Source: Bradyrhizobium sp. CCGB12 (GTDB lineage: Bacteria > Pseudomonadota > Alphaproteobacteria > Rhizobiales > Xanthobacteraceae). From it: 64,000 nt of DNA. The translations under genes and the position numbers were made by a program. The stretch lies in contig NZ_JANADO010000001.1 in assembly GCF_024199845.1 (NCBI RefSeq), forward strand, positions 3,596,001 to 3,660,000. The letters are read 5' to 3'. The notes under the pieces are model-generated. The model saw nothing but the letters and a program-made list of their open reading frames with translations. It had not been told where the DNA came from and ran no database searches. Positions 1 to 64,000 of this stretch are shown one piece after another (positions within the stretch are counted from its first letter, which is position 1; each line of letters opens with the position of its first letter).

Positions 1-464
1 GCGGGCTCCGTCGAGGTCGTGGACGTTTCCAGCCGTGATCAACAAGGCATATGGACGCCCGATCTCATCGGTCAGCGCGTGGATTTTGGTCGTTTGCCCG
101 CCACGCGAGCGGCCGATGGCATTGTTGAAGGCCCCCCTTTTGCGCCGGCTGCCGAGCGGTGGGCTTTGATGTAGGTGGAATCAACAGATGCCGCCCCGTA
201 CATGCCAGTCGACCCCGTCAGGGCATAGAAAATATCGGTCCAAATCCCCTGACGGCTCCAGCGATTGAAGCGATTGTAAACCGTCGTATACGGGCCGTAG
301 ACCTCCGGGCAGTCGCGCCAACGCGCCCCACATCGCAGCATATGGACGATCCCGCTGATCACCCGGCGATCATCCACCCGGTGCGCTCCGCGGCGGCCTC
401 GCGGCAACAACGGCTCTATTCGCTGCCACTCTGCATCGCTCAACCAATAGACTTGCTTTGCCAT
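1..464 (-). CDS. IS5-family transposase, two frames with programmed frameshift, 3' end outside window
   Basis: DDE transposase that moves the insertion sequence. The first frame starts at the ATG at 464, which follows a strong GGAGGGAGG ribosome site, and opens MAKQVYWLSDAEW, a typical IS427-group N-terminus with the DUF4096-like domain. The first catalytic Asp lies in VDSTYIKAHR. The first frame alone would stop at 72. Shifting frame at the AAAAGGGGGG run (132-141) continues into GRSRGGQTTKIHALTDE and GRPYALLITAGN, the conserved OrfB segment, open to the window edge. This is the usual frameshift layout for the group, so the gene looks intact as far as it can be seen. Confidence 0.85.
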
Positions 465-535
465 CCAAGCCTCCCTCCGTTGGAAAGCTTGAATCACAAT
501 CCCGCCTCAAGAGGAATCTCTATTGAGTACAGACC
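1..535 (-). mobile_element. IS5-family (IS427-group) insertion sequence, partial
   Basis: One end of an insertion sequence; the other end lies left of the window. The outer end, read inward from about 535, begins GGGTCTGTACTCAATAGAGA, the style of terminal inverted repeat seen in the IS427 group. It abuts a CTAG at 536-539, a target type used by these elements. The transposase is split into two frames joined at an A4G6 slippery run (minus strand of 132-141). The exact end and target duplication cannot be confirmed without the other terminus. Confidence 0.85.
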
Positions 536-1351
536 CTAGACCACCCTCACCTGGTTCGGATTGCGGGCGGGGTCGCCCCAGAACGCATCGTTCTCGTATT
601 TGCGCCAGAGGTCGCCAGGCAGCACAGTCTTGCGCCCCGGGGATTCCACGCGCCTGCCAACCTTGTGCAGACCCGGTGTACCGATCCTGCGGTCGAACTC
701 CTCGGCGTCGAACTCGATGTTCTGGAAATCATGCGCGAACGGCTTCTCGCCGATGAACTCGTAGACCGCGGCGATCGCCCGCTCCGGCTGGGTGGTCAGC
801 GTCTCGTAGGTCAGCGCCAGCAGACACGCGGACTGCTCGCCGCAAAACGCTTCGCGTAGCGCATTCCAGGCAAAGCCGACCATGCCGTTCGGGGCCGCCA
901 ACCCTTCGACGCGCGAATACACCGTGCCGCCCGGCTCGAAATTGAAGATGCCCGACGGCTGATACTTGTTCTTGCGAATGAGCCGCTCGACCGAATCCAG
1001 GATCCAAGGAATGTGGCGCACGCAGCAGATCACCTTGGCGCGCGGAAACAGCTCGGTGATCAGAGGCAACCGCGCACACCAATTGCGGTTGGTGTCGAAC
1101 ACCACGTGCCCTTTCGGCAGATCGGTGTAATAGGTGGAGAAGATCGCCTTGATGAGCTCCCGGCGCTGCTCGTCGCTGATGAAGATCGCGGTCTCGTTGC
1201 TCATGCTCATGCTGCGCAGCATGCCGTCGACCAGCGAGCCGACCGGTCCGGTCATCCCGGCGCGAAAGCGCGGGTTCTGCCGCAATATTGCCGACAGCAG
1301 CGTCGAGCCCGCGCGCGGAAGTCCGGAGATGAAATGAATATCGCCTTGCAT
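536..1351 (-). CDS. sulfotransferase family protein
   Basis: A 271-residue PAPS-dependent sulfotransferase-like protein, predicted to move sulfate from PAPS to a hydroxyl or amine acceptor. The 5'-phosphosulfate loop is visible near residues 10-17 (GLPRAGST), and a 3'-phosphate site is suggested by R112 and S120 in CVRHIPWILDS. The acceptor is unknown. The gene lies 30 bases downstream of the giant surface-protein gene on the same strand, so co-transcription is likely. Its TAG stop (536-538) coincides with the CTAG target of the adjoining insertion sequence, so the last codons could have been altered by the insertion. The C-terminus still looks like a normal family end. Confidence 0.8.
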   Translation of the reverse strand: MQGDIHFISGLPRAGSTLLSAILRQNPRFRAGMTGPVGSLVDGMLRSMSMSNETAIFISDEQRRELIKAIFSTYYTDLPKGHVVFDTNRNWCARLPLITELFPRAKVICCVRHIPWILDSVERLIRKNKYQPSGIFNFEPGGTVYSRVEGLAAPNGMVGFAWNALREAFCGEQSACLLALTYETLTTQPERAIAAVYEFIGEKPFAHDFQNIEFDAEEFDRRIGTPGLHKVGRRVESPGRKTVLPGDLWRKYENDAFWGDPARNPNQVRVV

Positions 1352-1381
1352 GATCCTGCAAACCTGACTGGGGATTCGTGA

Positions 1382-4300
1382 CTAGACTACCAGAAAATCC
1401 CGCTGCTGGAGCAGATCCGGGTTGACACCGGTCAGCGTGATCGAGTGAAGCGCGTCTAGCGCAATGATGGTGTCGGCCGGGTTGCCGGCGTTGTGGGGAT
1501 CGGCGGTGATCGCGGCCAGCGCAGCCGCCGCGTCCGCATAGACGGATTGGCTGAGTTGCAGGACGTCGTGCGCCACGTCGAAATTGCCGATGGTCGCCGT
1601 GGCTGCCGCCTGCGAGTTGAACTGGAACACGAACGTATCGTTCGCCCCTGACGCCGTCAGTGTGGCGTTGGCCCCCTGTACGGTCACCAGATGCGATCCG
1701 TCATTGTTGGTGACGTCTTGCGCGACGACCGTGCCATCGGCGCCATAGCTGACCAGCGACTTGGCGTAAGGCGGATTGGCGCCCAGATAGAAATTAGCGA
1801 CCGTCTCATTCACCGTCGACGGCGTCAGCAGCGTGTTCAAATGCGCATCATCCGTCGGCGTCGTGTTCTGGAACTCGATCTCCAGCGGCCCCGAACCGAC
1901 GCCTTGCACAAGAATATGTGCCGTGCCGCCGGTGACGGAAATCGCGATGTCGGTGTCGTGGCCGCCATTGACGGTCGAGACCGACACCGCATTGGGATCG
2001 ACGCCCTCGATATGGATGCGGTCGTGCTCGTTGCTGCCGGTTGCCCAGGAGAAGTCGGTGATCTTGTCCGTGACGCCTGCGGCAAGATCGCTGCCGCGGA
2101 AGAAGAACACGTCGTCTCCTGTCCCGCCGGTGAGACTATGCGCGCCGATACCATAGTGGATCACGTCGTTACCCGATCGATCCGGCCCGGCGGTGATGGT
2201 CGTGGTGTTGGCCGCGGAGTCGTAGGCGAAATGGAAGTCCGACAGCGAGGCGATGTCATCGCCGCTCACCGTAAGGCTGACCGATCCGCTCGCGCCGCTC
2301 AGAACCAGAACGCCATTGATGAACGTTTCACTCGTGGCGTGGAAGCCGTCGACGATGATCTGGTCACGCGTGCCGAAATGCTCGATCGCGTTGACCGGCG
2401 CGTTGGCGGCGGTGAATTCCAGCGCGGCATGGTTTGCCGCCGAGAAGTCGATCGCGCCCGAGCCGGCCGCGCCGCTCGCGGTGAGGTCGAGCGTGCCGTT
2501 CTCGATCGTGATGCCGCCGGTGAACGTGTTCGCGGTCGCCAGGACAAGTGTCCCGTCGCCATCGAGGACGAGATGTCCCGCGCCGATCTGACCGCTGGCA
2601 TCGTGCGAGCCGGTCATGTCAGCGATCACGTCGCTGATCGTGATGATGTGCGTCGCATCCGGGGCGAAGGTGATGGTCTGGTTGCCCTGCAGGAAGATGC
2701 CGCTGCCGAGGCCCGATCCGGAATTATGGGCGACATTCGAGCCCGAACCACCCGCGACGCTGTTGTCATGGGCGCCGCCGCTGCCGCCGAAGGTCAACGA
2801 GCCGCCTTCCTGGACGAAGATCGCGCCGCCGGCGCCGAGTCCGCCGCCACCCGACTGATAGTTCGCCGAGCCGCGTCCAGCGCCAAAACCGCCGGCCGCA
2901 TCGCCGGTGCCAAAGCTGCCGCCGCCGCCACCACCAAAGCCGCCGGCGCCACCGACGTTCCACACCGAGGCGCCACCACCCCCGCCGAAACCGCCGGCAC
3001 CTCCGCCGCTGGCGCTGAGATCGATAGGACTGATGACACCGCCGCCGCCGCCCCCGCCAAAACCGCCCGTGCCGCCCGCCGTGGCAGTACCCGCGCTGCC
3101 ACCGATGCCACCACCGGCGCCGCCGGCATAGCCGTAGCGACCACCGCCCCCCGCACTGGTCCCAGTGACGCCGCCGCCACCATCCGCACCTCCAGCACCG
3201 CCACCGACCGCTGCGCCGACAACGACGCCGCGACCGGGTGCGTAACCAAAATAGGACCCGCCCGACGCAGCAAGGCCGACGCCGCCGCCGCCATTAATAT
3301 TGCCAGCGCCGCCCATGCCGCCGCCGCCGCTCGCGGAATAGCCGTTGAAATAGCTTCCGTTGCCGCCGACCGCGTGGTTATGCGCAAAGCTGACATTGTC
3401 GAGCGTGACCGCGCCGCCCGAGGCGATGAAGAGGCCGCCGCCGAGTCCCGCGCCGCCGCCGCCACCGCTGGTGGAGTCGCCACCTTTGGCAACCGCATTG
3501 ATGACGCTGAGATTATCGATGTCGATCGTGCCGGAATAGACGAACAGGCTGGGAAGTCCGTGGGCGTCCAGAGTATGGCCATTGCCATGGATGGTCAGCG
3601 TATCGCCAGAGGCAAGATTGAACGCCGCGAGCTGTGTGCTCAGGACGAGGTCGCCGACGATGTTGAACGTGTAGTGCGTGTTGGCGCGTGAGTATGCGCC
3701 GGTCAGATCGATCGCCGCGATGTCGGCGGCGAGATCTGCCGCCGACGTGATCGTGAAGCTGGTGGCGGTCGTCGCAACGTTCACATTGGAGGTCGCCGAC
3801 GCAGCGCTGGTCGCCGAGCCCGCGCCGTTCACCAGCGTTTGCGTCGCCGTGATCGCGTGAGCGCCGTCGCCGAGCGCGAAGCCGTTGGTCGAATAGATCG
3901 CGAAATGGCCGGTCTGGTCCACCGTGCCGGTGCCGATCGCAGTCGTGCCACCATCTGCATACAGCGTGATGATGTCACCGGCCTTGCCGGTGCCGAAAGC
4001 CTCGACGCGTCCACCGGGATCATCGACCGAAACCACCGATGTGATAACCGGCGCCACCGGCGCAACCGTCGCCACGAAGTTCGACGAGCTGCTGGTGAGA
4101 TGAGCCGCGTTGGTCTCGGTCACCGACACGGTCTGGACGCCGGGGTTCAAGCCCGAAATCGTCGTGATGTCGAAATGCCCGGTGGCATCGACGATTCCCG
4201 AACCAATTGTGGCGCCGCCGAGGGTGATCGTCACGGAGTTTCCGACTTCGCCCGTGCCGACGAACTCGAGCGCGCCGCCCTCCACCGTTGTTCCGATCTG

Positions 4301-7300
4301 CGCCGTGATCGTCGGCGCGATCGGGTTGACGTTGACGGTGAATGCCGGCGACAAGCCGCTCGCGATACCGTCGTCGGTCTCCGTCGCGGTAAAAGTGTGA
4401 ATGGCGTCTGCAAACGTCACGGTGGTCGTGATCGAGAACGTGCCATTGGCGGCAACCGTGCCGGTTCCGACCGTCGTCGTGCCGCCGTCGGCGTAGAGCG
4501 TGATGGTGCCGCCGACGTGCTGGGCGGTTCCCTTCACGGTCACGGTGGTGCCGTTGATGGGCTGGCCCACCAGCGCGGTGATGGCCGGCGCATTCGGCGT
4601 GACGTTGACCGACACGCCGGAGGAGATCAGGCTGACGAGGTTGGCGGCGTTGGTTTCGGTGGCCCGGATGATATGCGCGCCGCCGAGAATATCGGCGAAG
4701 ATGTCGAAATGACCTGTCGCGTCGACCACGCCGGTGGCCAGCACGGTCGTGCTGCCGTCGGCGAACAGCTTGATGGTCTCGCCGACCTCGCCGGTGCCCT
4801 GCACCTCGATGCGCTGCGATGTGCCTGAAACGGGAAGCACCACCGAGATGACCGGCGTGTCCGGGATCACGTTGACGGTGAATTGCGACGACGCCGGGCT
4901 GACGAGGTTCGCGGCATCGGTCGCAGTCGCGGTCAGGCGGTGCACGCCGTCGGCGAATGTCACCGTCGTCGTGATGTCGAAATGTCCGGTGGCGTCGATG
5001 ACACCGGTGCCGACCGGCGTCGTGCCACCATCGGCATAGAGTGTGACGCTCTGGTTCGGCTGGCCCGTGCCCTTGACCTCGATGGTGCCGTCATTGTCGG
5101 GCTGGCCGACCAGCGTGGTGATGAGCGGCGCCGACGGAACCACAGTGATGGAGAGATTGTTCGATGCCGTGCTCGGCAGGTTCGACGTCACGGCGACCGC
5201 CGTCAGCGTGTGGACCCCGTTGCTCAGGCCCGCCGAGGTCACGATGTCGAACTGGCCGCTGGCATTGGTGGTGCCGGTGCCGATCACCGTCGTACCACCG
5301 TCGGCAAAGATCTGGATGGTGTGATTGGGCTCGCCCGTGCCCTTCACCTCGATCGGCCCGCCATTGAAGGGGTTGTTGACCAGCGCGGTGATCGTGGGGG
5401 CAGTCGGATTGACGTTGACAATGAAGCCGGCCGACGGCGGGCTTACCAGTCCGAGGCTGTCGGTCTCGGTTGCCCGGATGGTATGGATGCCGTCGGTCAG
5501 CGCCGGCGTGACGATGTCGAAATTGCCGTTTGCATCGGCGACGCCGGCCGCAAACACGGTCGAGCTGCCGTCGAGATACAGCTTAATGATCTGGTTGGGC
5601 AGCGCCGTGCCCTTCAGCTCCACGGTGTCGCCGTTGAGCGGATGGCCGATCTGCGTCGTGATGACAGGTGCGCTCGGAAGGACCGTGACCGCGAAGCCAG
5701 CCGAGAGCTGCGACGACGACCCGGTCTGCGACACCGCCTGGAACGTGTAGAAGCCGTCGGCGAGCGGCGAGGTGATGAGATCGAAGTTGCCATTGGCGTC
5801 GACGATGCCGGTGCCGAGCACGGTCGTGCCGCCATTGGCGATGATCGTGACCGTGGTGCCCGGAGCGGCCGTGCCGCGCAGCTCGACCCCGCTGCCGTAG
5901 ACCGGCTGGCCGACCACGCCGGTGATTCCGAACGGGACCCGATCGGTCAGCATCACGCCGCCGCTGTAGGCCGTGACGTCGAACTGGAACAGAGAAAAAT
6001 CGACACCGGGGTTGAGATGCAGATCGACTGAATGAACGCCATCGCTGACGGTGAGGACGTTGCCCGCGCCCATCGTGGCCGTCGCATTGGCGGCAAAGCC
6101 GACCAGCTTGATCGTATCGCCCGGGTTGAAACCGTTGATCTGGTTGGGCAGCGTCACGCCCGCTTCGAGGATCAGCGTCGCGCCCGAATTGGGCACGAAG
6201 GTGATGATGCCGCTGCCGATCGAATTCACCGAGGTGAGATCGATGGTGCTGTTGCCACTCAGCACCATGCCGCCGGTCAGCAGGTTCATGCCGGTGATCG
6301 TCAGCACCGACGTGCCGGACGCACTGATAGTGCCGCCGCCCGTGATCTTGTTTGCCAGCGTGTAGTGCGCCGAGCCCGACAGCGAGAAGGAATCGTTGAC
6401 GAGATCGCCCGCCGTCAGCGACACCGTGCCGGTGTTGGAGATGTCGATCGTCGTGCCGGTGATGGCGCCCGACAGCGTGACGTTGCCGGCGCCCGCGACA
6501 TGGATGACGCCGACGCCTCCACCTGCGATCGTGTCCGAGATGGTCAGCGTGTTACCCAGCAGCGGCGCAAGGGTGACGTTCTGCGAGGCCGCGAAGAGAC
6601 CCGAACCGATGCCCTGCCCGTTTCCGCCGGCAGCGGTCGTGGATGCACCGCCGAGACCGCCGACCGCGGTGTTGCCGCCGATCGAACCACTCTGGATCGT
6701 CAAAGACCCGCCGGACGCAACGAAAACGCCGCCGCCAAGACCGGCGCCGCCACCGCCACCACCGGACGCGACCCTTACCCCGCCGCCGCCGCCGCTGCCC
6801 GCGCCATAACCGCCGCTGCCGCCGACGCCTGCATAAAGATCGCCGCCGAAGAAAGGTGGACTACGGGTGATAACCCTGTAAACGCTGGCCCCGCCACCAC
6901 CGCCGCCGCCAAATGAGCCGGCCAGACCGTTGCTTCGCGAGTGCGCGTAGAAGGCCGGCTGGCGCCCCCAACCGCCCGCGCCGCCGATGCCGAATCCACT
7001 CACAGGGCTCCCCGGCCCGCCGCCGCCGACGTAGCCATTGTAGCCTCCGGCGGCGCCGCCATTGCCACCGGCGCCACCGATCGCAGAGTTGCCGGTGAAC
7101 GCCACGCCATCGAGCGTCGCGGACGCACCTGCGCCAATGAAGAGGCCGCCGCCCAGTCCGGCACCGCCGCCGCCGGCGCCGGCATAGGCGTGGGCAACGG
7201 ACCCGCCGTCGCGACCATGTGCAAGGGTACCTTCGATCGTCAGCTGGCTGAGCACCAGATTGCCGGATTCAAGATCGAACCCGGAATAGGTCGCCGTGCC

Positions 7301-10300
7301 ATTGACCGAACCGTCGATGACGTGACCGCCGCCCTTGATGGTGAGCGTGTCGCCGGCGGCAAGAAAAAGCGCTGCCATGTTGCCGGTCAGCTTCAGATCG
7401 GCGGTCAGGTCGATCTCGTAGTCGATGTTCGTGCCGTAGTAGAAGCCGCCGGGATTGATGGCCGCGAGCGCCGCATTGAATTCCGCCATCGTGCCGACGG
7501 TGAAGGTCGCGATGGGATGGCCGGTGAAGGCCGGCGGGCCCATGGACGCGCCGGTCGCGAAGGTGAAGCTCGACCCGTTGCCGTTGACGGCGCCGTTCAG
7601 CGTGTGTCCGTTGGTATTGATGGTGAGCGTATCGCCGGCGGCAAAATTCAGCATGCCCGCCGACAGGCTGCCGAGCGCGGTGTCTCCCTCGAGATTGATG
7701 ACGTAGTTGATGTTCGGCGAGGAGAAGAAACCTCCGACATTGATGGCATTGAAGGCTGTCGTCAGCTCCGCAACGCTTGCAACGTCGAACGTGGGGATCG
7801 CATTTCCGATCAGCAGGGCGTTTCCGCCGGACACACCTGCCACAAAACTGAATCCGCCGCCGGCGCCGTTGACGGCGCCGTCCAGGGTATGGCCCGCGGT
7901 ATTCACCGTGATCGTATCCCCGGCGACGAGGGTAAGCTTCGCCAGTCCCGCCACCAGCGGAATGTCTCCGTCGAGATTGATCACGTATTCGACGGACAGG
8001 TTCGAGACAGGATTGGAGTTGACGGTCTGGATCGTGGCGACCAGTTGGTCCGTCGTCGAGACGTTGTAGATCGGCTCGACTGTCAGCGTGCCGCTACCGG
8101 TGTGGGTGAAGACCTCGCTGCCGTAGAATGCGCCCCGCAACAGCACATCGCCGGAGCCAGAGACGTTGATGGCACTGGCCGTGATCCTGGTGAGGACGGT
8201 GACGTCGCCGGCGCCGGTTATGTTGAGGACATTCGTTCCGATGCCCTGCGCCAGCACGACCGCGCCGGCGCCCTGAATATTGAACGTGCTTTGGGTGCCG
8301 CCCACGAACTGATCGACCGTGAGGGTCTGTCCGGCGCTGGACGTCAGGCCGACCGTGCCGCCGTAGTTGAAGAGATCGTTGCCGATGCCCTGGCCCGCCG
8401 CACCATTGGCGGCGCCGCCAAAGCTGATACTGCCGCCACCGGCACCGCCCGTTGCACCATTGTTGGAGAAGGTCCAGTCGTTGATATCAAGCTCGCCACC
8501 CGGCGCGACGAAGACAGCGCCGCCAAGGCCCGCACCACCGCCGCCCCCGCCTCCCGCGGTAACGGAAAAGCCTCCAGCCCCGCCGGTCCCGCCGCCATAG
8601 CCGCCGCTGGCGCCTCCGCCGGGACCGGTGTTCCCGCCGGCGCGAAGGCCGCCTCCGCCCCCGCCGCCGCCGAAACTGCCGACGCTTCCGCCGTGAAGGC
8701 TAGACCCACCCGCCCCGCCATAACCGAACCCCAGTTGACCCGGGCCGGATGTCCCGCCCGCCCTGGGCCCCCCGTAAGTGATTGCGGTGCCGCCAACGCC
8801 ACCATTTCCGCCGAAGACATGGTTGTCGGTGAAAGCGACGTCGGTCAGGGTCGCCGAGCTGCCGGCGCCTACGAATAGTGCGCCACCCGCGCCCAGGCCA
8901 CCACCACCACCGCCGGACGACGTGCTGCCTGCGGATGACCCGTCACCGCCATGCCGGACGAAGTCGGCGGCCGTCAGGTGGTCGATCGTGACGTCGCCGG
9001 ATTCCAGGACGAAGCCGGAATAGGTGGAAGCCCCGCTGATCTCATGGCCAAGACCGTGGATCGTCAGCGTGTCGCCCAGCGCCAGATTGATGTCGGGCAG
9101 CGCGCCGTCGAGCGTGAAGCTGCCGACGATATCGATCTCGTAATTCTGGTTCGCGGATGAGAACACGCCGCCGACGCTGATTTCGTTGATCGCGCGAACG
9201 AGCTGCGCGGTGGACGACACATGGTAGACCGGCACCTCGTTGAGCTTCAGTTCGGTGCCGCCGGTCCCATCGGACACCAGCAGGAATCCGTGCGGCGCGA
9301 TGTTCTGCTCGGCCGGATCGAAGTGGACGGTCGCAACCGGCACGCCGCCGGGGCCGGTCAGCGTCAGCACGTTGTTGACGAAGCTGCCGATGCCGGTGGC
9401 GTTGATCGTCGCAAAGTCGATGGTGTCGCCGACGCCGAAGCCATGCACGACCGCGCTCGGCATCGCGCCTGTCACGGACAGGGTCTGCATCCCTGTGCCG
9501 AAATTAATCGATTGAAGGCCAGACAGTCCGCCGTTGAAGTTGGCGACAGTGTCGCCATCGCCGAGATCGAGTGAGCCACCGAGCGAGACCGAGGTCGTGA
9601 AGGTGACCGTGATGGCCGGCCCCGCGAACCCGAGATCACCGCTCCCGGTCAACGCATTGCCGAACGTGCCGGAATGAGCAATGACGAGGTCGCCATTGTC
9701 GACGATCGCTCCGCTGCCGAGCGTCCCCTGGCCGCCGAGCGTGAGCTTGGCGCCGGCGTCGATCGTGGTGCCGCCGACATAGGAATTGGCGCCGTCGAAC
9801 TCGACAGTGCCCGGCCCCTTGATCTCGATCGAAATGCTGCCGCCGTTGCCGCCCTGGTCGGCGATCGCGTCTGCGATCGTGATCGCATTCCCTAACGTCG
9901 GCGCGAGAACGATCGACTGATTTCCCTGGAGGAAGATGCCGCTGCCGAGCCCCTGCCCGGCGCCCGGCATATACAGCTGGTGGGCCGCCTGGATGGCACC
10001 CGCAGCGCCTCCGGCCACGGAGCCGCCGGACAGCGATCCGCTTTCGAGGATCAGCGTCCCCCCCTCCTGGACGAAGATGCCACCGCCGGCACCAAGCCCG
10101 CCGCCGCCGACATTGCCGAGCTTTGCCTGGTAATACCCGCCGGCCCGATACGCGATGGAGACGCTGCCATTGCCGGCACCAAATCCGCCCAGGCCAGCCC
10201 CTATACGACCTTGGAGCCCGCCGCCGCCACCGCCGCCGCCGAAGCCGCCGTTGCCGCCAGCGGCGTTCTCGCCGTTGCCGTAGCTGTTGGTGTTCGTGTT

Positions 10301-13300
10301 GAAGCCGCCACCAGCACCGCCGCCGCCGCCGAAGCCGCCCTGTGCACCGGTGGTTCCGGCTTTCCGGGAGGCGAGATAGGCGTTACCGCCGCCGCCACCA
10401 CCGCCAAAGGTGCCGGAGGCCGGGAACGATCCGCGATACGACGTCGCCCCGGCCCCGCCTCCGCCCGGAAGATTCGACAGGCCGAGGCCGCCGCCGGCGC
10501 CGCCCGCATAGCCCCAGCCGGTGTAGCCGGCGTGGCTTCCGATGCTATAGAAATGTTGCACCCCGGTCGTCGCGCCAGCGGCACCATTGATGCCCATGCC
10601 GCCGCCGCCACCACCGCCTTGATATATCCGGCCGGCCGGGTTCACGCCGCCGCCGTTGCCGCCCCGGGCGGCGTTGTAGAGGAAAGTCACGTTCGCGATC
10701 GTCGCCGTGGCACCCGCCGCGACGAACAGGCCGCCGCCAAGTCCGGCGCCGCCGCCGCCACCGCCGATGGCGCCGGCACCACCCTGCGCAAGGGTGTGCG
10801 CAATCGTCATGTCCTTGAACGTGACGGTGCCGGCATATTCGAAGAAACCACGATGGGTATTGGCGCCGTCGAGCGTGAAGCCAGCACCATCGACCGTCAA
10901 TTTGCTGCCGCTGGCAAGATTGATGGCGGCAAGATCCGAGCTCAGCGACGCCAGCGAAATATTGCCGGCGAAATGGATGACGTAGTTGAGATTCGCGCCA
11001 TAGGCGTTGCCGCCCGAGCTCATCGCCGTCAGTGCGGCGTTGAGCTCGGCCGCGGTGCTCACCGTGAAGCTGGTCTGCGCCAGGCGGATGTTGGTGCCGC
11101 CATTGCCGTCCGCGACCAGGGCAAGGTTGAGATCGAAATGCTGCGCCGGGTCGAAATGCAGCGTCGCCACCGCAGTGCCGCTGACATTCTTCAGCGTCAT
11201 GACGTTGTTCGCATCGATCGTGAAGGAGGTTGCGACAATCGACTTGAGATCGATGGTATCCCCGACGTCAAAGCCCTTGAGAGTGACGGCGGGAACGCCG
11301 GTGTCGAACACGGCGGTGATGACGTGACCTTGGGCGAAATTGAACGTGCCCGTTCCGGTCACGGCGGCCTGGAATTCGAACGTGCCATCGTGGTCGAGGG
11401 TAACCGCACCGTTGTCCGTGATCGCGTTCACGATCGTACCCGGCGCCTCGAACCGCAGCGTGCCGTTGTCGATGATGGCGCCGGTGCCGGCGCTGCCGCC
11501 GGCCTCGACCTCGAGCGTGCTGCCGCTGTCAATGGTGGTGCCGCCGACATAGCTGTTGGCGCCGGCGAAATGCACTGTGCCGCTGCCTGCGATCTCGACG
11601 TGGCCGCTGCCGCCATTGCCGCCCTGGTCGGCGATCGTATCGGCAATGACGGTATCCTCGCCTGCAGTCGGCGCGAACGTGATGCTCTGGTTGCCCTGGA
11701 TGAAGATGCCGGAGCCGAGCGCCTGTCCGTCGCCTCCGCCATGATTGCCCAGACCTGCCGTGACCGAGTTGCCGGAGACCGAGCTGCCGGCAATCGTCAG
11801 CGAGCCGCCTTCCTGCACGAACACGGCACCGCCTGCGCCGAGGCCGCCACCGCCGCCGCCGACGCCACCGCCGCCAGCACCGCCGCCGAACCCGCCAGCG
11901 CCCCCACCGCGGCCGCCGCCGCCGCCGAACCCGCCGGTACCGCCGCCCGTTCCCGAGCCCCAAGCACCCGCGGCTCCGCCGCCACCGCCAAAACCGCCGT
12001 CGCCGCCGACGCTGATGCTTGTTGCATGCGAGTAGGACAGGTAGCCCCCCGCACCGCCACCGCCGCCGCCACCAAAGCCGCCATGCGCGCCCGCAGTGAG
12101 GCTGCTGCCGCTCGGCGATGTGCCGCCGGCAGCGGCCTGCGAGTAGCCCGCGTGCCCCGGGACGTTGATCCCGAGCGTGCCACCCGCGTCGCCCGCGACG
12201 AAGACGAAGGTGCCGCCGCCGACGCTGTGGTTGCTACTGTAGTGGGCGCTGCTGCCGTTGGTGCCCATGCCACCACCGCCGCCACCCTGACCTCCGCTCG
12301 AGCCTCCGCCCCAATCGCCTCCGGCACCACCCGTGGCCGCGGCGCCCGTGAACGTCACGGCATCGATCGTTACCGCCGCACCGGCCGCCACGAACAGGCC
12401 GCCACCGAGACCCGCACCACCGCCGCCGCCTTCGACGCCGCCGGCGCCGCCCTTGGCCAGCGTGTGCGCGATGTTCAGATTGTTGATCGAGACGTTGCCG
12501 CCGAACACGAACAGACCGCGATAGGCATTTCCGCCGTCAAGCGAATAGCCCGCGCCATTGATGACGAGATGGCTGCCGCTGGCCAGATTGATCGCGGTCA
12601 GATTGGCGCCGAGCGAGGCAATGGAGATGTTGCCTGCAAACTCGATCGAATAGTTGGTGTTGGCGGCGGCAGCTCCGCCACCCACGCTGATGGCGAGGAG
12701 CGTCGCGTTGAGCTCCGCGGCGTTATGGACGGTATAGACGTTGGACGGCTTGATCACGGTGCCGCCGGAGCCGTCGGCCGAGAATGCGAAGCCGTAGGTC
12801 GGTCCGCTGAAGTGCAGATCGACGCTATGCGTGCCGTCGGTGACGTGCAGAACGCCGGTCGACGAATTGAACGACTGGGAGAACTGCCCGGAACTGTAGT
12901 TGATCCCGACCAGATCGATCGCGTCGGTCGCGGCGCTGAAGCCCGCGATGGTGCCGGCAAAGCTCGCCGGCGCGTCGATCTTGAGCGTTGCGAGTCCACC
13001 GTTGAACGTGATGGTCTGGCTGGATGCGACGCCCGCGCCGAATTCGACCGTGCCGCCATTGCCGACGGTGACCGCCCCGGTGCCGGTGACATTGCCCGCA
13101 ACCAGCAGCTTGCCGCCGCCGTCCGCCTGCAGCGTGCCGGTGTTGGTGACGTTGCCGGCGAGATCGAGCGTACCCGCCTTGGCGTCGATGACACCGCTGT
13201 TGTTGACCGCCGTGCTGACGATCGTGGTGCCGCTGCCGGTCTTGTCGTAATTGCCGGCGACGTTGAGCGTTCCGGTACCGGCACTCGATGCGATGTTGAA

Positions 13301-16300
13301 CGCGCTGCCGCTGGCCGTCGCATCGGTGAAGGTGACGCCGGCATCGATCTTGAAGGCCGCGCCGTTGTTCAGTCGCAGCGTATCGCCGGAGAAGGCCCCG
13401 GTCTGGCCGGATCCGTGGAGCTCGAGCGTCCTGCCGTCGAGTGTGAAGGTCTCGTTATTGGCATCGAAGAAGGTCGCGAGCCCGTTGACGATGGTCGTGC
13501 CGCTGCCGCTCTCGGTGCCGCCGGTGAAGGTCGCCCCGTTGGCGTCGATCAGCGTGCCGGTGCCCGACAGAGTGCCGCCGGACTGGGTCAGGCTGTGGAT
13601 GGTTTCCGAGACAGCGCCGAGATTGATGTTGCCCGGCAGCACGAAATCATTGGTGACGGCGACACTGACCAGCACCGGCACGCTGGTCACGCTGCCGTCG
13701 GTCGCGGACACGGTGAAGCTCGCGGCCGGGTTCAGCGTGCCGTCGCTGACGAAGATCACCTGGCCCGCGGCGAGCTGCGCCTGGGTGAAGCTCGTGATCG
13801 CAACGCCGGGCGCACTCGACAGCGCCACGTAACCGCGTTGCGTGCTGCTGACGTTGAAGGTGAGCTGGCTCGCGTTGTTGTCGACATCGCTGACGCTGAG
13901 GTCGGCCGTGGTGATGGTGGTCGCCAGGCCCTGCAGCAGCGCCGCCGCATTGTCGCCGGACAGCACCGGCGCATCGTTAGCCCCGGTGATCGTGATGGTG
14001 ACGACCTGCGCGCTGCCGTCGTTTCCCCTCACGGAGAAGGTGTCGGTCATCGTCGCGCCGGCGGCGAGCGCCTGCACCGTGGAATTGTTGTTGTCGAGCG
14101 TGTAGGTCCACCCGCCTGCGGAGGTCACGGTGTAGGTGCCGTACCCGCCGGTGCTGGCGGTCGGCGCGGCGACCGCCACGAAGGTGACGGACGATGTGTC
14201 GGGATCGAACAGCGTCAGCGTGCCTGTCGCCGTGGGCGTCCCCGCCAGCGCGTTGTTGACGCCGCCCGCCTCGATGACCGAACCGGTCGCCGTCCCGCTC
14301 ATCGTGGCCGGATCGTCGGTACCGAGGATGTTGATGGTGACGGACGAGGTGGTGCCGTCCGAACTCGCGACGGAAAAACTGTCGGTGTAGGTGTGCCCGC
14401 CCACGAACTCATCATGCGCCGAGCTCGCGACATAGCTCCAGGTGCCGTCGGTGGCGAGCGTGAAGGTGCCGTATTGCCCAGACGTGCCGGCCTGCGCGAC
14501 GAAGGATTGCGGACTGTCGGGGTCCTGGATCGTCAGCGTGCCGCCGGTCGACAACGGTGAGTTGGTTTCGATCAGGTTTTTTGTCACCGCCGATATGACG
14601 GCGGCATCGTCGGTGCCATTGATGGTGATCGTGACGACCTGCGGCGTGCCATCGATGGTCGTTACCGTGAACGTATCCGTCAGCGTGCCGCCGGCATTGA
14701 GCGCCTGCACCGCGGCATTGTTGTTGTCGAGCGTGTAAGTCCAGACCCCGGCTGATGTGACGGCAAAGGTGCCGTAGTGGTGGTCGCTTGCCGTGCCCGC
14801 GTTGACCGCGGTGAACGTGTTGGCGGGATTGTCAACGTCAGTGTCGGTCAGCGTGCCGGTCGCAGTCGGCGTTTCCGCCAGCGCGTTGTTGAGGCCGCCC
14901 GCTTCGGTCACCGAACCGGTGCTGGTGCCCGAGATCGAAGCCGCGTCGTTGCTGCCGAGGATATTGATTGTGACAGACGAGGCCGTGCCGTCCGAACTCA
15001 CCACGGAGAACGTGTCGGTGTAGGTCTGCCCGGCGACGAATTCGTCATGCGCCGAACTCGCGACATAGCTCCAGGCGCCGTTCGGACCAACCGTGAAGGT
15101 GCCGTAGTGCCCGTGCGTGCCCGCCTGCGCCACGAAGGTTTCGGGACTGTCGACGTCGTGGATCGTCAGCGTGCCGTTCGTCGACAGCACTGAATCGGTC
15201 TCGCTCAGGTTGACTGAATCGGCCGACAGCACCGCGGCATCGTTCGCGCCGTTGATGGTGATCGTGACCAGTTGCGCGGTGCCGTCGATGGTCGTCACCG
15301 TGAACGTGTCGGTCAGAGTCCCGCCGGCATTGAGCGCCTGAACCGCGCTGTTGCTGTTGTCGAGATTGTAGGTCCAGACGCCGCCCGACGTCATGGTGAA
15401 GGTGCCGTAGCCGTGGTCGCTCGCCGTGGCGGTCCCGACCGCCGTGAAGGTGTTGGCGGGATTGTCGACGTCGGTGTCCGTCAGCGTGCCGGTCACGCTC
15501 GGCGTCCCCGCCGCCGCGTTGGCGACGCCGCCCGCTTCCGTCACTGCGCCGGTGCTGGTACCCGACACCACGGCCGGATCGTTGACCGCCTGCACGGTGA
15601 TATTGACGGTCGCTGCGTTGGAATCGGCGAGGCCGTCATTGACCTTGTAGGTGAAGCTGTCGGTGCCGTTGTAGTCGCCAACCGGCGCATAGGTGAACGA
15701 GCCGTCGGCATTCAGCGTCAGCGTGCCGTGGGCCGGACCGTTGACGAGTATCGCGTGCAACGCATCGCCGTCGAGGTCGGTTGCCCCGGCAAGCACGCCC
15801 GTGCCTGACACCACCAGCGGATGGTCTTCATCGGTTGTGTAGCTGTGCGCGACGGCCACCGGCGCATCATTGGTGCCGCTGATCGCGATCGTCACAAATT
15901 GCGTGGCGCTGGTCGCGGTGCCGTCGTTGACCACGACCGCATAGGTCAGCGTGAGCGTCTGGCCCTGCTTCAGGAAATCGAGGTCTGCCGCGGCCGGTTG
16001 GTAGGTCCAGCCGAACGTCGTAGCAGAGCCGGTCGACAGCTGACCAGTGGAGTCGATCGCAAAGGCGGCATTGTCGGTGAGCGCCAGCGCGCCGGCCGGC
16101 AGATTGAAGGCGTGCCCGTCGAGGCTCACCATGGGCGCGCCGACCACCGAAGCTGTCAGCGTGTCGCCGACGTCGCGGTCGCTGGCCGAGATCGAGCCCG
16201 CGAGCGAAATGACCTGCGCATGGGCATCGGCCGCCTCGTTGACCGCCGCGGTGTCGCCCGTCACCACGGGCACATCGTTGGTGCCGGCGATGGTGATGGT

Positions 16301-18640
16301 CAGGGTCTGCTGGTTGCTGGTGATGAGCCCGTCGCTGACTTCGACCGTGTAGGTCAGGACCAGGCTCTGCCCATCCCGCAGGAAATCCAGGTTGGCCGCG
16401 GACGCATCATAGGTCCAGCCGACACCGGCAGTGCTGCCGTTGGAGGTGCCCGCATGGAATGACAGGGCATTGTTGATCAGCGACGCTGCCCCTGCCGGCA
16501 GGGCGAAGGCGTGGCCATCGAGAGTCACGACCGGCGAACCGGCGATCGAAGCCGTCAGCGTGTCGCCGATGTCAGGATCGGTCACCGGCAAGGTGCCCGT
16601 CAGCGTGATGTGCTGCGCGGCGGCGTCAGCAGCTTCCGCGGCGGTCTCCGACGCACCGGCCAACACGGGAGCATCCTCTCCGCCGGTGATCGTGATGGTG
16701 ACATTCCGGCTCGCCAGCCCGCCATGACCGTCGCTGACGGTCACGGCGTAAGTTTCCGTGACGGTCTGCCCGGCCCGCAGGAATTGGACGTCCGCGTTGT
16801 CGACGAGATATTGCCACGTCGCCTGCCCGCCGAGGCCATTCACGGTGTCGGCAGACAGATGCGCGCTCATGGTCCCGAGCGCCAGCCCGCCCGCGCGGGT
16901 CGAGCTGACGAAGGTGGCCGAGACGACATGCGCGTCCGTCAGATCGACGTCCGTGAACGCGATCGCACCATCGACATGCAGCCGCCCCTGGGCATCGAGC
17001 GCCGTATCCTCCTGCACCGCACCGGTTATCTGCGCAGCGCCGATGACCGGCGCATCGTTGTCGGCGCTGACCGTCATCTCGCGGGTGGCGACGGCCGTGT
17101 CGTGCCCGCCATGATCCGTGCCATCCGGGTCCTGCACCGTCACGGTCAGAGTGCGGGTCAGCGGCGATGGATTGTCGCTGGTGTCGGTATAGAGGACCGC
17201 ACGCAACGCGGCTGCGAAATCCGCAACTGTCGGCTGCTGGCCGGCCCTGGCCGTCAGCGTCAGCGTTCCGGTTACCGGATCGAACCGGCCCTCGATCAAC
17301 GCAGTGTTCGCGAAAGAGAGGACGTCTTCGTCCGGCTGATAGTTGCCGCTGATCTGGATCGTCGCCCGCAGCAAAGTGTGGCTGTCCGGATCGGACAAGG
17401 TCAGCGCCGGTGCAACCGCGACCGGCGTTTGCTCGAGCGCAGCCAACGGCGCCGATCCGGAATTGAAAGATAGCGAAGGTGGATCATTGACCGGCGGCGC
17501 CGGGATCGATGCAATTCCCGGACCGGCGCCGCTGTTTCCACCTCCGGGCATATGGGGGGCGAGGTCCGCACCGGTGTTGACCGGCGGGCCGTGGCCGGAA
17601 GCTCCATCAGGCAGAGATGACGGTGCGTCACCCCCCGGATCGTACGAGACAGGTGGAGGAGACGATGAACCGTGCGGACCGGCACCGTTCGGCGAGTCGC
17701 TGCTATAGCGGTCCGCAAGGTTCTTGATCTGCAGAATGTTGTTCAACGCACCCAGCTCGTCAGCCCTATCGGCGTCCGTCTTTGGCTGCTCGCTGGTTGC
17801 TATCTGAGCTGGACCGGTCGGCATCAGCTCCAGCTTGCCGCCTTCGCTGCTGATCGTTGCAATGGCGTTGCCGTTCCGATCGTAGGCCGTCGCCTGATGC
17901 TGCCCGTCATCCTGATGAAAGATGGACAGCGTGACCGATCCATCGTCAGGGGATATCTCGCCGCCGCCAACGGAGCCTGCAATCTTTGCAAAGCCGACCG
18001 GCGTCCCGATCCGCATGTCACCCGACTGGGCAATCTTGCCCGAGGCGAAGCTGAACGATCCCTGGATGAGATCGAAGACTTCCAGATTGGCGCTGCCCTG
18101 CGGGTCGAATTTGAATTCACTCAATACGAGCCGTGAACCATGCCCGATCTGGAACGCGCTGCCGTCGTTGAAAACAAGTCCGGCGGCGCCCGCGCTGTCG
18201 GTCCGGACCACGTCTCCCTTCAGCAGCACATCGCCGTTGTTGAGCGCCACGACGACGCCGTTGCGCAGGACCGTTACCTGCCCTTCGACCCGCACCGCAT
18301 GTCCGATCACCTGCATCGCCGGCGACGGCGCATCCTTGGCTGCGTACCCTCCGGGAGCGGCAGGCCCCGCCAACGCAGCGACGATTTCGCCGCTCAGCGT
18401 CGCACCATCCGGCGACCGCAGCGCGTGCAGATTCTCCGATTTGAAATAGCCCGCAACGACGTGGATCTTTCCGTCGGCTCCAATCAGCCGCAGGTCATCG
18501 CCGACGCGCTTGAAATCGGCACTGAGAAGCAGGTGCGTGTCCTGAATCGCTGCGACGGACGCGTCCGGCCCGCCCTCGGTCGAAAGTTCCTGCGAAATAG
18601 AAAGCGAAAAATGCCGATCACTGCCGACATGCAGCATCAT
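1382..18640 (-). CDS. giant repeat-rich surface/secreted protein (FecR-like, VCBS, beta-helix with Gly-rich inserts, Ig-like repeats)
   Basis: A 5,752-residue predicted extracellular adhesin-like protein. In order: a FecR-like domain at about 111-225; a Pro/Gly linker at about 315-380; cadherin-like and five VCBS repeats at about 380-1680; autotransporter-style beta-strand repeats at about 1680-1960; seven copies of a head domain starting near 1966, 2522, 3138, 3526, 3616, 3712 and 4958, five with glycine-rich inserts; eight Ig-like repeats at about 4235-4940; and a C-terminal region with one GGTGDD calcium motif and a terminal DFLVV, resembling type I secretion targets. There is no Sec signal, and no cysteine was seen on read-through. 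No secretion ABC/HlyD/TolC genes are in the window. The start has only a weak GGAA ribosome site. Surface adhesion or biofilm function is inference. Confidence 0.9.
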   Translation of the reverse strand: MMLHVGSDRHFSLSISQELSTEGGPDASVAAIQDTHLLLSADFKRVGDDLRLIGADGKIHVVAGYFKSENLHALRSPDGATLSGEIVAALAGPAAPGGYAAKDAPSPAMQVIGHAVRVEGQVTVLRNGVVVALNNGDVLLKGDVVRTDSAGAAGLVFNDGSAFQIGHGSRLVLSEFKFDPQGSANLEVFDLIQGSFSFASGKIAQSGDMRIGTPVGFAKIAGSVGGGEISPDDGSVTLSIFHQDDGQHQATAYDRNGNAIATISSEGGKLELMPTGPAQIATSEQPKTDADRADELGALNNILQIKNLADRYSSDSPNGAGPHGSSSPPPVSYDPGGDAPSSLPDGASGHGPPVNTGADLAPHMPGGGNSGAGPGIASIPAPPVNDPPSLSFNSGSAPLAALEQTPVAVAPALTLSDPDSHTLLRATIQISGNYQPDEDVLSFANTALIEGRFDPVTGTLTLTARAGQQPTVADFAAALRAVLYTDTSDNPSPLTRTLTVTVQDPDGTDHGGHDTAVATREMTVSADNDAPVIGAAQITGAVQEDTALDAQGRLHVDGAIAFTDVDLTDAHVVSATFVSSTRAGGLALGTMSAHLSADTVNGLGGQATWQYLVDNADVQFLRAGQTVTETYAVTVSDGHGGLASRNVTITITGGEDAPVLAGASETAAEAADAAAQHITLTGTLPVTDPDIGDTLTASIAGSPVVTLDGHAFALPAGAASLINNALSFHAGTSNGSTAGVGWTYDASAANLDFLRDGQSLVLTYTVEVSDGLITSNQQTLTITIAGTNDVPVVTGDTAAVNEAADAHAQVISLAGSISASDRDVGDTLTASVVGAPMVSLDGHAFNLPAGALALTDNAAFAIDSTGQLSTGSATTFGWTYQPAAADLDFLKQGQTLTLTYAVVVNDGTATSATQFVTIAISGTNDAPVAVAHSYTTDEDHPLVVSGTGVLAGATDLDGDALHAILVNGPAHGTLTLNADGSFTYAPVGDYNGTDSFTYKVNDGLADSNAATVNITVQAVNDPAVVSGTSTGAVTEAGGVANAAAGTPSVTGTLTDTDVDNPANTFTAVGTATASDHGYGTFTMTSGGVWTYNLDNSNSAVQALNAGGTLTDTFTVTTIDGTAQLVTITINGANDAAVLSADSVNLSETDSVLSTNGTLTIHDVDSPETFVAQAGTHGHYGTFTVGPNGAWSYVASSAHDEFVAGQTYTDTFSVVSSDGTASSVTINILGSNDAASISGTSTGSVTEAGGLNNALAETPTATGTLTDTDVDNPANTFTAVNAGTASDHHYGTFAVTSAGVWTYTLDNNNAAVQALNAGGTLTDTFTVTTIDGTPQVVTITINGTDDAAVISAVTKNLIETNSPLSTGGTLTIQDPDSPQSFVAQAGTSGQYGTFTLATDGTWSYVASSAHDEFVGGHTYTDSFSVASSDGTTSSVTINILGTDDPATMSGTATGSVIEAGGVNNALAGTPTATGTLTLFDPDTSSVTFVAVAAPTASTGGYGTYTVTSAGGWTYTLDNNNSTVQALAAGATMTDTFSVRGNDGSAQVVTITITGANDAPVLSGDNAAALLQGLATTITTADLSVSDVDNNASQLTFNVSSTQRGYVALSSAPGVAITSFTQAQLAAGQVIFVSDGTLNPAASFTVSATDGSVTSVPVLVSVAVTNDFVLPGNINLGAVSETIHSLTQSGGTLSGTGTLIDANGATFTGGTESGSGTTIVNGLATFFDANNETFTLDGRTLELHGSGQTGAFSGDTLRLNNGAAFKIDAGVTFTDATASGSAFNIASSAGTGTLNVAGNYDKTGSGTTIVSTAVNNSGVIDAKAGTLDLAGNVTNTGTLQADGGGKLLVAGNVTGTGAVTVGNGGTVEFGAGVASSQTITFNGGLATLKIDAPASFAGTIAGFSAATDAIDLVGINYSSGQFSQSFNSSTGVLHVTDGTHSVDLHFSGPTYGFAFSADGSGGTVIKPSNVYTVHNAAELNATLLAISVGGGAAAANTNYSIEFAGNISIASLGANLTAINLASGSHLVINGAGYSLDGGNAYRGLFVFGGNVSINNLNIAHTLAKGGAGGVEGGGGGAGLGGGLFVAAGAAVTIDAVTFTGAAATGGAGGDWGGGSSGGQGGGGGGMGTNGSSAHYSSNHSVGGGTFVFVAGDAGGTLGINVPGHAGYSQAAAGGTSPSGSSLTAGAHGGFGGGGGGGAGGYLSYSHATSISVGGDGGFGGGGGAAGAWGSGTGGGTGGFGGGGGRGGGAGGFGGGAGGGGVGGGGGGLGAGGAVFVQEGGSLTIAGSSVSGNSVTAGLGNHGGGDGQALGSGIFIQGNQSITFAPTAGEDTVIADTIADQGGNGGSGHVEIAGSGTVHFAGANSYVGGTTIDSGSTLEVEAGGSAGTGAIIDNGTLRFEAPGTIVNAITDNGAVTLDHDGTFEFQAAVTGTGTFNFAQGHVITAVFDTGVPAVTLKGFDVGDTIDLKSIVATSFTIDANNVMTLKNVSGTAVATLHFDPAQHFDLNLALVADGNGGTNIRLAQTSFTVSTAAELNAALTAMSSGGNAYGANLNYVIHFAGNISLASLSSDLAAINLASGSKLTVDGAGFTLDGANTHRGFFEYAGTVTFKDMTIAHTLAQGGAGAIGGGGGGAGLGGGLFVAAGATATIANVTFLYNAARGGNGGGVNPAGRIYQGGGGGGGMGINGAAGATTGVQHFYSIGSHAGYTGWGYAGGAGGGLGLSNLPGGGGAGATSYRGSFPASGTFGGGGGGGNAYLASRKAGTTGAQGGFGGGGGAGGGFNTNTNSYGNGENAAGGNGGFGGGGGGGGLQGRIGAGLGGFGAGNGSVSIAYRAGGYYQAKLGNVGGGGLGAGGGIFVQEGGTLILESGSLSGGSVAGGAAGAIQAAHQLYMPGAGQGLGSGIFLQGNQSIVLAPTLGNAITIADAIADQGGNGGSISIEIKGPGTVEFDGANSYVGGTTIDAGAKLTLGGQGTLGSGAIVDNGDLVIAHSGTFGNALTGSGDLGFAGPAITVTFTTSVSLGGSLDLGDGDTVANFNGGLSGLQSINFGTGMQTLSVTGAMPSAVVHGFGVGDTIDFATINATGIGSFVNNVLTLTGPGGVPVATVHFDPAEQNIAPHGFLLVSDGTGGTELKLNEVPVYHVSSTAQLVRAINEISVGGVFSSANQNYEIDIVGSFTLDGALPDINLALGDTLTIHGLGHEISGASTYSGFVLESGDVTIDHLTAADFVRHGGDGSSAGSTSSGGGGGGLGAGGALFVGAGSSATLTDVAFTDNHVFGGNGGVGGTAITYGGPRAGGTSGPGQLGFGYGGAGGSSLHGGSVGSFGGGGGGGGLRAGGNTGPGGGASGGYGGGTGGAGGFSVTAGGGGGGGAGLGGAVFVAPGGELDINDWTFSNNGATGGAGGGSISFGGAANGAAGQGIGNDLFNYGGTVGLTSSAGQTLTVDQFVGGTQSTFNIQGAGAVVLAQGIGTNVLNITGAGDVTVLTRITASAINVSGSGDVLLRGAFYGSEVFTHTGSGTLTVEPIYNVSTTDQLVATIQTVNSNPVSNLSVEYVINLDGDIPLVAGLAKLTLVAGDTITVNTAGHTLDGAVNGAGGGFSFVAGVSGGNALLIGNAIPTFDVASVAELTTAFNAINVGGFFSSPNINYVINLEGDTALGSLSAGMLNFAAGDTLTINTNGHTLNGAVNGNGSSFTFATGASMGPPAFTGHPIATFTVGTMAEFNAALAAINPGGFYYGTNIDYEIDLTADLKLTGNMAALFLAAGDTLTIKGGGHVIDGSVNGTATYSGFDLESGNLVLSQLTIEGTLAHGRDGGSVAHAYAGAGGGGAGLGGGLFIGAGASATLDGVAFTGNSAIGGAGGNGGAAGGYNGYVGGGGPGSPVSGFGIGGAGGWGRQPAFYAHSRSNGLAGSFGGGGGGGASVYRVITRSPPFFGGDLYAGVGGSGGYGAGSGGGGGVRVASGGGGGGAGLGGGVFVASGGSLTIQSGSIGGNTAVGGLGGASTTAAGGNGQGIGSGLFAASQNVTLAPLLGNTLTISDTIAGGGVGVIHVAGAGNVTLSGAITGTTIDISNTGTVSLTAGDLVNDSFSLSGSAHYTLANKITGGGTISASGTSVLTITGMNLLTGGMVLSGNSTIDLTSVNSIGSGIITFVPNSGATLILEAGVTLPNQINGFNPGDTIKLVGFAANATATMGAGNVLTVSDGVHSVDLHLNPGVDFSLFQFDVTAYSGGVMLTDRVPFGITGVVGQPVYGSGVELRGTAAPGTTVTIIANGGTTVLGTGIVDANGNFDLITSPLADGFYTFQAVSQTGSSSQLSAGFAVTVLPSAPVITTQIGHPLNGDTVELKGTALPNQIIKLYLDGSSTVFAAGVADANGNFDIVTPALTDGIHTIRATETDSLGLVSPPSAGFIVNVNPTAPTITALVNNPFNGGPIEVKGTGEPNHTIQIFADGGTTVIGTGTTNASGQFDIVTSAGLSNGVHTLTAVAVTSNLPSTASNNLSITVVPSAPLITTLVGQPDNDGTIEVKGTGQPNQSVTLYADGGTTPVGTGVIDATGHFDITTTVTFADGVHRLTATATDAANLVSPASSQFTVNVIPDTPVISVVLPVSGTSQRIEVQGTGEVGETIKLFADGSTTVLATGVVDATGHFDIFADILGGAHIIRATETNAANLVSLISSGVSVNVTPNAPAITALVGQPINGTTVTVKGTAQHVGGTITLYADGGTTTVGTGTVAANGTFSITTTVTFADAIHTFTATETDDGIASGLSPAFTVNVNPIAPTITAQIGTTVEGGALEFVGTGEVGNSVTITLGGATIGSGIVDATGHFDITTISGLNPGVQTVSVTETNAAHLTSSSSNFVATVAPVAPVITSVVSVDDPGGRVEAFGTGKAGDIITLYADGGTTAIGTGTVDQTGHFAIYSTNGFALGDGAHAITATQTLVNGAGSATSAASATSNVNVATTATSFTITSAADLAADIAAIDLTGAYSRANTHYTFNIVGDLVLSTQLAAFNLASGDTLTIHGNGHTLDAHGLPSLFVYSGTIDIDNLSVINAVAKGGDSTSGGGGGAGLGGGLFIASGGAVTLDNVSFAHNHAVGGNGSYFNGYSASGGGGMGGAGNINGGGGVGLAASGGSYFGYAPGRGVVVGAAVGGGAGGADGGGGVTGTSAGGGGRYGYAGGAGGGIGGSAGTATAGGTGGFGGGGGGGVISPIDLSASGGGAGGFGGGGGASVWNVGGAGGFGGGGGGSFGTGDAAGGFGAGRGSANYQSGGGGLGAGGAIFVQEGGSLTFGGSGGAHDNSVAGGSGSNVAHNSGSGLGSGIFLQGNQTITFAPDATHIITISDVIADMTGSHDASGQIGAGHLVLDGDGTLVLATANTFTGGITIENGTLDLTASGAAGSGAIDFSAANHAALEFTAANAPVNAIEHFGTRDQIIVDGFHATSETFINGVLVLSGASGSVSLTVSGDDIASLSDFHFAYDSAANTTTITAGPDRSGNDVIHYGIGAHSLTGGTGDDVFFFRGSDLAAGVTDKITDFSWATGSNEHDRIHIEGVDPNAVSVSTVNGGHDTDIAISVTGGTAHILVQGVGSGPLEIEFQNTTPTDDAHLNTLLTPSTVNETVANFYLGANPPYAKSLVSYGADGTVVAQDVTNNDGSHLVTVQGANATLTASGANDTFVFQFNSQAAATATIGNFDVAHDVLQLSQSVYADAAAALAAITADPHNAGNPADTIIALDALHSITLTGVNPDLLQQRDFLVV
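2716..3460 (-). repeat. glycine-rich insert 5 of the giant protein
   Basis: Fifth tract, about residues 5060-5308. It lies after the Ig-like block and closes with GLGAGGAIFVQEGG like inserts 1 and 2. Confidence 0.8.
3815..5940 (-). repeat. eight Ig-like repeats within the giant gene
   Basis: Eight tandem units of about 85-90 residues, each opening with a motif like SAPVITTQIG or TAPTITALVN and containing EVKGTG, then YADGGTT and GHFDI, then HT(L/I)TAT. They resemble the bacterial Ig-like domains of large biofilm adhesins and link the glycine-rich modules to the last head domain. Confidence 0.85.
6600..7190 (-). repeat. glycine-rich insert 4 of the giant protein
   Basis: Fourth tract, about residues 3817-4013, most like insert 3 in its closing motif (GAGLGGGVFVASGG). 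Confidence 0.75.
8380..8940 (-). repeat. glycine-rich insert 3 of the giant protein
   Basis: Third tract, about residues 3233-3420. Shorter than inserts 1 and 2 and ending in GAGLGGAVFVAPGG rather than the FVQEGG form. Confidence 0.75.
9930..10790 (-). repeat. glycine-rich insert 2 of the giant protein
   Basis: Second PGRS-like tract, about residues 2617-2903, with the same bracketing motifs as insert 1 and many isolated Tyr, Asn and Ser residues between Gly runs. Confidence 0.8.
11700..12450 (-). repeat. glycine-rich insert 1 of the giant protein
   Basis: GGC/GGT/GGA-rich coding tract (CCGCCG on the plus strand) encoding GGFGGGGG-type runs at about residues 2063-2313. It is bracketed by GAGLGGGLFVAAGA before and GLGAGGAVFVQEGG after. 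Confidence 0.8.
13600..17500 (-). repeat. cadherin-like and VCBS repeat block within the giant gene
   Basis: Tandem domains of about 90-130 residues separated by NDAPV, NDAAV or DDPAT-type junctions. Five are classic VCBS repeats with YGTF, W(S/T)Y and DTF motifs, and they alternate between two subtypes (TEAGG-start and SETDS-start). This alternation points to duplication of a two-repeat unit. One cadherin-tandem repeat (SYTTDEDHPL) precedes them. Confidence 0.85.
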
Positions 18641-19128
18641 TCATTCCATCTAAAGACACGGACCGCGTAACACGGTCGAAGGTCACCGCCGAACAAGCAC
18701 CCGATCGACGCTGTTGTCGCGCTCTCCATCTACCGACGGATCGGGGCATTCCTCTTCATGCATTTCCTCAGGACTTTCACCGAAGCATCCAACGCCGTTG
18801 CACCCGCGCAGATCGGAAGCGTCGACTCTTCAGCGGCCCATTGGTACGGTATTCGGCTGATGAAGGCTGCGAACGAACGTTCACATGCGCCCATTTTCAT
18901 CAATCGTGATCACCGCCATCGCGTCCGAAAGCCGAAAACGTCATTCATCATAAATCGCGACATTCTCGTTCCGCGCACGAAACCCAGCTACGAAATCAAG
19001 GTATGCAGCGACGTGAATCCCTGCGGGTCCTCCGTATCGACCCAACATTTGCGGTAAAGATCGAGACCGCCCGGAAAGGCCGACCACCAAAAATGGTCAG
19101 ACGACAGCTGATCGTTCAATGCTGCCGA
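18641..19128. other. gene-poor region upstream of the giant gene
   Basis: No convincing gene. The only open frame of size, at 18758-19057 on the plus strand, has no recognisable domain and unusual composition. The segment should hold the promoter of the giant gene, but no clear -35/-10 pair could be picked out. The part at about 18870-19000 is visibly richer in A+T than its surroundings. Confidence 0.5.
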
Positions 19129-19547
19129 TCACCGGTTCGACAACGTCACGGATTTTATCGATGCGATCGTAAAACAGGCCTCGAAGGCTGCGTCGATGAT
19201 CGCGAGCTTGACGGCCTGCGCCTTGTGATACTCGCGGCGGAAGCCTTTCGATACCCACAGCCGGGACTTGCCGCGCGCCCCGACCCAGCCAAGGCTTCCC
19301 ATCGACTCCGCCTCGGCGAGCTTCCGCCCGAGTTGCTCCGCGACAATCTCAGCCGCTGCGCCAGCGCGGAAACCGACGTCACGTCGGTCGTAATCTGATC
19401 GATGGCGGCGTCCTCTTCCTCACAGCCGACGATCAGGCGATCCATCAACACGCCGCCCTCGTTGACCCACGTGAACAGCTTGAACGTCGGTTCGGGCTCG
19501 CGAACCATATGAGACCCGAGGAGACCGTCGGCGATCATCGGCTGCAT
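19129..19547 (-). pseudogene. frameshifted remnant of an unrecognised gene
   Basis: The reading frame from 19547 runs through a natural-looking segment (FKLFTWVNEGGVLMDRLI, GCEEEDAAIDQI) and then degrades into Arg/Ser-rich sequence. From about 19350, a different frame gives a continuous plausible sequence (AEIVAEQLGRKLAEAESMG, then LWVSKGFRREYHKAQAVKL) ending at 19129. The simplest reading is one gene broken by a frameshift near 19340-19390. No family was recognised, so this is an inference from composition only. Confidence 0.35.
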
Positions 19548-19588
19548 GCGGCGAACCGAACCGCCTCCTGCTGCGTGAGAAGCAGCCT

Positions 19589-20359
19589 TTAGTCATGCAT
19601 TCGATCTGCGACCTCCTGGCATGTGAGAAATGAGGTGCCGTCGAGATTACGGAGCCATATTAGCAACCGGTCCAGGGCCGCGACGCGGCTCGCCCGCGCG
19701 CTGCCATAGTCGCTGCGCGGATGCAGCGTCAGCGTGATCAGGCAGCGCTCGCGATGCATCGCCTCGATCTCCTCGCGCCACATCTTGATGACGCGATCAT
19801 GGGTCTGGCGCTGGGCGTAGAGCGTCGCGTCGATCAGGATCTCCGCATGCGGCACCTCGATCATGCCGCGGCCGCCATCGGCATCCAACGCGTAAGGATG
19901 GTCGTCGTCCTGAAAGCTCGAATCATAGCGATAGCCGAGATCGGCGAGATGTCCGAGCGTTCGTTCGGTGAGCCGGCCATGCGGCGCGCGAAAGCCGCGC
20001 GGCGCACGGCCGACGATCTGAGACAGCGTCGCATGCGCGCGCTCCAGCAGCGCCCGCTCGTCGATGTCGGCCGCATCCATCTCCTCCATCGCCCAGCCGT
20101 GCGCTGCGATCTCGTGGCCGCGGCCGGCGAGCGCTGCGATATAGGCGGGATTGGCCTCCGCCTCCGCGCCCGGCACGAACACGGTGGATTTGATGCCGTG
20201 GCGATCGAACAGGCCGAACAGCCGCTCGCAACCGACGGCATAGGCGTATTTTCCGTAAGACGCGCGGCCGAACAGCGCGTCTTCGCCTAGCTGGGTCCGC
20301 TCCACCGTCTTGCCCTGGAGGTTGACGGTGACGACGACGGGAACGATCGGCTTGCTCAT
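19589..20359 (-). CDS. CE4/PuuE-like polysaccharide-deacetylase-fold protein with degenerate metal site
   Basis: A 256-residue protein of the NodB/CE4 deacetylase fold and last gene of the leftward operon. Motif 1 reads TVNLQG instead of the usual Asp-Asp pair. Motif 2 reads AAHGWAMEEM, so the second metal His is replaced by Met. The RAPHGRLTE and LTLHPRSDYG motifs remain. These changes resemble the PuuE allantoinase-like branch, which works without the canonical metal, so a small-molecule amidohydrolase is more likely than a chitin or peptidoglycan deacetylase. The ATG at 20359 overlaps the stop of the upstream paralogue (ATGA), which decides the start and implies translational coupling. Confidence 0.75.
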   Translation of the reverse strand: MSKPIVPVVVTVNLQGKTVERTQLGEDALFGRASYGKYAYAVGCERLFGLFDRHGIKSTVFVPGAEAEANPAYIAALAGRGHEIAAHGWAMEEMDAADIDERALLERAHATLSQIVGRAPRGFRAPHGRLTERTLGHLADLGYRYDSSFQDDDHPYALDADGGRGMIEVPHAEILIDATLYAQRQTHDRVIKMWREEIEAMHRERCLITLTLHPRSDYGSARASRVAALDRLLIWLRNLDGTSFLTCQEVADRMHD

Positions 20360-21201
20360 TGTCCGCCCCAGTCCCGCCGCCAGTCGGACGGATTCGTCAG
20401 GCACCATTCGGCAAGCTCCAGCATGCCGACGAAACGCACGCCCTCGTGCTGCTTGGCGTATTTGATCAGCCCTTCGACCGCCGCGACGCGCGCGGGCGAG
20501 CCGGAGCCGTAACCGACGCGCGGATGGAAGGTCAGGTTGTAGTAGCCGCCCTCGGCATAGATGGCGTCGAACTCCTGCTCCCAGTGCGCCAGCACTTCCG
20601 ACGGCGGCGTGTAGCTGACGCGGTAGAACGGGAAATCATCTAAGCTCGAGGTGTTGTTGGGCAGGCAGACATAGTCGCTGCGCTCCTCGCCGTCATAGCG
20701 GGCGAGATATGGCAGGTCGAAATCCTTGTCGCTGGAATCGTAGACATAGCCGAGCTCGCGGAGCTTGCGCAACGTGCGCGCGGTCTTGTGGCCCGATGGC
20801 GAACGCCATCCCCTCGGAGCGAGGCCGGTAATCTCGGTGAGCAGCTTGTGCGTTCGTTCCAGCAGCTCCGGCTCGGCATCGCCGGGATCGACGCCTTCGT
20901 GAAAATAGCCGTGCGAGCCAATCTCGATGCCGGAGCGCGAGATGTCGCGGACGAGACCGGGGCTTTCTTCGGCGTCATATCCGGAGACGTAGAACGTCCA
21001 GGGCACGTCGTGCCGCATGAACATGTCGACAAACCGGGGAATACCGCATTTGGCGGAGTAGCGGCCGTGCGAGCGGGCCCCGAGCGGCAATTGCCCGCGG
21101 CCGCGCTCCAGCGAGGTGCCGTCGAAATCGAGGGTGAGGCCGACGACGCAGCGCGCACCGTCAGGCCAGGCATGCTGCCTGCGCTGGGCAAGGGAGATCA
21201 T
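20356..21201 (-). CDS. CE4 polysaccharide deacetylase family protein, metal site intact
   Basis: A 281-residue NodB-fold hydrolase that should remove N- or O-acyl groups or open an amide. Motif 1 is LTLDFDG, motif 2 SHGYFHEG (His-x3-His), motif 3 RSPSGHKT and motif 4 TFHPRVGYGSGSP. The layout is like the HpPgdA/PuuE-type single-domain proteins, without a signal peptide, so it is likely cytoplasmic. Start at 21201 is set by an ATGA overlap with the stop of the upstream binding-protein gene. It is paired with a degenerate paralogue downstream. Context (peptide-type ABC transporter, C45 hydrolase) suggests it acts on an imported amide or acylated amine; the substrate is unknown. Confidence 0.8.
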   Translation of the reverse strand: MISLAQRRQHAWPDGARCVVGLTLDFDGTSLERGRGQLPLGARSHGRYSAKCGIPRFVDMFMRHDVPWTFYVSGYDAEESPGLVRDISRSGIEIGSHGYFHEGVDPGDAEPELLERTHKLLTEITGLAPRGWRSPSGHKTARTLRKLRELGYVYDSSDKDFDLPYLARYDGEERSDYVCLPNNTSSLDDFPFYRVSYTPPSEVLAHWEQEFDAIYAEGGYYNLTFHPRVGYGSGSPARVAAVEGLIKYAKQHEGVRFVGMLELAEWCLTNPSDWRRDWGGQ

Positions 21202-22745
21202 GGGACAAGCTCGACATTCCAGAAGCGGGGTTTTCGGCCCGCCCATGGCGCGTAGCCGCGCACCTTGGGCGAGGCGGCGGAGACATTGACGCCGGAGCTC
21301 CACACGATCATCGGCGCATCGTCGACGAACAGCTTGTGGACCGCATCGAACAGCGGCTGCCGCGCCTCGGGCGCGACTGTCTCCATCAGCTTGCCGAGCA
21401 GATCGATCGCAGCACCGTTGCCCCAGACCTTGTCCGGCTGCGTGGCCTTGTCGCCGATGAAGCGGTCGAGGCCGAAGGCCGGGTCGAGATACGGCGTGTA
21501 GTTCCACACCATCAGCTGATAGTCGCCCTTGTTGTAGCGGCTGAGCTGGGTCGCGAACTCGACGACTTCGACGGTGAGGTTGAGGCCGGCTTGCTGCGCC
21601 ATCGCCTGTGCCAGCACGGCGACGTCGTTCATGACGGGAAAGCGCGAATTGGTGGTGATCTTGATCGGCTCGCCCTTGTATCCCGCCTCCTTCAGAAGCT
21701 TCGTCGCGCGCGCGATATCAAGACTGTAGCCGGCCTGCTCGACTGCGCCGTAATAGCGGCTCGACAGCGGGACAAGCGAGGTGCTCGGCTTGGCATAGCC
21801 ATCAGTTAGGCCATCGCTCATGCTGGGATAATCGAGCGAGGCCGCAATCGCCTCGCGGATGCGCTTGTCCTTGAGCAGCGGATCGTTGGTCTGCATCACG
21901 ATGGCGTTCAGCGAGGCGACCGGTGCCGCGCTGATCACGAGCCCCGCCGACTTCAGCTCGCCCGCGAATTTGGGATCGGCGGAGGGCCAGAGATCGAGAT
22001 TGCCTGACTGAATCGCCGCCTTCGCCGCCGCGGTGTCGGGCACGATGGACAACCTGACGCGGTCGACCTTGGCAAGCTTGACGCCGGCGAGCCCATCGCT
22101 AGGCTCGCTGCGCGCGGCATAGGCCTCGTTGCGGGCGAGTTCGATGAACTGACCGCGGCGCCACTCAGTGAGCTTGAACGGGCCGGTGCCGATCGCCTTC
22201 TGCCAGGTGCCGTCCGCACCGACGGAGTCAGGATGCGCGATGCCGGTGCCGTCGCAATCCGCCCGCGCCATCGTGCTGAGGAAGGCGCCGGTCGGCTCGG
22301 CCAGACGGAAGACGACCTGCTGCGGCGATGGCGTCGTGATCTCGGCGATCTTGATTTTTCGCGTGCCGTCGAAATTGGTCCGGCATGGCCAGCCGGATTT
22401 GGGATCGAGGAAGCGTTCCCAGGTCCACGCCACCTCGCGCGAGGTCAGAGGCGCGCCGTTGTGGAACGTTACGCCCTCGCGCAGCGTGAAGGTGTAGGTG
22501 CGGCTATCCGCCGAGGTCTCGATCGCCTTCGCCAGCATCGGCGCAACCGTGCCGTCGGCGCGCCAGGCGACTAGGCCTTCATAGATCTGTTGAAGCACGA
22601 GGCCGGTGTTGTCGTCGGGGCTGTTGCCCGGCATCAGGCCGCGAATGTCGGTGGTGATCATGCTGCGCAAGACGCTCTCGGCGCGGGCCGCGGACAGCGA
22701 GACAAGCATCAGACACAACGCAACCACAAAACGCTTCATACCCAA
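21198..22745 (-). CDS. ABC transporter substrate-binding protein, family 5 (dipeptide/oligopeptide type), copy 1
   Basis: A 515-residue periplasmic binding protein of the DppA/OppA/GsiB family. It has a Sec signal peptide with likely cleavage after ARA near residue 22, then the family-5 core (ITTDIRGLMPGNSPDDNTGL; LREGVTFHNGAPLTSREVAW). It feeds the permease and ATPase genes immediately upstream. It is about the usual length. A second, diverged family-5 binding protein is encoded in the same operon at 26121-27686, an unusual duplication implying two ligands or one ligand with two affinity states. The start is 8 bases after the stop of the ATPase gene. Confidence 0.88.
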   Translation of the reverse strand: MGMKRFVVALCLMLVSLSAARAESVLRSMITTDIRGLMPGNSPDDNTGLVLQQIYEGLVAWRADGTVAPMLAKAIETSADSRTYTFTLREGVTFHNGAPLTSREVAWTWERFLDPKSGWPCRTNFDGTRKIKIAEITTPSPQQVVFRLAEPTGAFLSTMARADCDGTGIAHPDSVGADGTWQKAIGTGPFKLTEWRRGQFIELARNEAYAARSEPSDGLAGVKLAKVDRVRLSIVPDTAAAKAAIQSGNLDLWPSADPKFAGELKSAGLVISAAPVASLNAIVMQTNDPLLKDKRIREAIAASLDYPSMSDGLTDGYAKPSTSLVPLSSRYYGAVEQAGYSLDIARATKLLKEAGYKGEPIKITTNSRFPVMNDVAVLAQAMAQQAGLNLTVEVVEFATQLSRYNKGDYQLMVWNYTPYLDPAFGLDRFIGDKATQPDKVWGNGAAIDLLGKLMETVAPEARQPLFDAVHKLFVDDAPMIVWSSGVNVSAASPKVRGYAPWAGRKPRFWNVELVP

Positions 22746-22753
22746 TATCCTGT

Positions 22754-24361
22754 CTAGCCCGAGGCGCGCGCCTCCGCCGCCCCCGCAAAATCCAGCACGG
22801 GCGCGGCCGCGAGCAGCGCCTTGGTGTAATCGTGCCGGGGGTGATCGAAGACATCGTCGCGCGAGCCCTGCTCGACGATCTTGCCGCCCTGCATCACCAC
22901 GACGCGGTCGGCGACCTGCTCGACCGCCGCGAGGTCGTGGCTGATGAACAGGCAGGCAAAGCCGTATTGCGCCTGCAGCCGCTCGAACAATTTCAGCACC
23001 TGCGCCTGAATGGTCATGTCGAGCGCCGAGACCGGCTCGTCGGCGACGACGAAGGCCGGCTCGCGCACGATGGCGCGGGCGATCGCGATGCGCTGGCGCT
23101 GCCCCCCGGACAATTCATGCGGCCAACGTTTGCCGAGGCCGACGAGCCCGACCTCGTCCAGCATCGCCTCGACGCGCCTGTCGCGCTCGGCTGTCCTCAG
23201 CTCCGGGACATGACGCAGCGGCTCGGCGACGATCTCACCGACGCGCATGCGCGGGTCGAGCGAGGAATAGGGATCCTGGAACACGAGCTGCGAGGCGAGA
23301 CGAAAGTCGCGATCGATGGTTGACGTCACGTCCCTGCCCCGGAACCTGATCTCACCGCCCGATGTCGGGATCAGCCGCAGCATGGCTCGGCCGAGCGTGG
23401 TCTTGCCGGAGCCGCTGCCGCCGACCACCGCAACCGTCTCACCCGCGGCGATGTCGAGATCGACGCCGTTGACGGCGGAGACGCCGGTGTCACGGCGGAA
23501 CAATCGCTGCCGCCCGGCGAAGCCGACCTTGAGATCACGCACGCTGACGAGAGGCTCGCCGCCCTGGCGCGCCTTGGACGCGGCGCCCCGGCGCGGCAGG
23601 GCTTCGACCAGACGTTTGGTGTAGGCCTCGCGCGGCGAGAACAGGATCTGCCGCGTCGTGCCTGTCTCGATCATCTTGCCCTGGCGCAGCACCAGCGCGC
23701 GCTGCGCATAGCGCGAGACGAGGCCGAGATTGTGGGTGATCAGCATCACCGAGGTGCCATGGTCGCGCGCGAGCCCGACCATGAGGTCGAGCACCTCGCG
23801 CTGGGTCAGCGTATCCAGCGCCGTGGTTGGCTCGTCCGCGATCAGCAGCTTTGGCTTCAGCAGCATCACCGAGGCCAGCATGATGCGCTGACGCATCCCG
23901 CCGGAGAATTCGTGCGGATAGGCGTCGAAGGTACGTTCGGGGTCGCGGATCTGAACGCGCGCGAGCATGTCGAGGCAGCGCTGCCTGATCGCGCGCTTGC
24001 CCAGCCGCTCATGCAGGCCGAGCCCTTCCGCCATCTGCGCACCGACACTGATGGCGGGATTGAGCGAGACCATCGGCTCCTGGAACACCATGCCGACGGT
24101 CGGCCCGCGCAAGGTCCGCATCTGGCGCGCGGAGACATTGGCGAGATCGACACCGTCGAGCACGATGCGGCCGCCGGCCTTGCGCAGGCCCGGTGGCAGC
24201 AGGCCGAGCACCGCACGAGCGGCCGCGGTCTTGCCGCTGCCGGATTCGCCGACGACAGCGAGGAACTCACCACGCTCGACCGCGAAGGAGACGTCGTCGA
24301 CGATCACCGCCTTGCTGGCGGCGACCTCGATGCGCAGGTTTTCGACCGCCAGCAGGCTCAT
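22754..24361 (-). CDS. dipeptide-type ABC transporter, fused double ATP-binding protein
   Basis: A 535-residue protein carrying two complete ATPase domains, equivalent to DppD plus DppF (GsiA-like). Domain 1 has Walker A GESGSGKT at about residue 38, signature FSGGMRQRI and Walker B LLIADEPTTALD. Domain 2, from about residue 280, has GGSGSGKTT, LSGGQRQRIAIARA and VVADEPVSALD. It energises uptake through the two permeases encoded just upstream. Start at 24361 forms an ATGA overlap with the permease stop; longer upstream frames only read through the permease gene. Confidence 0.9.
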   Translation of the reverse strand: MSLLAVENLRIEVAASKAVIVDDVSFAVERGEFLAVVGESGSGKTAAARAVLGLLPPGLRKAGGRIVLDGVDLANVSARQMRTLRGPTVGMVFQEPMVSLNPAISVGAQMAEGLGLHERLGKRAIRQRCLDMLARVQIRDPERTFDAYPHEFSGGMRQRIMLASVMLLKPKLLIADEPTTALDTLTQREVLDLMVGLARDHGTSVMLITHNLGLVSRYAQRALVLRQGKMIETGTTRQILFSPREAYTKRLVEALPRRGAASKARQGGEPLVSVRDLKVGFAGRQRLFRRDTGVSAVNGVDLDIAAGETVAVVGGSGSGKTTLGRAMLRLIPTSGGEIRFRGRDVTSTIDRDFRLASQLVFQDPYSSLDPRMRVGEIVAEPLRHVPELRTAERDRRVEAMLDEVGLVGLGKRWPHELSGGQRQRIAIARAIVREPAFVVADEPVSALDMTIQAQVLKLFERLQAQYGFACLFISHDLAAVEQVADRVVVMQGGKIVEQGSRDDVFDHPRHDYTKALLAAAPVLDFAGAAEARASG

Positions 24362-25170
24362 CCGTGCGCCATCCTGGGGTCGAGGCGATCGCGCAAGGAG
24401 TCGCCGAGGAGATTGATGCCGAGCAGCGTCAGCGCGATGCAGAGGCCCGGCGCGATCGAGAGCCAAGCCGCCGTCTCCATGAACGGACGGCTTGCCGCCA
24501 GCATATTGCCCCAGGTCGGCGCCGGCGGCGGCACGCCGAGGCCGAGGAAGCTCAGGGCGCTCTCGGCCAGCAGCACCCAGCCGAACATGCTGGTCGCGAG
24601 CACCGCAACCGGCGCGATCGCGTTCGGCATGACGTGGCGGAGCATCGAATAGACCTCGGAATTACCGATGACGCGCGAGGCCTCGACATATTCCTTCTCG
24701 CGGATCGACAGCACGGTACCGCGCACCACACGGACGACCGAGGGGATGTAGGCGAGCCCAAGTGCCAGGATCAGTCCGACCTTGTTCGCGCCGACGACGA
24801 TCATCACGGCCAGCGCTAGCAGAATCCCGGGAAACGCAAGCAAGGCGTCGTTGACAGCCATGATGATGCGGTCGGCCCAGCCGCGGATGTAACCAGCCGC
24901 GCAGCCGATCACCATGCCGGCAGTGACGGCGACCAGCACCGTGACCAAAGCGATGATCACGCTTGCGCCGGCCCCGACCATGATGCGGCTCAGTACGTCG
25001 CGTCCGAATTCGTCAGTGCCGAGCCAGTGCAGCGACGACGGCGCCTGCAACCGCGCGCGCAAATTGATGCGCAGCGGATCGAACGGGGTCCAGAACGCCG
25101 CGGTGACGGCCGCACCGAGGAGGAACGCCATGAGGGACCCGCCGATCGCGGTGTTGGCGCGCATCCTCAT
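24358..25170 (-). CDS. dipeptide-type ABC transporter permease, DppC-like
   Basis: A 270-residue inner-membrane permease of the DppC/OppC family. It has an N-terminal membrane segment, the short periplasmic HWLGTDEFGRDVLSR motif typical of DppC, then about five more membrane segments and the EAA loop (EYVEASRVIGNSEVYSMLRH) that contacts the ATPase. Start at 25170 overlaps the DppB-like stop (ATGA). It forms the heterodimeric channel with the neighbouring DppB-like protein. Confidence 0.9.
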   Translation of the reverse strand: MRMRANTAIGGSLMAFLLGAAVTAAFWTPFDPLRINLRARLQAPSSLHWLGTDEFGRDVLSRIMVGAGASVIIALVTVLVAVTAGMVIGCAAGYIRGWADRIIMAVNDALLAFPGILLALAVMIVVGANKVGLILALGLAYIPSVVRVVRGTVLSIREKEYVEASRVIGNSEVYSMLRHVMPNAIAPVAVLATSMFGWVLLAESALSFLGLGVPPPAPTWGNMLAASRPFMETAAWLSIAPGLCIALTLLGINLLGDSLRDRLDPRMAHG

Positions 25171-26111
25171 GCCACCGTCACCCTGGGATCGAACAGCGGA
25201 TAGCAGAGGTCGACGATGAGGTTGACGACGACGTAGATCACGGCGGTGAACAAGAGGCAGCCCTGTACCACCGGATAGTCGCGCGCGAAAATGGAATCGA
25301 CCAGCAACCGTCCGAGGCCCGGCAGCGTGAAGACGGTCTCGATCACGGCGATGCCACCGAGGAGATGACCGAGCACGAGGCCGATCAGCGTCCAGGTCGG
25401 CGCGAACGCGTTGGGCAGAACATGCCGGGCAAGCACCCGCCATTCCGGAACGCCCTTGGCGCGCGCATGCGTGACATATTCGAGCCTGAGCACCTCGATC
25501 GAAGCCGCGCGCGCCATGCGCGTGAGCACGCCGATCTCGACCATGGTCAAGGTCGCAATCGGCAGCACGATGAAGGTCGCTGCCTGCCAGTAGTTCTCCG
25601 CGAACGGCACGTAGCCGATCACCGGTAGCCATTTCAGCTTGAGGCCGAACAGGAGCAGCAGCAGCAGGCCAAGCCAGAAGCTCGGGATCGACAGCAGCAA
25701 TGTGGCCCCGCCGACGATCGAGAGATCGAGCAGGCTGTTCTGCTTCCAGGCCGCAACGAGGCCGGCCGGGACCGCGATGCAGGCAGCCGCAGCGACCGCC
25801 ACCAGCACGATGACGGCGCTGACCTGGAAGCGCTCGAGGATCAGCGGCAGGACCGCGAGATCATTGGTGATGGAGCGACCAAAATCGCCGGCGGCAAGCT
25901 TTGCGATCCAGTGCATGAACTGGACCGGGATCGGCTGGTCGAGGCCAAGCTGCGCGCGGAGCTGCGCCGCCTGCGCGGGATCGGCGGCATCGCCGAGCAT
26001 CACCTGCACCGGGTCGCCCGGAATGAGCCGCACCAGCGCAAACACGGCAATCGCGACCAGCAGCAGCGTCGGGATCGTCATCGCCAACCGTCTTGCGAGG
26101 TAACTCAACAT
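25167..26111 (-). CDS. dipeptide-type ABC transporter permease, DppB-like
   Basis: A 314-residue inner-membrane permease of the DppB/OppB family. It opens with a membrane helix followed by the family hallmark IPGDPVQVMLGDAAD. The EAA loop reads EYVTHARAKGVPEWRVLARH, and the C-terminal DLCYPLFDPRV is also typical. It pairs with the DppC-like gene, whose start overlaps its stop. It lies 9 bases downstream of the second binding-protein gene, so uptake genes form one transcript. Confidence 0.9.
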   Translation of the reverse strand: MLSYLARRLAMTIPTLLLVAIAVFALVRLIPGDPVQVMLGDAADPAQAAQLRAQLGLDQPIPVQFMHWIAKLAAGDFGRSITNDLAVLPLILERFQVSAVIVLVAVAAAACIAVPAGLVAAWKQNSLLDLSIVGGATLLLSIPSFWLGLLLLLLFGLKLKWLPVIGYVPFAENYWQAATFIVLPIATLTMVEIGVLTRMARAASIEVLRLEYVTHARAKGVPEWRVLARHVLPNAFAPTWTLIGLVLGHLLGGIAVIETVFTLPGLGRLLVDSIFARDYPVVQGCLLFTAVIYVVVNLIVDLCYPLFDPRVTVA

Positions 26112-26120
26112 GGCGCCGCC

Positions 26121-27686
26121 CTACTCGACCGTGACGCCCCAGAACCGCGGCTCCGGATAGAGCCAACCGGCATAGCCCTTGATGCTCTTGCGCAGCGCCG
26201 TCAGCTCGGCGCCGTTGAACAGCACGATCATCGGCACGTCGGCGATGAAGCGCTTGTGCATCTCGTCGAACAGCGCCTGCCGCTTCGCGGTATCGTCTGT
26301 TATCATCGACTGGCGCAGCATCTCCTGCGCCTCCGGATTGTCCCAGACCTTGCGCGGCTGCGTCGCCTTCGGCCCGGTCAGCATCTCGAAGCTCAAGGAA
26401 GGATCGAGCCGCGCCGAATAGACGAAGGCCATGGACTGGTAATCGCCACGGTTGTAGCGGTCGAGCTGCGCCGCCCAATCCATCACCTCGAGCTCGATAT
26501 TGATACCGACAGCCTGTGCCATTGCCTGCACCAGAACGGAAGAGTCGAACACGAAGCTGTAGCGCTTGTTGGTGATCATCTTGATCGGCTGGCCGCGATA
26601 GCCGGCCTCCAGCAGCAGCTTCCTTGCCTCCGCGATGTTCTGTGCGTAACCATGCGACTGCACCTCTCCGTAGAAAGGGCTGCCAATCGGCAGTGCGGAA
26701 TTGTTGGGGCGCGCGGTGCCCTGCATCACCGCATCGACGATCTGGGCGGTGTCGATGGACAGCGCGATGGCGCGGCGGATCCGCACGTCCTTCAACAGGG
26801 GATCTCTGGTCTGGAACAGGATGCCGGTCAGGCCGAGAGCGGGCGTGATGCTGAGCTGCACTTCGGGGCGCGACTTCAGCTCTTCGAGGTCGGGGATCGA
26901 CAGGCTCATGATGACATCGAGCGAGCCGCTGAGCAGCCCGGCTTTCGCGGCCGAGCTGTCCGGGATCACGTTGAAGCGCACACGATCGACCTTGACGTCC
27001 TTGGCGCCGGTGTACCCGGTGCGCGGCTCGCTGCGCGAGACGTAGCCGTCGAAACGGACCAGATCCATATACTGTCCCCGCTTCCACTCGCCGAGCTTGA
27101 ACGGACCGGTGCCGATGGGCGCGATCCACTTGCCGTCAGGGCCGACGGAATCGCGATGGATGATCGCGGTCTGGCCGCAATCGGGCCGCGCCAGGGTCGG
27201 CAGGAACAAGGCCGTCGGCTGGTCGAGCGTAATGGCGACGGTCTGCGGATCAGGCGCCTCGATCTTCTCGATCCGCGCGATGCCGGTGGCGCTGAACTCG
27301 GACAGGCAACGCCATTGCGTCGTAGGGTCCAGCCAGCGCTTCAGCGACCAGACCACGTCATCCGAGGTCATGGTTGCGCCGTTGTGGAACTTGACGCCCT
27401 GGCGCAGGCGGAACGTATAGGTCTTGCCCTCGTTCGAAACGGTCCAGCTGTCAGCCAGCATCGGGCCGATCGAGGTGTCGTCGCGGAAGGCGACCAACCC
27501 CTCGACGACATGCGCCACCACGGCATCCGTGTTGGCGTCGCGGTTGGTGCCGGGATCGGTCGAGCGGATATCGGCGTTGAGCCGCGTCCTCAATAATGTT
27601 TCGGCGCCGGCCGTCCCCAGCATCGCCCACAGGGCCAGCGCGGCCAGACCGACCGCCCATGACGGCGATGGGCAACGCCGCCGCAT
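26121..27686 (-). CDS. ABC transporter substrate-binding protein, family 5, copy 2
   Basis: A binding protein of about 521 residues in the DppA/OppA family with an N-terminal signal peptide ending near GTAGAE. It shares the family layout with copy 1 (ADIRSTDPGTNRDANTDAVV; LRQGVKFHNGATMTSDDVVW) but is clearly diverged. It lies between the C45 hydrolase gene and the permeases. The ATG at 27686 overlaps the preceding stop as TGATG; a GTG one codon upstream is an alternative start. Confidence 0.88.
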   Translation of the reverse strand: MRRRCPSPSWAVGLAALALWAMLGTAGAETLLRTRLNADIRSTDPGTNRDANTDAVVAHVVEGLVAFRDDTSIGPMLADSWTVSNEGKTYTFRLRQGVKFHNGATMTSDDVVWSLKRWLDPTTQWRCLSEFSATGIARIEKIEAPDPQTVAITLDQPTALFLPTLARPDCGQTAIIHRDSVGPDGKWIAPIGTGPFKLGEWKRGQYMDLVRFDGYVSRSEPRTGYTGAKDVKVDRVRFNVIPDSSAAKAGLLSGSLDVIMSLSIPDLEELKSRPEVQLSITPALGLTGILFQTRDPLLKDVRIRRAIALSIDTAQIVDAVMQGTARPNNSALPIGSPFYGEVQSHGYAQNIAEARKLLLEAGYRGQPIKMITNKRYSFVFDSSVLVQAMAQAVGINIELEVMDWAAQLDRYNRGDYQSMAFVYSARLDPSLSFEMLTGPKATQPRKVWDNPEAQEMLRQSMITDDTAKRQALFDEMHKRFIADVPMIVLFNGAELTALRKSIKGYAGWLYPEPRFWGVTVE

Positions 27687-28846
27687 CACGCCGACCCTGC
27701 CGCGGCAGAACGCTCGAACGCCGCGCGCCCGATCTCGTCGATCTCGAGCCGGTAGGTGGTGAACTCGCGATTGAGCGCCGGCAGCGGCGCCACCTGCATC
27801 AGCCCGCCTGCCGGCTCCATCAGGATCATCGCCACGGTGGCGCTGAGATTGTTGCTGAGGTTACGGCGTGGCGGACGGCAGACCGACCAGGGATAGGCGA
27901 ATTCGTCGAACAGTGCATTCTTGACGGTGTCGAAGGTGATGCTGCCGATATGCGGCTGGAGCAGATCGCGGACGCGAATGTCGCGGTAGAGACTATCAGG
28001 CGTGTTGAAGATGCCGGTGTCCTTCAGCTTGCTGAGCGCAACGGGGCTGAGGAAGTTATTGGCGTGGACCAGAAGGCCGTTCTGCGGATGCACCTGGAAG
28101 GTCTCATCCGGAGCACACTCGAAGTCGATCGCCACGCCCTCGCGATGGCTGACGATCATGTTGTTGGCCGCCGACTTTTTCGTGCAATAGACCGCGCGCA
28201 TGGCGAGCGCCAGATGCTCGTTCTCCAGGACCTTGCGGCGGATCAGCGCCAGCGGCACGCCGACCTGACGATAGTCCCGATCGCTCTCGAGATAGTTCGC
28301 GGTGATTGCGATGCCGACGGCATTGAAGCCGCAGCGGCCGAGCGCGCCGGCCTCAGTGAAAGTCATCAGATCCGGGCCGTCGTCGCGCCGGACCTTCAGC
28401 ACCACTGCCGTCTCCGCGCATTCGCGCTTCCAGTCCCAGTTCTGGGCGTGGATCAGGCGGCCATCGGCGGTCGCCTGCGGCAGCACGACGACGCCGGTGC
28501 AACCGTCCGGATCTTCCGGCGTCTTCAGGCGCGCGCGGATCGCAGGGTTCGCGAGCTTGATGATCTCGGTGCGGGCATTGAGCAGGACGACATCCTCGAA
28601 CGGAATGTCGGCACCTTCGGCAATGCCGCGCATCTCCTCGATATAGCTGGGGTCGAACCCCTCGATGACGGGCAGATAGTCACGCACCAGCTCGGCGACG
28701 CCCTTCGCGTCGAGCGAGAGCTCCTTCAACTGCGCGAAGTAATGCGTGGTCCCCTTCTTGATGCGGCTCGCCGCCTTCTGTCCGTACTGACGTCCACGCT
28801 CGTGCGGAGGACCGGAGATTTCGATGAGGGGAAAGGGTTCGACCAT
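27686..28846 (-). CDS. C45-family N-terminal-nucleophile hydrolase/acyltransferase (isopenicillin N acyltransferase-like)
   Basis: A 386-residue protein of the acyl-CoA:6-aminopenicillanate acyltransferase / peptidase C45 family. These enzymes self-cleave before a Cys that becomes the N-terminal nucleophile and then cut or transfer acyl groups on amides. Here the nucleophile is Cys116 in DPDGCTG, with downstream family features HAQNWDWK and VLLNARTEI. There is no signal peptide, so it is probably cytoplasmic. It is first in the leftward transport operon. Start at 28846 (MVEPFPLIEISG) agrees with the family N-terminus and leaves a short divergent promoter region to the GntR gene. Hydrolysis of an imported N-acyl or beta-amino amide is inferred. 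Confidence 0.85.
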   Translation of the reverse strand: MVEPFPLIEISGPPHERGRQYGQKAASRIKKGTTHYFAQLKELSLDAKGVAELVRDYLPVIEGFDPSYIEEMRGIAEGADIPFEDVVLLNARTEIIKLANPAIRARLKTPEDPDGCTGVVVLPQATADGRLIHAQNWDWKRECAETAVVLKVRRDDGPDLMTFTEAGALGRCGFNAVGIAITANYLESDRDYRQVGVPLALIRRKVLENEHLALAMRAVYCTKKSAANNMIVSHREGVAIDFECAPDETFQVHPQNGLLVHANNFLSPVALSKLKDTGIFNTPDSLYRDIRVRDLLQPHIGSITFDTVKNALFDEFAYPWSVCRPPRRNLSNNLSATVAMILMEPAGGLMQVAPLPALNREFTTYRLEIDEIGRAAFERSAAAGSA

Positions 28847-28887
28847 GGGACGCCAAGTTCCATTTGCTATCTCATGAAGCCTAATGT

Positions 28888-28913
28888 ATTTTGTGATGAC
28901 ATGAAACAAAAAT
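28888..28913. promoter_or_regulatory. candidate GntR operator
   Basis: Inverted repeat ATTTTGT (28888-28894) and ACAAAAAT (28906-28913), spacer 11, in the divergent region between the C45 hydrolase and GntR genes. It overlaps the likely GntR start at 28901. The TTGT/ACAA half-sites are of the style bound by FadR-like regulators. Assignment is by position only. Confidence 0.35.
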
Positions 28914-29848
28914 CTTTGGCCTTGAAATCTGCCTCGGGAAAAACGCCCCCAAGCCGACTCCAGCGCGAGTTGTCCGCCGGGATCATCAACCTGATCCGGA
29001 GTGAAGGACTTGCGCCCGGAACAAGGCTTGCCGAGGTCGCGTTGGCCGAGCGCCTCCAGGTCTCGCGCACGCCGGTACGCGCCGCGCTGAAGCTGCTGGC
29101 GCGTAGCAAGCTCGTGCATGCAGGTGCCAGCCGCGGCTATTTCGTCGCCGAGACAACCACTGCCCAGCGCCAGGCGCCGCCCAAGCCGAGCCCGGACGAT
29201 ACTGACCGGCTGTTCCTCGCGATCGCGCGCGATCGCCGCGCCGGCCGGCTGCCCGATGAGGTGTCCGAGCGCGACTTGATGCAGCGCTACGATGCGACGC
29301 GGCCGATCGTGCAGCGTGTGCTCACCAGGCTTGCCGAGGTTGCCGCGGTCCAGCGCAAGCCGGGACATGGCTGGCGCTTTCAGCCGACACTTGCGGATAC
29401 GCAGGCACGCGATGAAAGCTATCGTTACCGTCTGCTGATCGAGCCCGCAGGCCTGCTCGAGCCGGGCTTCCAGCTCGATGCGACGTGGGCCGCCGAGATA
29501 CGCCAGCGTCATCAGGACATGCTGGCGATGCCGTGGCGCGACACAGCGAGCATCGCGCTCTACGAGATGAACGCGGCCTTCCACGAGGGCCTCGCGGCCG
29601 CATCAGGCAACCGCTACCTGCTGGTCGCGGTTCAGCAGCAGAACCGGCTGCGACGCTTCGGCAACTACGACTGGACCTTCGGCCATGAGCGCGTGATCGT
29701 GAACTGCCGCGAGCATCTCGCCATTCTCGACCAGCTCGAAGCCGGCCAGAACGAGGCCGCCGCCGCGCTACTGCGCAGGCACCTCGAAGGCGCGGCGAAG
29801 CTCAAGCGCAGCCCGGCCCATTCCACCGCCCCATCAAAGACCGCCTAA
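28901..29848 (+). CDS. GntR-family regulator with two winged-helix domains
   Basis: A regulator of about 315 residues. The N-terminal winged helix (LQRELSAGIINLIRSEGLAP, then LAERLQVSRTPVRAALKLLA) is followed at about residues 100-165 by what looks like a second, diverged winged helix (VSERDLMQRYDATRPIVQRV, wing HGWRF). A helical FCD-like effector domain completes it (FHEGLAAASGNRYLL). FCD proteins normally carry only one DNA-binding domain. It probably controls both the divergent C45/transport operon and its own, which includes the aminotransferase 18 bases downstream. An in-frame ATG at 28874 is an alternative start. The effector is unknown; an amino acid or amide is likely from context. 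Confidence 0.82.
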   Translation: MKQKSLALKSASGKTPPSRLQRELSAGIINLIRSEGLAPGTRLAEVALAERLQVSRTPVRAALKLLARSKLVHAGASRGYFVAETTTAQRQAPPKPSPDDTDRLFLAIARDRRAGRLPDEVSERDLMQRYDATRPIVQRVLTRLAEVAAVQRKPGHGWRFQPTLADTQARDESYRYRLLIEPAGLLEPGFQLDATWAAEIRQRHQDMLAMPWRDTASIALYEMNAAFHEGLAAASGNRYLLVAVQQQNRLRRFGNYDWTFGHERVIVNCREHLAILDQLEAGQNEAAAALLRRHLEGAAKLKRSPAHSTAPSKTA

Positions 29849-29866
29849 CGACGGACAAGAGTTGTC

Positions 29867-31216
29867 ATGACCATGAATGCGTTCGCCTCCTCCAACAGCC
29901 CCCTCACCCGCGAGGCCATGGAGCCGTTCTGGCTGCCGATGACGCCGAACCGACAGTTCAAGTCGAAGCCGCGCATCTTCGTCGGCGCCGAGGGCATGCA
30001 TTACATCACCGACGACAACAGGCGCATTCTCGACGGCATGGCGGGACTGTGGTGCGTGAACGCGGGACATGCGCAAAGACGCATCGTCGAAGCGATCCAG
30101 GCACAAGCAGCGAAGCTCGACTTCGTCTCCTCGTTCCAGATGAGCCATCCCGCCGCCTTCGAGCTCGCCCGGCGCATCACCGAGATCGCGCCCGACGGCC
30201 TCGATCATGTCTTCTTCACCAATTCCGGCTCGGAATCGGTCGACACCGCGCTGAAGATCGCGCGCGGCTATCACCGCGCCCGCGGCGAGGCCAGCCGCAT
30301 CCGCTTCATCTCGCGCGCCAAGGCTTATCACGGCATGGGCTGGGGCGGCCTGTCAGTGAGCGGAATCGTCCGCCACCGCCGGGATTTCGGCCCGCTGCTG
30401 CCGGAGGTCGATCATCTCCCGCATACGCATAATTCGGAGCACGCCGCGTTCTCGCGCGGCCAGCCGCAATGGGGCGCGCATCTCGCCGACGAGTTGTCAA
30501 AGCTGCTGCAGGTCCACGATCCCTCGACCGTTGCCGCGGTCATCGTCGAGCCCGTCACCGGCTCGGGCGGCGTGCTGCCGCCGCCGGTCGGCTATCTCGA
30601 GCGGCTGCGCCAGATCTGCGACCAGAACGGCATTCTCCTGATCTTCGACGAGGTGATCACTGGCTTCGGTCGGCTCGGTGCGGCGTTCGGCGCCAACGCT
30701 TTCGGCGTGACGCCTGATCTCATCACCTGCGCCAAGGGCATGACCAACGCCGCCGTGCCGATGGGCGGCGTCATCACCAGCGACAAGGTTTACGACGCGC
30801 TGATGCAGGGGCCGGACAACACGATCGAGCTGTTCCACGGCTATACTTATTCGGCGCATCCGCTCGCCTGCGCGGCCGGTCTTGCTGCGCTCGACGTCTA
30901 TCAGGACCTCGGCCTGTTCGAGCGGGCGCGCCGCCTCGCGCCGGTGTGGGAGAACCATGCGCACGCCTTGCGCGACCTTCCGCATGTCGTCGACATCCGC
31001 AACATCGGGCTGCTCGCCGCAATCGACCTGAAGGCGCGCGAGGGCGCGCCGGGTGCGCGCGGCAGCGAATGCGCCAGCCGCTGCTATGAGGAGGACAGCA
31101 TCCTGATCCGCAGCAGCGGTGACACGCTCCTGATCTCTCCGCCCCTGATCATCGAGGGAGAACAGATCGAGGAAATCTTCGCCGCCATCCACCGTGCGTT
31201 GATCACAGTCAGCTGA
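29867..31216 (+). CDS. class III omega-amino acid aminotransferase (beta-alanine--pyruvate transaminase-like)
   Basis: A 449-residue PLP enzyme of aminotransferase class III. The N-terminal FWLPMTPNRQFKSKPR is characteristic of omega-amino acid:pyruvate transaminases. Other marks are NSGSESVDTALKIAR (cofactor phosphate region), FDEVITGFGR, and the PLP lysine K290 in TCAKGMTNAAVPMGG. It would convert an omega-amino acid such as beta-alanine plus pyruvate to a semialdehyde plus alanine. It follows the GntR gene by 18 bases. With the C45 hydrolase and amide transporter next door, it may handle an amine released from an imported amide. A strong stem-loop follows the gene. Confidence 0.88.
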   Translation: MTMNAFASSNSPLTREAMEPFWLPMTPNRQFKSKPRIFVGAEGMHYITDDNRRILDGMAGLWCVNAGHAQRRIVEAIQAQAAKLDFVSSFQMSHPAAFELARRITEIAPDGLDHVFFTNSGSESVDTALKIARGYHRARGEASRIRFISRAKAYHGMGWGGLSVSGIVRHRRDFGPLLPEVDHLPHTHNSEHAAFSRGQPQWGAHLADELSKLLQVHDPSTVAAVIVEPVTGSGGVLPPPVGYLERLRQICDQNGILLIFDEVITGFGRLGAAFGANAFGVTPDLITCAKGMTNAAVPMGGVITSDKVYDALMQGPDNTIELFHGYTYSAHPLACAAGLAALDVYQDLGLFERARRLAPVWENHAHALRDLPHVVDIRNIGLLAAIDLKAREGAPGARGSECASRCYEEDSILIRSSGDTLLISPPLIIEGEQIEEIFAAIHRALITVS

Positions 31217-31230
31217 CGCTCGGCCCCAAG

Positions 31231-31254
31231 CTTGATCGCCTGATGGCGATCAAG
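31231..31254 (+). terminator. stem-loop downstream of the aminotransferase gene
   Basis: Perfect 10-base inverted repeat (CTTGATCGCC and GGCGATCAAG) around a TGAT tetraloop, 14 bases after the stop codon. It lacks a T tract, so intrinsic termination is plausible rather than certain. Confidence 0.55.
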
Positions 31255-31346
31255 CAAGAACGTGCCGTCCGATTGCAACCGGCGATTCTGCACACCGCCG
31301 CGCCGATGATTTGACCAGCCCGAGTGCTGTGGGCGTTCTCTCTTAC

Positions 31347-31384
31347 GATTTTGTTTGATCTCCCGATACACACGCGGCGCACAC
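31347..31384 (+). repeat. left copy of a direct repeat flanking the 31.5-51.3 kb region
   Basis: 38 bases matching 51392-51429 at 31 of 38 positions, in the same orientation. Weaker similarity continues to about 31417. Each copy holds two tandem 11-base units ending in CACACG. It lies in the convergent gap between the aminotransferase and SDR genes. Confidence 0.6.
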
Positions 31385-31486
31385 GCCACCCCTCTAACGA
31401 TTTGTAAAGCTTGTACTCAGCATGGGCCAATTCGAGCCAATTTGGTTCAGCAAGCACCAGAGGGAGCAGTCGCGCAAATGAACGGA

Positions 31487-32230
31487 CTAGATCGCCGTAT
31501 AGCCCCCGTCGGCGTTGATGCATGCGCCGGTGATAATCGATGCCTTGTCGCTGGCGAGAAAGGCAACGACCTCGGCAATCTCCTCGGGTTGTGCAAGCCG
31601 ACCGATCGGCTGGCGCACCAGCATCGCCTGCCGGGTCGCCTCGGGAAGCTTGGCAAGAAGCGGCGTATCGACATAGCCCGGCGAGACGCAATTGACCCGA
31701 ATGCCGCGCTTTGCATAGGTCAGTGCGACGGAGCGGGTGAGATTGACGACGGCGGCCTTTGCGGCCGAATAGGCGTTGCTGTTCTCCTGGCCGACATGGG
31801 CAAGGATCGACGCCATGTTGACGATCGCCCCGCCGCCTGCCGCCAGCATGGCGCCGGCCGCAAACTTGTTGCAGAGGGCGACGCCGGTGAGATCAACATC
31901 GATCACGCGCCGCCAATCGGCAAGATCGAGCTCATGGATCGGCGACTTGCGCTCGGGAATGCCGGCATTGGCGACAAGAATGTCGAGCCTGCCAAAGCGG
32001 GATGTCGCAAATTGCATCAGCGCAGCAACATCGGCCTCGTCGGTCACGTCGACGCGCTGGAACGCAACGGAGAAACCGTCGCCGGTAAGCTCCGCCGCGA
32101 GGGCCGCACCGCTTTCGGCGAGATCGCCGATCACGATCTTCGCGCCCTCCGCAACGAACAGCCGTGCGATGGCCGCACCGATCCCGGATCCGCCGCCGGT
32201 GACTACCGCGATCTTTCCCTCCAGCAGCAT
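31487..32230 (-). CDS. short-chain dehydrogenase/reductase (SDR)
   Basis: A 247-residue classical SDR oxidising or reducing a hydroxyl/keto group with NAD(P). The cofactor loop is TGGGSGIG, followed by NAG, with a catalytic Ser in NMASI and Tyr-x3-Lys in YSAAK. An Asp at the end of beta 2 (IGDLAE) favours NAD. The ATG at 32230 is chosen because AAGGAG sits 7 bases upstream; a GTG at 32248 that overlaps the previous stop is an alternative. It is the last gene of a four-gene leftward operon with a KstD-like flavoprotein. The substrate is unknown. Confidence 0.85.
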   Translation of the reverse strand: MLLEGKIAVVTGGGSGIGAAIARLFVAEGAKIVIGDLAESGAALAAELTGDGFSVAFQRVDVTDEADVAALMQFATSRFGRLDILVANAGIPERKSPIHELDLADWRRVIDVDLTGVALCNKFAAGAMLAAGGGAIVNMASILAHVGQENSNAYSAAKAAVVNLTRSVALTYAKRGIRVNCVSPGYVDTPLLAKLPEATRQAMLVRQPIGRLAQPEEIAEVVAFLASDKASIITGACINADGGYTAI

Positions 32231-32244
32231 CGCCGCGCTCCTTG

Positions 32245-33039
32245 TCACTTGTCCTCAAACCCTGGTCGCGGAACGATTCCCATCATCGTTCTGGTGAAGC
32301 CACCATCGACGACGATCTCCTCGCCCGTGATGTAGCCCGCGCGTTCACTCGCCAGAAACACCACCGCATCGGCGATATCTTCGGGCCGGCCGATCCTGCG
32401 CAACGGCACGAGCTTTTGCCGAGCGGCCTCGACACCTTGCGCCCGGTAGATAGCTTCGGTCATCGGGGTGCGGATCATGCCTGGACTGACGACGTTGCTG
32501 CGCACGCCGCGTGGTCCCCACTCGGTCGCGAGCTGACGGGAGAACATGACGACGCCTGCCTTGCTGACGCTATAGGCGCCACTATGTCCTTGCGGAAAAG
32601 AAGCCGCGATCGAGGCGACATGGACGATCGCGCCCGCCTTTCGCGCCAACATCGGCGCGCCGAACGCTCGCGCACAACGCAGATAGCCGGTCAGGTTGAG
32701 CGCAAGAATCTTGTCCCAGTCAGCCAAACTCACGGCGTCGAGACCGCCAGGCAGCATGGTGCCTGCATTATTGACCAGAATATCGGGCGAACCGATCTTT
32801 GTCCTGACATGCTCGGCGATGCGCGCGACATCGTCATCGCTGGTGACATCGGAGACGAAGAACTCTGCCTGTCCTCCCCCTTGGCGAATCTCCGCCGCGA
32901 CGGAAGCTCCCGCCTCATCGCGATCGAGCACCACCACATTCGCTCCGACCGCGGCAAGACCACGCGCGATGCCTCGCCCGATGCCGGCACCGCCGCCGGT
33001 GACGATCGCAATTTTTGCGGTGAGATCGATCCATGTCAT
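32245..33039 (-). CDS. short-chain dehydrogenase/reductase (SDR)
   Basis: A 264-residue classical SDR with TGGGAGIG cofactor loop, NNAGT, and a catalytic set from HVASI and YSVSK. Asp in VLDRDE suggests NAD preference. It is related to, but clearly distinct from, the SDR downstream, so two successive alcohol or ketone steps are plausible. Start at 33039 (MTWIDLTAK) matches the family N-terminus. It lies 32 bases after the NIPSNAP gene. Confidence 0.85.
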   Translation of the reverse strand: MTWIDLTAKIAIVTGGGAGIGRGIARGLAAVGANVVVLDRDEAGASVAAEIRQGGGQAEFFVSDVTSDDDVARIAEHVRTKIGSPDILVNNAGTMLPGGLDAVSLADWDKILALNLTGYLRCARAFGAPMLARKAGAIVHVASIAASFPQGHSGAYSVSKAGVVMFSRQLATEWGPRGVRSNVVSPGMIRTPMTEAIYRAQGVEAARQKLVPLRRIGRPEDIADAVVFLASERAGYITGEEIVVDGGFTRTMMGIVPRPGFEDK

Positions 33040-33071
33040 GCAATTCTCCGGGAGTTGAGGACGCCGGCGCG

Positions 33072-33410
33072 TCAGGTCGGCGAGCCAGCCAGCGACGGCA
33101 GCTCGATCCTGCGGATCAGCCGGTTCTCCTGCGCCGTGATGAGATGCTCTGACGCCTTCAGGTAAGTCGGCCAATCCGGGTCCTTGTCGCGCGCAGCGTG
33201 TCGGCGCTCGAACTCGCCCATATCGGGGAAGCCCCAGAGGTGCACGATCTGGTTCAACGGCCCGACCGCGCTCGTGAACATTCCGAGCGGCCGGCCGAGA
33301 TGACGAAGCTGGACCGGCATTGCGAGCCGGTCGAACACATCGATGAACTCGGCCATCTTGCGCAAGCGGATGGTGTAGACACGCAAATCGACGATCGCGG
33401 GTTCGGTCAT
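33072..33410 (-). CDS. NIPSNAP-family protein
   Basis: A 112-residue single-domain NIPSNAP protein with a ferredoxin-like dimeric alpha/beta-barrel fold, seen from the DLRVYTIRLRKMAEF opening and the VHLWGFPDMGEFERRH core. Function of bacterial members is poorly known. They recur in catabolic operons, where a role in binding or isomerising a reactive intermediate has been suggested. It sits between the flavoprotein and SDR genes with short gaps, and a two-domain relative is encoded at 49120-49734 in the same island. Confidence 0.75.
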   Translation of the reverse strand: MTEPAIVDLRVYTIRLRKMAEFIDVFDRLAMPVQLRHLGRPLGMFTSAVGPLNQIVHLWGFPDMGEFERRHAARDKDPDWPTYLKASEHLITAQENRLIRRIELPSLAGSPT

Positions 33411-33420
33411 CGGATATCCT

Positions 33421-35124
33421 TCAGGCTTGCTGGCCCGCCAGATGGCGGCCGGTGATGTAACCGAATGTCATGATCGGCCCGAGGGTGATGCCAGCGCCCG
33501 GATAGTTGCCGCCCATGATCGAGGCACGATCGTTGCCGACCGCATAGAGCCCCGGTATGGCGGAGCCATCGCGAAGCAGCACCCGGCCGACGACGTCGGT
33601 GGCCAATCCATCGAATGTCCCAAGATCGCCCATGATGATCTTGAGCGCGTAATATGGCCCGGCGCCGATCGCGGCGACGTTCGGGTTCGGCTGGTGCTCG
33701 GCGTCGCCAAGATAGCGGTTGAAGGCGGTGCTACCGCGCTTGAAGGCACGGTCGATCCCCTGGACCGCGCTCTCGTTATAGGCGCGCACGGTCTCTTCCA
33801 GACTATCGGCATCGACGCCCGCTGCCTCCGCCAGTGCGCGCAGGGTCGCGGCACACTTCAGATAGCCATTGCGCACAAAGATCCGGACCGGCACCGGTGC
33901 CGGCTTGGCGTAGCCGAGGCCGTATTTCCGGATGGTCGCGTGATCGCAGATGAGCCAGGCCGCGGTCTCCTTGCCACCAGCGCCATCGGCAATCATGGCC
34001 GCGCCGACATCGTGATAGGACTCGGATTCGTTGGTGAAGCGGCGTCCCTGCCGATTCACGGCGATGACCCCAGGCTTGTAGCGATCGACGAGATGGGGAA
34101 AGACGCCGGTGCGCTCCCCCAGCGGAACGCGCGACACCGGCATCCAGGCCGAGGCATTGCTGAAGCGGATATCGCAGGTGCCTCCGACCTGCTCTGCCAT
34201 GCGAATGCCGTCGCCGGTGTTGGCCGCAGGCGTCGGCGACAGGTGCTCGCCGCCCCTGGCAAGGTGAGGATAGGCACGGGCGATACGCGCGGTATCGTGC
34301 GGGAAACCGCCGCTCGCCAGCACCACCGCACGGCGCGCCGTGATCCGGTACTCCCCCCTTGCATCGCTCACGACCGCGCCGGTCACGGTGCCACCCTCGT
34401 CGATCAGCCGCTGGGCCGGCGTTGCCGTGAGCAAGGGAATCCGAAGGTCCAGTGCCGTCTTGGCGAGGCGCGCCGCGAGTGCATTGCCGCTGGTGATCTT
34501 GACGCCGCGACGATACAGCAGGAGATCCCAGAGATGGCTGGCGAGCCGCTTCGCGACATAGACCGCGGAGGTCAGCGAGCGCGTCACGCGGAAGAAATGC
34601 TTCAGCTCGTCGTTGGACGAGTTGAACATCATCCCGATGAAGGTGATCGTCTCGAGCGGCGGTCGTAACCGCCTGATGTCGTCCCCCAGCGCACGGGCGT
34701 CGTAAGGCGCCGCCGTCACCGAACGGCCGAGCTGTGCGCCGCCCTCGACATCAGGATGGTAATCGGGATAGCCGGAGAGGATGAATTTCGCCTCGGTCTC
34801 GCGCTCGAAGAAATCGAGCATGCGCGGGCCGGCGTCGAGGAAGGCATCGATCGCCGCATCGTCGAAATGGTTGCCGGTCTCGTGCTTGAGATAGGTCCGC
34901 GCCGCCTCACGGCTATCGGACACTCCGGCATCGCGAGCATGACGGTTGCCGGGGATCCAGAGCACGCCGCCGGAGAACGCGGTGGTTCCACCGAAATATT
35001 GATCCTTCTCGATGACGATCACATCGAGCCCAGCCTTGCGCGCGGTGATCGCGGTGGACAACCCGCCGGCGCCGGAGCCCACGACCAGCACGTCGCACGA
35101 CAGATCACGCTCCTGTCCCGGCAT
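33421..35124 (-). CDS. FAD-dependent oxidoreductase, 3-ketosteroid delta1-dehydrogenase-like, copy 1
   Basis: A 567-residue flavoprotein of the fumarate reductase/KstD superfamily, which introduces or removes a C=C bond next to a carbonyl. The dinucleotide motif VVGSGAGGLS is near residue 14, followed by FGGTTAFSGG. The C-terminal KstD signature (SIMGGNYPGAG, then GPIMTFGY) contains Tyr541 and Gly two/four residues on, matching the catalytic Tyr-Gly pair of KstD. The 35124 ATG is preferred because GGGAGGGA precedes it by about 6 bases; an ATG at 35145 is possible. It heads the leftward operon divergent from an AraC-type gene. Two paralogues lie at 45634 and 47375. A steroid substrate is not implied. 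Confidence 0.85.
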   Translation of the reverse strand: MPGQERDLSCDVLVVGSGAGGLSTAITARKAGLDVIVIEKDQYFGGTTAFSGGVLWIPGNRHARDAGVSDSREAARTYLKHETGNHFDDAAIDAFLDAGPRMLDFFERETEAKFILSGYPDYHPDVEGGAQLGRSVTAAPYDARALGDDIRRLRPPLETITFIGMMFNSSNDELKHFFRVTRSLTSAVYVAKRLASHLWDLLLYRRGVKITSGNALAARLAKTALDLRIPLLTATPAQRLIDEGGTVTGAVVSDARGEYRITARRAVVLASGGFPHDTARIARAYPHLARGGEHLSPTPAANTGDGIRMAEQVGGTCDIRFSNASAWMPVSRVPLGERTGVFPHLVDRYKPGVIAVNRQGRRFTNESESYHDVGAAMIADGAGGKETAAWLICDHATIRKYGLGYAKPAPVPVRIFVRNGYLKCAATLRALAEAAGVDADSLEETVRAYNESAVQGIDRAFKRGSTAFNRYLGDAEHQPNPNVAAIGAGPYYALKIIMGDLGTFDGLATDVVGRVLLRDGSAIPGLYAVGNDRASIMGGNYPGAGITLGPIMTFGYITGRHLAGQQA

Positions 35125-35221
35125 TGGCAGTCCCTCCCGCGACATCCCGGAGCGCTGCTTGCTGCAGGCGTTGTGGATGCGCACGTTCTGGATAGACGCG
35201 CTCAACCGCGACGCCAATGGA

Positions 35222-35254
35222 CGAAACTTGTTTCGCATTGTACTTTTCGAAAGT
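35222..35254. promoter_or_regulatory. paired palindromes between flavoprotein and AraC-type genes
   Basis: CGAAAC-TT-GTTTCG (35222-35235) is a perfect inverted repeat, and ACTTT-TCG-AAAGT (35242-35254) follows. They lie in the 179-base divergent region and are candidate operators for the adjacent AraC-type protein or another regulator. Confidence 0.45.
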
Positions 35255-35303
35255 GCGGCGCAGGGAACGGCACGCGCCCGATGCCGCAGAAGGAACCACC
35301 GGC

Positions 35304-36233
35304 ATGATCCCGCACTATTTTTTGTACGAGGAGGCCGCCGCCAAGGTCGAACCCTCGTTCCTCCATATCGAGCCGATCCCGGTGCGAAGCAGCCGACACA
35401 ATTGGACAATTCGGACGCATGCCCACCCGGGTCATCACCAGGTCCTGGTCATTAGCAAGGGCGGCGGGGCGATCGAGGTCGAAGGCGAGCGATGGGACTT
35501 GAAGCCCCCGGCGCTTGTGATCATCCCCGCGCTCACGATCCACGCCATCCGCTTCAAGCCCGACACCGACGGCTACGCCATCACCGTGGCCCCGCCCTTC
35601 CTGCAGTCCGCGCTCGACGACGATCCTGAACTCGTCGACGGCTTTCACCTCCCGGCCCGGTTTCTTCCGCACCAAATCGGCGACGATATCGACCTTGTCG
35701 GCATGGCCGCCTCGCTCGAACATGAATTCGTCTGGTCCGCGCCGGGCCGGCGCGCGGCCATCAAGGCCTATCTGCAATTGCTCGCGGTGGCGGTGCGCAG
35801 GCTGCGCGAGCAGGAACGCGCCCGCCCCCTTGCCCTCGCACGCGATGCCGACACGGTGATGCGCTTTCGCGAGCTGGTGGAGCAGCACTATCGCGATCAC
35901 ACCCCGCTCGACCTCTACGCCCTCAAGCTCGGCGTGACGACAGCTCGCCTCAATGCCTGTTGCCGGGTGACCACCGGCAGGTCGTCACTCGAGCTCATCC
36001 ACGATCGCCTGCTCACCGAGGCCAAGCGCAATCTGCTCTATTCGGACATGAGCGTGAACGAGATCGGCGCCATCCTTGGCTATGAGGATCCGGCCTATTT
36101 CAACCGGTTCTTCTCGCGCAATGTCGGGATACCCCCCGGCCGCTTTCGTGAGAGTCTGCTGCCAGGCACGACACGCGCCACCCGCAATGGCATGTCCGCA
36201 CCGCCGGCTGGAGTGGTCAAGAGCCGAGCGTGA
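35304..36233 (+). CDS. AraC-family transcriptional regulator (PobR/HpaA-like)
   Basis: A 309-residue AraC/XylS regulator. The N-terminus (MIPHYFLYEE) and cupin-like sensor domain with HAHPGHHQVLVISKG resemble PobR/HpaA proteins that sense hydroxylated aromatic acids. The C-terminal helix-turn-helix pair ends with LGYEDPAYFNRFFSRNVG. The ATG at 35304 has AAGGA upstream and matches the subgroup start. It is divergent from the KstD-like operon and probably controls it. Its 3' end overlaps the convergent TIM-barrel gene by 17 bases. Aromatic-acid sensing is inferred from subgroup resemblance. Confidence 0.85.
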   Translation: MIPHYFLYEEAAAKVEPSFLHIEPIPVRSSRHNWTIRTHAHPGHHQVLVISKGGGAIEVEGERWDLKPPALVIIPALTIHAIRFKPDTDGYAITVAPPFLQSALDDDPELVDGFHLPARFLPHQIGDDIDLVGMAASLEHEFVWSAPGRRAAIKAYLQLLAVAVRRLREQERARPLALARDADTVMRFRELVEQHYRDHTPLDLYALKLGVTTARLNACCRVTTGRSSLELIHDRLLTEAKRNLLYSDMSVNEIGAILGYEDPAYFNRFFSRNVGIPPGRFRESLLPGTTRATRNGMSAPPAGVVKSRA

Positions 36234-37047
36234 AGGCTAGCCCTTGTTCTTTCAGCCTGACAGTTCCCGTTTCGAGATCGGCGAGCGGCTGGTCCGACAG
36301 GATCTCGAGGACGATCCTGCCCCCGTAGCTCCGCTGCTTCAACAGCGCGGCAATGGCCGCAAAGTCGATGTCGCCTGTGCCGATCGGATCATGCCGCCAC
36401 TGCCCCTTCGGGCTGTCGGAGAGATGAACGATGCCAAGGCGCGGCCACAGGCTGTTCAGGCCCTCGACCGGATCTTCACCGATCGCAAATGCGTTGGCGA
36501 CGTCGTAGATGACAGGCATATCGCCATAGCCTTCGGCATCGAGGAAGCGGACGATATCGCTCGCGCTGGCCAGAAGCCCCTGCGGATGGTTTTCGAGAAT
36601 GATCGGGATTCCAGTGCGCTGCGCCTTATCATGGATGCGGGCAAAGGCCGCGCGAAAGCTCGTCATCAGGCGATCGTTCGCCTTGGCAAGCAGTGCATGC
36701 CGCCGTCCCGAGCCGACGCAGATCCAGCGCGCGCCGAGTTCGGCGGCACGATCGATCGCAGACATGTAGGCCTCGACGGCGAAATCGACCACGTCGGCCG
36801 ACGGGCTCGCCAGATTGATGTCGCTGCTGGCGAGATCGAGCGCCAGCAAGGAGAGACCGTGGCGCTCGATGAGCGCGCCGATCCGCCGCGTGCGCCCGGC
36901 GTCCTGTCGCCAGGGATCGAAATGCGGCGGCGTCGCCATCAGTTGAACGGTGCGATAGCCAGCATTGGCGAGTTGCGCCACGGCTTCCTCCGCGACGCGA
37001 TCCCAGGCGAAGCCGAACGTGTGAGCGCCAAGAACCGGGACCGTCAT
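36217..37047 (-). CDS. sugar phosphate isomerase/epimerase-like TIM-barrel protein
   Basis: A 276-residue TIM barrel of the xylose isomerase-like superfamily. The metal set is visible: Glu in IILENHP, Asp in VIYDVANA, His in IVHLSDS and Glu in IVLEIL. Members include sugar and hydroxyacid isomerases, inosose dehydratase and 3-dehydroshikimate dehydratases, so the reaction cannot be fixed from sequence. It is the last gene of a leftward set (MocA-type oxidoreductase, IclR, epimerase, this gene). Its ATG overlaps the epimerase stop (ATGA). Confidence 0.82.
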   Translation of the reverse strand: MTVPVLGAHTFGFAWDRVAEEAVAQLANAGYRTVQLMATPPHFDPWRQDAGRTRRIGALIERHGLSLLALDLASSDINLASPSADVVDFAVEAYMSAIDRAAELGARWICVGSGRRHALLAKANDRLMTSFRAAFARIHDKAQRTGIPIILENHPQGLLASASDIVRFLDAEGYGDMPVIYDVANAFAIGEDPVEGLNSLWPRLGIVHLSDSPKGQWRHDPIGTGDIDFAAIAALLKQRSYGGRIVLEILSDQPLADLETGTVRLKEQGLAFTLGS

Positions 37048-37937
37048 GACGTCGTCCGATAAAGCTCGATGGTGCGGCGAATGCCGTCCCGCAGCGAAGT
37101 CGCAGACAGGTTCGGAAACACGCGCCTGAGATCGCCCTCTCCGATATCCTCGGCGAAAGGAAGCTCGGGACCATCGATGCCGATCTTCGCATCCGGGACC
37201 ACGGCCCTCACGGCAGCCACGACGTCGTCGTTCGATACCACCTCGCCAGGCAAGTTGAAGACGTGCGCGCCGTCAGGCTCGCGCAACAATGCGGCCTCGT
37301 AGGCAGCGACCACGTCGTCGACAAACACGAGGCCTGCGGTGCTGGCATAAGGGATCACGTAGCTCTCTCCGCGCGCTGCCGCGCGACAGGCGAGCGATGG
37401 CCCTGCGGTCGAGCCGGTCTCGCGGCCGAAGCCATAGACGATGTAGGGCCGGAAGCCGACGCTGGCGATGCCGTGATCGGCCCAATAGGCTCGCGCGCTG
37501 CCCTCACAGGCCAGCTTGAAGGTGCCGTAATGGGTGATCGGACGCGGCGTCGTGGCGTCGTCGGGACCGTAGACACCGGCGCTGCTCGTGAACACAATGC
37601 GCCGGATGCCCAGCGCCTGCGCCGCATTGAAGACGTTCAGCGTTCCAACCAGATTGATCATCGCGCCGCGAACGGGATCGGCCTTACATGTCGGCGTCAG
37701 GACGCCGGCCAGATGAATGATTCCATCGCATCCCTCGGCAGCCGCGCGCACCGCTTGCGCATCGGCGATATCACCGAGACGCCAATCCACCGCAGCCGCG
37801 GCGCTTCCCACGATCGCGCTGAACAGCGCCGTACGATCGACCGGCTCAAAGATTCGAAGCTGATGCCCGCCATCGACAAGACGGCGCGTCAGCCACGCAC
37901 CAATGAAGCCACCACCGCCCGTAATCAGGATTCGCAT
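37044..37937 (-). CDS. NAD-dependent epimerase/dehydratase family protein
   Basis: A 297-residue extended SDR, related to nucleotide-sugar epimerases and to uronate or hydroxy-acid dehydrogenases. It has the ITGGGGFIG cofactor loop, DIADAQAV, FTSSAGVYG and the catalytic Tyr-x3-Lys in YGTFK. It is translationally coupled to the TIM-barrel gene. The small substrate domain would also suit a non-nucleotide sugar or cyclitol. It lies 21 bases after the IclR stop. Confidence 0.82.
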   Translation of the reverse strand: MRILITGGGGFIGAWLTRRLVDGGHQLRIFEPVDRTALFSAIVGSAAAAVDWRLGDIADAQAVRAAAEGCDGIIHLAGVLTPTCKADPVRGAMINLVGTLNVFNAAQALGIRRIVFTSSAGVYGPDDATTPRPITHYGTFKLACEGSARAYWADHGIASVGFRPYIVYGFGRETGSTAGPSLACRAAARGESYVIPYASTAGLVFVDDVVAAYEAALLREPDGAHVFNLPGEVVSNDDVVAAVRAVVPDAKIGIDGPELPFAEDIGEGDLRRVFPNLSATSLRDGIRRTIELYRTTS

Positions 37938-37958
37938 CGTACTCGGGACTCACATTGT

Positions 37959-38825
37959 TCAGGAAGCATTCGTGTCGAAGAAACTGCCGTGCGGCCGTCC
38001 GCCCTGGAGGCCAGGCGAGGCGAGTGTCGCCATCGAAAGCTCCTGCGCGGTCTGAACCAGCGCCGGCGCCAGTTCGATCATCCGCTCCTCGGTCAGGCGG
38101 ATATGCGGGCCGGCGATGACGACGGCACCGGTCACCTCCTTGGTCTTGGGATGGCGGATTGGTGCGGCGGACGCGTTCATCCAGGGCGTATAGGTTTGCA
38201 GGCAGAGGCTCACGCCACGCTTGCGGGTCTGACGCAGATATTTTTGCAAGGCGGGCCAGCTTTCCGGCGCACGTGGCCCATAGTCCTTGCGCAATCCATA
38301 GCCTTGCTTCTCGACGAGCGCGCGTGCGTCATCGTCGGAGAGACAAGACAGCCAGGCGTGACCACTCGCCGAGCAGGACAGCCGGCCAACCTGTCCCATA
38401 TCAGGGTCGTAGCGCAGCCCGGCGGGCGAACCTTGCGCCTTGGCGACCCAGACGAGTTCGCGCCCGTCGATCATGGCCAGGCGCACCAGCTCGCCGCTTT
38501 CCCGCGCCAGGCGATCGAGCAGCGGCTGGGCGAAATCGGTGATGCCGCTGCCGGCGAGGAAGGTGAAGGCAAGCGAGGCAATCTTGGCAGTGAGCTGATA
38601 GGCGCCCTGCTCGCGCTCCTGCTTGACGTAGCCGTGCTCGATCAGACTGGTCAGCACGCGATGCGTGGCGCTGCGCGGGATGTGCAGGGAATCGGCGATC
38701 TCGAACAGCAGCATGCCATGGGCGTTGGTCGCGAGCAGCTCGAGCACGCCGAGGGTGCGCTCCAGAAGGCCGCTCGGCGCCTCGCCGGATTCCGGGTTTT
38801 TCAGCATCAGGGCTTCCTGATTCAC
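37959..38825 (-). CDS. IclR-family transcriptional regulator
   Basis: A 288-residue IclR protein with N-terminal winged helix (LERTLGVLELLA; IPRSATHRVLTSLIEHGYV) and C-terminal effector domain (SGHAWLSCLSD; GVSLCLQTYTPWMNASAAPI). A GTG start at 38825 overlaps the upstream stop and has AGGAG 8 bases ahead; an ATG at 38807 with AGGAAG is also good. IclR proteins bind palindromes like those at 39929-39986, between the genes this regulator most likely controls. Confidence 0.85.
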   Translation of the reverse strand: MNQEALMLKNPESGEAPSGLLERTLGVLELLATNAHGMLLFEIADSLHIPRSATHRVLTSLIEHGYVKQEREQGAYQLTAKIASLAFTFLAGSGITDFAQPLLDRLARESGELVRLAMIDGRELVWVAKAQGSPAGLRYDPDMGQVGRLSCSASGHAWLSCLSDDDARALVEKQGYGLRKDYGPRAPESWPALQKYLRQTRKRGVSLCLQTYTPWMNASAAPIRHPKTKEVTGAVVIAGPHIRLTEERMIELAPALVQTAQELSMATLASPGLQGGRPHGSFFDTNAS

Positions 38826-39877
38826 AATTCGATCTCCTGATCAGGGCGCACTATCTGGCCGGTTTTGGCGGCTTTGTGAACTGCCATTGTGGCCCGCAGC
38901 GTCAGCGCGCCATCGCGTGCGGTAATCAGCGGCCGCTCCTCGCCGCGAACCACCCGCGCCAGGTGGTCGAGCTGGGCACGGTAAGGATCGCCACGCTCGA
39001 ACCTCAAGCTGTCACGCGTGATCGGGGAGAACCAGCTCTTGCCCGAAGCATAGTGCCAATGGTCGAGCGTCGGCAGCGCGAGCGAGCCTTCGGTGCCGCT
39101 CAGGAAATGCGTCTGCACCGCGACGGGCTGCGGCGGATAATTCGGACTCTCGCCGCTTGCAAGATCCCAGCTCCAGGGCGCGGCCGCGGTGTCGCTGAGG
39201 TTCAGCGTCACCAGCGCGCCATTGGCGAGGCGCAGCAGAACGGCGGCACTGTCCTCGACATCGAAGCCGCGGACCGCGTTGGACGCAATCGCCTGAACGG
39301 ATACGATCTCGCCGCAGAGATGGCGGATCAGGTCAATCTCGTGAATGAGGTTGATGAGCACCGGCCCGCCGCCGGGCTCGCGCCGCCAAGCCATCTCGAA
39401 ATAGCCGGCGGGCTTGTAAAAGGTATAGAGCACAGTCGCGTTGGTCAGGCGGCCGAGCGCGCCCTCGGCGATCATCGCGCGCGCGCGGCGAATGATCGGA
39501 TTGTGCCGCCGGTGATGCCCGACCAGGACAGGCAGGTTTGCACGCTCGGACGCGACCGCGATGGCCGCCGCATCCTCCAGCGTACTCGCGATCGGCTTCT
39601 CGACCAGCGGCACGATGCCGCGCGCGATGCAGGCAATGGCGAGCTCCCGATGCGTCGCATTCGGCGTGGCGATGACCGCTGCCTGCGGCTTCACCTCACG
39701 CAGCAGATCGAGTGGATCCGCATAGTAGGGAACGCCGAGGCCCTCCGCGTAAGCCCTTCCCGCAACTGAAGGTTCGGCGATTGCTGCGAGCGCACAGGAG
39801 TCCAGACCGCGCAGGGTTTCAACATGGGCCCGGCCGATCGCGCCAGCGCCGAACACTGCCACCGCGACCTCAGACAT
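38822..39877 (-). CDS. Gfo/Idh/MocA-family oxidoreductase
   Basis: A 351-residue NAD(P)-dependent dehydrogenase of the glucose-fructose oxidoreductase / inositol dehydrogenase family. It has an N-terminal Rossmann loop (FGAGAIG), IATPNATH, and the catalytic Lys in VEKPIAS, with the C-terminal sheet domain. Substrates are usually sugars, cyclitols or their derivatives. GGGAGGG precedes the chosen ATG at 39877. It is the first gene of the leftward set, divergent from the Liv-type operon across a palindrome-rich region. Confidence 0.85.
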   Translation of the reverse strand: MSEVAVAVFGAGAIGRAHVETLRGLDSCALAAIAEPSVAGRAYAEGLGVPYYADPLDLLREVKPQAAVIATPNATHRELAIACIARGIVPLVEKPIASTLEDAAAIAVASERANLPVLVGHHRRHNPIIRRARAMIAEGALGRLTNATVLYTFYKPAGYFEMAWRREPGGGPVLINLIHEIDLIRHLCGEIVSVQAIASNAVRGFDVEDSAAVLLRLANGALVTLNLSDTAAAPWSWDLASGESPNYPPQPVAVQTHFLSGTEGSLALPTLDHWHYASGKSWFSPITRDSLRFERGDPYRAQLDHLARVVRGEERPLITARDGALTLRATMAVHKAAKTGQIVRPDQEIEL

Positions 39878-39928
39878 TCCACGCCCTCCCATCACTGGCT
39901 TTGCTTCGGACCGGTTTCTAGCACGCGC

Positions 39929-39986
39929 ATTCCAAAATTGGAATTGGATTCCAATTTTCAATTTTGGATATTGGAATTCAATTCCA
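39929..39986. promoter_or_regulatory. palindrome array, candidate IclR operators
   Basis: Three overlapping or adjacent perfect inverted repeats: ATTCCAA-aa-TTGGAAT (39929-39944), TTGGAAT-tgg-ATTCCAA (39938-39954) and TGGAATT-c-AATTCCA (39972-39986). The third fits the TGGAA-n5-TTCCA layout of IclR-family operators. Also TCCAAAATTG (39931-39940) is the reverse complement of CAATTTTGGA (39959-39968). The block is AT-rich and lies between the divergent oxidoreductase and transporter genes. Binding by the IclR protein at 37959-38825 is inferred. Confidence 0.65.
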
Positions 39987-40066
39987 GTCGTGTTAGGGCC
40001 TTCGGCAAGAGCCGCATGTACGGCCGACCGGCAATGACTGGTTTTTGGGAAAGGGGAGGATCGAAA

Positions 40067-41326
40067 ATGACTGAAAAGAAGACGCTCGCAACGACCGGGT
40101 TACGTATCGGCCGACGCGGATTGCTGTTGGGCGCCACATCGCTCGCCGCATCGCGCCTCGGCATGCCCTATATCGGCAATGCCGCCGCCGCCGAGCCGAT
40201 CAAGATCGGCATGATCTGGGCCAAGACCGGCTCGATCGTCGATCAAGCGGAATATCTCGCCCAGGGCGGCATGCTCGCGCTGGAACAACGCAACAACACG
40301 CTGCTGGGACGGCCTGCGGAGATCGTCTGGCTGGACGAGCCCAATCCGCAGGGCGCCCAGCAGAGCGCGGAGCGCTTGGTCGGCGAGCAGAAGGTCGTCG
40401 GCATGGTCGGCGGCGCGCTGTCCTCATTCGCACTTGCGATCTCGTCGGTCGCCAAGAAGGCCAAGATTCCTTACGTCGCCGCGAATGCCGCCACCGGCGA
40501 CCTCACCGGCAAGTCCTGCAACAAGTATACGTTCCGCCTCCAGCCGCCCGTTGACGTGCATGCCCGCGTCCTCGCGCCCTATTGCGCGTCGATCGGCAAG
40601 AAGTGGTACCTGCTGACCGCGTCCTATGCCTTCGGCCAGGACATCAAGCGCTCTTTCACCGACTACATCACCGCCAATGGCGGCACGGTGGTCGGCGCCG
40701 ACGAAGTCCCGGTCGGTACACCGGATTATTCGTCGTTCATCCTGAAGATTCGCGCTGCGAAGCCCGACGTCGTGATCGGCGGCATTGCCGCCAGCGACCT
40801 CACGACGTTCCTCAAGCAGTGGAACGAACTCGGCATGAAGGGCAAGATTCCTTTTGCGGAGATCGCGGTCGGCAATACCGACTTGTGGGGCGTGGGACCC
40901 GAAGCTGCCGACGGCCTGTTCACTCTTAGCTGGTGGTACAAAAACCCCAGCAACACGCCCGAGGAACAGGCGATGGCGGCGGCCTATGAGAAGAAGTACA
41001 ACAGGCCGGCCGCCGACAAGGCCTGGATGGGCTGGCTCGGCATGAAGAGCCTGCTCGATTCCATCGAGATGGCGAAATCGACCGACCCGGGCGCCATCGT
41101 CCAGGCGCTCGAGAACTGGAAGTACCACCGCGGCGACATCGATCTCGCTTACCGGGATTTTGATCACCAGATGATCAGCCGCCTCCTGGTTGCCGGCATC
41201 CATCCGAAGATCACCGACAAGTGGGACTATTTCGACGTCAAGGCCGAACTGCCGAAGACGCCGGACGATATCGCCAAGGCCTTTGGTACGAAGGCCGATA
41301 GCGCCTGCAAGATGGACACGCTCTGA
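40067..41326 (+). CDS. ABC transporter substrate-binding protein, branched-chain amino acid type (LivK-like)
   Basis: A 419-residue periplasmic binding protein of the Leu/Ile/Val-binding superfamily. It carries a twin-arginine style leader (IGRRGLLLGATSLAAS) ending near AAAAE, then IKIGMIWAKTGSI. Alphaproteobacterial members often carry hydroxy-aromatic or other organic acids rather than amino acids. GGGGAGGA precedes the ATG at 40067. It is the first gene of a nine-gene rightward set (transporter, AroE-like, two flavoproteins, NIPSNAP, TIM barrel, SDR), just beside the palindrome array. Confidence 0.88.
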   Translation: MTEKKTLATTGLRIGRRGLLLGATSLAASRLGMPYIGNAAAAEPIKIGMIWAKTGSIVDQAEYLAQGGMLALEQRNNTLLGRPAEIVWLDEPNPQGAQQSAERLVGEQKVVGMVGGALSSFALAISSVAKKAKIPYVAANAATGDLTGKSCNKYTFRLQPPVDVHARVLAPYCASIGKKWYLLTASYAFGQDIKRSFTDYITANGGTVVGADEVPVGTPDYSSFILKIRAAKPDVVIGGIAASDLTTFLKQWNELGMKGKIPFAEIAVGNTDLWGVGPEAADGLFTLSWWYKNPSNTPEEQAMAAAYEKKYNRPAADKAWMGWLGMKSLLDSIEMAKSTDPGAIVQALENWKYHRGDIDLAYRDFDHQMISRLLVAGIHPKITDKWDYFDVKAELPKTPDDIAKAFGTKADSACKMDTL

Positions 41327-41404
41327 CGTCGTTTCAAAGCCTCGCGCGGTGTCGCGGCCGATGGCTGCTGCATCGTGCGAGGCGACCCAACAACGGATGA
41401 CGCC

Positions 41405-42274
41405 ATGCTCGATATGATCCTGTCGCAAGCCGTCAATGGCCTGGTGCTGGGCTTTCTCTACGTGCTGATCGCAATCGGCCTGTCGATCATCTTCGGGATG
41501 CTCGGCATCGTCAATTTCGCCCATGGCGCCTTCTTCGCGATCGGAGCCTATCTCGCCTATGCTCTTAACAAGGAATTCGGCTGGTGGGCCGCGCTCGCGG
41601 CTCCCCTCCTCACCGGCCTGATCGGCGTGGTCGTCGAGATGGTCCTGATCCGGCATCTCTACGGCAAGGAGCCGCTGCTCGGACTGATCCTGACCTTCGC
41701 CCTCGCGCTGTTAGCAGAGGCGGTGTTGCGGCTGGTCTTCGGCGGCGCTCCCGTGCCATTCGCCGCGCCGAAGTTCCTCGCAGGCTTTGTCGAATATGGT
41801 CCTATCCTGATCACGAAGTACCGGATGTTCGTGCTGGCCACAACGGTCCTCGTACTCGTGCTGTTCTGGGCGTTTCTCGCCTACACGCCTTACGGCCGGA
41901 TCATCCGCGCCGGATCGCGCGATCCGGAGATGGTCGGCCTGCTCGGCATCAACCTGCCTATCGTCTTCACCGGTGTATTCAGCATCGGCTGTCTGCTCGC
42001 CGGCCTCGGCGGACTGCTGGCGGCGCCGCTCTGGACCATCACGCCGTCGATGGCCGCCGGCGCTATCATGCCCGCCTTCGTGATCGTGACCATCGGCGGT
42101 CTCGGCTCGTTCCTCGGCGCCATCGTCGCCGGCCTCCTGGTCGGCATCACCACGGCCATGACCATCCAGTTCCAGCCGGAATGGTCGGGAGCCGCCATGT
42201 ACATCCTGATGGCTGCCATCCTCTTGATCCGCCCGCGCGGGCTGTTCGGTGAACGCTGGGAGAGGTTCGAGTGA
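41405..42274 (+). CDS. livH: branched-chain amino acid type ABC transporter permease LivH
   Basis: A 289-residue inner-membrane permease with about eight membrane segments and the LivH hallmarks VNGLVLGFLYVLIAIGLSII, GIVNFAHGAFFAIGAY and TIGGLGSFLGAIVAG. It pairs with the LivM part of the downstream fusion protein. Start at 41405 (MLDMILSQAVNG) is the family N-terminus. The stop overlaps the next start (ATGA at 42271). Confidence 0.92.
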   Translation: MLDMILSQAVNGLVLGFLYVLIAIGLSIIFGMLGIVNFAHGAFFAIGAYLAYALNKEFGWWAALAAPLLTGLIGVVVEMVLIRHLYGKEPLLGLILTFALALLAEAVLRLVFGGAPVPFAAPKFLAGFVEYGPILITKYRMFVLATTVLVLVLFWAFLAYTPYGRIIRAGSRDPEMVGLLGINLPIVFTGVFSIGCLLAGLGGLLAAPLWTITPSMAAGAIMPAFVIVTIGGLGSFLGAIVAGLLVGITTAMTIQFQPEWSGAAMYILMAAILLIRPRGLFGERWERFE

Positions 42275-44802
42275 CATATCTGTCTGCGCTACGTCATCCG
42301 GCGTTCGTCGCCGCCCTCGTCCTTGCGGCGCTGACCGCGCTCTGGTCGCTGCTCGGCTCGCCGATCTCGCTGATCACACAGATCGCAATCTACACCCTCT
42401 ATGGTGCCGGCGTGAACCTGCTCGTCGGCTACACCGGCCTCGTGCCGTTCGGCGCGTCGGTGTTCTTCGGCTGCGCGAGCTATGCGGCAGCCTTCTTCGT
42501 CCTGGGACGCTACGGCAACGACCTCGTCTCGCTGCTGTTCGCAACGGCATTCTCGGCCCTGCTCGCGCTCGCGATTGGGGCAATCATCCTGCGCCGCAAG
42601 GGCCTGTATTTTTCGCTGCTCACCCTCGCCTTCTCCCAGATTGCTTTCGAGATCGCGTTCAAATGGACGGCCGTGACCGGCGGCGAGAACGGCCTGCAGA
42701 GCGTTCAGCGCACAAGCTTCACCAGCGCGTGGTCGTTTCACGTCTTCGTGGTGGCGGTCACCGTGGCCTGTATCTGGCTGCTGTGGCGGATCGCGCATTC
42801 CCCCTTTGGCCGCGTCTTGCAGGCGATCCGCGATAATGAACAGCGCGCGAGCAGTCTCGGCTATGACGTCCACCGCTTCCGTCACGGCGCATTGATCCTG
42901 ACCGGCACCTTCGTCGGCTTCGGCGGCGCATTGCTGACCCTGATGCTGGAGGGCGTCTACGCCAACAATCTGAGCTGGCAACACGCCGGCGATTCCCTGC
43001 TGATGACCGTGCTCGGCGGCGTTCACCACGCCCTAGGGCCGCTGTGGGGAGCCATCGCCTTCATCCTGCTCGAAGACCGCCTGTCGGCCATCACCGAGAA
43101 CTGGTGGCTGGTGTTCGCGCCGATCCTGATGCTGTTCGCACTAACCTCCCCCGAGGGCATGCAGGGTCTCTGGCAGCGGCTGTTCGGCCGGCAGCGCTGG
43201 ACGCTCGTGCGCCCCGATATCCCGCCGCGCCCTGCCGTCATCGCCCCGTTTGCCAGCAGCGCGGCAGGGTTCGAGCGCGGCAAGCTGTTGCTTCAGACGC
43301 TCGGGCTGAGCAAGAATTTCGGCAGCCTGGTGACAGCCAAGAGCATCGACCTCGAGGTCCGCAGCGGCGTGCTTCACAGCATCATCGGACCGAACGGCGC
43401 CGGCAAGACGACGTTCTTCAACATGCTATCCGGCGCGCTCAAGCCCAGCGGCGGGCGCATCGTGTTCGATGGCACCGAGGTGACCCAACTGCCGATGCAT
43501 GCGCGTGCCCGCCTCGGCATCGGACGCTCGTTCCAGATCCTGTCGATCTTCCCGAACCTGACCGTCTTCGAGAATGTCCGCGTGGCAGTGCAGGCCCAGC
43601 GCAAGGGATCGGGCCGGTTGCTCGCCGATGCCTATGCCCTGGACGCAATCAACGCCCGGACATGGTCCATCCTTGATGCCGTCGGTCTTGCCGACGTTGC
43701 AGCCGAGCAATGCGTCAATCTTCCGCACGGCGCCAAACGGCTGCTCGAGATCGGGATCACGCTTGCGATCGATTCCAAGCTGCTGTTGCTCGACGAGCCG
43801 CTGGCGGGGCTTGCGGAGGCCGACCGCGTCATCGTCGCCGACCTGATCAAAAAGCTCGCGCAGACCCACGGCGTGCTGCTGATCGAGCATGACATCGACC
43901 GCGTGCTCGCGATCTCCGACCGCATCTCGGTGCTGCACCAGGGACGCATGATCGCGGACGGCAAGCCTTCGGAAATCGCCGCCAATCCCGACGTCATCGC
44001 GGCGTATCTCGGAGCTGCCAAGGACGGCGCGCAGGCCGCGCCTCCGGCGATCGAGCGCATCGCGCATGCCCGCGCCGCGGTCCTACTCGAGGCTAACCGC
44101 GTCTCCGCGGGCTACGGCGGCAGCACGGTGCTCGAAGGCGTTGACCTCACCGTGCACGCTGGCGAAGCCGTCGCCCTGCTCGGCCGCAATGGCGTCGGCA
44201 AGACAACGCTGCTCCGCAGCCTCTGCGGGACGCTGACCATCAGCAACGGCGATATCGTCTTAGAAGGCAGGCCGCTTGCACGCCTCAAGCCCTATGAGAT
44301 CAACCGGCTCGGCATCTCGCTGGTGCCGGAGGGACGCAGACTGTTCCCCAACCTCACCGTCATCGAAAACCTGCAGCTCGCGGCGCGCCCGGGCGGCCTC
44401 GGACTGGATGCGGTGTTCGAGCTGTTTCCGCGCCTGCGCGAACGTCGTTCCGCCAAGGCCGAAAGCCTGTCAGGCGGCGAACGCCAGATGGTCGCGATCG
44501 CGCGTGCGCTGATGGTTCCGAGCAAGCTGATCCTGCTCGATGAGCCCTTCGAAGGCCTTGCGCCGGCCGTGGTCAAGGAGGTCATGGATGCGCTCATCAA
44601 GCTGCGCGGCAAGGTGGCCATGGTCATTGTCGAGCATCATGCGGAGCTCGTCCTTCCCATCGTCGATCGCGCCTATGTCCTGGTGAACGGCCAGATCTCC
44701 TTCAGCGGCGACGCGATGATCCTCGAACGCGATCACGAATTGCAGGCCCGGCTGCTTGGCGTCGTCCAGACCGAATCAGCTCAGGCCCGCGGAGCGGCTT
44801 AA
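42271..44802 (+). CDS. LivM-LivG-LivF triple fusion: permease plus two ATPase domains of a Liv-type ABC transporter
   Basis: An 843-residue single frame joining three subunits normally encoded separately. Residues 1 to about 310 are LivM (NLLVGYTGLVPFGASVFFG; ILRRKGLYFSLLTLAF; EAA-like loop near NEQRASSLGYD). About 345-590 is LivG, with Walker A GPNGAGKTT (near 372), LPHGAKRLLEI signature and LLLLDEPLAGL. About 608-835 is LivF, with GRNGVGKTT (near 636), LSGGERQMVAIARA and LILLDEPFEGL. All motifs look functional. The fusion fixes one permease to both ATPases, so complete transporters need only this protein, LivH and the binding protein. No frameshift is needed to read it. Confidence 0.9.
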   Translation: MTYLSALRHPAFVAALVLAALTALWSLLGSPISLITQIAIYTLYGAGVNLLVGYTGLVPFGASVFFGCASYAAAFFVLGRYGNDLVSLLFATAFSALLALAIGAIILRRKGLYFSLLTLAFSQIAFEIAFKWTAVTGGENGLQSVQRTSFTSAWSFHVFVVAVTVACIWLLWRIAHSPFGRVLQAIRDNEQRASSLGYDVHRFRHGALILTGTFVGFGGALLTLMLEGVYANNLSWQHAGDSLLMTVLGGVHHALGPLWGAIAFILLEDRLSAITENWWLVFAPILMLFALTSPEGMQGLWQRLFGRQRWTLVRPDIPPRPAVIAPFASSAAGFERGKLLLQTLGLSKNFGSLVTAKSIDLEVRSGVLHSIIGPNGAGKTTFFNMLSGALKPSGGRIVFDGTEVTQLPMHARARLGIGRSFQILSIFPNLTVFENVRVAVQAQRKGSGRLLADAYALDAINARTWSILDAVGLADVAAEQCVNLPHGAKRLLEIGITLAIDSKLLLLDEPLAGLAEADRVIVADLIKKLAQTHGVLLIEHDIDRVLAISDRISVLHQGRMIADGKPSEIAANPDVIAAYLGAAKDGAQAAPPAIERIAHARAAVLLEANRVSAGYGGSTVLEGVDLTVHAGEAVALLGRNGVGKTTLLRSLCGTLTISNGDIVLEGRPLARLKPYEINRLGISLVPEGRRLFPNLTVIENLQLAARPGGLGLDAVFELFPRLRERRSAKAESLSGGERQMVAIARALMVPSKLILLDEPFEGLAPAVVKEVMDALIKLRGKVAMVIVEHHAELVLPIVDRAYVLVNGQISFSGDAMILERDHELQARLLGVVQTESAQARGAA

Positions 44803-44818
44803 CAACAAGAGAAAAAAG

Positions 44819-45628
44819 ATGATCAGCCTGAACCTGACCGGGGCAACCCGCCTCAACATCATTGTCGGTGACCCCATCGCACAGGTGAAGTCGCCCGGCG
44901 GCGTCACCAAGGCTTTCGTCGATCGCGGCTATGACGGAATTCTCGTTCCCGTTCAGGTCGACGGAGTCCATCTGAAGGGCCTTCTGACCGCTGCAACGGA
45001 GATCCGCAATCTAGACGGCATCATCGTGACGGTCCCGCACAAATTCGCCTGCTTCGAGTTCTGTGCCAGCTCTACCGAACGATCCCGCCTGCTCGGGTCC
45101 GTCAACATCATGCGCCGACGGCCCGAAGGCGGCTGGCATGGCGACATCGTCGACGGGCTCGGCTTCGTCGGCGCGGTGCGCGCCAATGGCGGCGATCCCT
45201 CCAGCAAGCGCGCGCTGCTGGTCGGCGCTGGCGGTGCCGGTTCGGCCATCGCCATGGCGCTGGTCGAGGCCGGGGTTCGCTCGCTCGCGATTCACGACAA
45301 CGACATCACCCGCCGCGACCAGTTGATCGCGAAGCTGGCGACCCTGCGCCGCGCCGAGATCCATGCCGGCTCGGCAGATCCGTCCGCTTTTGATCTCGTC
45401 GCCAACGCAACGCCGCTTGGCATGAAAGCCGGCGATCCGCTGCCGGTCGACGTCTCGAAGCTCAATCCCGGCACGTTCGTCGGCTGCGTCATCACCAGCC
45501 CCGCGGTCTCCCCGCTTGTCGCGGCGGCGCGAGGTCTGGGGTGTCCAACCTCGACCGGCACCGACATGTACAATGCACTGCAGAGCTCGATGATCGACTT
45601 CCTGCTTGTACGCGACGGATCGAGTTGA
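44819..45628 (+). CDS. shikimate/quinate dehydrogenase family protein (AroE-like)
   Basis: A 269-residue protein with AroE architecture: an N-terminal substrate domain (GDPIAQVKSPG; catalytic Lys75 in TVPHK) and a C-terminal Rossmann domain (LVGAGGAGSA; NATPLGM). The usual Asn-Thr-Asp-Gly substrate motif reads IVDG here, so Asn is missing while the catalytic Asp stays, pointing to a paralogue with shifted specificity rather than the housekeeping enzyme. It sits 16 bases after the transporter fusion. Oxidation of an imported hydroaromatic or cyclitol-like acid is inferred. Confidence 0.85.
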   Translation: MISLNLTGATRLNIIVGDPIAQVKSPGGVTKAFVDRGYDGILVPVQVDGVHLKGLLTAATEIRNLDGIIVTVPHKFACFEFCASSTERSRLLGSVNIMRRRPEGGWHGDIVDGLGFVGAVRANGGDPSSKRALLVGAGGAGSAIAMALVEAGVRSLAIHDNDITRRDQLIAKLATLRRAEIHAGSADPSAFDLVANATPLGMKAGDPLPVDVSKLNPGTFVGCVITSPAVSPLVAAARGLGCPTSTGTDMYNALQSSMIDFLLVRDGSS

Positions 45629-45633
45629 GCGCC

Positions 45634-47352
45634 ATGTTCAAGACCATCGACGCAATCTCACAAAGCTACGACCTCATCGTGATCGGCTCCGGAGCGGCCG
45701 GCATGGCGGCCGCCCTGTTCGCAGCGATCGAGGGCCGCAAGGTGCTCATGGTGGAGCGCACCGAACATGTCGGCGGCACAAGCGCGCTGTCGGCCGCGAC
45801 CACGTGGATGCCGAACTCGCATCACTCCAAAACCGTCAATCCCGACGACAGCCGCGAGAAGGTCCGCAAGTTCCTCGACGGCGTTGTCGGCAACCATTCG
45901 CCCGCCGCAATGCGCGAGGCGTTCCTGGACAGCGCGCCGGAGGCGGTCGCGACCCTCGAGGCCAACAGCGAGGTCAAGTTCCGTCCCTATGCGACCCATC
46001 CCGATTACGAGCAGCAGTTCGAGGGCGCGACCATGCGCGGCCGCGCACTCGAACCGGTCCCGTATGACGGCCGCGAACTTGGCGCCGACCTCGACAAGAT
46101 TCGCCCGCCGATTCCGGAGTTCACGATCTTCGGCGGCATGATGGTCGATCGCACCGACATCGGCCACCTCCTCGCTATCAAGAAGTCGGCGCGTTCCTTT
46201 GCTCATGCGGCCAAGATCTTAGCACACTACGCCGGCGACAAGCTGAAGGGCCGGCGCGGATCGCGCCTCGTCATGGGCAACGCGCTGATCGGCCGTTTCC
46301 TCGCATCGCTGAACGCCCGCGGCGTGGACATTCTGCTCCGGACCGAAGTGCAGGACCTCGTGACCGAGAACGGCGCCGTCACCGGCGTGAAGCTCAGCTC
46401 GGGGACCACAACGCGGCAGGTCGCTGCGACACGCGGCGTCGTGCTGGCCGCCGGCGGGTTCAACAGGCACCCGCAGCGACGCGGCGAATTGCTGCCGCAA
46501 GGCGAGAGCCACAGCCCGGCGGCACCGGGCCACACCGGCGCCATGCAGGACATCGCGTTGCGGCTTGGGGCGCGTCTTGGCGAAGGCAATCTCGACAGCG
46601 CGTTCTGGGCTCCTGTCTCGATCCGGCGCCGCGCCGACGGCAGCACGGCGAGTTTTCCGCATTTCGTCATGGACCGAAGCAAGCCCGGCACCGTCTGTGT
46701 CGACCAGACCGGACGACGCTTCGTCAACGAATCCGTCTCTTATCACCTGTTCGGGCGCGCGATGTTCGAGCACAACAAGACCGTGCCTTGCATCCCCTGC
46801 TTCATCATTACCGACGCGGTCGGCCTGAAGAAGTACGGTCTCGGCATGGTGCGCATGGGGACGGGCAACCTCGCCCCCTATCTCGCCGACGGCTACCTGA
46901 CCGAGGGCGCGACGGTTGCGGAACTCGCCAGCAAGATCGGCGTGCCCGCGGCCAGCCTCGAAGCCACCATCGCCGCGATGAACCGCTATGCCGCCAGCGG
47001 CAAGGATGACGAATTCGGCCGCGGCACCACGCCCTATCACAGGGTCAACGGCGATGCCTCGGTCGGGCCTAATCCGACGCTTGGTCCGATCATGACTGCG
47101 CCCTATTACGCCGTGCGGCTCTATCCCGGCGATATCGGTGCTGCGACCGGGCTTGTCATCGACGAATGGGCGCAAGTGATGCGGGACGACGGCCGGCCAA
47201 TCACGGGGCTCTATGCGTGTGGCAACGAAGCGAATTCCATCATGGGCGGGACCTATCCCGGACCGGGCATCACCATTGGCCCGGCCATCACCTTCGCGTA
47301 TCGCGCGGTGCGCCATGCCCTCGGCGATGCGCAAGCGCGCAACGCCGCCTGA
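45634..47352 (+). CDS. FAD-dependent oxidoreductase, KstD-like, copy 2
   Basis: A 572-residue flavoprotein with VIGSGAAGMA near the N-terminus, HVGGTSALSAATTWMP, and the C-terminal signature SIMGGTYPGPG then GPAITFAY, with Tyr541 at the KstD catalytic position. It is clearly a paralogue of the genes at 33421 and 47375. It lies 5 bases after the AroE-like stop, in the same operon. Delta-1 type dehydrogenation or the reverse reduction of a cyclic enone is the family chemistry; the actual substrate is unknown. Confidence 0.85.
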   Translation: MFKTIDAISQSYDLIVIGSGAAGMAAALFAAIEGRKVLMVERTEHVGGTSALSAATTWMPNSHHSKTVNPDDSREKVRKFLDGVVGNHSPAAMREAFLDSAPEAVATLEANSEVKFRPYATHPDYEQQFEGATMRGRALEPVPYDGRELGADLDKIRPPIPEFTIFGGMMVDRTDIGHLLAIKKSARSFAHAAKILAHYAGDKLKGRRGSRLVMGNALIGRFLASLNARGVDILLRTEVQDLVTENGAVTGVKLSSGTTTRQVAATRGVVLAAGGFNRHPQRRGELLPQGESHSPAAPGHTGAMQDIALRLGARLGEGNLDSAFWAPVSIRRRADGSTASFPHFVMDRSKPGTVCVDQTGRRFVNESVSYHLFGRAMFEHNKTVPCIPCFIITDAVGLKKYGLGMVRMGTGNLAPYLADGYLTEGATVAELASKIGVPAASLEATIAAMNRYAASGKDDEFGRGTTPYHRVNGDASVGPNPTLGPIMTAPYYAVRLYPGDIGAATGLVIDEWAQVMRDDGRPITGLYACGNEANSIMGGTYPGPGITIGPAITFAYRAVRHALGDAQARNAA

Positions 47353-47374
47353 GCGGGGCGAGAGACAGACCTTC

Positions 47375-49102
47375 ATGGACAACGGTCAACGCCTCGACTG
47401 CGATCTGCTCGTCATCGGCTCGGGCGCCGGTGGCCTGTCCACGGCGGTCACTGCCGCCGTGCTCGGCCTTGACGTCGTGATGGTCGAGAAAGAGGCGCAG
47501 CTCGGCGGCACCACCGCCTGGTCCGGCGGCTGGATGTGGATTCCGCGCAACCCGCTCGCGCTGGGCGCCGGCATCGTCGAACCGCATGACCAGCCGAAGC
47601 GCTATCTGAGCAACGAGCTGGCCGAGGGATATGACCAGAGCCGCATCGAGATGTTTCTCGATCAGGGCCCGTGCATGGTCGATTTCTTCAGCAGCGAGAC
47701 GCAGCTTGCCTTCATCGACGGCAATGCCATCCCGGATTTTCACGGCAAGACACCGGGCGCCGCCACCGGCGGGCGTTCGGTCTGCGCCGCGCCGTTCGAC
47801 GGCCGCGCGCTCGGCCCGCGCATCCGGGATCTCAAGCCGCCGCTCGACGAGACCTCGCCTTTCGGCATGGGGATCGCCTCAGGCTCGGATCTGCGGCACT
47901 TCCTCAACGCGCATTCGTCGCTGACCTCGTTCCTCCACGTCGCGCGCCGCCTTGCCCGTCACCTGCTCGACATGCTGCGCTTCGGCCGCGGCATGCATCT
48001 CGTCAACGGCAATGCGCTGATCGCGCGGCTGGTGAAATCCGCCGACGATCTCGGCGTCAGGATCATGACTGCGGCTCCGGCACAGACGCTGCTGTCCGAG
48101 GGAGCTCGCATCACTGGCGCTTGTGTCATCCATGACGGCACCCCGCTCGACATCCGCGCTCGGCGCGGCGTCGTCCTCGCCTGCGGCGGCTTCCCGCACG
48201 ACACCGCACGCAAGGCCGTCATGTTTCCGCATGCGCCGACCGGCCGCGAACACTGGTCGGCGGCGCCGGAGAGCAACACCGGCGACGGCATCCACCTCGG
48301 CGAGACCGCCGGCGGACGAACGCGAACCGATCTGTCCGACAATGGCGCCTGGGCGCCGGTGTCGCTGGTGCCGCATCGCGACGGCTCGGTCGGCCGCTTC
48401 CCACATCTGATCGAGCGCGCCAAGCCGGGACTGATCATGGTGCGCAGCGACGGAACGCGCTTCGCCAACGAGGCCGATTCCTATCACGACGTGATGAAGG
48501 CGCTGTTTGCCGCCACGCCCGCGGGCCAGTCGGCGGAGGCCTGGGCGATCTGCGACGCAAAATTTCTCAGGCGTTACGGGCTCGGCCGCGTTCGACCGAT
48601 CCCGTTCCCGATCACGCCCTGGCTGCGCAATGGCTATTTGAAGCGAGGCGCGAGCATCGAGGCGCTTGCCATTGCCTGCGGCATCTCGGCTTCCGGATTG
48701 CGCGCGACGATCGAGCGCTATAACGGCTTTGCCGCGCACGGCGAGGATCCCGCCTTTGGCCGCGGCGACACGCCTTATAATCGTGTGCAGGGCGAAATGG
48801 CGCATCAGCCGAACCCGTGTGTCGCACCGATTGAATCCGGCCCGTTCCACGCCGTGAAGATCGTTGCCGGCAGTCTCGGCACGTTCGCAGGCCTCGACAC
48901 GGACGAGCACGCCCGGGTGCTCGATGCCGAACACAGGCCGATCGACGGCCTCTATGCCGTCGGCAACGACATGGCGAGCATCATGGCCGGCCGTTACCCC
49001 TCCGGCGGCATCACGCTCGGTCCGGCCATGACATTCGGCTACATCGCCGCGCATCACGCCAGTGGAATTCCGCTCAAGAACAACAGGTCGGCAGCCGCAT
49101 GA
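47375..49102 (+). CDS. FAD-dependent oxidoreductase, KstD-like, copy 3
   Basis: A 575-residue flavoprotein with VIGSGAGGLS, QLGGTTAWSGGWMWIP and C-terminal SIMAGRYPSGG then GPAMTFGY. Tyr541 is kept, but the next residues read PSGG rather than PGxG. It resembles copy 1 more than copy 2 at the N-terminus. It lies 22 bases after copy 2, so adjacent divergent paralogues are probably expressed together; they might act on successive intermediates or form a heteromer. ATG at 47375 matches the family start. Confidence 0.85.
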   Translation: MDNGQRLDCDLLVIGSGAGGLSTAVTAAVLGLDVVMVEKEAQLGGTTAWSGGWMWIPRNPLALGAGIVEPHDQPKRYLSNELAEGYDQSRIEMFLDQGPCMVDFFSSETQLAFIDGNAIPDFHGKTPGAATGGRSVCAAPFDGRALGPRIRDLKPPLDETSPFGMGIASGSDLRHFLNAHSSLTSFLHVARRLARHLLDMLRFGRGMHLVNGNALIARLVKSADDLGVRIMTAAPAQTLLSEGARITGACVIHDGTPLDIRARRGVVLACGGFPHDTARKAVMFPHAPTGREHWSAAPESNTGDGIHLGETAGGRTRTDLSDNGAWAPVSLVPHRDGSVGRFPHLIERAKPGLIMVRSDGTRFANEADSYHDVMKALFAATPAGQSAEAWAICDAKFLRRYGLGRVRPIPFPITPWLRNGYLKRGASIEALAIACGISASGLRATIERYNGFAAHGEDPAFGRGDTPYNRVQGEMAHQPNPCVAPIESGPFHAVKIVAGSLGTFAGLDTDEHARVLDAEHRPIDGLYAVGNDMASIMAGRYPSGGITLGPAMTFGYIAAHHASGIPLKNNRSAAA

Positions 49103-49119
49103 CCGAAAGGAGAGACAAC

Positions 49120-49734
49120 ATGCTCTACGAAATCGCAACACTGACGGTGAAGCTCGGAGCCGCGGCGAAGGCCGTGGCCGGTATTGGCGAATATGTCGAA
49201 GCATCCGAGGCCAAGGGCACCCTGCTCGGCTGCTGGGCCAGCGAGCTCAGCGACCTCAATCAGCTCCTGGTGCTGCGCTCCTTTGCCGATCACGAGGCCT
49301 GGCGCAGCGAGCGCGAACGCGCGCTGCGCTCGTCCAATCCCTTTGGCGCCGGCGAAGCCATCACGCAAATGAACTTCGACACCTATGCGCCGTTCCCGTT
49401 CCTGCCTCAGGTGACGCCGGGTAAGTATGGCAGCGTCTATGAAATCCGCACCTATCGGCTCAAGCATGGCGGTGTCGCGCCGACGATCGCGGCATGGGAA
49501 GCCGCAATACCCGAGCGCGTCAGGCTGTCGCCGCTCTCGATTGCCATGTATTCGCTCGACGGGCCGCCGCGGTTCACCCATATCTGGCCGTTCGCGAGCC
49601 TCGATGCCCGCGCCGCGGTGCGCGCCGAGTCTGTCGCCAAGGGTGTCTGGCCGCCGAAGGGCGGGCCCGACTGGCTGACCGGCGACATGCGCTCGGTCAT
49701 CGCGCTGCCGACCGCCATCTCGCCGCTGGCCTGA
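49120..49734 (+). CDS. two-domain NIPSNAP-family protein
   Basis: A 204-residue protein with two NIPSNAP-like halves: MLYEIATLTVKLG to about residue 95, then VYEIRTYRLKHGGVAPTI onwards. It belongs to the dimeric alpha/beta-barrel fold. The ATG at 49120 is chosen because AAAGGAGAG stands 7 bases upstream; an ATG at 49099 overlapping the previous stop is less likely. It lies between flavoprotein and TIM-barrel genes, as its one-domain relative lies next to flavoprotein copy 1. Function is unknown. Confidence 0.78.
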   Translation: MLYEIATLTVKLGAAAKAVAGIGEYVEASEAKGTLLGCWASELSDLNQLLVLRSFADHEAWRSERERALRSSNPFGAGEAITQMNFDTYAPFPFLPQVTPGKYGSVYEIRTYRLKHGGVAPTIAAWEAAIPERVRLSPLSIAMYSLDGPPRFTHIWPFASLDARAAVRAESVAKGVWPPKGGPDWLTGDMRSVIALPTAISPLA

Positions 49735-49744
49735 GGCGATCGCC

Positions 49745-50575
49745 ATGACGCACATTTATTCGCTCGCCTATCTCACCTCGACCCCACTGGCGCCGCCCGA
49801 CGCCGTGATGCTGGCCAACGAGCTCGGCTACCAGGCGATCGGCGTTCGCATCGCGCCCGCGGCGCCCGGCGGCGACTTCTCGCCGCTCCCGACCGACGCC
49901 GCGATGCTGCGCGAGACCATTCGCCGGATCGACGACACCGGCGTGCCCATATTCGACGTCGAGATCGCGCGGTTAGGTGCCGACTTCAAGGCCGATCACT
50001 TCGCCCCGTTCCTCGAGACCGCCGGCAGACTGAAGGCGCGTGCCATTCTGGTCGCCGGTGACGATCCGGATGAAGCGCGCCTGACGGAGTCGTTCGCCTC
50101 GTTCTGCCGTGCCGCGGCGCCCTATGGCCTCACCGCCGATCTTGAATTCATGCCGTGGACCGCGGTAAGAAACGCAAAGGCGGCGCTGCGCATCGTGACC
50201 AATGCCGGCGAGCCGAACGGACGCATCCTGGTCGACTCGCTGCACGCCGCACGCTCGGCGACCTCGCTCGACGACATCGTAAGCCTGCCGCGACAGCTCC
50301 TCAGCTATGCCCAGCTTTGCGACGCGCCGGCTGGCATTCCTGCAACTAATGAAGAGCTGATCCGCACCGCGCGATGCGCCCGGCTGCTGCCGGGAGACGG
50401 CGGCATCGATTTGCGCGGAATCGTGCGTGCACTGCCCGGCGACCTGCCGCTGAGCATTGAAATCCCGAATGACGAATGGCTGCCCAAGCTCGGTGCGGAA
50501 GAATGGAGCCGGCGTGCGCTTGCTGCGGCCCGCCGGATCGTGGCCGAGGCCGCGGAAGGAAAAGCCACAGCATGA
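49745..50575 (+). CDS. sugar phosphate isomerase/epimerase-like TIM-barrel protein
   Basis: A 276-residue xylose-isomerase-like TIM barrel. Metal ligands are partly recognisable: Glu in ADLEFMPW, Asp and His in VDSLHAARS, and Glu in LSIEIPND. The usual HxxD strand reads QLCDAP. It differs markedly from the TIM barrel at 36217. Fold relatives include 3-dehydroshikimate dehydratase (AsbF/QuiC), which would fit the AroE-like gene upstream, but sequence alone does not decide. Its stop overlaps the SDR start. Confidence 0.8.
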   Translation: MTHIYSLAYLTSTPLAPPDAVMLANELGYQAIGVRIAPAAPGGDFSPLPTDAAMLRETIRRIDDTGVPIFDVEIARLGADFKADHFAPFLETAGRLKARAILVAGDDPDEARLTESFASFCRAAAPYGLTADLEFMPWTAVRNAKAALRIVTNAGEPNGRILVDSLHAARSATSLDDIVSLPRQLLSYAQLCDAPAGIPATNEELIRTARCARLLPGDGGIDLRGIVRALPGDLPLSIEIPNDEWLPKLGAEEWSRRALAAARRIVAEAAEGKATA

Positions 50576-51279
50576 CCGGACTCGATTTCTCATCGCGTGT
50601 CGCCGTCATCGCGGGCGGCTGCGGCGGCATCGGTCAGGCCGTTGGCGCGCGGCTGGCTGGCGCCGGCGCAACCGTGGTCGTCTGGGATCTGGCTGACCGT
50701 GCCGACGAACGCCTCGATCTCACCGACGAGGCCGCTGTCGATGGCGCGATGGCGCGCCTGCTCGCTCGTTACGGCCGGATCGACGTGCTGGTCAATGCCG
50801 CGGGCATCACCGGCCCCACAGTCAACATCGAGAATTACAGTCTCGTTGATTGGAAACGCGTGCTCGACGTCAATCTCACCAGCACCTTTCTGTGCTGCAA
50901 GGCGGCCATCGCGCCGATGCGACGGCAGAATGCCGGACACATCGTCAACCTGGCATCGATCGCCGGCAAGGAAGGCAATGCCGGCATGACCGGCTACTCC
51001 GCAGCCAAGGCCGCCGTGATCGCACTGACGAAATCTCTTGGCAAGGAGCTGGCGAACACCAATATTCGCGTCAACGCCATCGCGCCGGCCGTGATCGCCA
51101 CCGATCTCGTCAAGCAGATGTCGGAGGACGCTTACCGAAACGTGCTGGCCAAGATTCCGTTGGGGCGCGCCGGTCGCCCCGAAGAAGTGGCCGCCATGGT
51201 CGCCTGGCTCGCCTCCGACGAGTGCTCGTTCTCAACCGGAGCCGTGTTCGACTTGTCCGGAGGGCGGGCGACCTATTAG
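50572..51279 (+). CDS. short-chain dehydrogenase/reductase (SDR)
   Basis: A 235-residue SDR with an altered cofactor loop (AGGCGGIG), NAAGI and catalytic Ser/Tyr/Lys in LASIAG and YSAAKAA. The beta-2 Asp (VVWDLAD) suggests NAD. It is the last gene of the nine-gene rightward set; its ATG overlaps the TIM-barrel stop. The third SDR in the island, not closely alike to the pair at 31-33 kb. Confidence 0.85.
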   Translation: MTGLDFSSRVAVIAGGCGGIGQAVGARLAGAGATVVVWDLADRADERLDLTDEAAVDGAMARLLARYGRIDVLVNAAGITGPTVNIENYSLVDWKRVLDVNLTSTFLCCKAAIAPMRRQNAGHIVNLASIAGKEGNAGMTGYSAAKAAVIALTKSLGKELANTNIRVNAIAPAVIATDLVKQMSEDAYRNVLAKIPLGRAGRPEEVAAMVAWLASDECSFSTGAVFDLSGGRATY

Positions 51280-51391
51280 ACGAGAGATCACCGAGATGAG
51301 ATGTCGTGGCTTCTCATTTTGTGCGCATCGCCCGCTCTCACGCAGACATCGCGCGACACCCGACAAAGACTGCAGATGCTGGCTGATACTG

Positions 51392-51429
51392 GATTTTTCT
51401 TGATCTCCCGGTGCACACGTCGTGCACAC
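51392..51429 (+). repeat. right copy of the direct repeat flanking the 31.5-51.3 kb region
   Basis: Matches 31347-31384 at 31 of 38 positions in the same orientation. The tandem 11-base units are clearer here: GTGCACACGTC followed by GTGCACACGAC. Confidence 0.6.
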
Positions 51430-51655
51430 GACGCCTCTTAAACCACTGAAAAACTTGAAGTCTCGCGCCAATCCATCATGGGGCAATGCAAATCGATGCG
51501 ATAACATATTGATGTTATTTCGCTTTTCGTTCTCGATAAGTGGTTGCTGTTTTTGGGCCGACAGAGATTTCAATCCAACATTCTAGGCATTTTCCTTTTA
51601 TTTCAAGTACTTATTCGGAAGGCTTCCCAGCCATCTAGAACACGGCACCTCTTCT

Positions 51656-51696
51656 CGGTACTGCGTTGCGGTACCGAATGAGCTTCCGCAGTACCG
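51656..51696. repeat. CGGTAC palindrome cluster
   Basis: CGGTACTGCG (51656-51665) and its exact complement CGCAGTACCG (51687-51696) enclose a self-complementary CGGTACCG (51669-51676). Could form a hairpin or be a regulator site. There is no T tract, so it is not a typical terminator. Confidence 0.5.
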
Positions 51697-51874
51697 TGCT
51701 GCTTTGGACCCTTTTACCGATCCCGTTCGCTTCGGCCGCAAGATATTGAGCCGCTCTCGCCACGCCGAGGGCAGAACAGGTGCAGTCGTAGTTTTGGAGG
51801 CGATAGAGCAAAAAAACTTGCGAGCTGCGGTCCCCAGGCGTCAGACGTTTCGACCTCACCGAGCATCAAATCGG

Positions 51875-52375
51875 TTAGACGGCTCGCGGAGTGAGTCGGG
51901 GAAGCCAGCGCGGCACACTGGCGCAATAGTTTTCATACTGGGCTCCGAAGCTTTCGCGGAGCGTCGGCTCCTCATAGGCAATTACGAAAATGTGAAAAAA
52001 GAGCCAGATCAACGCGCCGTAGCCGAGGAGATGCCAGTCAGCGAATAACACCGCCTGACCAAGAATGACGGCAACGACTGCAACATAGATCGGATTGCGC
52101 ACATAGCGATATAATCCGCTCACCACGAGATTGCGTGGTGGCGCGATCGGCGCGGGCGTGCCCAGACCCTGCAACGCAAAGCGCGCAAACGAATCTAACA
52201 ATCCAGGCACGCCGGCAATAATCAACGCGAGCCCAACCAAGCGTGACGCTTCGGCGGCTAAAAAGGGTGGCCGAAATTCCCAATGCGTGATCGACCATGG
52301 GATGACGCCCGCCAACATCGCCGGTGCAACGAGGAAAAACAGCGCGGAACCCAGGATTGCTGTGATCTTCGACAT
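51875..52375 (-). CDS. isoprenylcysteine carboxyl methyltransferase family membrane protein
   Basis: A 166-residue integral membrane protein with four or so hydrophobic segments. The conserved ICMT/PEMT core is present: SGLYRYVRNPIYVAVV followed by EEPTLRESFGAQYENY and VPRWLPR. Bacterial members are SAM-dependent methyltransferases of largely unknown acceptor. It lies 33 bases downstream of the small CxxC membrane-protein gene and is probably the last gene of the sigma-factor operon. Confidence 0.82.
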   Translation of the reverse strand: MSKITAILGSALFFLVAPAMLAGVIPWSITHWEFRPPFLAAEASRLVGLALIIAGVPGLLDSFARFALQGLGTPAPIAPPRNLVVSGLYRYVRNPIYVAVVAVILGQAVLFADWHLLGYGALIWLFFHIFVIAYEEPTLRESFGAQYENYCASVPRWLPRLTPRAV

Positions 52376-52408
52376 GCGTCCTCCCGTCCGGTCGCAATGT
52401 TAATGCAG

Positions 52409-52663
52409 CTATGTCCGGTCAGCGCGTTCAGCGGTTGAATCGCGACGTCCTTGCGAAAGCGTCTCGACCAGGCCCATTGTCCAGCACATCGGGCATCCGC
52501 GTAGCGCAACGAGGGCGGCAACGCCCGCGCCCAGGGATAGCCAAGGGTGCGCGGTCTGGTCGACGATGGCCCAAGCGAGTAGCGCCGCCGCCGCTGCGCC
52601 GCGCATCAGGTGTGCGCCCAGGAAGGCGCTCCCGAACATGCCAACTCCACGAAAGTAATTCAT
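52409..52663 (-). CDS. small membrane protein with CxxC motif
   Basis: An 84-residue protein with two predicted membrane segments (MRGAAAAALLAWAIV; LSLGAGVAALVAL) followed by RGCPMCWTMGLVE. The family is not recognised. Its ATG overlaps the sigma-factor stop (ATGA), so the two are translationally coupled. Its location immediately after an ECF sigma gene, in the place where anti-sigma factors usually lie, and its CxxC pair make a redox-sensing sigma partner conceivable; that is inference. Confidence 0.7.
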   Translation of the reverse strand: MNYFRGVGMFGSAFLGAHLMRGAAAAALLAWAIVDQTAHPWLSLGAGVAALVALRGCPMCWTMGLVETLSQGRRDSTAERADRT

Positions 52664-53214
52664 GTACTCTCTCGTCCGCTGTCCTTTGTGCCGAGCAGGT
52701 ATTCGCGCACCAGTGCGCGGGCGCGGCGCAGGCGGCTTTTGGCCGCTTCGCGCGTCACGCCGAGCCGCCCGGCGATTTCCCAAATCGTCAGATCTTCGAG
52801 ATCTCGCAGCAGCAGCACTTCGCGATGTGACGGCGAAAGCGACTCGATCGCATTGACCAAGTCTATGCGCAACTCGTCCGGCGGGACCTTTGCGAGCTCG
52901 CGTGACTCTTCCAGGCTGGCGAGCTCCTCGACTCCGCGCATCAGCATCAGCGCCGGCAGCATGCAAAGGCGCGCGATGACGGTCAGCAGCCAGCCGGCGA
53001 GTGCGGCTGGACTGCGGATCGTGCCCACGCGCCGGTACACGACGATGAGTGCTTCTTGCACCACATCTTCGATAACCGAAGCGCGGTAGCAAAGGCGCCG
53101 GGCGTAGCGTCGAATGTCCGGCTGCAGCGCCACCAAGAGCTGCGTCAGCGCGTGCCGGTCACCCGACTGTGCCGCGAGCAAGAGATCGTCTGATACGCGC
53201 GCCAAGGCAGTCAC
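52660..53214 (-). CDS. ECF-type RNA polymerase sigma factor
   Basis: A 184-residue sigma-70 family protein. Region 2 is seen in LQPDIRRYARRLCYRASVIE and DVVQEALIVVYRRVGTI; region 4 in LSPSHREVLLLRDLEDLTIW and GRLGVTREAAKSRLRRARAL. GTG at 53214 is chosen because it overlaps the previous stop (GTGA) and has GAAGGG just upstream; a longer frame from 53256 would run into the previous gene. No classical zinc-binding or FecR-type anti-sigma gene adjoins it. Confidence 0.88.
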   Translation of the reverse strand: MTALARVSDDLLLAAQSGDRHALTQLLVALQPDIRRYARRLCYRASVIEDVVQEALIVVYRRVGTIRSPAALAGWLLTVIARLCMLPALMLMRGVEELASLEESRELAKVPPDELRIDLVNAIESLSPSHREVLLLRDLEDLTIWEIAGRLGVTREAAKSRLRRARALVREYLLGTKDSGREST

Positions 53215-53417
53215 CCCTTCAGTGTCTCGCGCCCGGCGATGGCGCAGGCAGGGCAATAGCCGAACACGCCGGTGACCAGCGTGACGACACCCGCGCCGCT
53301 GAGCAATAGCCCGAGCGGCGAAGCGTGCAGGGCAACCACGCCGCAGATGAGCATCAAGCCCCCGCCGATCAGCCTGGCCGCGCGCTCCCGCCCGCCAACG
53401 TTCTTCCTATACCACAT
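53211..53417 (-). CDS. DUF2892/YgaP-like membrane protein
   Basis: A 68-residue inner-membrane protein: a short basic head (MWYRKNVGGRERAARLIGG) and two hydrophobic segments, ending with GYCPACAIAG. This is the DUF2892 layout, found alone or fused to rhodanese in YgaP. The CPAC pair could handle thiols or sulfide. It is the first gene of the operon and is coupled to the ECF sigma gene by a GTGA overlap. GGAG lies about 10 bases ahead of the ATG at 53417. Confidence 0.8.
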   Translation of the reverse strand: MWYRKNVGGRERAARLIGGGLMLICGVVALHASPLGLLLSGAGVVTLVTGVFGYCPACAIAGRETLKG

Positions 53418-53644
53418 GGTTCTGTGCTCCGGTTCGTGACGCGCCGCTATGGCGCATTCACCCAGACAAGAGGGCGCAAACCCGGCTCCGGGGTCGCGGC
53501 ACAAAAAATAATTTGAGGGGGTGGCAGCTTCAGCAGGCTGGCGTGGCACCCGGCGATCCCGTTGCAACAAGGCTCCGCCTCAATCCGTGGGCCATCGCTG
53601 ATCTGAAGATGCCGAGCATATTCTCGCTGGGCACGAGCCGCCCG

Positions 53645-53890
53645 TCAGTCGAACTGGACCGGTTCCGATCCGGGATAGGAATGAGCGACGAACGCGCAGA
53701 AGGCACGCGCCGCCGGAGACAGTTTTGCCATACTCTTCCAGGCGAGCCCGACATCCATGGTGTGAACATCGTCATCGAGCGTCTTGAGATCGATGCGATG
53801 CTCCTCGAGTGACCAGGGCCGGTAGAACATGTCCGAGAGAATGGTGATCTCCATACCGGTCGCGACCATGCTGCGAATTGCGCCACCTCG
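53645..53890 (-). pseudogene. remnant of a LysR-family regulator (C-terminal end only)
   Basis: About 80 residues matching the end of a LysR substrate-binding domain: AIRSMVATGMEITILSDM, FYRPWSLEEHRIDLKTL, then LSPAARAFCAFVAHSY. Upstream in this frame the sequence becomes Arg-rich and meets the end of the IclR gene, with no DNA-binding domain or start. It is therefore a 5'-truncated relic; a deletion probably brought the IclR gene next to it. Confidence 0.7.
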
Positions 53891-53951
53891 CCGCCGACGC
53901 GGCACCTGACGGCGAACACGTCCGTCCGCCGAGACCCCGGACCGGGCGGCG

Positions 53952-54686
53952 TTAAGGAGAGACTGCTTCGGCCGAGGGCAGGCTGATGATCCGCGGCGTG
54001 CCGACCTCCCGGGGCAATGGCGCACCGAGCACAAGTGAGAGCCGATGCGATGCGTTGGTGAGCCGGGATGCCAGCGCCCGGAGGTCGGCCTGGCGGATGC
54101 GTTCGATTGGACCGCTCACGGTCATGGCACCCACCAGCGCTCCGTCGTGGCCGAAGACCGCGGTGGACAGGGAGGCCGTCACAGCGTCGTAGACACCGGA
54201 ACTGACGAAGACCTTCGCACCGTCATCCATTCGGTCTGCCCAATGCGCCGCCTTCAGCACCTGTCCCGTCGAGGTCAAATCGAGCGGCGCGAGATTTGTG
54301 GGCCGTGCGACGTCGCGTACGAGTTGAGGCGAATCCACCCGAAATAGGCAGAGTCGGCTATCGCGTTCACGCACATGGAACGCACTGCTCTCCAACGTCT
54401 CCTGGCTTAGCTCCTGAAGGACCGGCAGCACATGCTGTTCGAGATTGAAATTGGCCCGATAGGTGGTGCCGAGCTGGAATGTCTTTGCGCCGAGTGCGTA
54501 GCGGCCGTCGCTGAAGCGGACGACGTAGCCGGCTTCATCCAGCGACACCAGCGAGCGCATCACGGTCGGTTTCGCCAGGCCCGTGATCTTGGCGATGTCG
54601 GCCAGGCTGCGCGACCCGGCTCCAGCGAAGGTATCCAGGATCGCCAACGCCCGTTGCACGGCGGCGACCCCTTGCGTCTTGGGCAT
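53952..54686 (-). CDS. IclR-family transcriptional regulator
   Basis: A 244-residue IclR protein: winged helix (VQRALAILDTFAGAG; LAKPTVMRSLVSLDEAGYVV) and effector domain (SAFHVRERDSRLCLFRVDSP; ALVGAMTVSGPIERI). It is divergent from the operon starting at 54777 and probably controls it through the palindrome at 54732-54752. The effector would be a pathway substrate or intermediate, as is usual for IclR catabolic regulators. Confidence 0.87.
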   Translation of the reverse strand: MPKTQGVAAVQRALAILDTFAGAGSRSLADIAKITGLAKPTVMRSLVSLDEAGYVVRFSDGRYALGAKTFQLGTTYRANFNLEQHVLPVLQELSQETLESSAFHVRERDSRLCLFRVDSPQLVRDVARPTNLAPLDLTSTGQVLKAAHWADRMDDGAKVFVSSGVYDAVTASLSTAVFGHDGALVGAMTVSGPIERIRQADLRALASRLTNASHRLSLVLGAPLPREVGTPRIISLPSAEAVSP

Positions 54687-54714
54687 CGAAAATCCCTGTC
54701 CTGCCGATTTTCGG

Positions 54715-54752
54715 TTGACCTCGGCTCGTCACCGTTACACTATGCGTAACGG
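54715..54752 (+). promoter_or_regulatory. promoter with overlapping IclR-type operator
   Basis: A -35-like TTGACC (54715-54720) and a -10-like CACTAT (54738-54743) with a 17-base spacer. A perfect inverted repeat CCGTTAC-n7-GTAACGG (54732-54752) covers the -10, a position suited to repression. The ATG at 54777 follows at a normal distance, preceded by GGGG. A smaller CCATT-ttc-AATGG repeat lies at 54757-54769. Confidence 0.65.
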
Positions 54753-54776
54753 CGTTCCATTTTCAATGGGGTTGAT

Positions 54777-55457
54777 ATGGCCGTAGGGTTCAGAATCCTT
54801 TCCCGCAAGCGTGTTGTCGCAGGCGAATGGGTCGAACGGGCTCGCGCCCTTCCGGTCGCCAACATCAGCGATTTGATGTCGCGCATGGCCGCGGGCGGCG
54901 CCACGCTCCGGCCGATGCATGCGGCTGGCGGCATGGCCGGTCCCGCTTTGACCGTGAAGACGCGCCCCGGCGACAATCTGATGGTCCACAAGGCGCTCGA
55001 CATCGCGGTTGCAGGCGACGTCATCGTGGTCGATGCGGGCGGCGACCTCAGCAACGCAATCTTCGGCGAGATGATGCTCGCGCAGGCCGCCCGGCGCGGC
55101 GTCGCCGGCATCGTTATCCATGGCGCGATCCGCGATGCCGCTGCGATCCGGGCGAACCCCCTTCCCGTTTTCGCGGCGGGTGTCACCCATCGTGGTCCAT
55201 ACAAGGACGGTCCGGGCGAGATCAACGGGCCGATCGCGATCGGCGGCATGGTCATCCAGTCCGGTGATTTGGTGCTGGGCGACGACGACGGCGTGCTGGC
55301 CGTCGCCATCGACGATTGCCGAGCGGTGATCGAGGCAGCCGAAGCCAAGCAGGCTGCCGAGACTAAGCAAATGGCGGCGATCGAAGCCGGCACCCTCGAT
55401 CGTAGCTGGGTCGACGCCTCGCTCCGCCGTCTCGGCTGCGAGATGCCGGAGGTCTAG
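54777..55457 (+). CDS. RraA-fold aldolase/decarboxylase family protein (4-hydroxy-4-methyl-2-oxoglutarate aldolase-like)
   Basis: A 226-residue protein of the RraA / HMG-CHA aldolase family, class II pyruvate aldolases that split 4-hydroxy-4-methyl-2-oxoglutarate into two pyruvates or decarboxylate oxaloacetate. Family marks are ANISDLMSR, GDVIVVDAGG and the Arg-Asp pair in HGAIRDAA. It is the first gene of an eight-gene operon that includes a LeuC/D-like hydro-lyase and a transaminase, so a catabolic aldolase is favoured over an RNase E regulator. The substrate is inferred. Confidence 0.82.
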   Translation: MAVGFRILSRKRVVAGEWVERARALPVANISDLMSRMAAGGATLRPMHAAGGMAGPALTVKTRPGDNLMVHKALDIAVAGDVIVVDAGGDLSNAIFGEMMLAQAARRGVAGIVIHGAIRDAAAIRANPLPVFAAGVTHRGPYKDGPGEINGPIAIGGMVIQSGDLVLGDDDGVLAVAIDDCRAVIEAAEAKQAAETKQMAAIEAGTLDRSWVDASLRRLGCEMPEV

Positions 55458-55459
55458 CG

Positions 55460-56722
55460 ATGGCCGGGCGTACGATCTCCGAGAAGATCCTCGCTCGAAA
55501 ATCCGGGCAGGATGCGCACGCCGGAGACCTCGTGGTCTGCGAGGTCGACTGCGCGCTCGGCACAGACGGTTCGGTCCCGATGGCGCTCGACTATTTCAAG
55601 GCGATGGGCGGAGAGAACGTGCGCGATGCCGCCCGATTGGTCTTTGCGCTCGACCATTACGTGCCGCCGACAAGCCCACAGACGATCGAGCTGCACCGCG
55701 TGATGCGGGACTTCGCCAGGCGGTTCAGCGTCACGCTGCATGAAGCTGGCGAAGGAATCGGTCATCAGCTCATCGTGGAGACGGGCCGCGCTCTGCCGGG
55801 TGGTTTGGTCGTCGGAGCCGACAGCCATGCCGTGACATACGGGGCGCTGAATTGCTTTGCGACCGGGATCGGCTCATCCGATCTCGCCGCCATTATGCTG
55901 TGTGGCCGGATCTGGCTGCGCGTGCCGGATTCGATCCGCGTCGTCTTGACCGGACAACTGCCGAGCGGCGTCTATGCGAAGGATATCGCACTGGCCCTCG
56001 CGGGCATGCTCGGCGCTGACGGTGCGGCCTATCAGGCACTCGAATTCGCAGGACCGGGTGTCGCCACGCTCACGCTGGAGGACCGCCTCGTCCTGAGCAA
56101 TCTTGCGGTCGAGATGGGCGCGAAGACCGGCATTTTCCCGGCCGATGCTGAAACCGTCGCCTATCTGCAGAGCCGCACCGGCCAGGCTTTCGAACCGGTC
56201 GCAGCGGATCCGGACGCGCACTACAACCGGACCGTGGAGATCGCGCTCGACGCCCTCGCGCCGCGGATCGCGTTGCCGCATCTGGTGGATCAGGTCGTGG
56301 CGCTCGAGGATGCGGCCGGCACGCCGGTACAGATGGTCTATCTCGGCACCTGCACGGGCGGCAGGCTACGCGACTTCCATCAGGCTCTCGCGGTGCTCGA
56401 GGCGGGTGGAGGCGTTGCACCCGGCGTGCAGCTCGTGGTCACGCCGGCATCGCGCGAGGTCCGCGACGCCTTGACGGCCGATGGCACGCTCGACGCCCTG
56501 GTCGGCTTCGGCGCCACCGTGGTCGAGCCGGGCTGCGGCTCCTGCTGCGGGACCTGCGGGGTGATCCCCGGAGACGGGGTTTCGGTGATCTCGACCGCCA
56601 ACCGCAACTTCAAAGGCCGCATGGGCAACGCCAAGGCATCGATCTACCTCGCCTCCCCGGCTGCTTGCGCAGCCGCCGCAACGCGCGGTGCCGTAACCGA
56701 TCCTCGCGAGGTGTCGCGATGA
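55460..56722 (+). CDS. aconitase-superfamily hydro-lyase, large subunit (LeuC-like)
   Basis: A 420-residue [4Fe-4S] hydro-lyase subunit like 3-isopropylmalate dehydratase LeuC, homoaconitase and dimethylmalate dehydratase. Cluster ligands are Cys298 (GTCTGGR, in place of the usual SCTNGR) and Cys359/Cys362 in GCGSC; two extra Cys follow at 363 and 366. Other marks are DHYVPPTSP, EAGEGIGHQL and GADSHAVTYGAL. It works with the small subunit just downstream (ATGA overlap). Leucine synthesis is unlikely because the neighbours are catabolic; (de)hydration of a branched C5-C6 diacid is inferred. Confidence 0.88.
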   Translation: MAGRTISEKILARKSGQDAHAGDLVVCEVDCALGTDGSVPMALDYFKAMGGENVRDAARLVFALDHYVPPTSPQTIELHRVMRDFARRFSVTLHEAGEGIGHQLIVETGRALPGGLVVGADSHAVTYGALNCFATGIGSSDLAAIMLCGRIWLRVPDSIRVVLTGQLPSGVYAKDIALALAGMLGADGAAYQALEFAGPGVATLTLEDRLVLSNLAVEMGAKTGIFPADAETVAYLQSRTGQAFEPVAADPDAHYNRTVEIALDALAPRIALPHLVDQVVALEDAAGTPVQMVYLGTCTGGRLRDFHQALAVLEAGGGVAPGVQLVVTPASREVRDALTADGTLDALVGFGATVVEPGCGSCCGTCGVIPGDGVSVISTANRNFKGRMGNAKASIYLASPAACAAAATRGAVTDPREVSR

Positions 56723-57216
56723 CAGCTCTGCGAGGTCGCGCGCGACTGGTCGGCGACGACGTCAACACCGACTCGATCATCAGTTCGACCCGCAAGCGTG
56801 AGAGCCTCGACCCCGCCGTTCTCAGGCAATTCCTGTTCGAGCATGTCGATCCGACCTTTGCAGCTTCTGTGCAACCCGGAGACATCCTGGTGGCGGGCAA
56901 GAATTTCGGTTGCGGCTCGGCCATGGAAGTCGCCGTCACGACCGTGCTCGGCGCCGGCATTCCGGTGGTGCTGGCGCGAAGCTTCTCGCGCACCTATTAC
57001 CGCAACGCCATCAACAACGGCCTGCTGCCGCTCGTCTGCGATACCGGCGGGATTCACGAGGGCGATATCCTGATCTCCGACGGCACCGGCGCGATCCGCA
57101 ACGAACGCAGCGGCGAGACGCTCAGCCCGGAGCCGCTGCCGCCGATCATGTTGGCGATCCTGCGCGCGGGCGGCCTCGTTCCCTACATGCGTCAGAACGG
57201 TGACTTCAAGCTATGA
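56719..57216 (+). CDS. aconitase-superfamily hydro-lyase, small subunit (LeuD-like)
   Basis: A 165-residue swivelling-domain subunit like LeuD. It has GDDVNTDSIIS, the substrate loop AGKNFGCGSAMEVA (compare GxNFGCGSSRE in LeuD, with Ala-Met in place of Ser-Arg, so the carboxylate-binding Arg is changed), and YYRNAINNGLLPL. It forms the active hydro-lyase with the large subunit. Start overlaps the large-subunit stop, and its own stop overlaps the aminotransferase start, so stoichiometric translation is likely. Confidence 0.88.
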   Translation: MTALRGRARLVGDDVNTDSIISSTRKRESLDPAVLRQFLFEHVDPTFAASVQPGDILVAGKNFGCGSAMEVAVTTVLGAGIPVVLARSFSRTYYRNAINNGLLPLVCDTGGIHEGDILISDGTGAIRNERSGETLSPEPLPPIMLAILRAGGLVPYMRQNGDFKL

Positions 57217-58388
57217 CCACCACAGAACCTTCCGCCATCGCCGCGACGGGCTACCGTCTGCGGCTTCCCGGTCCAACCGAAGTGCCCGAGCGGGTGCGGC
57301 AGGCGATGGCTCGGGTGATGGTCAACCATCGCGGACCCGAATGCCGGACTGCAATCGGCGAGGCAGAGGAGATGATCCGCCCGATTCTCGGCACGACGAA
57401 CCACGTCCTGTTCTTCGCCAGCTCCGGAACCGGCGTTATGGAGGCTGCGCTCGTCAACGTGGCCGGACCGGGCCATCGGATCCTCGTAGTCGAGCATGGT
57501 CAGTTTGGTGAGCGTTTCACCGCGATCGCCAAGGCCATGAACATCACCGTCGACACAGTCGCGATCGAATGGGGCCAGCCGATCGATGTCGCCGCGGTGG
57601 AAGCTCGGTTGCGCGAGCACGCCTATCGCGCCGTCGTCGTCGTGCACAATGAGAGCTCGACCGGGATCGTGGCCGATCTCGCGGCGCTTGGCGCACTCGT
57701 GCGCGGCCGGCCAACGCTGCTGATCGCAGATTCCGTCAGCGGTCTCGGCGGCATCGAGATGCGGCAGGACGAATGGGGTGTCGACATCGTGGTCTCGGCC
57801 TCGCAGAAAGCCTTGATGTGCCCGCCCGGCCTCGCTCTTGCCAGCGTGAGCGCCAAAGCGTGGCACGTGATGGGGCAGGACGAGCAGCGATCGACCTTCT
57901 ACTGGGATTTCCGTCGCGCGCTGAAATCCGCGGAGCAGAACGAGACCGCATTCACGGCACCGGTGAGCCTCATCTACGGCCTGCGTGAAGCCTTGACGAT
58001 GATGCATGAGGAAGGCTTCCTCAATGTGCTCGCGCGCCACAAGAAGCTTTCCGGCGCGCTGCGCGCCGGCGGCGCGGCGCTCGGACTCGCAGATTTTTGC
58101 AATGATGGGCCACGCTCGAACACGGTCGTTGTTTTCAAGGTCCCTGACGGGCTCGAAGGCGGAGCGATCGTGCGGCGGCTCTACCAGGATCACCGCACGG
58201 TGATCGCAGGCGCCCGTAACCGTCTCTCCGGCCGTGTCATCCGGTTTGGCACGATGGGTGCGTTGAGCGCGGGGACCATTCTGACCGACCTTCTGCATCT
58301 CGAGGACGCACTCACGAAGTTCGGCCTGCCGATCGAACCCGGCGCCGGGCTCAGGGCGACCACCGAGTATCTCGCTGCAACCGCATGA
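57213..58388 (+). CDS. class V aminotransferase (serine/alanine-glyoxylate aminotransferase-like)
   Basis: A 391-residue PLP enzyme of aminotransferase class V. It has LPGPTEVPERV near the N-terminus, SSGTGVMEAAL (cofactor region), ADSVSGLGG, and PLP Lys199 in SASQKALMCPPG. Relatives use Ala, Ser or Asp with glyoxylate, ureidoglycine, or aminoethylphosphonate. Here it probably converts an imported amino acid to its 2-oxo acid for the hydro-lyase and aldolase. It is coupled by ATGA to the small hydro-lyase subunit. Confidence 0.85.
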   Translation: MTTTEPSAIAATGYRLRLPGPTEVPERVRQAMARVMVNHRGPECRTAIGEAEEMIRPILGTTNHVLFFASSGTGVMEAALVNVAGPGHRILVVEHGQFGERFTAIAKAMNITVDTVAIEWGQPIDVAAVEARLREHAYRAVVVVHNESSTGIVADLAALGALVRGRPTLLIADSVSGLGGIEMRQDEWGVDIVVSASQKALMCPPGLALASVSAKAWHVMGQDEQRSTFYWDFRRALKSAEQNETAFTAPVSLIYGLREALTMMHEEGFLNVLARHKKLSGALRAGGAALGLADFCNDGPRSNTVVVFKVPDGLEGGAIVRRLYQDHRTVIAGARNRLSGRVIRFGTMGALSAGTILTDLLHLEDALTKFGLPIEPGAGLRATTEYLAATA

Positions 58389-58419
58389 GCAACCGCTGAA
58401 CCTACAAGGGCGAACCACG

Positions 58420-59427
58420 ATGAGATGTCCTGCCTCCGTCCTCGCCCGAGTCGTGACGCTCGCGGCATCGCTGTTCGCGGCCGGGCTGGCCTCGGCCCAA
58501 CAGAGCGTCGTGCTCTATTCGGCCAACGACGACACCGTGAACAAGCTTGTCGCCGAAGGCTTCGCCAAGGCGACCGGAATCAAGGTCGACGTGGTCTCGA
58601 CCGGATCAGGTGTCCTGGTGCGCCGCGTTGCCTCCGAGGCCGCCAATCCGCAGGGCGACGTGATCTGGGGCGTCAGTGCGACGCTGTTGCGGCTGGCGAG
58701 CCCACACCTTCAGGCATACGCGGCGAAGGGCCGCGAAGCCGTGCCGGCGCAATTTCGCGATCCAAACGAGCTTTGGCTGGGCACCAACATCCAGGTCGTT
58801 GTGATCGGCCAGAACACCAAGGCGATCGACAAGGCCAGCGGGCCCAAAGCCTGGGCAGACCTCCTCGATCCAAAATGGAAAGGCAAACTCGCCTTTACCG
58901 ATCCGGCCAATTCCGGATTCTCATATGCGGCCGCGACCACGCTTCTCTCGCTGTGGGGCGCGGACGACGCAGCCTGGACCAAGATGGACGGGTTGCTTGC
59001 GAATGCGAAGGTGCTCAACCGCTCGACCCAGGTCTTCGACGGAATCGGCAGCGGCGAATATCCGCTTGGCATCACGCTCGAATATGCCGGCTTCCTGTGG
59101 GCCCATAATGGTGCGCCGGTGAGCGTCGCCTATCCGGCCGAGGGCACATATGCGGGCGTCGAGGGCGCGGCCGTCCTGAAAGGCGGGCCGAACCCCGAGC
59201 CTGCCAAACAGCTGATCGACTATCTGGCCAGCAAGGAAGTCCAGGAGATGTTGCTGAAGGCGACCTTCAGGCGCCCAGCCCGTCAGGATATCGAGCTCGA
59301 GGCAGTAGCACCCGGGATGCTGCCCTTCTCGGCGATCAAAGTGCTGCCCTACGACGAGGCCAAATGGGAAGCGGCCCGGCGCGACACGCTCGCGCGGCTG
59401 AAGACCACGATCCAGAACACGCGCTGA
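58420..59427 (+). CDS. ABC transporter substrate-binding protein, iron/2-aminoethylphosphonate type
   Basis: A 335-residue periplasmic binding protein of the FbpA/PhnS-like extracellular family 1. It has a signal peptide ending near GLASAQ, then VVLYSANDDTVNKLVAEGF and ATGIKVDVVSTGSG. This family takes ferric iron, aminoethylphosphonate and various small acids. The Tyr-Tyr pair that binds ferric iron in FbpA is not evident, which favours an organic ligand. It lies 31 bases after the aminotransferase, followed by ATPase and permease. Confidence 0.85.
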   Translation: MRCPASVLARVVTLAASLFAAGLASAQQSVVLYSANDDTVNKLVAEGFAKATGIKVDVVSTGSGVLVRRVASEAANPQGDVIWGVSATLLRLASPHLQAYAAKGREAVPAQFRDPNELWLGTNIQVVVIGQNTKAIDKASGPKAWADLLDPKWKGKLAFTDPANSGFSYAAATTLLSLWGADDAAWTKMDGLLANAKVLNRSTQVFDGIGSGEYPLGITLEYAGFLWAHNGAPVSVAYPAEGTYAGVEGAAVLKGGPNPEPAKQLIDYLASKEVQEMLLKATFRRPARQDIELEAVAPGMLPFSAIKVLPYDEAKWEAARRDTLARLKTTIQNTR

Positions 59428-59431
59428 TCCC

Positions 59432-60493
59432 ATGACCAGGATCCGGATTGAAAACCTGACCCGCACCTTCGGCGCGGTGCGGGCCGTGGACGACATCTCG
59501 CTCGACATCAGGCATGGCGAGCTGTTCACCCTGCTTGGGCCCTCGGGCTGCGGGAAGACGACGCTGCTGCGCATGATAGCCGGCTTTGTCGATGTCGAAT
59601 CCGGCTCCATTTCCTTCGACGAGCGGCGCATCGATGCTCTGCCCGCGCATCGCCGCGACACCGGCATGGTGTTTCAGAACTACGCGATCTTCCCGAACCA
59701 TACCGTCGCCGGAAACGTGGCCTACGGGCTGAAGGCCAGGAAGGTCCCGGCTGCCGAGATCGCATCGCGCGTCGACAAGGCGCTCGAGCGGGTGCGCCTT
59801 GCAGGTTACGGTCCCCGCTCGCCACACCAGCTCTCCGGTGGTCAGCTGCAACGCGTGGCAATCGCCCGCGCGCTCGTGATCGAACCCGCCGTGCTCCTGT
59901 TCGACGAGCCTCTCTCCAACCTCGACGCGCAGCTGCGCACCGAAATGCGGATCGAGGTCCGACAGCTGCAGCAGGCGCTGGGTTTGACCGCGATCTACGT
60001 GACGCACGATCAGGAGGAGGCACTTGCCATCTCCGATCGCATCGCCGTCTTGCGTCACGGCAAGATGGAGCAAGTAGATACACCCGAACGTATCTATCGG
60101 ATGCCGCAGACTGCCTTCGTCGCCGAGTTCCTCGGCTCGACCAATATGGTGCCGGGCATCGCTGGAGCTTTCGACGGCCGCAACACCAATGTCGCGGCAG
60201 CCGGAACGGAGTTCTCAGTCAGAGGCGAGATCGCACCGCCGGGCGCACCGGTGTTGCTGTCGGTCAGGCCGGAGGCCCTGCGGCTGGGAGACGGCACCGG
60301 TGGCCCGCTCGTCCAGGCACGTCTGGCGCTCCGTGAATTTCTCGGCCCGATGCAACGCCTCCACGCAACCCTGCCGGACGGCACCCAGATTCGGATCTCC
60401 GCGCTCGGCGGCCAAATGCTCGATGTCCTACCCGGCGCGCCGCTCACCCTTGCCTACGACCCTGCCCAGATCACGGCGTATCCGGCGCCATGA
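59432..60493 (+). CDS. ABC transporter ATP-binding protein (PotA/FbpC-like)
   Basis: A 353-residue ATPase: Walker A GPSGCGKTT, Q-loop VFQNYAIFPNHT, signature LSGGQLQRVAIARA, Walker B LLFDEPLSNLD, and a C-terminal TOBE-type regulatory domain from about residue 240. It powers uptake with the neighbouring binding protein and permease. It starts 4 bases after the binding-protein stop and its own stop overlaps the permease start. Confidence 0.9.
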   Translation: MTRIRIENLTRTFGAVRAVDDISLDIRHGELFTLLGPSGCGKTTLLRMIAGFVDVESGSISFDERRIDALPAHRRDTGMVFQNYAIFPNHTVAGNVAYGLKARKVPAAEIASRVDKALERVRLAGYGPRSPHQLSGGQLQRVAIARALVIEPAVLLFDEPLSNLDAQLRTEMRIEVRQLQQALGLTAIYVTHDQEEALAISDRIAVLRHGKMEQVDTPERIYRMPQTAFVAEFLGSTNMVPGIAGAFDGRNTNVAAAGTEFSVRGEIAPPGAPVLLSVRPEALRLGDGTGGPLVQARLALREFLGPMQRLHATLPDGTQIRISALGGQMLDVLPGAPLTLAYDPAQITAYPAP

Positions 60494-62127
60494 AACGCTT
60501 TGCCACCATCGTGACGCTGGCGGCGCTGGTGCTGCTCGCGGTGTTTCTGCTCTACCCGCTGGCGCTCGTTCTGGATGCGAGCATACGGATCGACGGCACG
60601 GGCGGCCTGACACTTGGGAACTATGCGGCGATTGTGAAGAGCCGCTACTATCTCGGCAGCATCGGCAACAGTCTGTTCTGTGCCGCGCTCGCGACAGCCT
60701 TCGCATGCGCGATCGGTATCCCGCTCGCCTTCTGTCTTGCCCGGATCAACATACCGGGCCGCGCGCTGCTGCTGACGCTTGCGTCCCTGCCGCTGGTCCT
60801 GCCCTCCTTCGTCAGCGCCTACGCTCTTCTTCTGCTGTTCGGCCATGCCGGCGTCGTCACCACCGCATTGCGCGGGATCGGCATCCCTATCGGCTCGATC
60901 TACGGTGTGCCCGGCATCGTCATCGTGTTCACGTTGACGCTCTATCCGTACGTCGTCATGCCTGTCCTGGCCGGTTTCCAGGCCGTCGACGCCTCGATGG
61001 AGGAGGCTGCGCGCAATCTCGGCGGTTCACGGCCCTATGTGATCCGCACCGTGCTGCTGCCGATCGTAATGCCGGCGATCCTTGCCGGCGGACTGTTGGT
61101 GTTCATTGAGGCACTGGAGAATTTCGGAGTGCCGGCGGTGCTGGCTGAGGACCGGCCCTTCCTGGCCGTCGACATCTTCAAGCTGTTCGCCGGCGAATCT
61201 GACGCCAACCCGGCCGCGGCGGGCGCGCTCAGCGTGCTCCTGATCGCCTGCACGGCGATCGCGCTGCTCGTTCAGCGGCACTATCTCGGCAAGCGCCGGT
61301 TTTCGACTAGTGCCCGCAGCGCGCCCGCGAAGCTGCCTCTGACGCCGGGATTGCGGCTCGTGGCTACGATCGTGAGTTGGGGCATTGTGATTACCTCGCT
61401 GCTGCCTTTCGCGGCCGTATTGATGATCTCCGTCCTGCGCTTCCGCGGCCCGGTCCTGACCTGGGAGTTCGGATTAGGCAATTACGCCACCCTGCTGTCG
61501 GGCTCCTATCGGCCGTTGCTCAACACGCTGACGCTCGCCAGCATCGCGGCCGCCGCGACCATGCTGATCGGTGCTCCGATCGGCTACGTCGTCGCCCGGC
61601 ATCGCTCCCGCCTGTCAGGGTTACTCGACTTCGTCGGCATGGTGCCGTTCGCGGTCTCCGGTACGATCCTGGCGATCGGGCTCATCATCGCGTTCAACAG
61701 CGGTCCTTTGATTCTGACGGGCGGCTGGCTGATTCTGGTCATCGCCTATGTCGTCCGCAAGCTGCCATTCGCGATCCGGTCGTCCTCGGCCATCGTGCAT
61801 CAGCTCGATCCCTCGCTCGAGGAAGCCTCGATCAATCTCGGGGTCTCGCCAAGCAAAACCTTCACGACCCTGACCGTGCCGTTGATGGCGAGCGGCCTTG
61901 TCGGCGGGTTGGTACTGGTCTGGATCACCGCGGCATCCGAGTTGAGCGCGACCATTGTGCTCTATACGAGCGGCTGGGTCACCACGACCGTCGTGATGTA
62001 CCATGCCATCGAGGGCACCGGCGCGGGTCTGGCAGCCGCCGCGGCTGCGGTGCTTATCCTCGTCACTGCAATCCCGTTGCTGCTGATCAACCGGCGCATC
62101 AACAAGCAGGAATCAACCGTGATATGA
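60490..62127 (+). CDS. ABC transporter permease, two fused membrane domains (FbpB/ThiP-like)
   Basis: A 545-residue inner-membrane protein with about twelve membrane segments. It is two permease halves in one chain, each with an EAA loop (DASMEEAARNLGGSRPYVIR; DPSLEEASINLGVSPSKTF). This is the usual layout for FbpB, ThiP and aminoethylphosphonate-type permeases. The start overlaps the ATPase stop (ATGA) and its stop overlaps the threonine-aldolase-like start. Confidence 0.9.
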   Translation: MKRFATIVTLAALVLLAVFLLYPLALVLDASIRIDGTGGLTLGNYAAIVKSRYYLGSIGNSLFCAALATAFACAIGIPLAFCLARINIPGRALLLTLASLPLVLPSFVSAYALLLLFGHAGVVTTALRGIGIPIGSIYGVPGIVIVFTLTLYPYVVMPVLAGFQAVDASMEEAARNLGGSRPYVIRTVLLPIVMPAILAGGLLVFIEALENFGVPAVLAEDRPFLAVDIFKLFAGESDANPAAAGALSVLLIACTAIALLVQRHYLGKRRFSTSARSAPAKLPLTPGLRLVATIVSWGIVITSLLPFAAVLMISVLRFRGPVLTWEFGLGNYATLLSGSYRPLLNTLTLASIAAAATMLIGAPIGYVVARHRSRLSGLLDFVGMVPFAVSGTILAIGLIIAFNSGPLILTGGWLILVIAYVVRKLPFAIRSSSAIVHQLDPSLEEASINLGVSPSKTFTTLTVPLMASGLVGGLVLVWITAASELSATIVLYTSGWVTTTVVMYHAIEGTGAGLAAAAAAVLILVTAIPLLLINRRINKQESTVI

Positions 62128-63200
62128 CGGCAGGACAGGACGGTATGAACGAAGCAGCCCCGACGCTCCCGAATTTCCGCAGCGACAATGTCGCGCCGAT
62201 CAGCCCCGAGATTCTGCGAGCAATCGGCGAGGCCAATCGCGGCCCGGCCGCCGCTTATGGCGACGACGATTATTCGAGGCTGTTGAACGAGCGCTTCTCG
62301 ACGTTGTTCGAGACCGATGTCACCGTATTCCCGGTCTCGACCGGTACGGCGGCCAATGCCTTGTCGCTCGCAACCTGCGCACGGCCTTATGGCGCGATCT
62401 ATTGCCACGAAGAGGCACATATCCACACGGCGGAAGGCGGCGCAACCGAAGCCTTCACCGGTGGCGCGAAGCTCATCGCCATGTCCGGCCGAAACTTTCG
62501 GATCGAGCCGTCGAGCCTGCGCGAAGCGCTGGGCCGGGCGGCCTGGGGAGTTCGCAACCGCTCCCAGCCCGATGCGGTGTCGATCACTCAGGCCAGCGAA
62601 TATGGAACGATCTATCCCCTCGCCGAGATCGCCGAGATCGGAGCAATCGCTCACGACAGGAATCTGTCGCTGCACATGGATGGCGCCCGGTTCGCCAACG
62701 CGCTGGCACGGCTCGGTTGCAACCCGGCCGACATGACCTGGCGCGCCGGCGTCGACATCCTGTCCTTCGGGGCGACCAAGAACGGGGCGATGTCGGCGGA
62801 TGCGATCGTGGTGTTCGACCAGGATCTTGTCGAATCCCTGTCCTATCGGATTCGCCGCGCGGGCCAGACTTGGTCGAAGATGCGCTTTGCGTCTGCACAG
62901 CTGCTCGCCTACGTCGAGGATCGGCTTTATCTGCGGCTCGCGGCGAAGGCCAATGCCGCGGCCGTGCGTCTTGGAGCGGGTCTCGCTGCGTTGCCCGACG
63001 TTCGGCTCATTGCGCCAGTGGAAGCCAATCTAGTTTTCGTCAGCCTGCCGGCTTTGGCCATCAATAGGCTCGCGGCGAGCGGGCTGCAATTCGCGCGACG
63101 GGGCCAGGAAGTTATCCGGTTCGTCGCCCGCTTTGACAGCACCGAACAGGAAGCCGACGAGGTTGTCGCGCTTGTCCATCGCGCGATCGCAGAAAGCTGA
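62124..63200 (+). CDS. threonine aldolase-like PLP enzyme (low-specificity L-threonine aldolase family)
   Basis: A 358-residue fold-type I PLP enzyme. It opens FRSDNVAPISPEILRAI, has STGTAANALSL, CHEEAHIHTAEGGA, HMDGARFANAL and PLP Lys219 in SFGATKNGAMSAD. These enzymes split beta-hydroxy amino acids to glycine plus an aldehyde. Start at 62124 overlaps the permease stop; an ATG at 62145 is a possible internal start. Last gene of the operon. With the class V aminotransferase it suggests that the imported compound is an amino acid, possibly hydroxylated. Confidence 0.87.
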   Translation: MTAGQDGMNEAAPTLPNFRSDNVAPISPEILRAIGEANRGPAAAYGDDDYSRLLNERFSTLFETDVTVFPVSTGTAANALSLATCARPYGAIYCHEEAHIHTAEGGATEAFTGGAKLIAMSGRNFRIEPSSLREALGRAAWGVRNRSQPDAVSITQASEYGTIYPLAEIAEIGAIAHDRNLSLHMDGARFANALARLGCNPADMTWRAGVDILSFGATKNGAMSADAIVVFDQDLVESLSYRIRRAGQTWSKMRFASAQLLAYVEDRLYLRLAAKANAAAVRLGAGLAALPDVRLIAPVEANLVFVSLPALAINRLAASGLQFARRGQEVIRFVARFDSTEQEADEVVALVHRAIAES

Positions 63201-63213
63201 GAGTGATCACTCT
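63200..63213. repeat. 14-base perfect palindrome after the threonine-aldolase-like gene
   Basis: AGAGTGATCACTCT starts at the last base of the stop codon. Too tight to form a good hairpin loop; it may be a protein site or chance. The rest of the gap to 63418 shows nothing recognisable. Confidence 0.35.
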
Positions 63214-63418
63214 TGAAGCGCTCATTCCGCGGAAGGTCACCGTGCGGCACGCTGGGCAATGGCACTTGGGTCTGCGTCGGTCGATGAACGCCCCTCTCTA
63301 GAGAAGAAGAGTTTACAGGGAAAGCCCGGTGCGAGGCGGCACCAGCGGTCTACCGCGCGCTGGATACGCGCAGAGACACGCAGGCGGTCGCTAAGGTATC
63401 GAGACTGGTCTATTCAAA

Positions 63419-64000
63419 TCAGTTCGAGAGGACAGCGGTCACCTTTCTCGCTAGGGCCGCCCCAAGATCCACATTGTTCTTCGCGGTGAAATGAATGCCA
63501 TCGACGCCTGCCGTCGTGATCGCGCTGCCGGCATCGAAGAACTCGACCTTCATGAAACTGGCGAGCGCCTTGTACTGTGCCGCGAGCTGAACCGTCTTCT
63601 CGCGGCCGCCCTCGAACATGCCCTGAAACCAGGGATCCGGTAAATCGGCAAGCGGCGGCGGCGACACGACCAGAACCTTCGGCGCCGGGTAGCTCGTTCC
63701 GACGCCGCCGCCGGAGGTCAGGACCTGGGCGACCAGCTTCGACATACCGACCGCGATCTCATAGGGCGTGCGATGATAGTAGCTCTTGGTGTCGTTGGTG
63801 CCGAGCATCAGGATGACGAGATCGAGCGGGATGTGGCTCGCAAGCGCGGCCGGAAGGTAGGCCGACCCGTTGAGGCGCGGATCGACGGGATCGTCGATCG
63901 ACGTCGTACGGGCGCTGAGGCCTTCCTCGATGATCTCGTATCCATTGCCGAGAGCCGCAGCCATCGCGCCGGTCCAGCGCTCGTGAAAGGGAAAACGAGT
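63419..64000 (-). CDS. SGNH/GDSL-type hydrolase, 5' end outside window
   Basis: The C-terminal 193 residues of an SGNH-fold esterase/lipase; the frame is open to the right edge, reading RFPFHERWTGAMAAALGNGY at the border, so the Ser block lies outside. Block III is LGTNDTKSYY (GxND) and the catalytic Asp-His is DGIHFT. It resembles arylesterase/acylhydrolase proteins of the TesA-like group. It is convergent with the threonine-aldolase operon, so unlikely to share its regulation. Confidence 0.85.
   Translation of the reverse strand, partial: TRFPFHERWTGAMAAALGNGYEIIEEGLSARTTSIDDPVDPRLNGSAYLPAALASHIPLDLVILMLGTNDTKSYYHRTPYEIAVGMSKLVAQVLTSGGGVGTSYPAPKVLVVSPPPLADLPDPWFQGMFEGGREKTVQLAAQYKALASFMKVEFFDAGSAITTAGVDGIHFTAKNNVDLGAALARKVTAVLSN

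Follow-up and report, generated by a model that had tools for sequence, protein, structure and literature searches.

The window analysed here, a 64,000-nucleotide stretch of Bradyrhizobium sp. CCGB12, contains a ten-gene arrangement with an eight-gene operon, and we consider it fairly probable that this operon serves to import and break down a small natural amide. Eight minus-strand genes follow one another in the order C45 hydrolase, first solute-binding protein (SBP1), DppB, DppC, fused ATPase, second solute-binding protein (SBP2), CE4a and CE4b, and the genes for a GntR regulator and the omega-transaminase AptA run divergently from them on the plus strand (Table 1). Within the operon, each gene either shares a few bases with the next or lies no more than 14 bp from it, making translational coupling plausible. 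The open reading frames, their starts and the Pfam and NCBIfam matches confirmed the ten genes at the positions given in the original prediction. The neighbouring SDR genes (31490-33039) were rejected as operon members, with matches of at least 40% in 1/80 of the loci compared below for SDR1 and 0/80 for SDR2. A sigma-70 promoter scan found none, against 1.2 expected.

Table 1. Features of the amide import locus, with positions in the window.
Feature	Position	Strand	Basis
C45-family Ntn hydrolase/acyltransferase, predicted autocleavage Gly115/Cys116	27686..28846	-	NF040521, AAT, model fold
SBP1, core family-5 solute-binding protein	26121..27686	-	SBP_bac_5, 299 bits
DppB-type permease	25167..26111	-	BPD_transp_1, 137.7 bits
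DppC-type permease	24358..25164	-	BPD_transp_1, 100.5 bits
Fused DppD-DppF type ATPase	22754..24361	-	ABC_tran and oligo_HPY
SBP2, cassette family-5 solute-binding protein	21198..22739	-	SBP_bac_5, 272 bits
CE4a, NodB-fold hydrolase that keeps the metal-type Asp and both His	20356..21201	-	Polysacc_deac_1, 58.9 bits
CE4b, NodB-fold paralogue without metal triad (alternative start 20407 open)	19589..20359	-	Polysacc_deac_1, 62.6 bits
27-bp element between the divergent operons	28883..28909	-	pattern conservation, genome uniqueness
GntR/FCD regulator (alternative start 28874)	28901..29848	+	GntR in two stretches, FCD 60.7 bits
AptA-family omega-amino acid:pyruvate transaminase	29867..31216	+	NF052567, 672.7 bits

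The C45 protein scored 296.1 bits against NF040521 (cut-off 85) and 54.5 bits against Pfam AAT (cut-off 23.2), and a signal peptide was not apparent by eye. Its Cys116 is preceded by Gly115 and aligned with the DGC of isopenicillin N acyltransferase (IAT, 2x1d); C116 was kept in 81/81 aligned C45 proteins and G115 in 80/81, confirming the Cys116 that had been proposed. The predicted structure (pLDDT 85, pTM 0.88) gave IAT 2x1c as its top fold match (TM 0.79/0.85, about 25% identity), which bears out the claim of an amide-hydrolase fold, and its fold neighbours were IAT, acid ceramidase, NAAA and bile-salt hydrolases. Autoproteolysis at Gly115/Cys116 and amide hydrolysis are predicted. The nearest solved fold being a penicillin-making acyltransferase, the locus might serve detoxification or antibiotic modification, with the C45 protein deacylating or transacylating a beta-lactam or another N-acyl antibiotic after its import; we regard this as very improbable, as the import genes and the transaminase would suggest nutrition over protection. 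C45 proteins abound in sequence databases, with 2,858 at E<=1e-20 among the 8,000 candidates scored. The genome carries two further, near-identical C45 genes (L125 and L126), and we rejected the cluster as a general property of all C45 genes, since the L125 region lacked any cluster gene at E 1e-8 (the L126 region lay outside that scan).

The ATPase matched ABC_tran in two stretches (207.9 bits) as well as oligo_HPY, giving two ABC domains in one chain, and neither DppB nor DppC reached an NCBIfam cut-off. SBP1 has a signal-like N-terminus, as judged by eye, and its closest PDB sequence match was AgaA (6hlx, 6.6e-52). SBP2 is 48% identical to SBP1; no NCBIfam model exceeded its cut-off with either protein, so that no substrate-named family was reached. 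We built an SBP tree, leaving out matches with <36% identity, <75% coverage or more than one stop, and it separated the core, CE4-linked and esterase-linked proteins. SBP1 clustered with other C45-adjacent SBPs, and the CE4-linked SBPs, including SBP2, formed a separate clade (SH-aLRT 100). The earlier claim of two binding proteins with one shared permease was supported. Every part of the transporter belongs to the Dpp/Opp/Nik superfamily, which favors an ordinary di- or oligopeptide importer with loosely associated enzymes and a general, peptidase-like C45. We consider this quite improbable: C45, importer, GntR and AptA recur jointly, AptA and the SBPs fall into cluster-specific clades, and the 9.43-Mb genome has 26 family-5 binding-protein matches (the window's own included) compared to one close C45 match.

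The original prediction would have been contradicted by genes that are not kept together in relatives, and we compared gene neighborhoods around the best 80 of 474 C45 loci. The importer was found in 59/80 of these loci, a family-5 SBP in 61/80, GntR in 58/80 and AptA in 46/80. A phylum sample of 398 genomes yielded nine C45 loci in eight genomes other than that of the window, with the importer in 6/9, an SBP in 6/9, GntR in 5/9, an esterase-like gene in 3/9 and AptA in 2/9. Neither set contradicted the prediction on this point, and the gene set recurs around C45 in many genera. Such recurrence is more than chance, even with 8 AptA-like, 13 CE4 and 26 family-5 SBP matches to draw on in the 9.43-Mb genome. 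Transamination is not obligatory, since AptA was missing from 34 of the best 80 loci (some of which are truncated) and from 7/9 sample loci. At one Bradyrhizobium locus (L027), C45 was kept without any cluster gene.

CE4a and CE4b occurred only ever together, in 16 of the best 80 loci, and the pair was rejected as a core component. The single eight-gene set of the original prediction therefore stood in part: the conserved catabolic-type unit was upheld, but the CE4 pair and SBP2 make up an accessory cassette, with esterase-like or amidase genes elsewhere. These three classes (CE4 pair, esterase-like, amidase) were counted as accessory hydrolases in the 59 DppB-bearing loci. Two SBPs were present in 18/23 DppB loci with an accessory hydrolase compared to 0/36 without one (Fisher p 5e-11, the loci not being independent), and counting by tree pairs gave 5/6 (p 0.0625, few independent events). 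The rule has an exception, as L079 carries two SBPs with none of the three accessory hydrolases and no Dpp importer in its flanks. One scanned representative of the esterase-like family had no Pfam match and weak NCBIfam matches below cut-off. The structure alignment comprised 39 sequences, with L049 left out on account of a stop in its tblastn range.

We analyzed the two NodB-fold proteins by their metal motifs. CE4a has the Asp-His-His metal triad and CE4b does not. The second-motif Asp and both His were kept in 14/14 aligned CE4a rows, the window included, and the first-motif Asp was replaced by His in 2/14; CE4a of L050, L055 and L085 was left out of this alignment. Of 163 CE4b homologues, 120 were listed, and the motif count excluded nine of these for being shorter than 240 aa. 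The triad was missing from the window protein and from 109/111 aligned homologues, the exceptions being P0172, which has the triad and is closer to CE4a, and P0183, which has a gap at that site. The first-motif Asp was replaced by Asn in 110/111 rows with a letter. The claim of two NodB-fold CE4 hydrolases is accordingly upheld for the fold of both and for the triad of CE4a; CE4b is a non-canonical CE4 and likely the partner of CE4a. The nearest PDB entries to CE4a by sequence were 3rxz and then PuuE (3cl6). The nearest solved proteins to CE4b were also of PuuE type, and its predicted model (pLDDT 92.9) matched 3rxz, HpPgdA and PuuE in fold, so both proteins resemble PuuE-type small-molecule amidases, CE4a by sequence and CE4b by sequence and model. 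The genome has 13 CE4 domain matches, the window's own included, and a class-wide CE4a search of 289 genomes at E<=1e-45 gave no match outside the genome of the window.

Two explanations turn on the CE4 proteins. In the first, CE4a opens a cyclic imide or ureide, C45 strips an N-carbamoyl or N-acyl group and AptA takes the beta-amino acid, in parallel to reductive pyrimidine breakdown with unrelated enzymes. The PuuE-type resemblance of both CE4 proteins agrees with this, and the PuuE substrate is a small cyclic imide according to the accessible part of PMC3084791. We find such ring opening decidedly unlikely, as scores against the PuuE model TIGR03212 (81.5 and 57.9 for the two proteins) fell far under the cut-off of 424.6, the esterase-like cassettes do not fit, and only the CE4-bearing minority of the loci would be accounted for. 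The second is cell-wall recycling, with muropeptide uptake by the importer and deacetylation by the CE4 pair. The CE4 and Dpp/Mpp families do include cell-wall recycling functions. Both proteins belong to a PuuE-like class, no signal peptide was apparent by eye on either, CE4b lacks the metal triad, and C45 and AptA would be left unexplained; we rejected the pair as a wall deacetylase and consider cell-wall recycling extremely improbable.

AptA scored 672.7 bits against NF052567 (cut-off 500), bearing out its assignment to the omega-amino acid:pyruvate transaminases. Among solved structures, it is most closely related to beta-alanine or omega-amino acid:pyruvate transaminases. Lys290, which we take to be the PLP lysine, and Arg415, presumably the carboxylate-type arginine, were each conserved in 80/80. 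The genome has eight AptA-like class-III aminotransferases at E<=1e-60, the window's own included, and the other AptA (at 5.29 Mb) scored higher on the AptA model (719.6 bits), suggesting that the cluster AptA may be specialized for another substrate. The fifty C45-linked AptAs in the tree formed one clade (SH-aLRT 99) apart from 30 background AptAs, among them the genome's own paralogue. The tree contained 45 rows from the 80 loci (46 were called AptA-positive) and left out matches with <42% identity or <330 aligned columns and the second match per locus. A semialdehyde dehydrogenase was not found in the window cluster. An aldehyde dehydrogenase (ALDH) was linked in 12 of the best 80 loci; the one tested (L048) fell short of the cut-off for each of the 25 models listed, with 259 on MMSDH against 448.5.

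These results bear on the possibility that the substrate is pantothenate or another beta-alanine amide, from which a pantothenase- or tan-like C45 would free beta-alanine for conversion by AptA to malonate semialdehyde. According to the accessible part of PMC5085778, Drosophila tan is highly similar to IAT, is self-cleaved at Gly121-Cys122 and cleaves beta-alanyl amides, and the portion available of PMC10393543, from 2023, described the protein responsible for pantothenase activity as unknown. Relatives of AptA, solved ones among them, use beta-alanine, and the C. crescentus omega-transaminase is described as having high activity towards both beta-alanine and beta-aminobutyrate (PMC3281772, in the part available). 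The L048 ALDH, not being MMSDH-like, speaks mildly against beta-alanine; the better model fit of the genome's other AptA also counts against this assignment, and the esterase-like, amidase and CE4 cassettes would have no obvious role with pantothenate. We judge this specific assignment unlikely.

The 27-bp element overlaps the GntR ATG at 28901 and is a likely candidate for a GntR operator and/or promoter. It has one match in the window and 0 in shuffles, and its strict form occurs nowhere else in the 9.43-Mb genome with three or fewer mismatches. A relaxed pattern was found upstream of C45 in 42/88 loci (L108, L112 and L113 left out), with one background match in 3.29 Mb of the same loci on both strands. 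The pattern was written after viewing the sites, so 42/88 describes them and does not test the element independently. What the pattern leaves free is how rarely it matches background and how far the sites lie from the start of C45. That distance was 62-80 nt in 23/24 matches listed, and 175 in L080. Matches to the FadR-type operator consensus (TNGT..ACNA) were scattered without a consistent site, and that consensus was rejected.

For the preferred amide import operon, we infer the following reactions and their order. SBP1 would hand an amide compound to the importer of DppBC and fused DppDF, and the cytoplasmic, self-cleaved C45 would hydrolyse the amide via Cys116. From the omega-amino acid or primary amine so released, the dedicated AptA would then transfer the amino group to pyruvate, giving a semialdehyde and L-alanine. 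By way of the shared permease, SBP2 may take in a masked relative of the compound, probably cyclic or N-acylated, which the CE4 pair, possibly a heteromer of an active CE4a and a structural or altered CE4b, would unmask for C45; in other genomes an esterase-like or amidase cassette takes the place of SBP2, CE4a and CE4b. GntR would bind and govern both divergent operons from one element. The substrate is most likely a small omega-aminoacyl or N-acyl amide, and beta-alanyl amides or pantothenate would fit. The original prediction of import, deacylation and transamination of the freed amine is supported in part, but the omega-amino acid may instead come from the acyl portion of the amide, because the C45-like tan cleaves beta-alanyl amides (accessible part of PMC5085778).

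The open-licence literature searched yielded neither a named pathway with this gene set, in agreement with the original prediction, nor a study that assigns these bacterial C45 proteins a physiological role. Tentatively, and with considerable doubt, we suggest an undescribed, widespread proteobacterial pathway for natural omega-aminoacyl amides, in which a core (C45, importer, GntR and the AptA clade) is joined by permease-sharing cassettes of an SBP and an unmasking hydrolase, one of them with a CE4 heteromer in which one subunit is degenerate yet conserved; C45 could, in some species, be the long-missing pantothenase. From its neighborhood C45 gains a role that can be tested and a dedicated transaminase, together with a candidate operator and two binding proteins, and the cassettes suggest that one ABC importer broadens diet through added modules. 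Identifying the substrate would put a name to a route for amide nitrogen in soil and might decide whether this is the missing pantothenase.

Among known systems, IAT shares with our C45 its fold, the aligned Gly-Cys and the NCBIfam C45 model, but it serves penicillin biosynthesis, compared to a bacterial catabolic-type operon with importer and transaminase here. Drosophila tan, the beta-alanyl-dopamine/carcinine hydrolase, resembles IAT, cleaves itself and hydrolyses amides, releasing beta-alanine, a substrate of the AptA type (PMC5085778, in the part available); it differs in acting in insect neurotransmitter recycling and is likened to C45 by description, not sequence. The Caulobacter omega-aminotransferase AptA belongs to the same NCBIfam equivalog, for which the cluster AptA is above cut-off, and the PLP Lys and carboxylate-type Arg are conserved, whereas the cluster AptAs form a separate clade and the other paralogue in the genome is the better match to AptA. 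The NodB class of PuuE allantoinase, HpPgdA and 3rxz is nearest to both CE4s by sequence and to CE4b by fold, but our proteins are far under the PuuE cut-off and always form an intact/degenerate pair in the 80 loci. Nylon-oligomer catabolism (nylA/nylC/nylD/nylE) has a similar logic of amidase, self-cleaving Ntn hydrolase, omega-transaminase and ALDH; its Ntn hydrolase belongs to another family than C45, and the cluster here has an importer and no shown link to nylon. The Dpp/Opp/Nik and opine-type (AgaA) ABC importers have the same domain set and SBP family, whereas here one importer is combined with alternative SBPs that go with distinct lineages of hydrolase.

The window corresponds to C1:3596001-3660000 within a 9.43-Mb genome, which its closest relatives mark as Bradyrhizobium-type, and its open reading frames, together with Pfam and NCBIfam matches, define a cluster of ten genes, eight on the minus strand and two divergent. 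All ten genes of the originally predicted operon and its divergent regulator/transaminase pair were found; the eight on the minus strand are tightly packed, neighbouring frames overlapping by a few bases or lying at most 14 bp apart. Signal-like N-terminal stretches were seen by eye in the translations of the two family-5 solute-binding proteins (SBP1 and SBP2) and no signal-like start in those of the C45 hydrolase, CE4a or CE4b, a pattern most naturally read as hydrolysis following import. On the favoured reading, an amide compound would first enter through the SBP/Dpp importer, C45 would then cleave the amide and AptA would then transaminate.

Features of the window with their coordinates (nucleotides of the window)
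Feature	Strand	Order of transcription	Coordinates
C45 hydrolase	minus	1	27686-28846
SBP1	minus	2	
DppB	minus	3	
DppC	minus	4	
Fused two-domain ATPase	minus	5	
SBP2	minus	6	
CE4a	minus	7	
CE4b	minus	8	ends at 19589
Conserved element		 	28883-28909
GntR/FCD regulator	plus	1	28901-29848
AptA-family transaminase	plus	2	29867-31216
5,752-aa open frame	minus		1382-18640
SDR and two FAD proteins			31490-35085 and 47213-49099
Second import/catabolic set			53955-62124

We ran the neighbourhood comparison proposed with the original prediction by scanning contigs for C45 relatives, which gave 474 loci, and analysed the best 80 of these, 24 from Bradyrhizobium and 56 from others, mostly alpha- and betaproteobacteria (Microvirga, Roseomonas and kin, Acidovorax, Cupriavidus, Bordetella, Achromobacter and more) plus one Rokuibacteriota MAG. 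Scored by tblastn with fixed identity limits, DppB, DppC and the ATPase each lay beside C45 in 59/80 loci, a family-5 SBP in 61, GntR in 58, AptA in 46, and CE4a and CE4b in 16 each; a Bradyrhizobium counter-example (L027) keeps C45 (89%) with the rest of the set absent. The 34 non-Bradyrhizobium loci longer than 20 kb held the importer in 26 cases, SBP in 28, GntR in 27, AptA in 19 and the CE4 pair in six. Because the best 80 loci are the closest relatives, a second sample of 398 genomes was drawn evenly over the phylum, and C45 (E<=1e-70) occurred in nine, the window's own included. The nine loci of the eight other genomes carried the importer in six, SBP in six, GntR in five, an esterase-like gene in three and AptA in two; none had CE4 or amidase, and two showed C45 alone. 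On the counts from both samples, the core is C45, the importer and GntR, with AptA frequent and not universal. Two cluster copies occur in Bradyrhizobium sp. LTSP849 (L018 and L035, CE4 in one, esterase-like gene and amidase in the other) and in Microvirga sp. VF16 (L050 and L051, one on a plasmid and one on the chromosome, with differing cassettes).

Clustering of the neighbouring ORFs in the best 80 of the 474 loci revealed accessory hydrolases of three families. The CE4 pair occurred in 16 loci, an esterase-like protein, with no Pfam match and weak, below-cut-off matches to PHB-depolymerase-type models, in 11, and an amidase-signature amidase (Amidase, 292.8 bits) in six. CE4a accompanied CE4b in 16/80 loci and the two were apart in none. 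Among the 59 loci with DppB, 18 had two SBPs, all 18 with an accessory hydrolase, five combined a hydrolase with one SBP, and 36 had neither a second SBP nor a hydrolase (Fisher p 5e-11, kinship ignored). Beyond these 59 loci, two SBPs accompany the esterase-like gene in L042; L079 is an exception, with two family-5 SBPs and none of the three hydrolase families in its flanks. L079 also holds C45, AptA and GntR, and the Dpp importer was not found in its flanks. On the C45 tree the comparison shrinks to a median of 5/6 independent pairs in agreement and none opposite (p 0.0625), leaving the SBP-hydrolase link suggestive when kinship is accounted for. A tree of 94 SBPs, for which the program warned of long branches at two Roseomonas CE4-linked members, separated C45-adjacent (64), CE4-adjacent (13) and esterase-like-adjacent (15) proteins; the CE4-adjacent SBPs formed one clade (SH-aLRT 100), whereas the position beside the esterase-like gene took three changes on the tree. 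Such cassettes would bring in and unmask related precursors. Four loci (L055, L068, L085, L086) have C45 and the CE4 pair with no Dpp importer in their flanks, making the C45-CE4 link independent of the importer. TctC-type binding proteins lie beside C45 and the CE4 pair in L055, L068 and L085 (Alcaligenaceae), scoring 224 bits in L068. The best PDB match of SBP1 was AgaA, whose ligand we take to be an opine; AgaA is too distant for the ligand of SBP1 to be read from it.

The proposed C45 Ntn-hydrolase with Cys116 was borne out by the NCBIfam C45_proenzyme score (296 bits, cut-off 85), by alignment of Cys116 with the Gly-Cys of isopenicillin N acyltransferase, and by its conservation in 81/81 sequences compared, 80 of them with the preceding Gly. 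The predicted structure (pLDDT 85, pTM 0.88) best matched isopenicillin N acyltransferase 2x1c (TM 0.79/0.85), followed by acid ceramidase, N-acylethanolamine amidase and bile-salt hydrolases. Searched in six frames with PF03417, the genome gave two other C45s but not that of the window, which hmmscan scores at 54.5 bits, indicating a sensitivity limit of the six-frame search. Two other C45 genes of this genome (L001, C1:1842786; L002, C1:8759069) are widely separated on the contig, although the stretches holding them share 98.3% identity over 1,330 bp, and no cluster genes were detected round the first extra copy (L125 region).

The predicted omega-amino acid:pyruvate transaminase was recovered as AptA, at 672.7 bits against a model cut-off of 500, and among solved structures it is nearest to beta-alanine/omega-amino acid:pyruvate transaminases. 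When 80 AptAs were placed in a tree, one branch (SH-aLRT 99) parted all 50 C45-linked proteins passing a length and identity filter from 30 background proteins, drawn from 120 genomes plus the own-genome paralogue. A lysine and an arginine, presumably the PLP lysine and a carboxylate-type arginine, are conserved in 80/80; all 50 cluster members have Ser at position 88, where 26 of the 30 background proteins have Pro. The cluster AptA appears to be a dedicated TRANSAMINASE. High activity of the C. crescentus enzyme on beta-alanine and beta-aminobutyrate is listed in a review (PMC3281772). Drosophila tan, described in another review as highly similar in sequence to isopenicillin N acyltransferase and self-cleaved at Gly121-Cys122, hydrolyses N-beta-alanyldopamine and carcinine (PMC5085778); by analogy, an omega-amino acid could be the acyl half of the C45 substrate. 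As a possible substrate class, beta-alanine amides are favoured by the precedent of tan and by the AptA family. Against them, an ALDH was linked in 12 of the best 80 of 474 C45 loci, its representative from L048 scored 259 against a cut-off of 448.5 on the CoA-acylating MMSDH model and fell under the cut-off of all 25 models among the matches listed, and the same genome has a second AptA, 58% identical to that of the window, which fits the AptA model better (719.6 bits). Pantothenate is an attractive candidate, as the protein responsible for pantothenase activity was given as unknown in 2023 (PMC10393543).

Two CE4 enzymes had been predicted, and only CE4a keeps the Asp/His/His set, whereas CE4b is without the metal triad. 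In CE4a the second motif Asp, which we take to be the metal ligand, and both His are present in 14/14 aligned rows, and the first motif Asp is replaced by His in two (L083, L087). CE4b homologues have Asn for the first motif Asp in 110/111 rows with a letter there. Among 111 homologues the full triad occurs only in P0172, which is closer to CE4a; P0183 has a gap in the triad and is left out of this judgement. With this altered motif kept across homologues and Arg140, Pro142, Asp167, Tyr172, Arg231 and Gly235 invariant in all aligned rows, CE4b is a conserved, altered subunit rather than a decaying gene. CE4a and CE4b may form a complex. The predicted CE4b structure (pLDDT 92.9) matches 3rxz, HpPgdA and PuuE, which CE4a matches by sequence. 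PuuE is described as a metal-independent enzyme with a reduced pocket acting on a small cyclic imide (PMC3084791; PMC10967932), and this resemblance makes a small amide a more likely CE4 substrate than a polysaccharide.

The sequence separating the divergent operons contains a block around TTGTTTCATGTCATCACAAAATACATT that hardly varies across 21 aligned Bradyrhizobium rows, in contrast to its flanks, and that overlaps the probable start codon of GntR. A relaxed pattern was found upstream of C45 in 42/88 loci (22/24 Bradyrhizobium, 19/63 others, and L114) and missing in 46, a descriptive count since these same sites served to define the pattern; elsewhere in the same loci it matched once in 3.29 Mb (both strands), and its strict form has a single match in the genome of the window. 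The putative element may be an operator, a promoter or both. The GntR DNA-binding model matched the regulator in two stretches before FCD, possibly two tandem winged helices.

Elsewhere in the window, a single open frame appears by eye to encode a giant repetitive secreted/adhesin-like protein. Beside the operon, an SDR scores 415.9 bits (cut-off 350) for cis-4-hydroxycyclohexanecarboxylate dehydrogenase ChcB2, and two nearby FAD proteins are related to ChcC2 below cut-off; these are possible alicyclic-acid aromatisation genes. Another uncharacterised import/catabolic set comprises an IclR regulator, an aconitase-family protein, a distantly BhcA-like class-V aminotransferase, SBP_bac_6 and ABC importer genes.

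No description of the cluster was found in the open-licence literature searched, nor any named pathway with such a gene set, in line with the original prediction. The cluster is a real, conserved, uncharacterised catabolic-type unit. It is known in kind, as an ABC importer with catabolic enzymes, and is unusual in two points: the SBP-hydrolase cassettes and the pairing of an intact with a degenerate CE4 protein.
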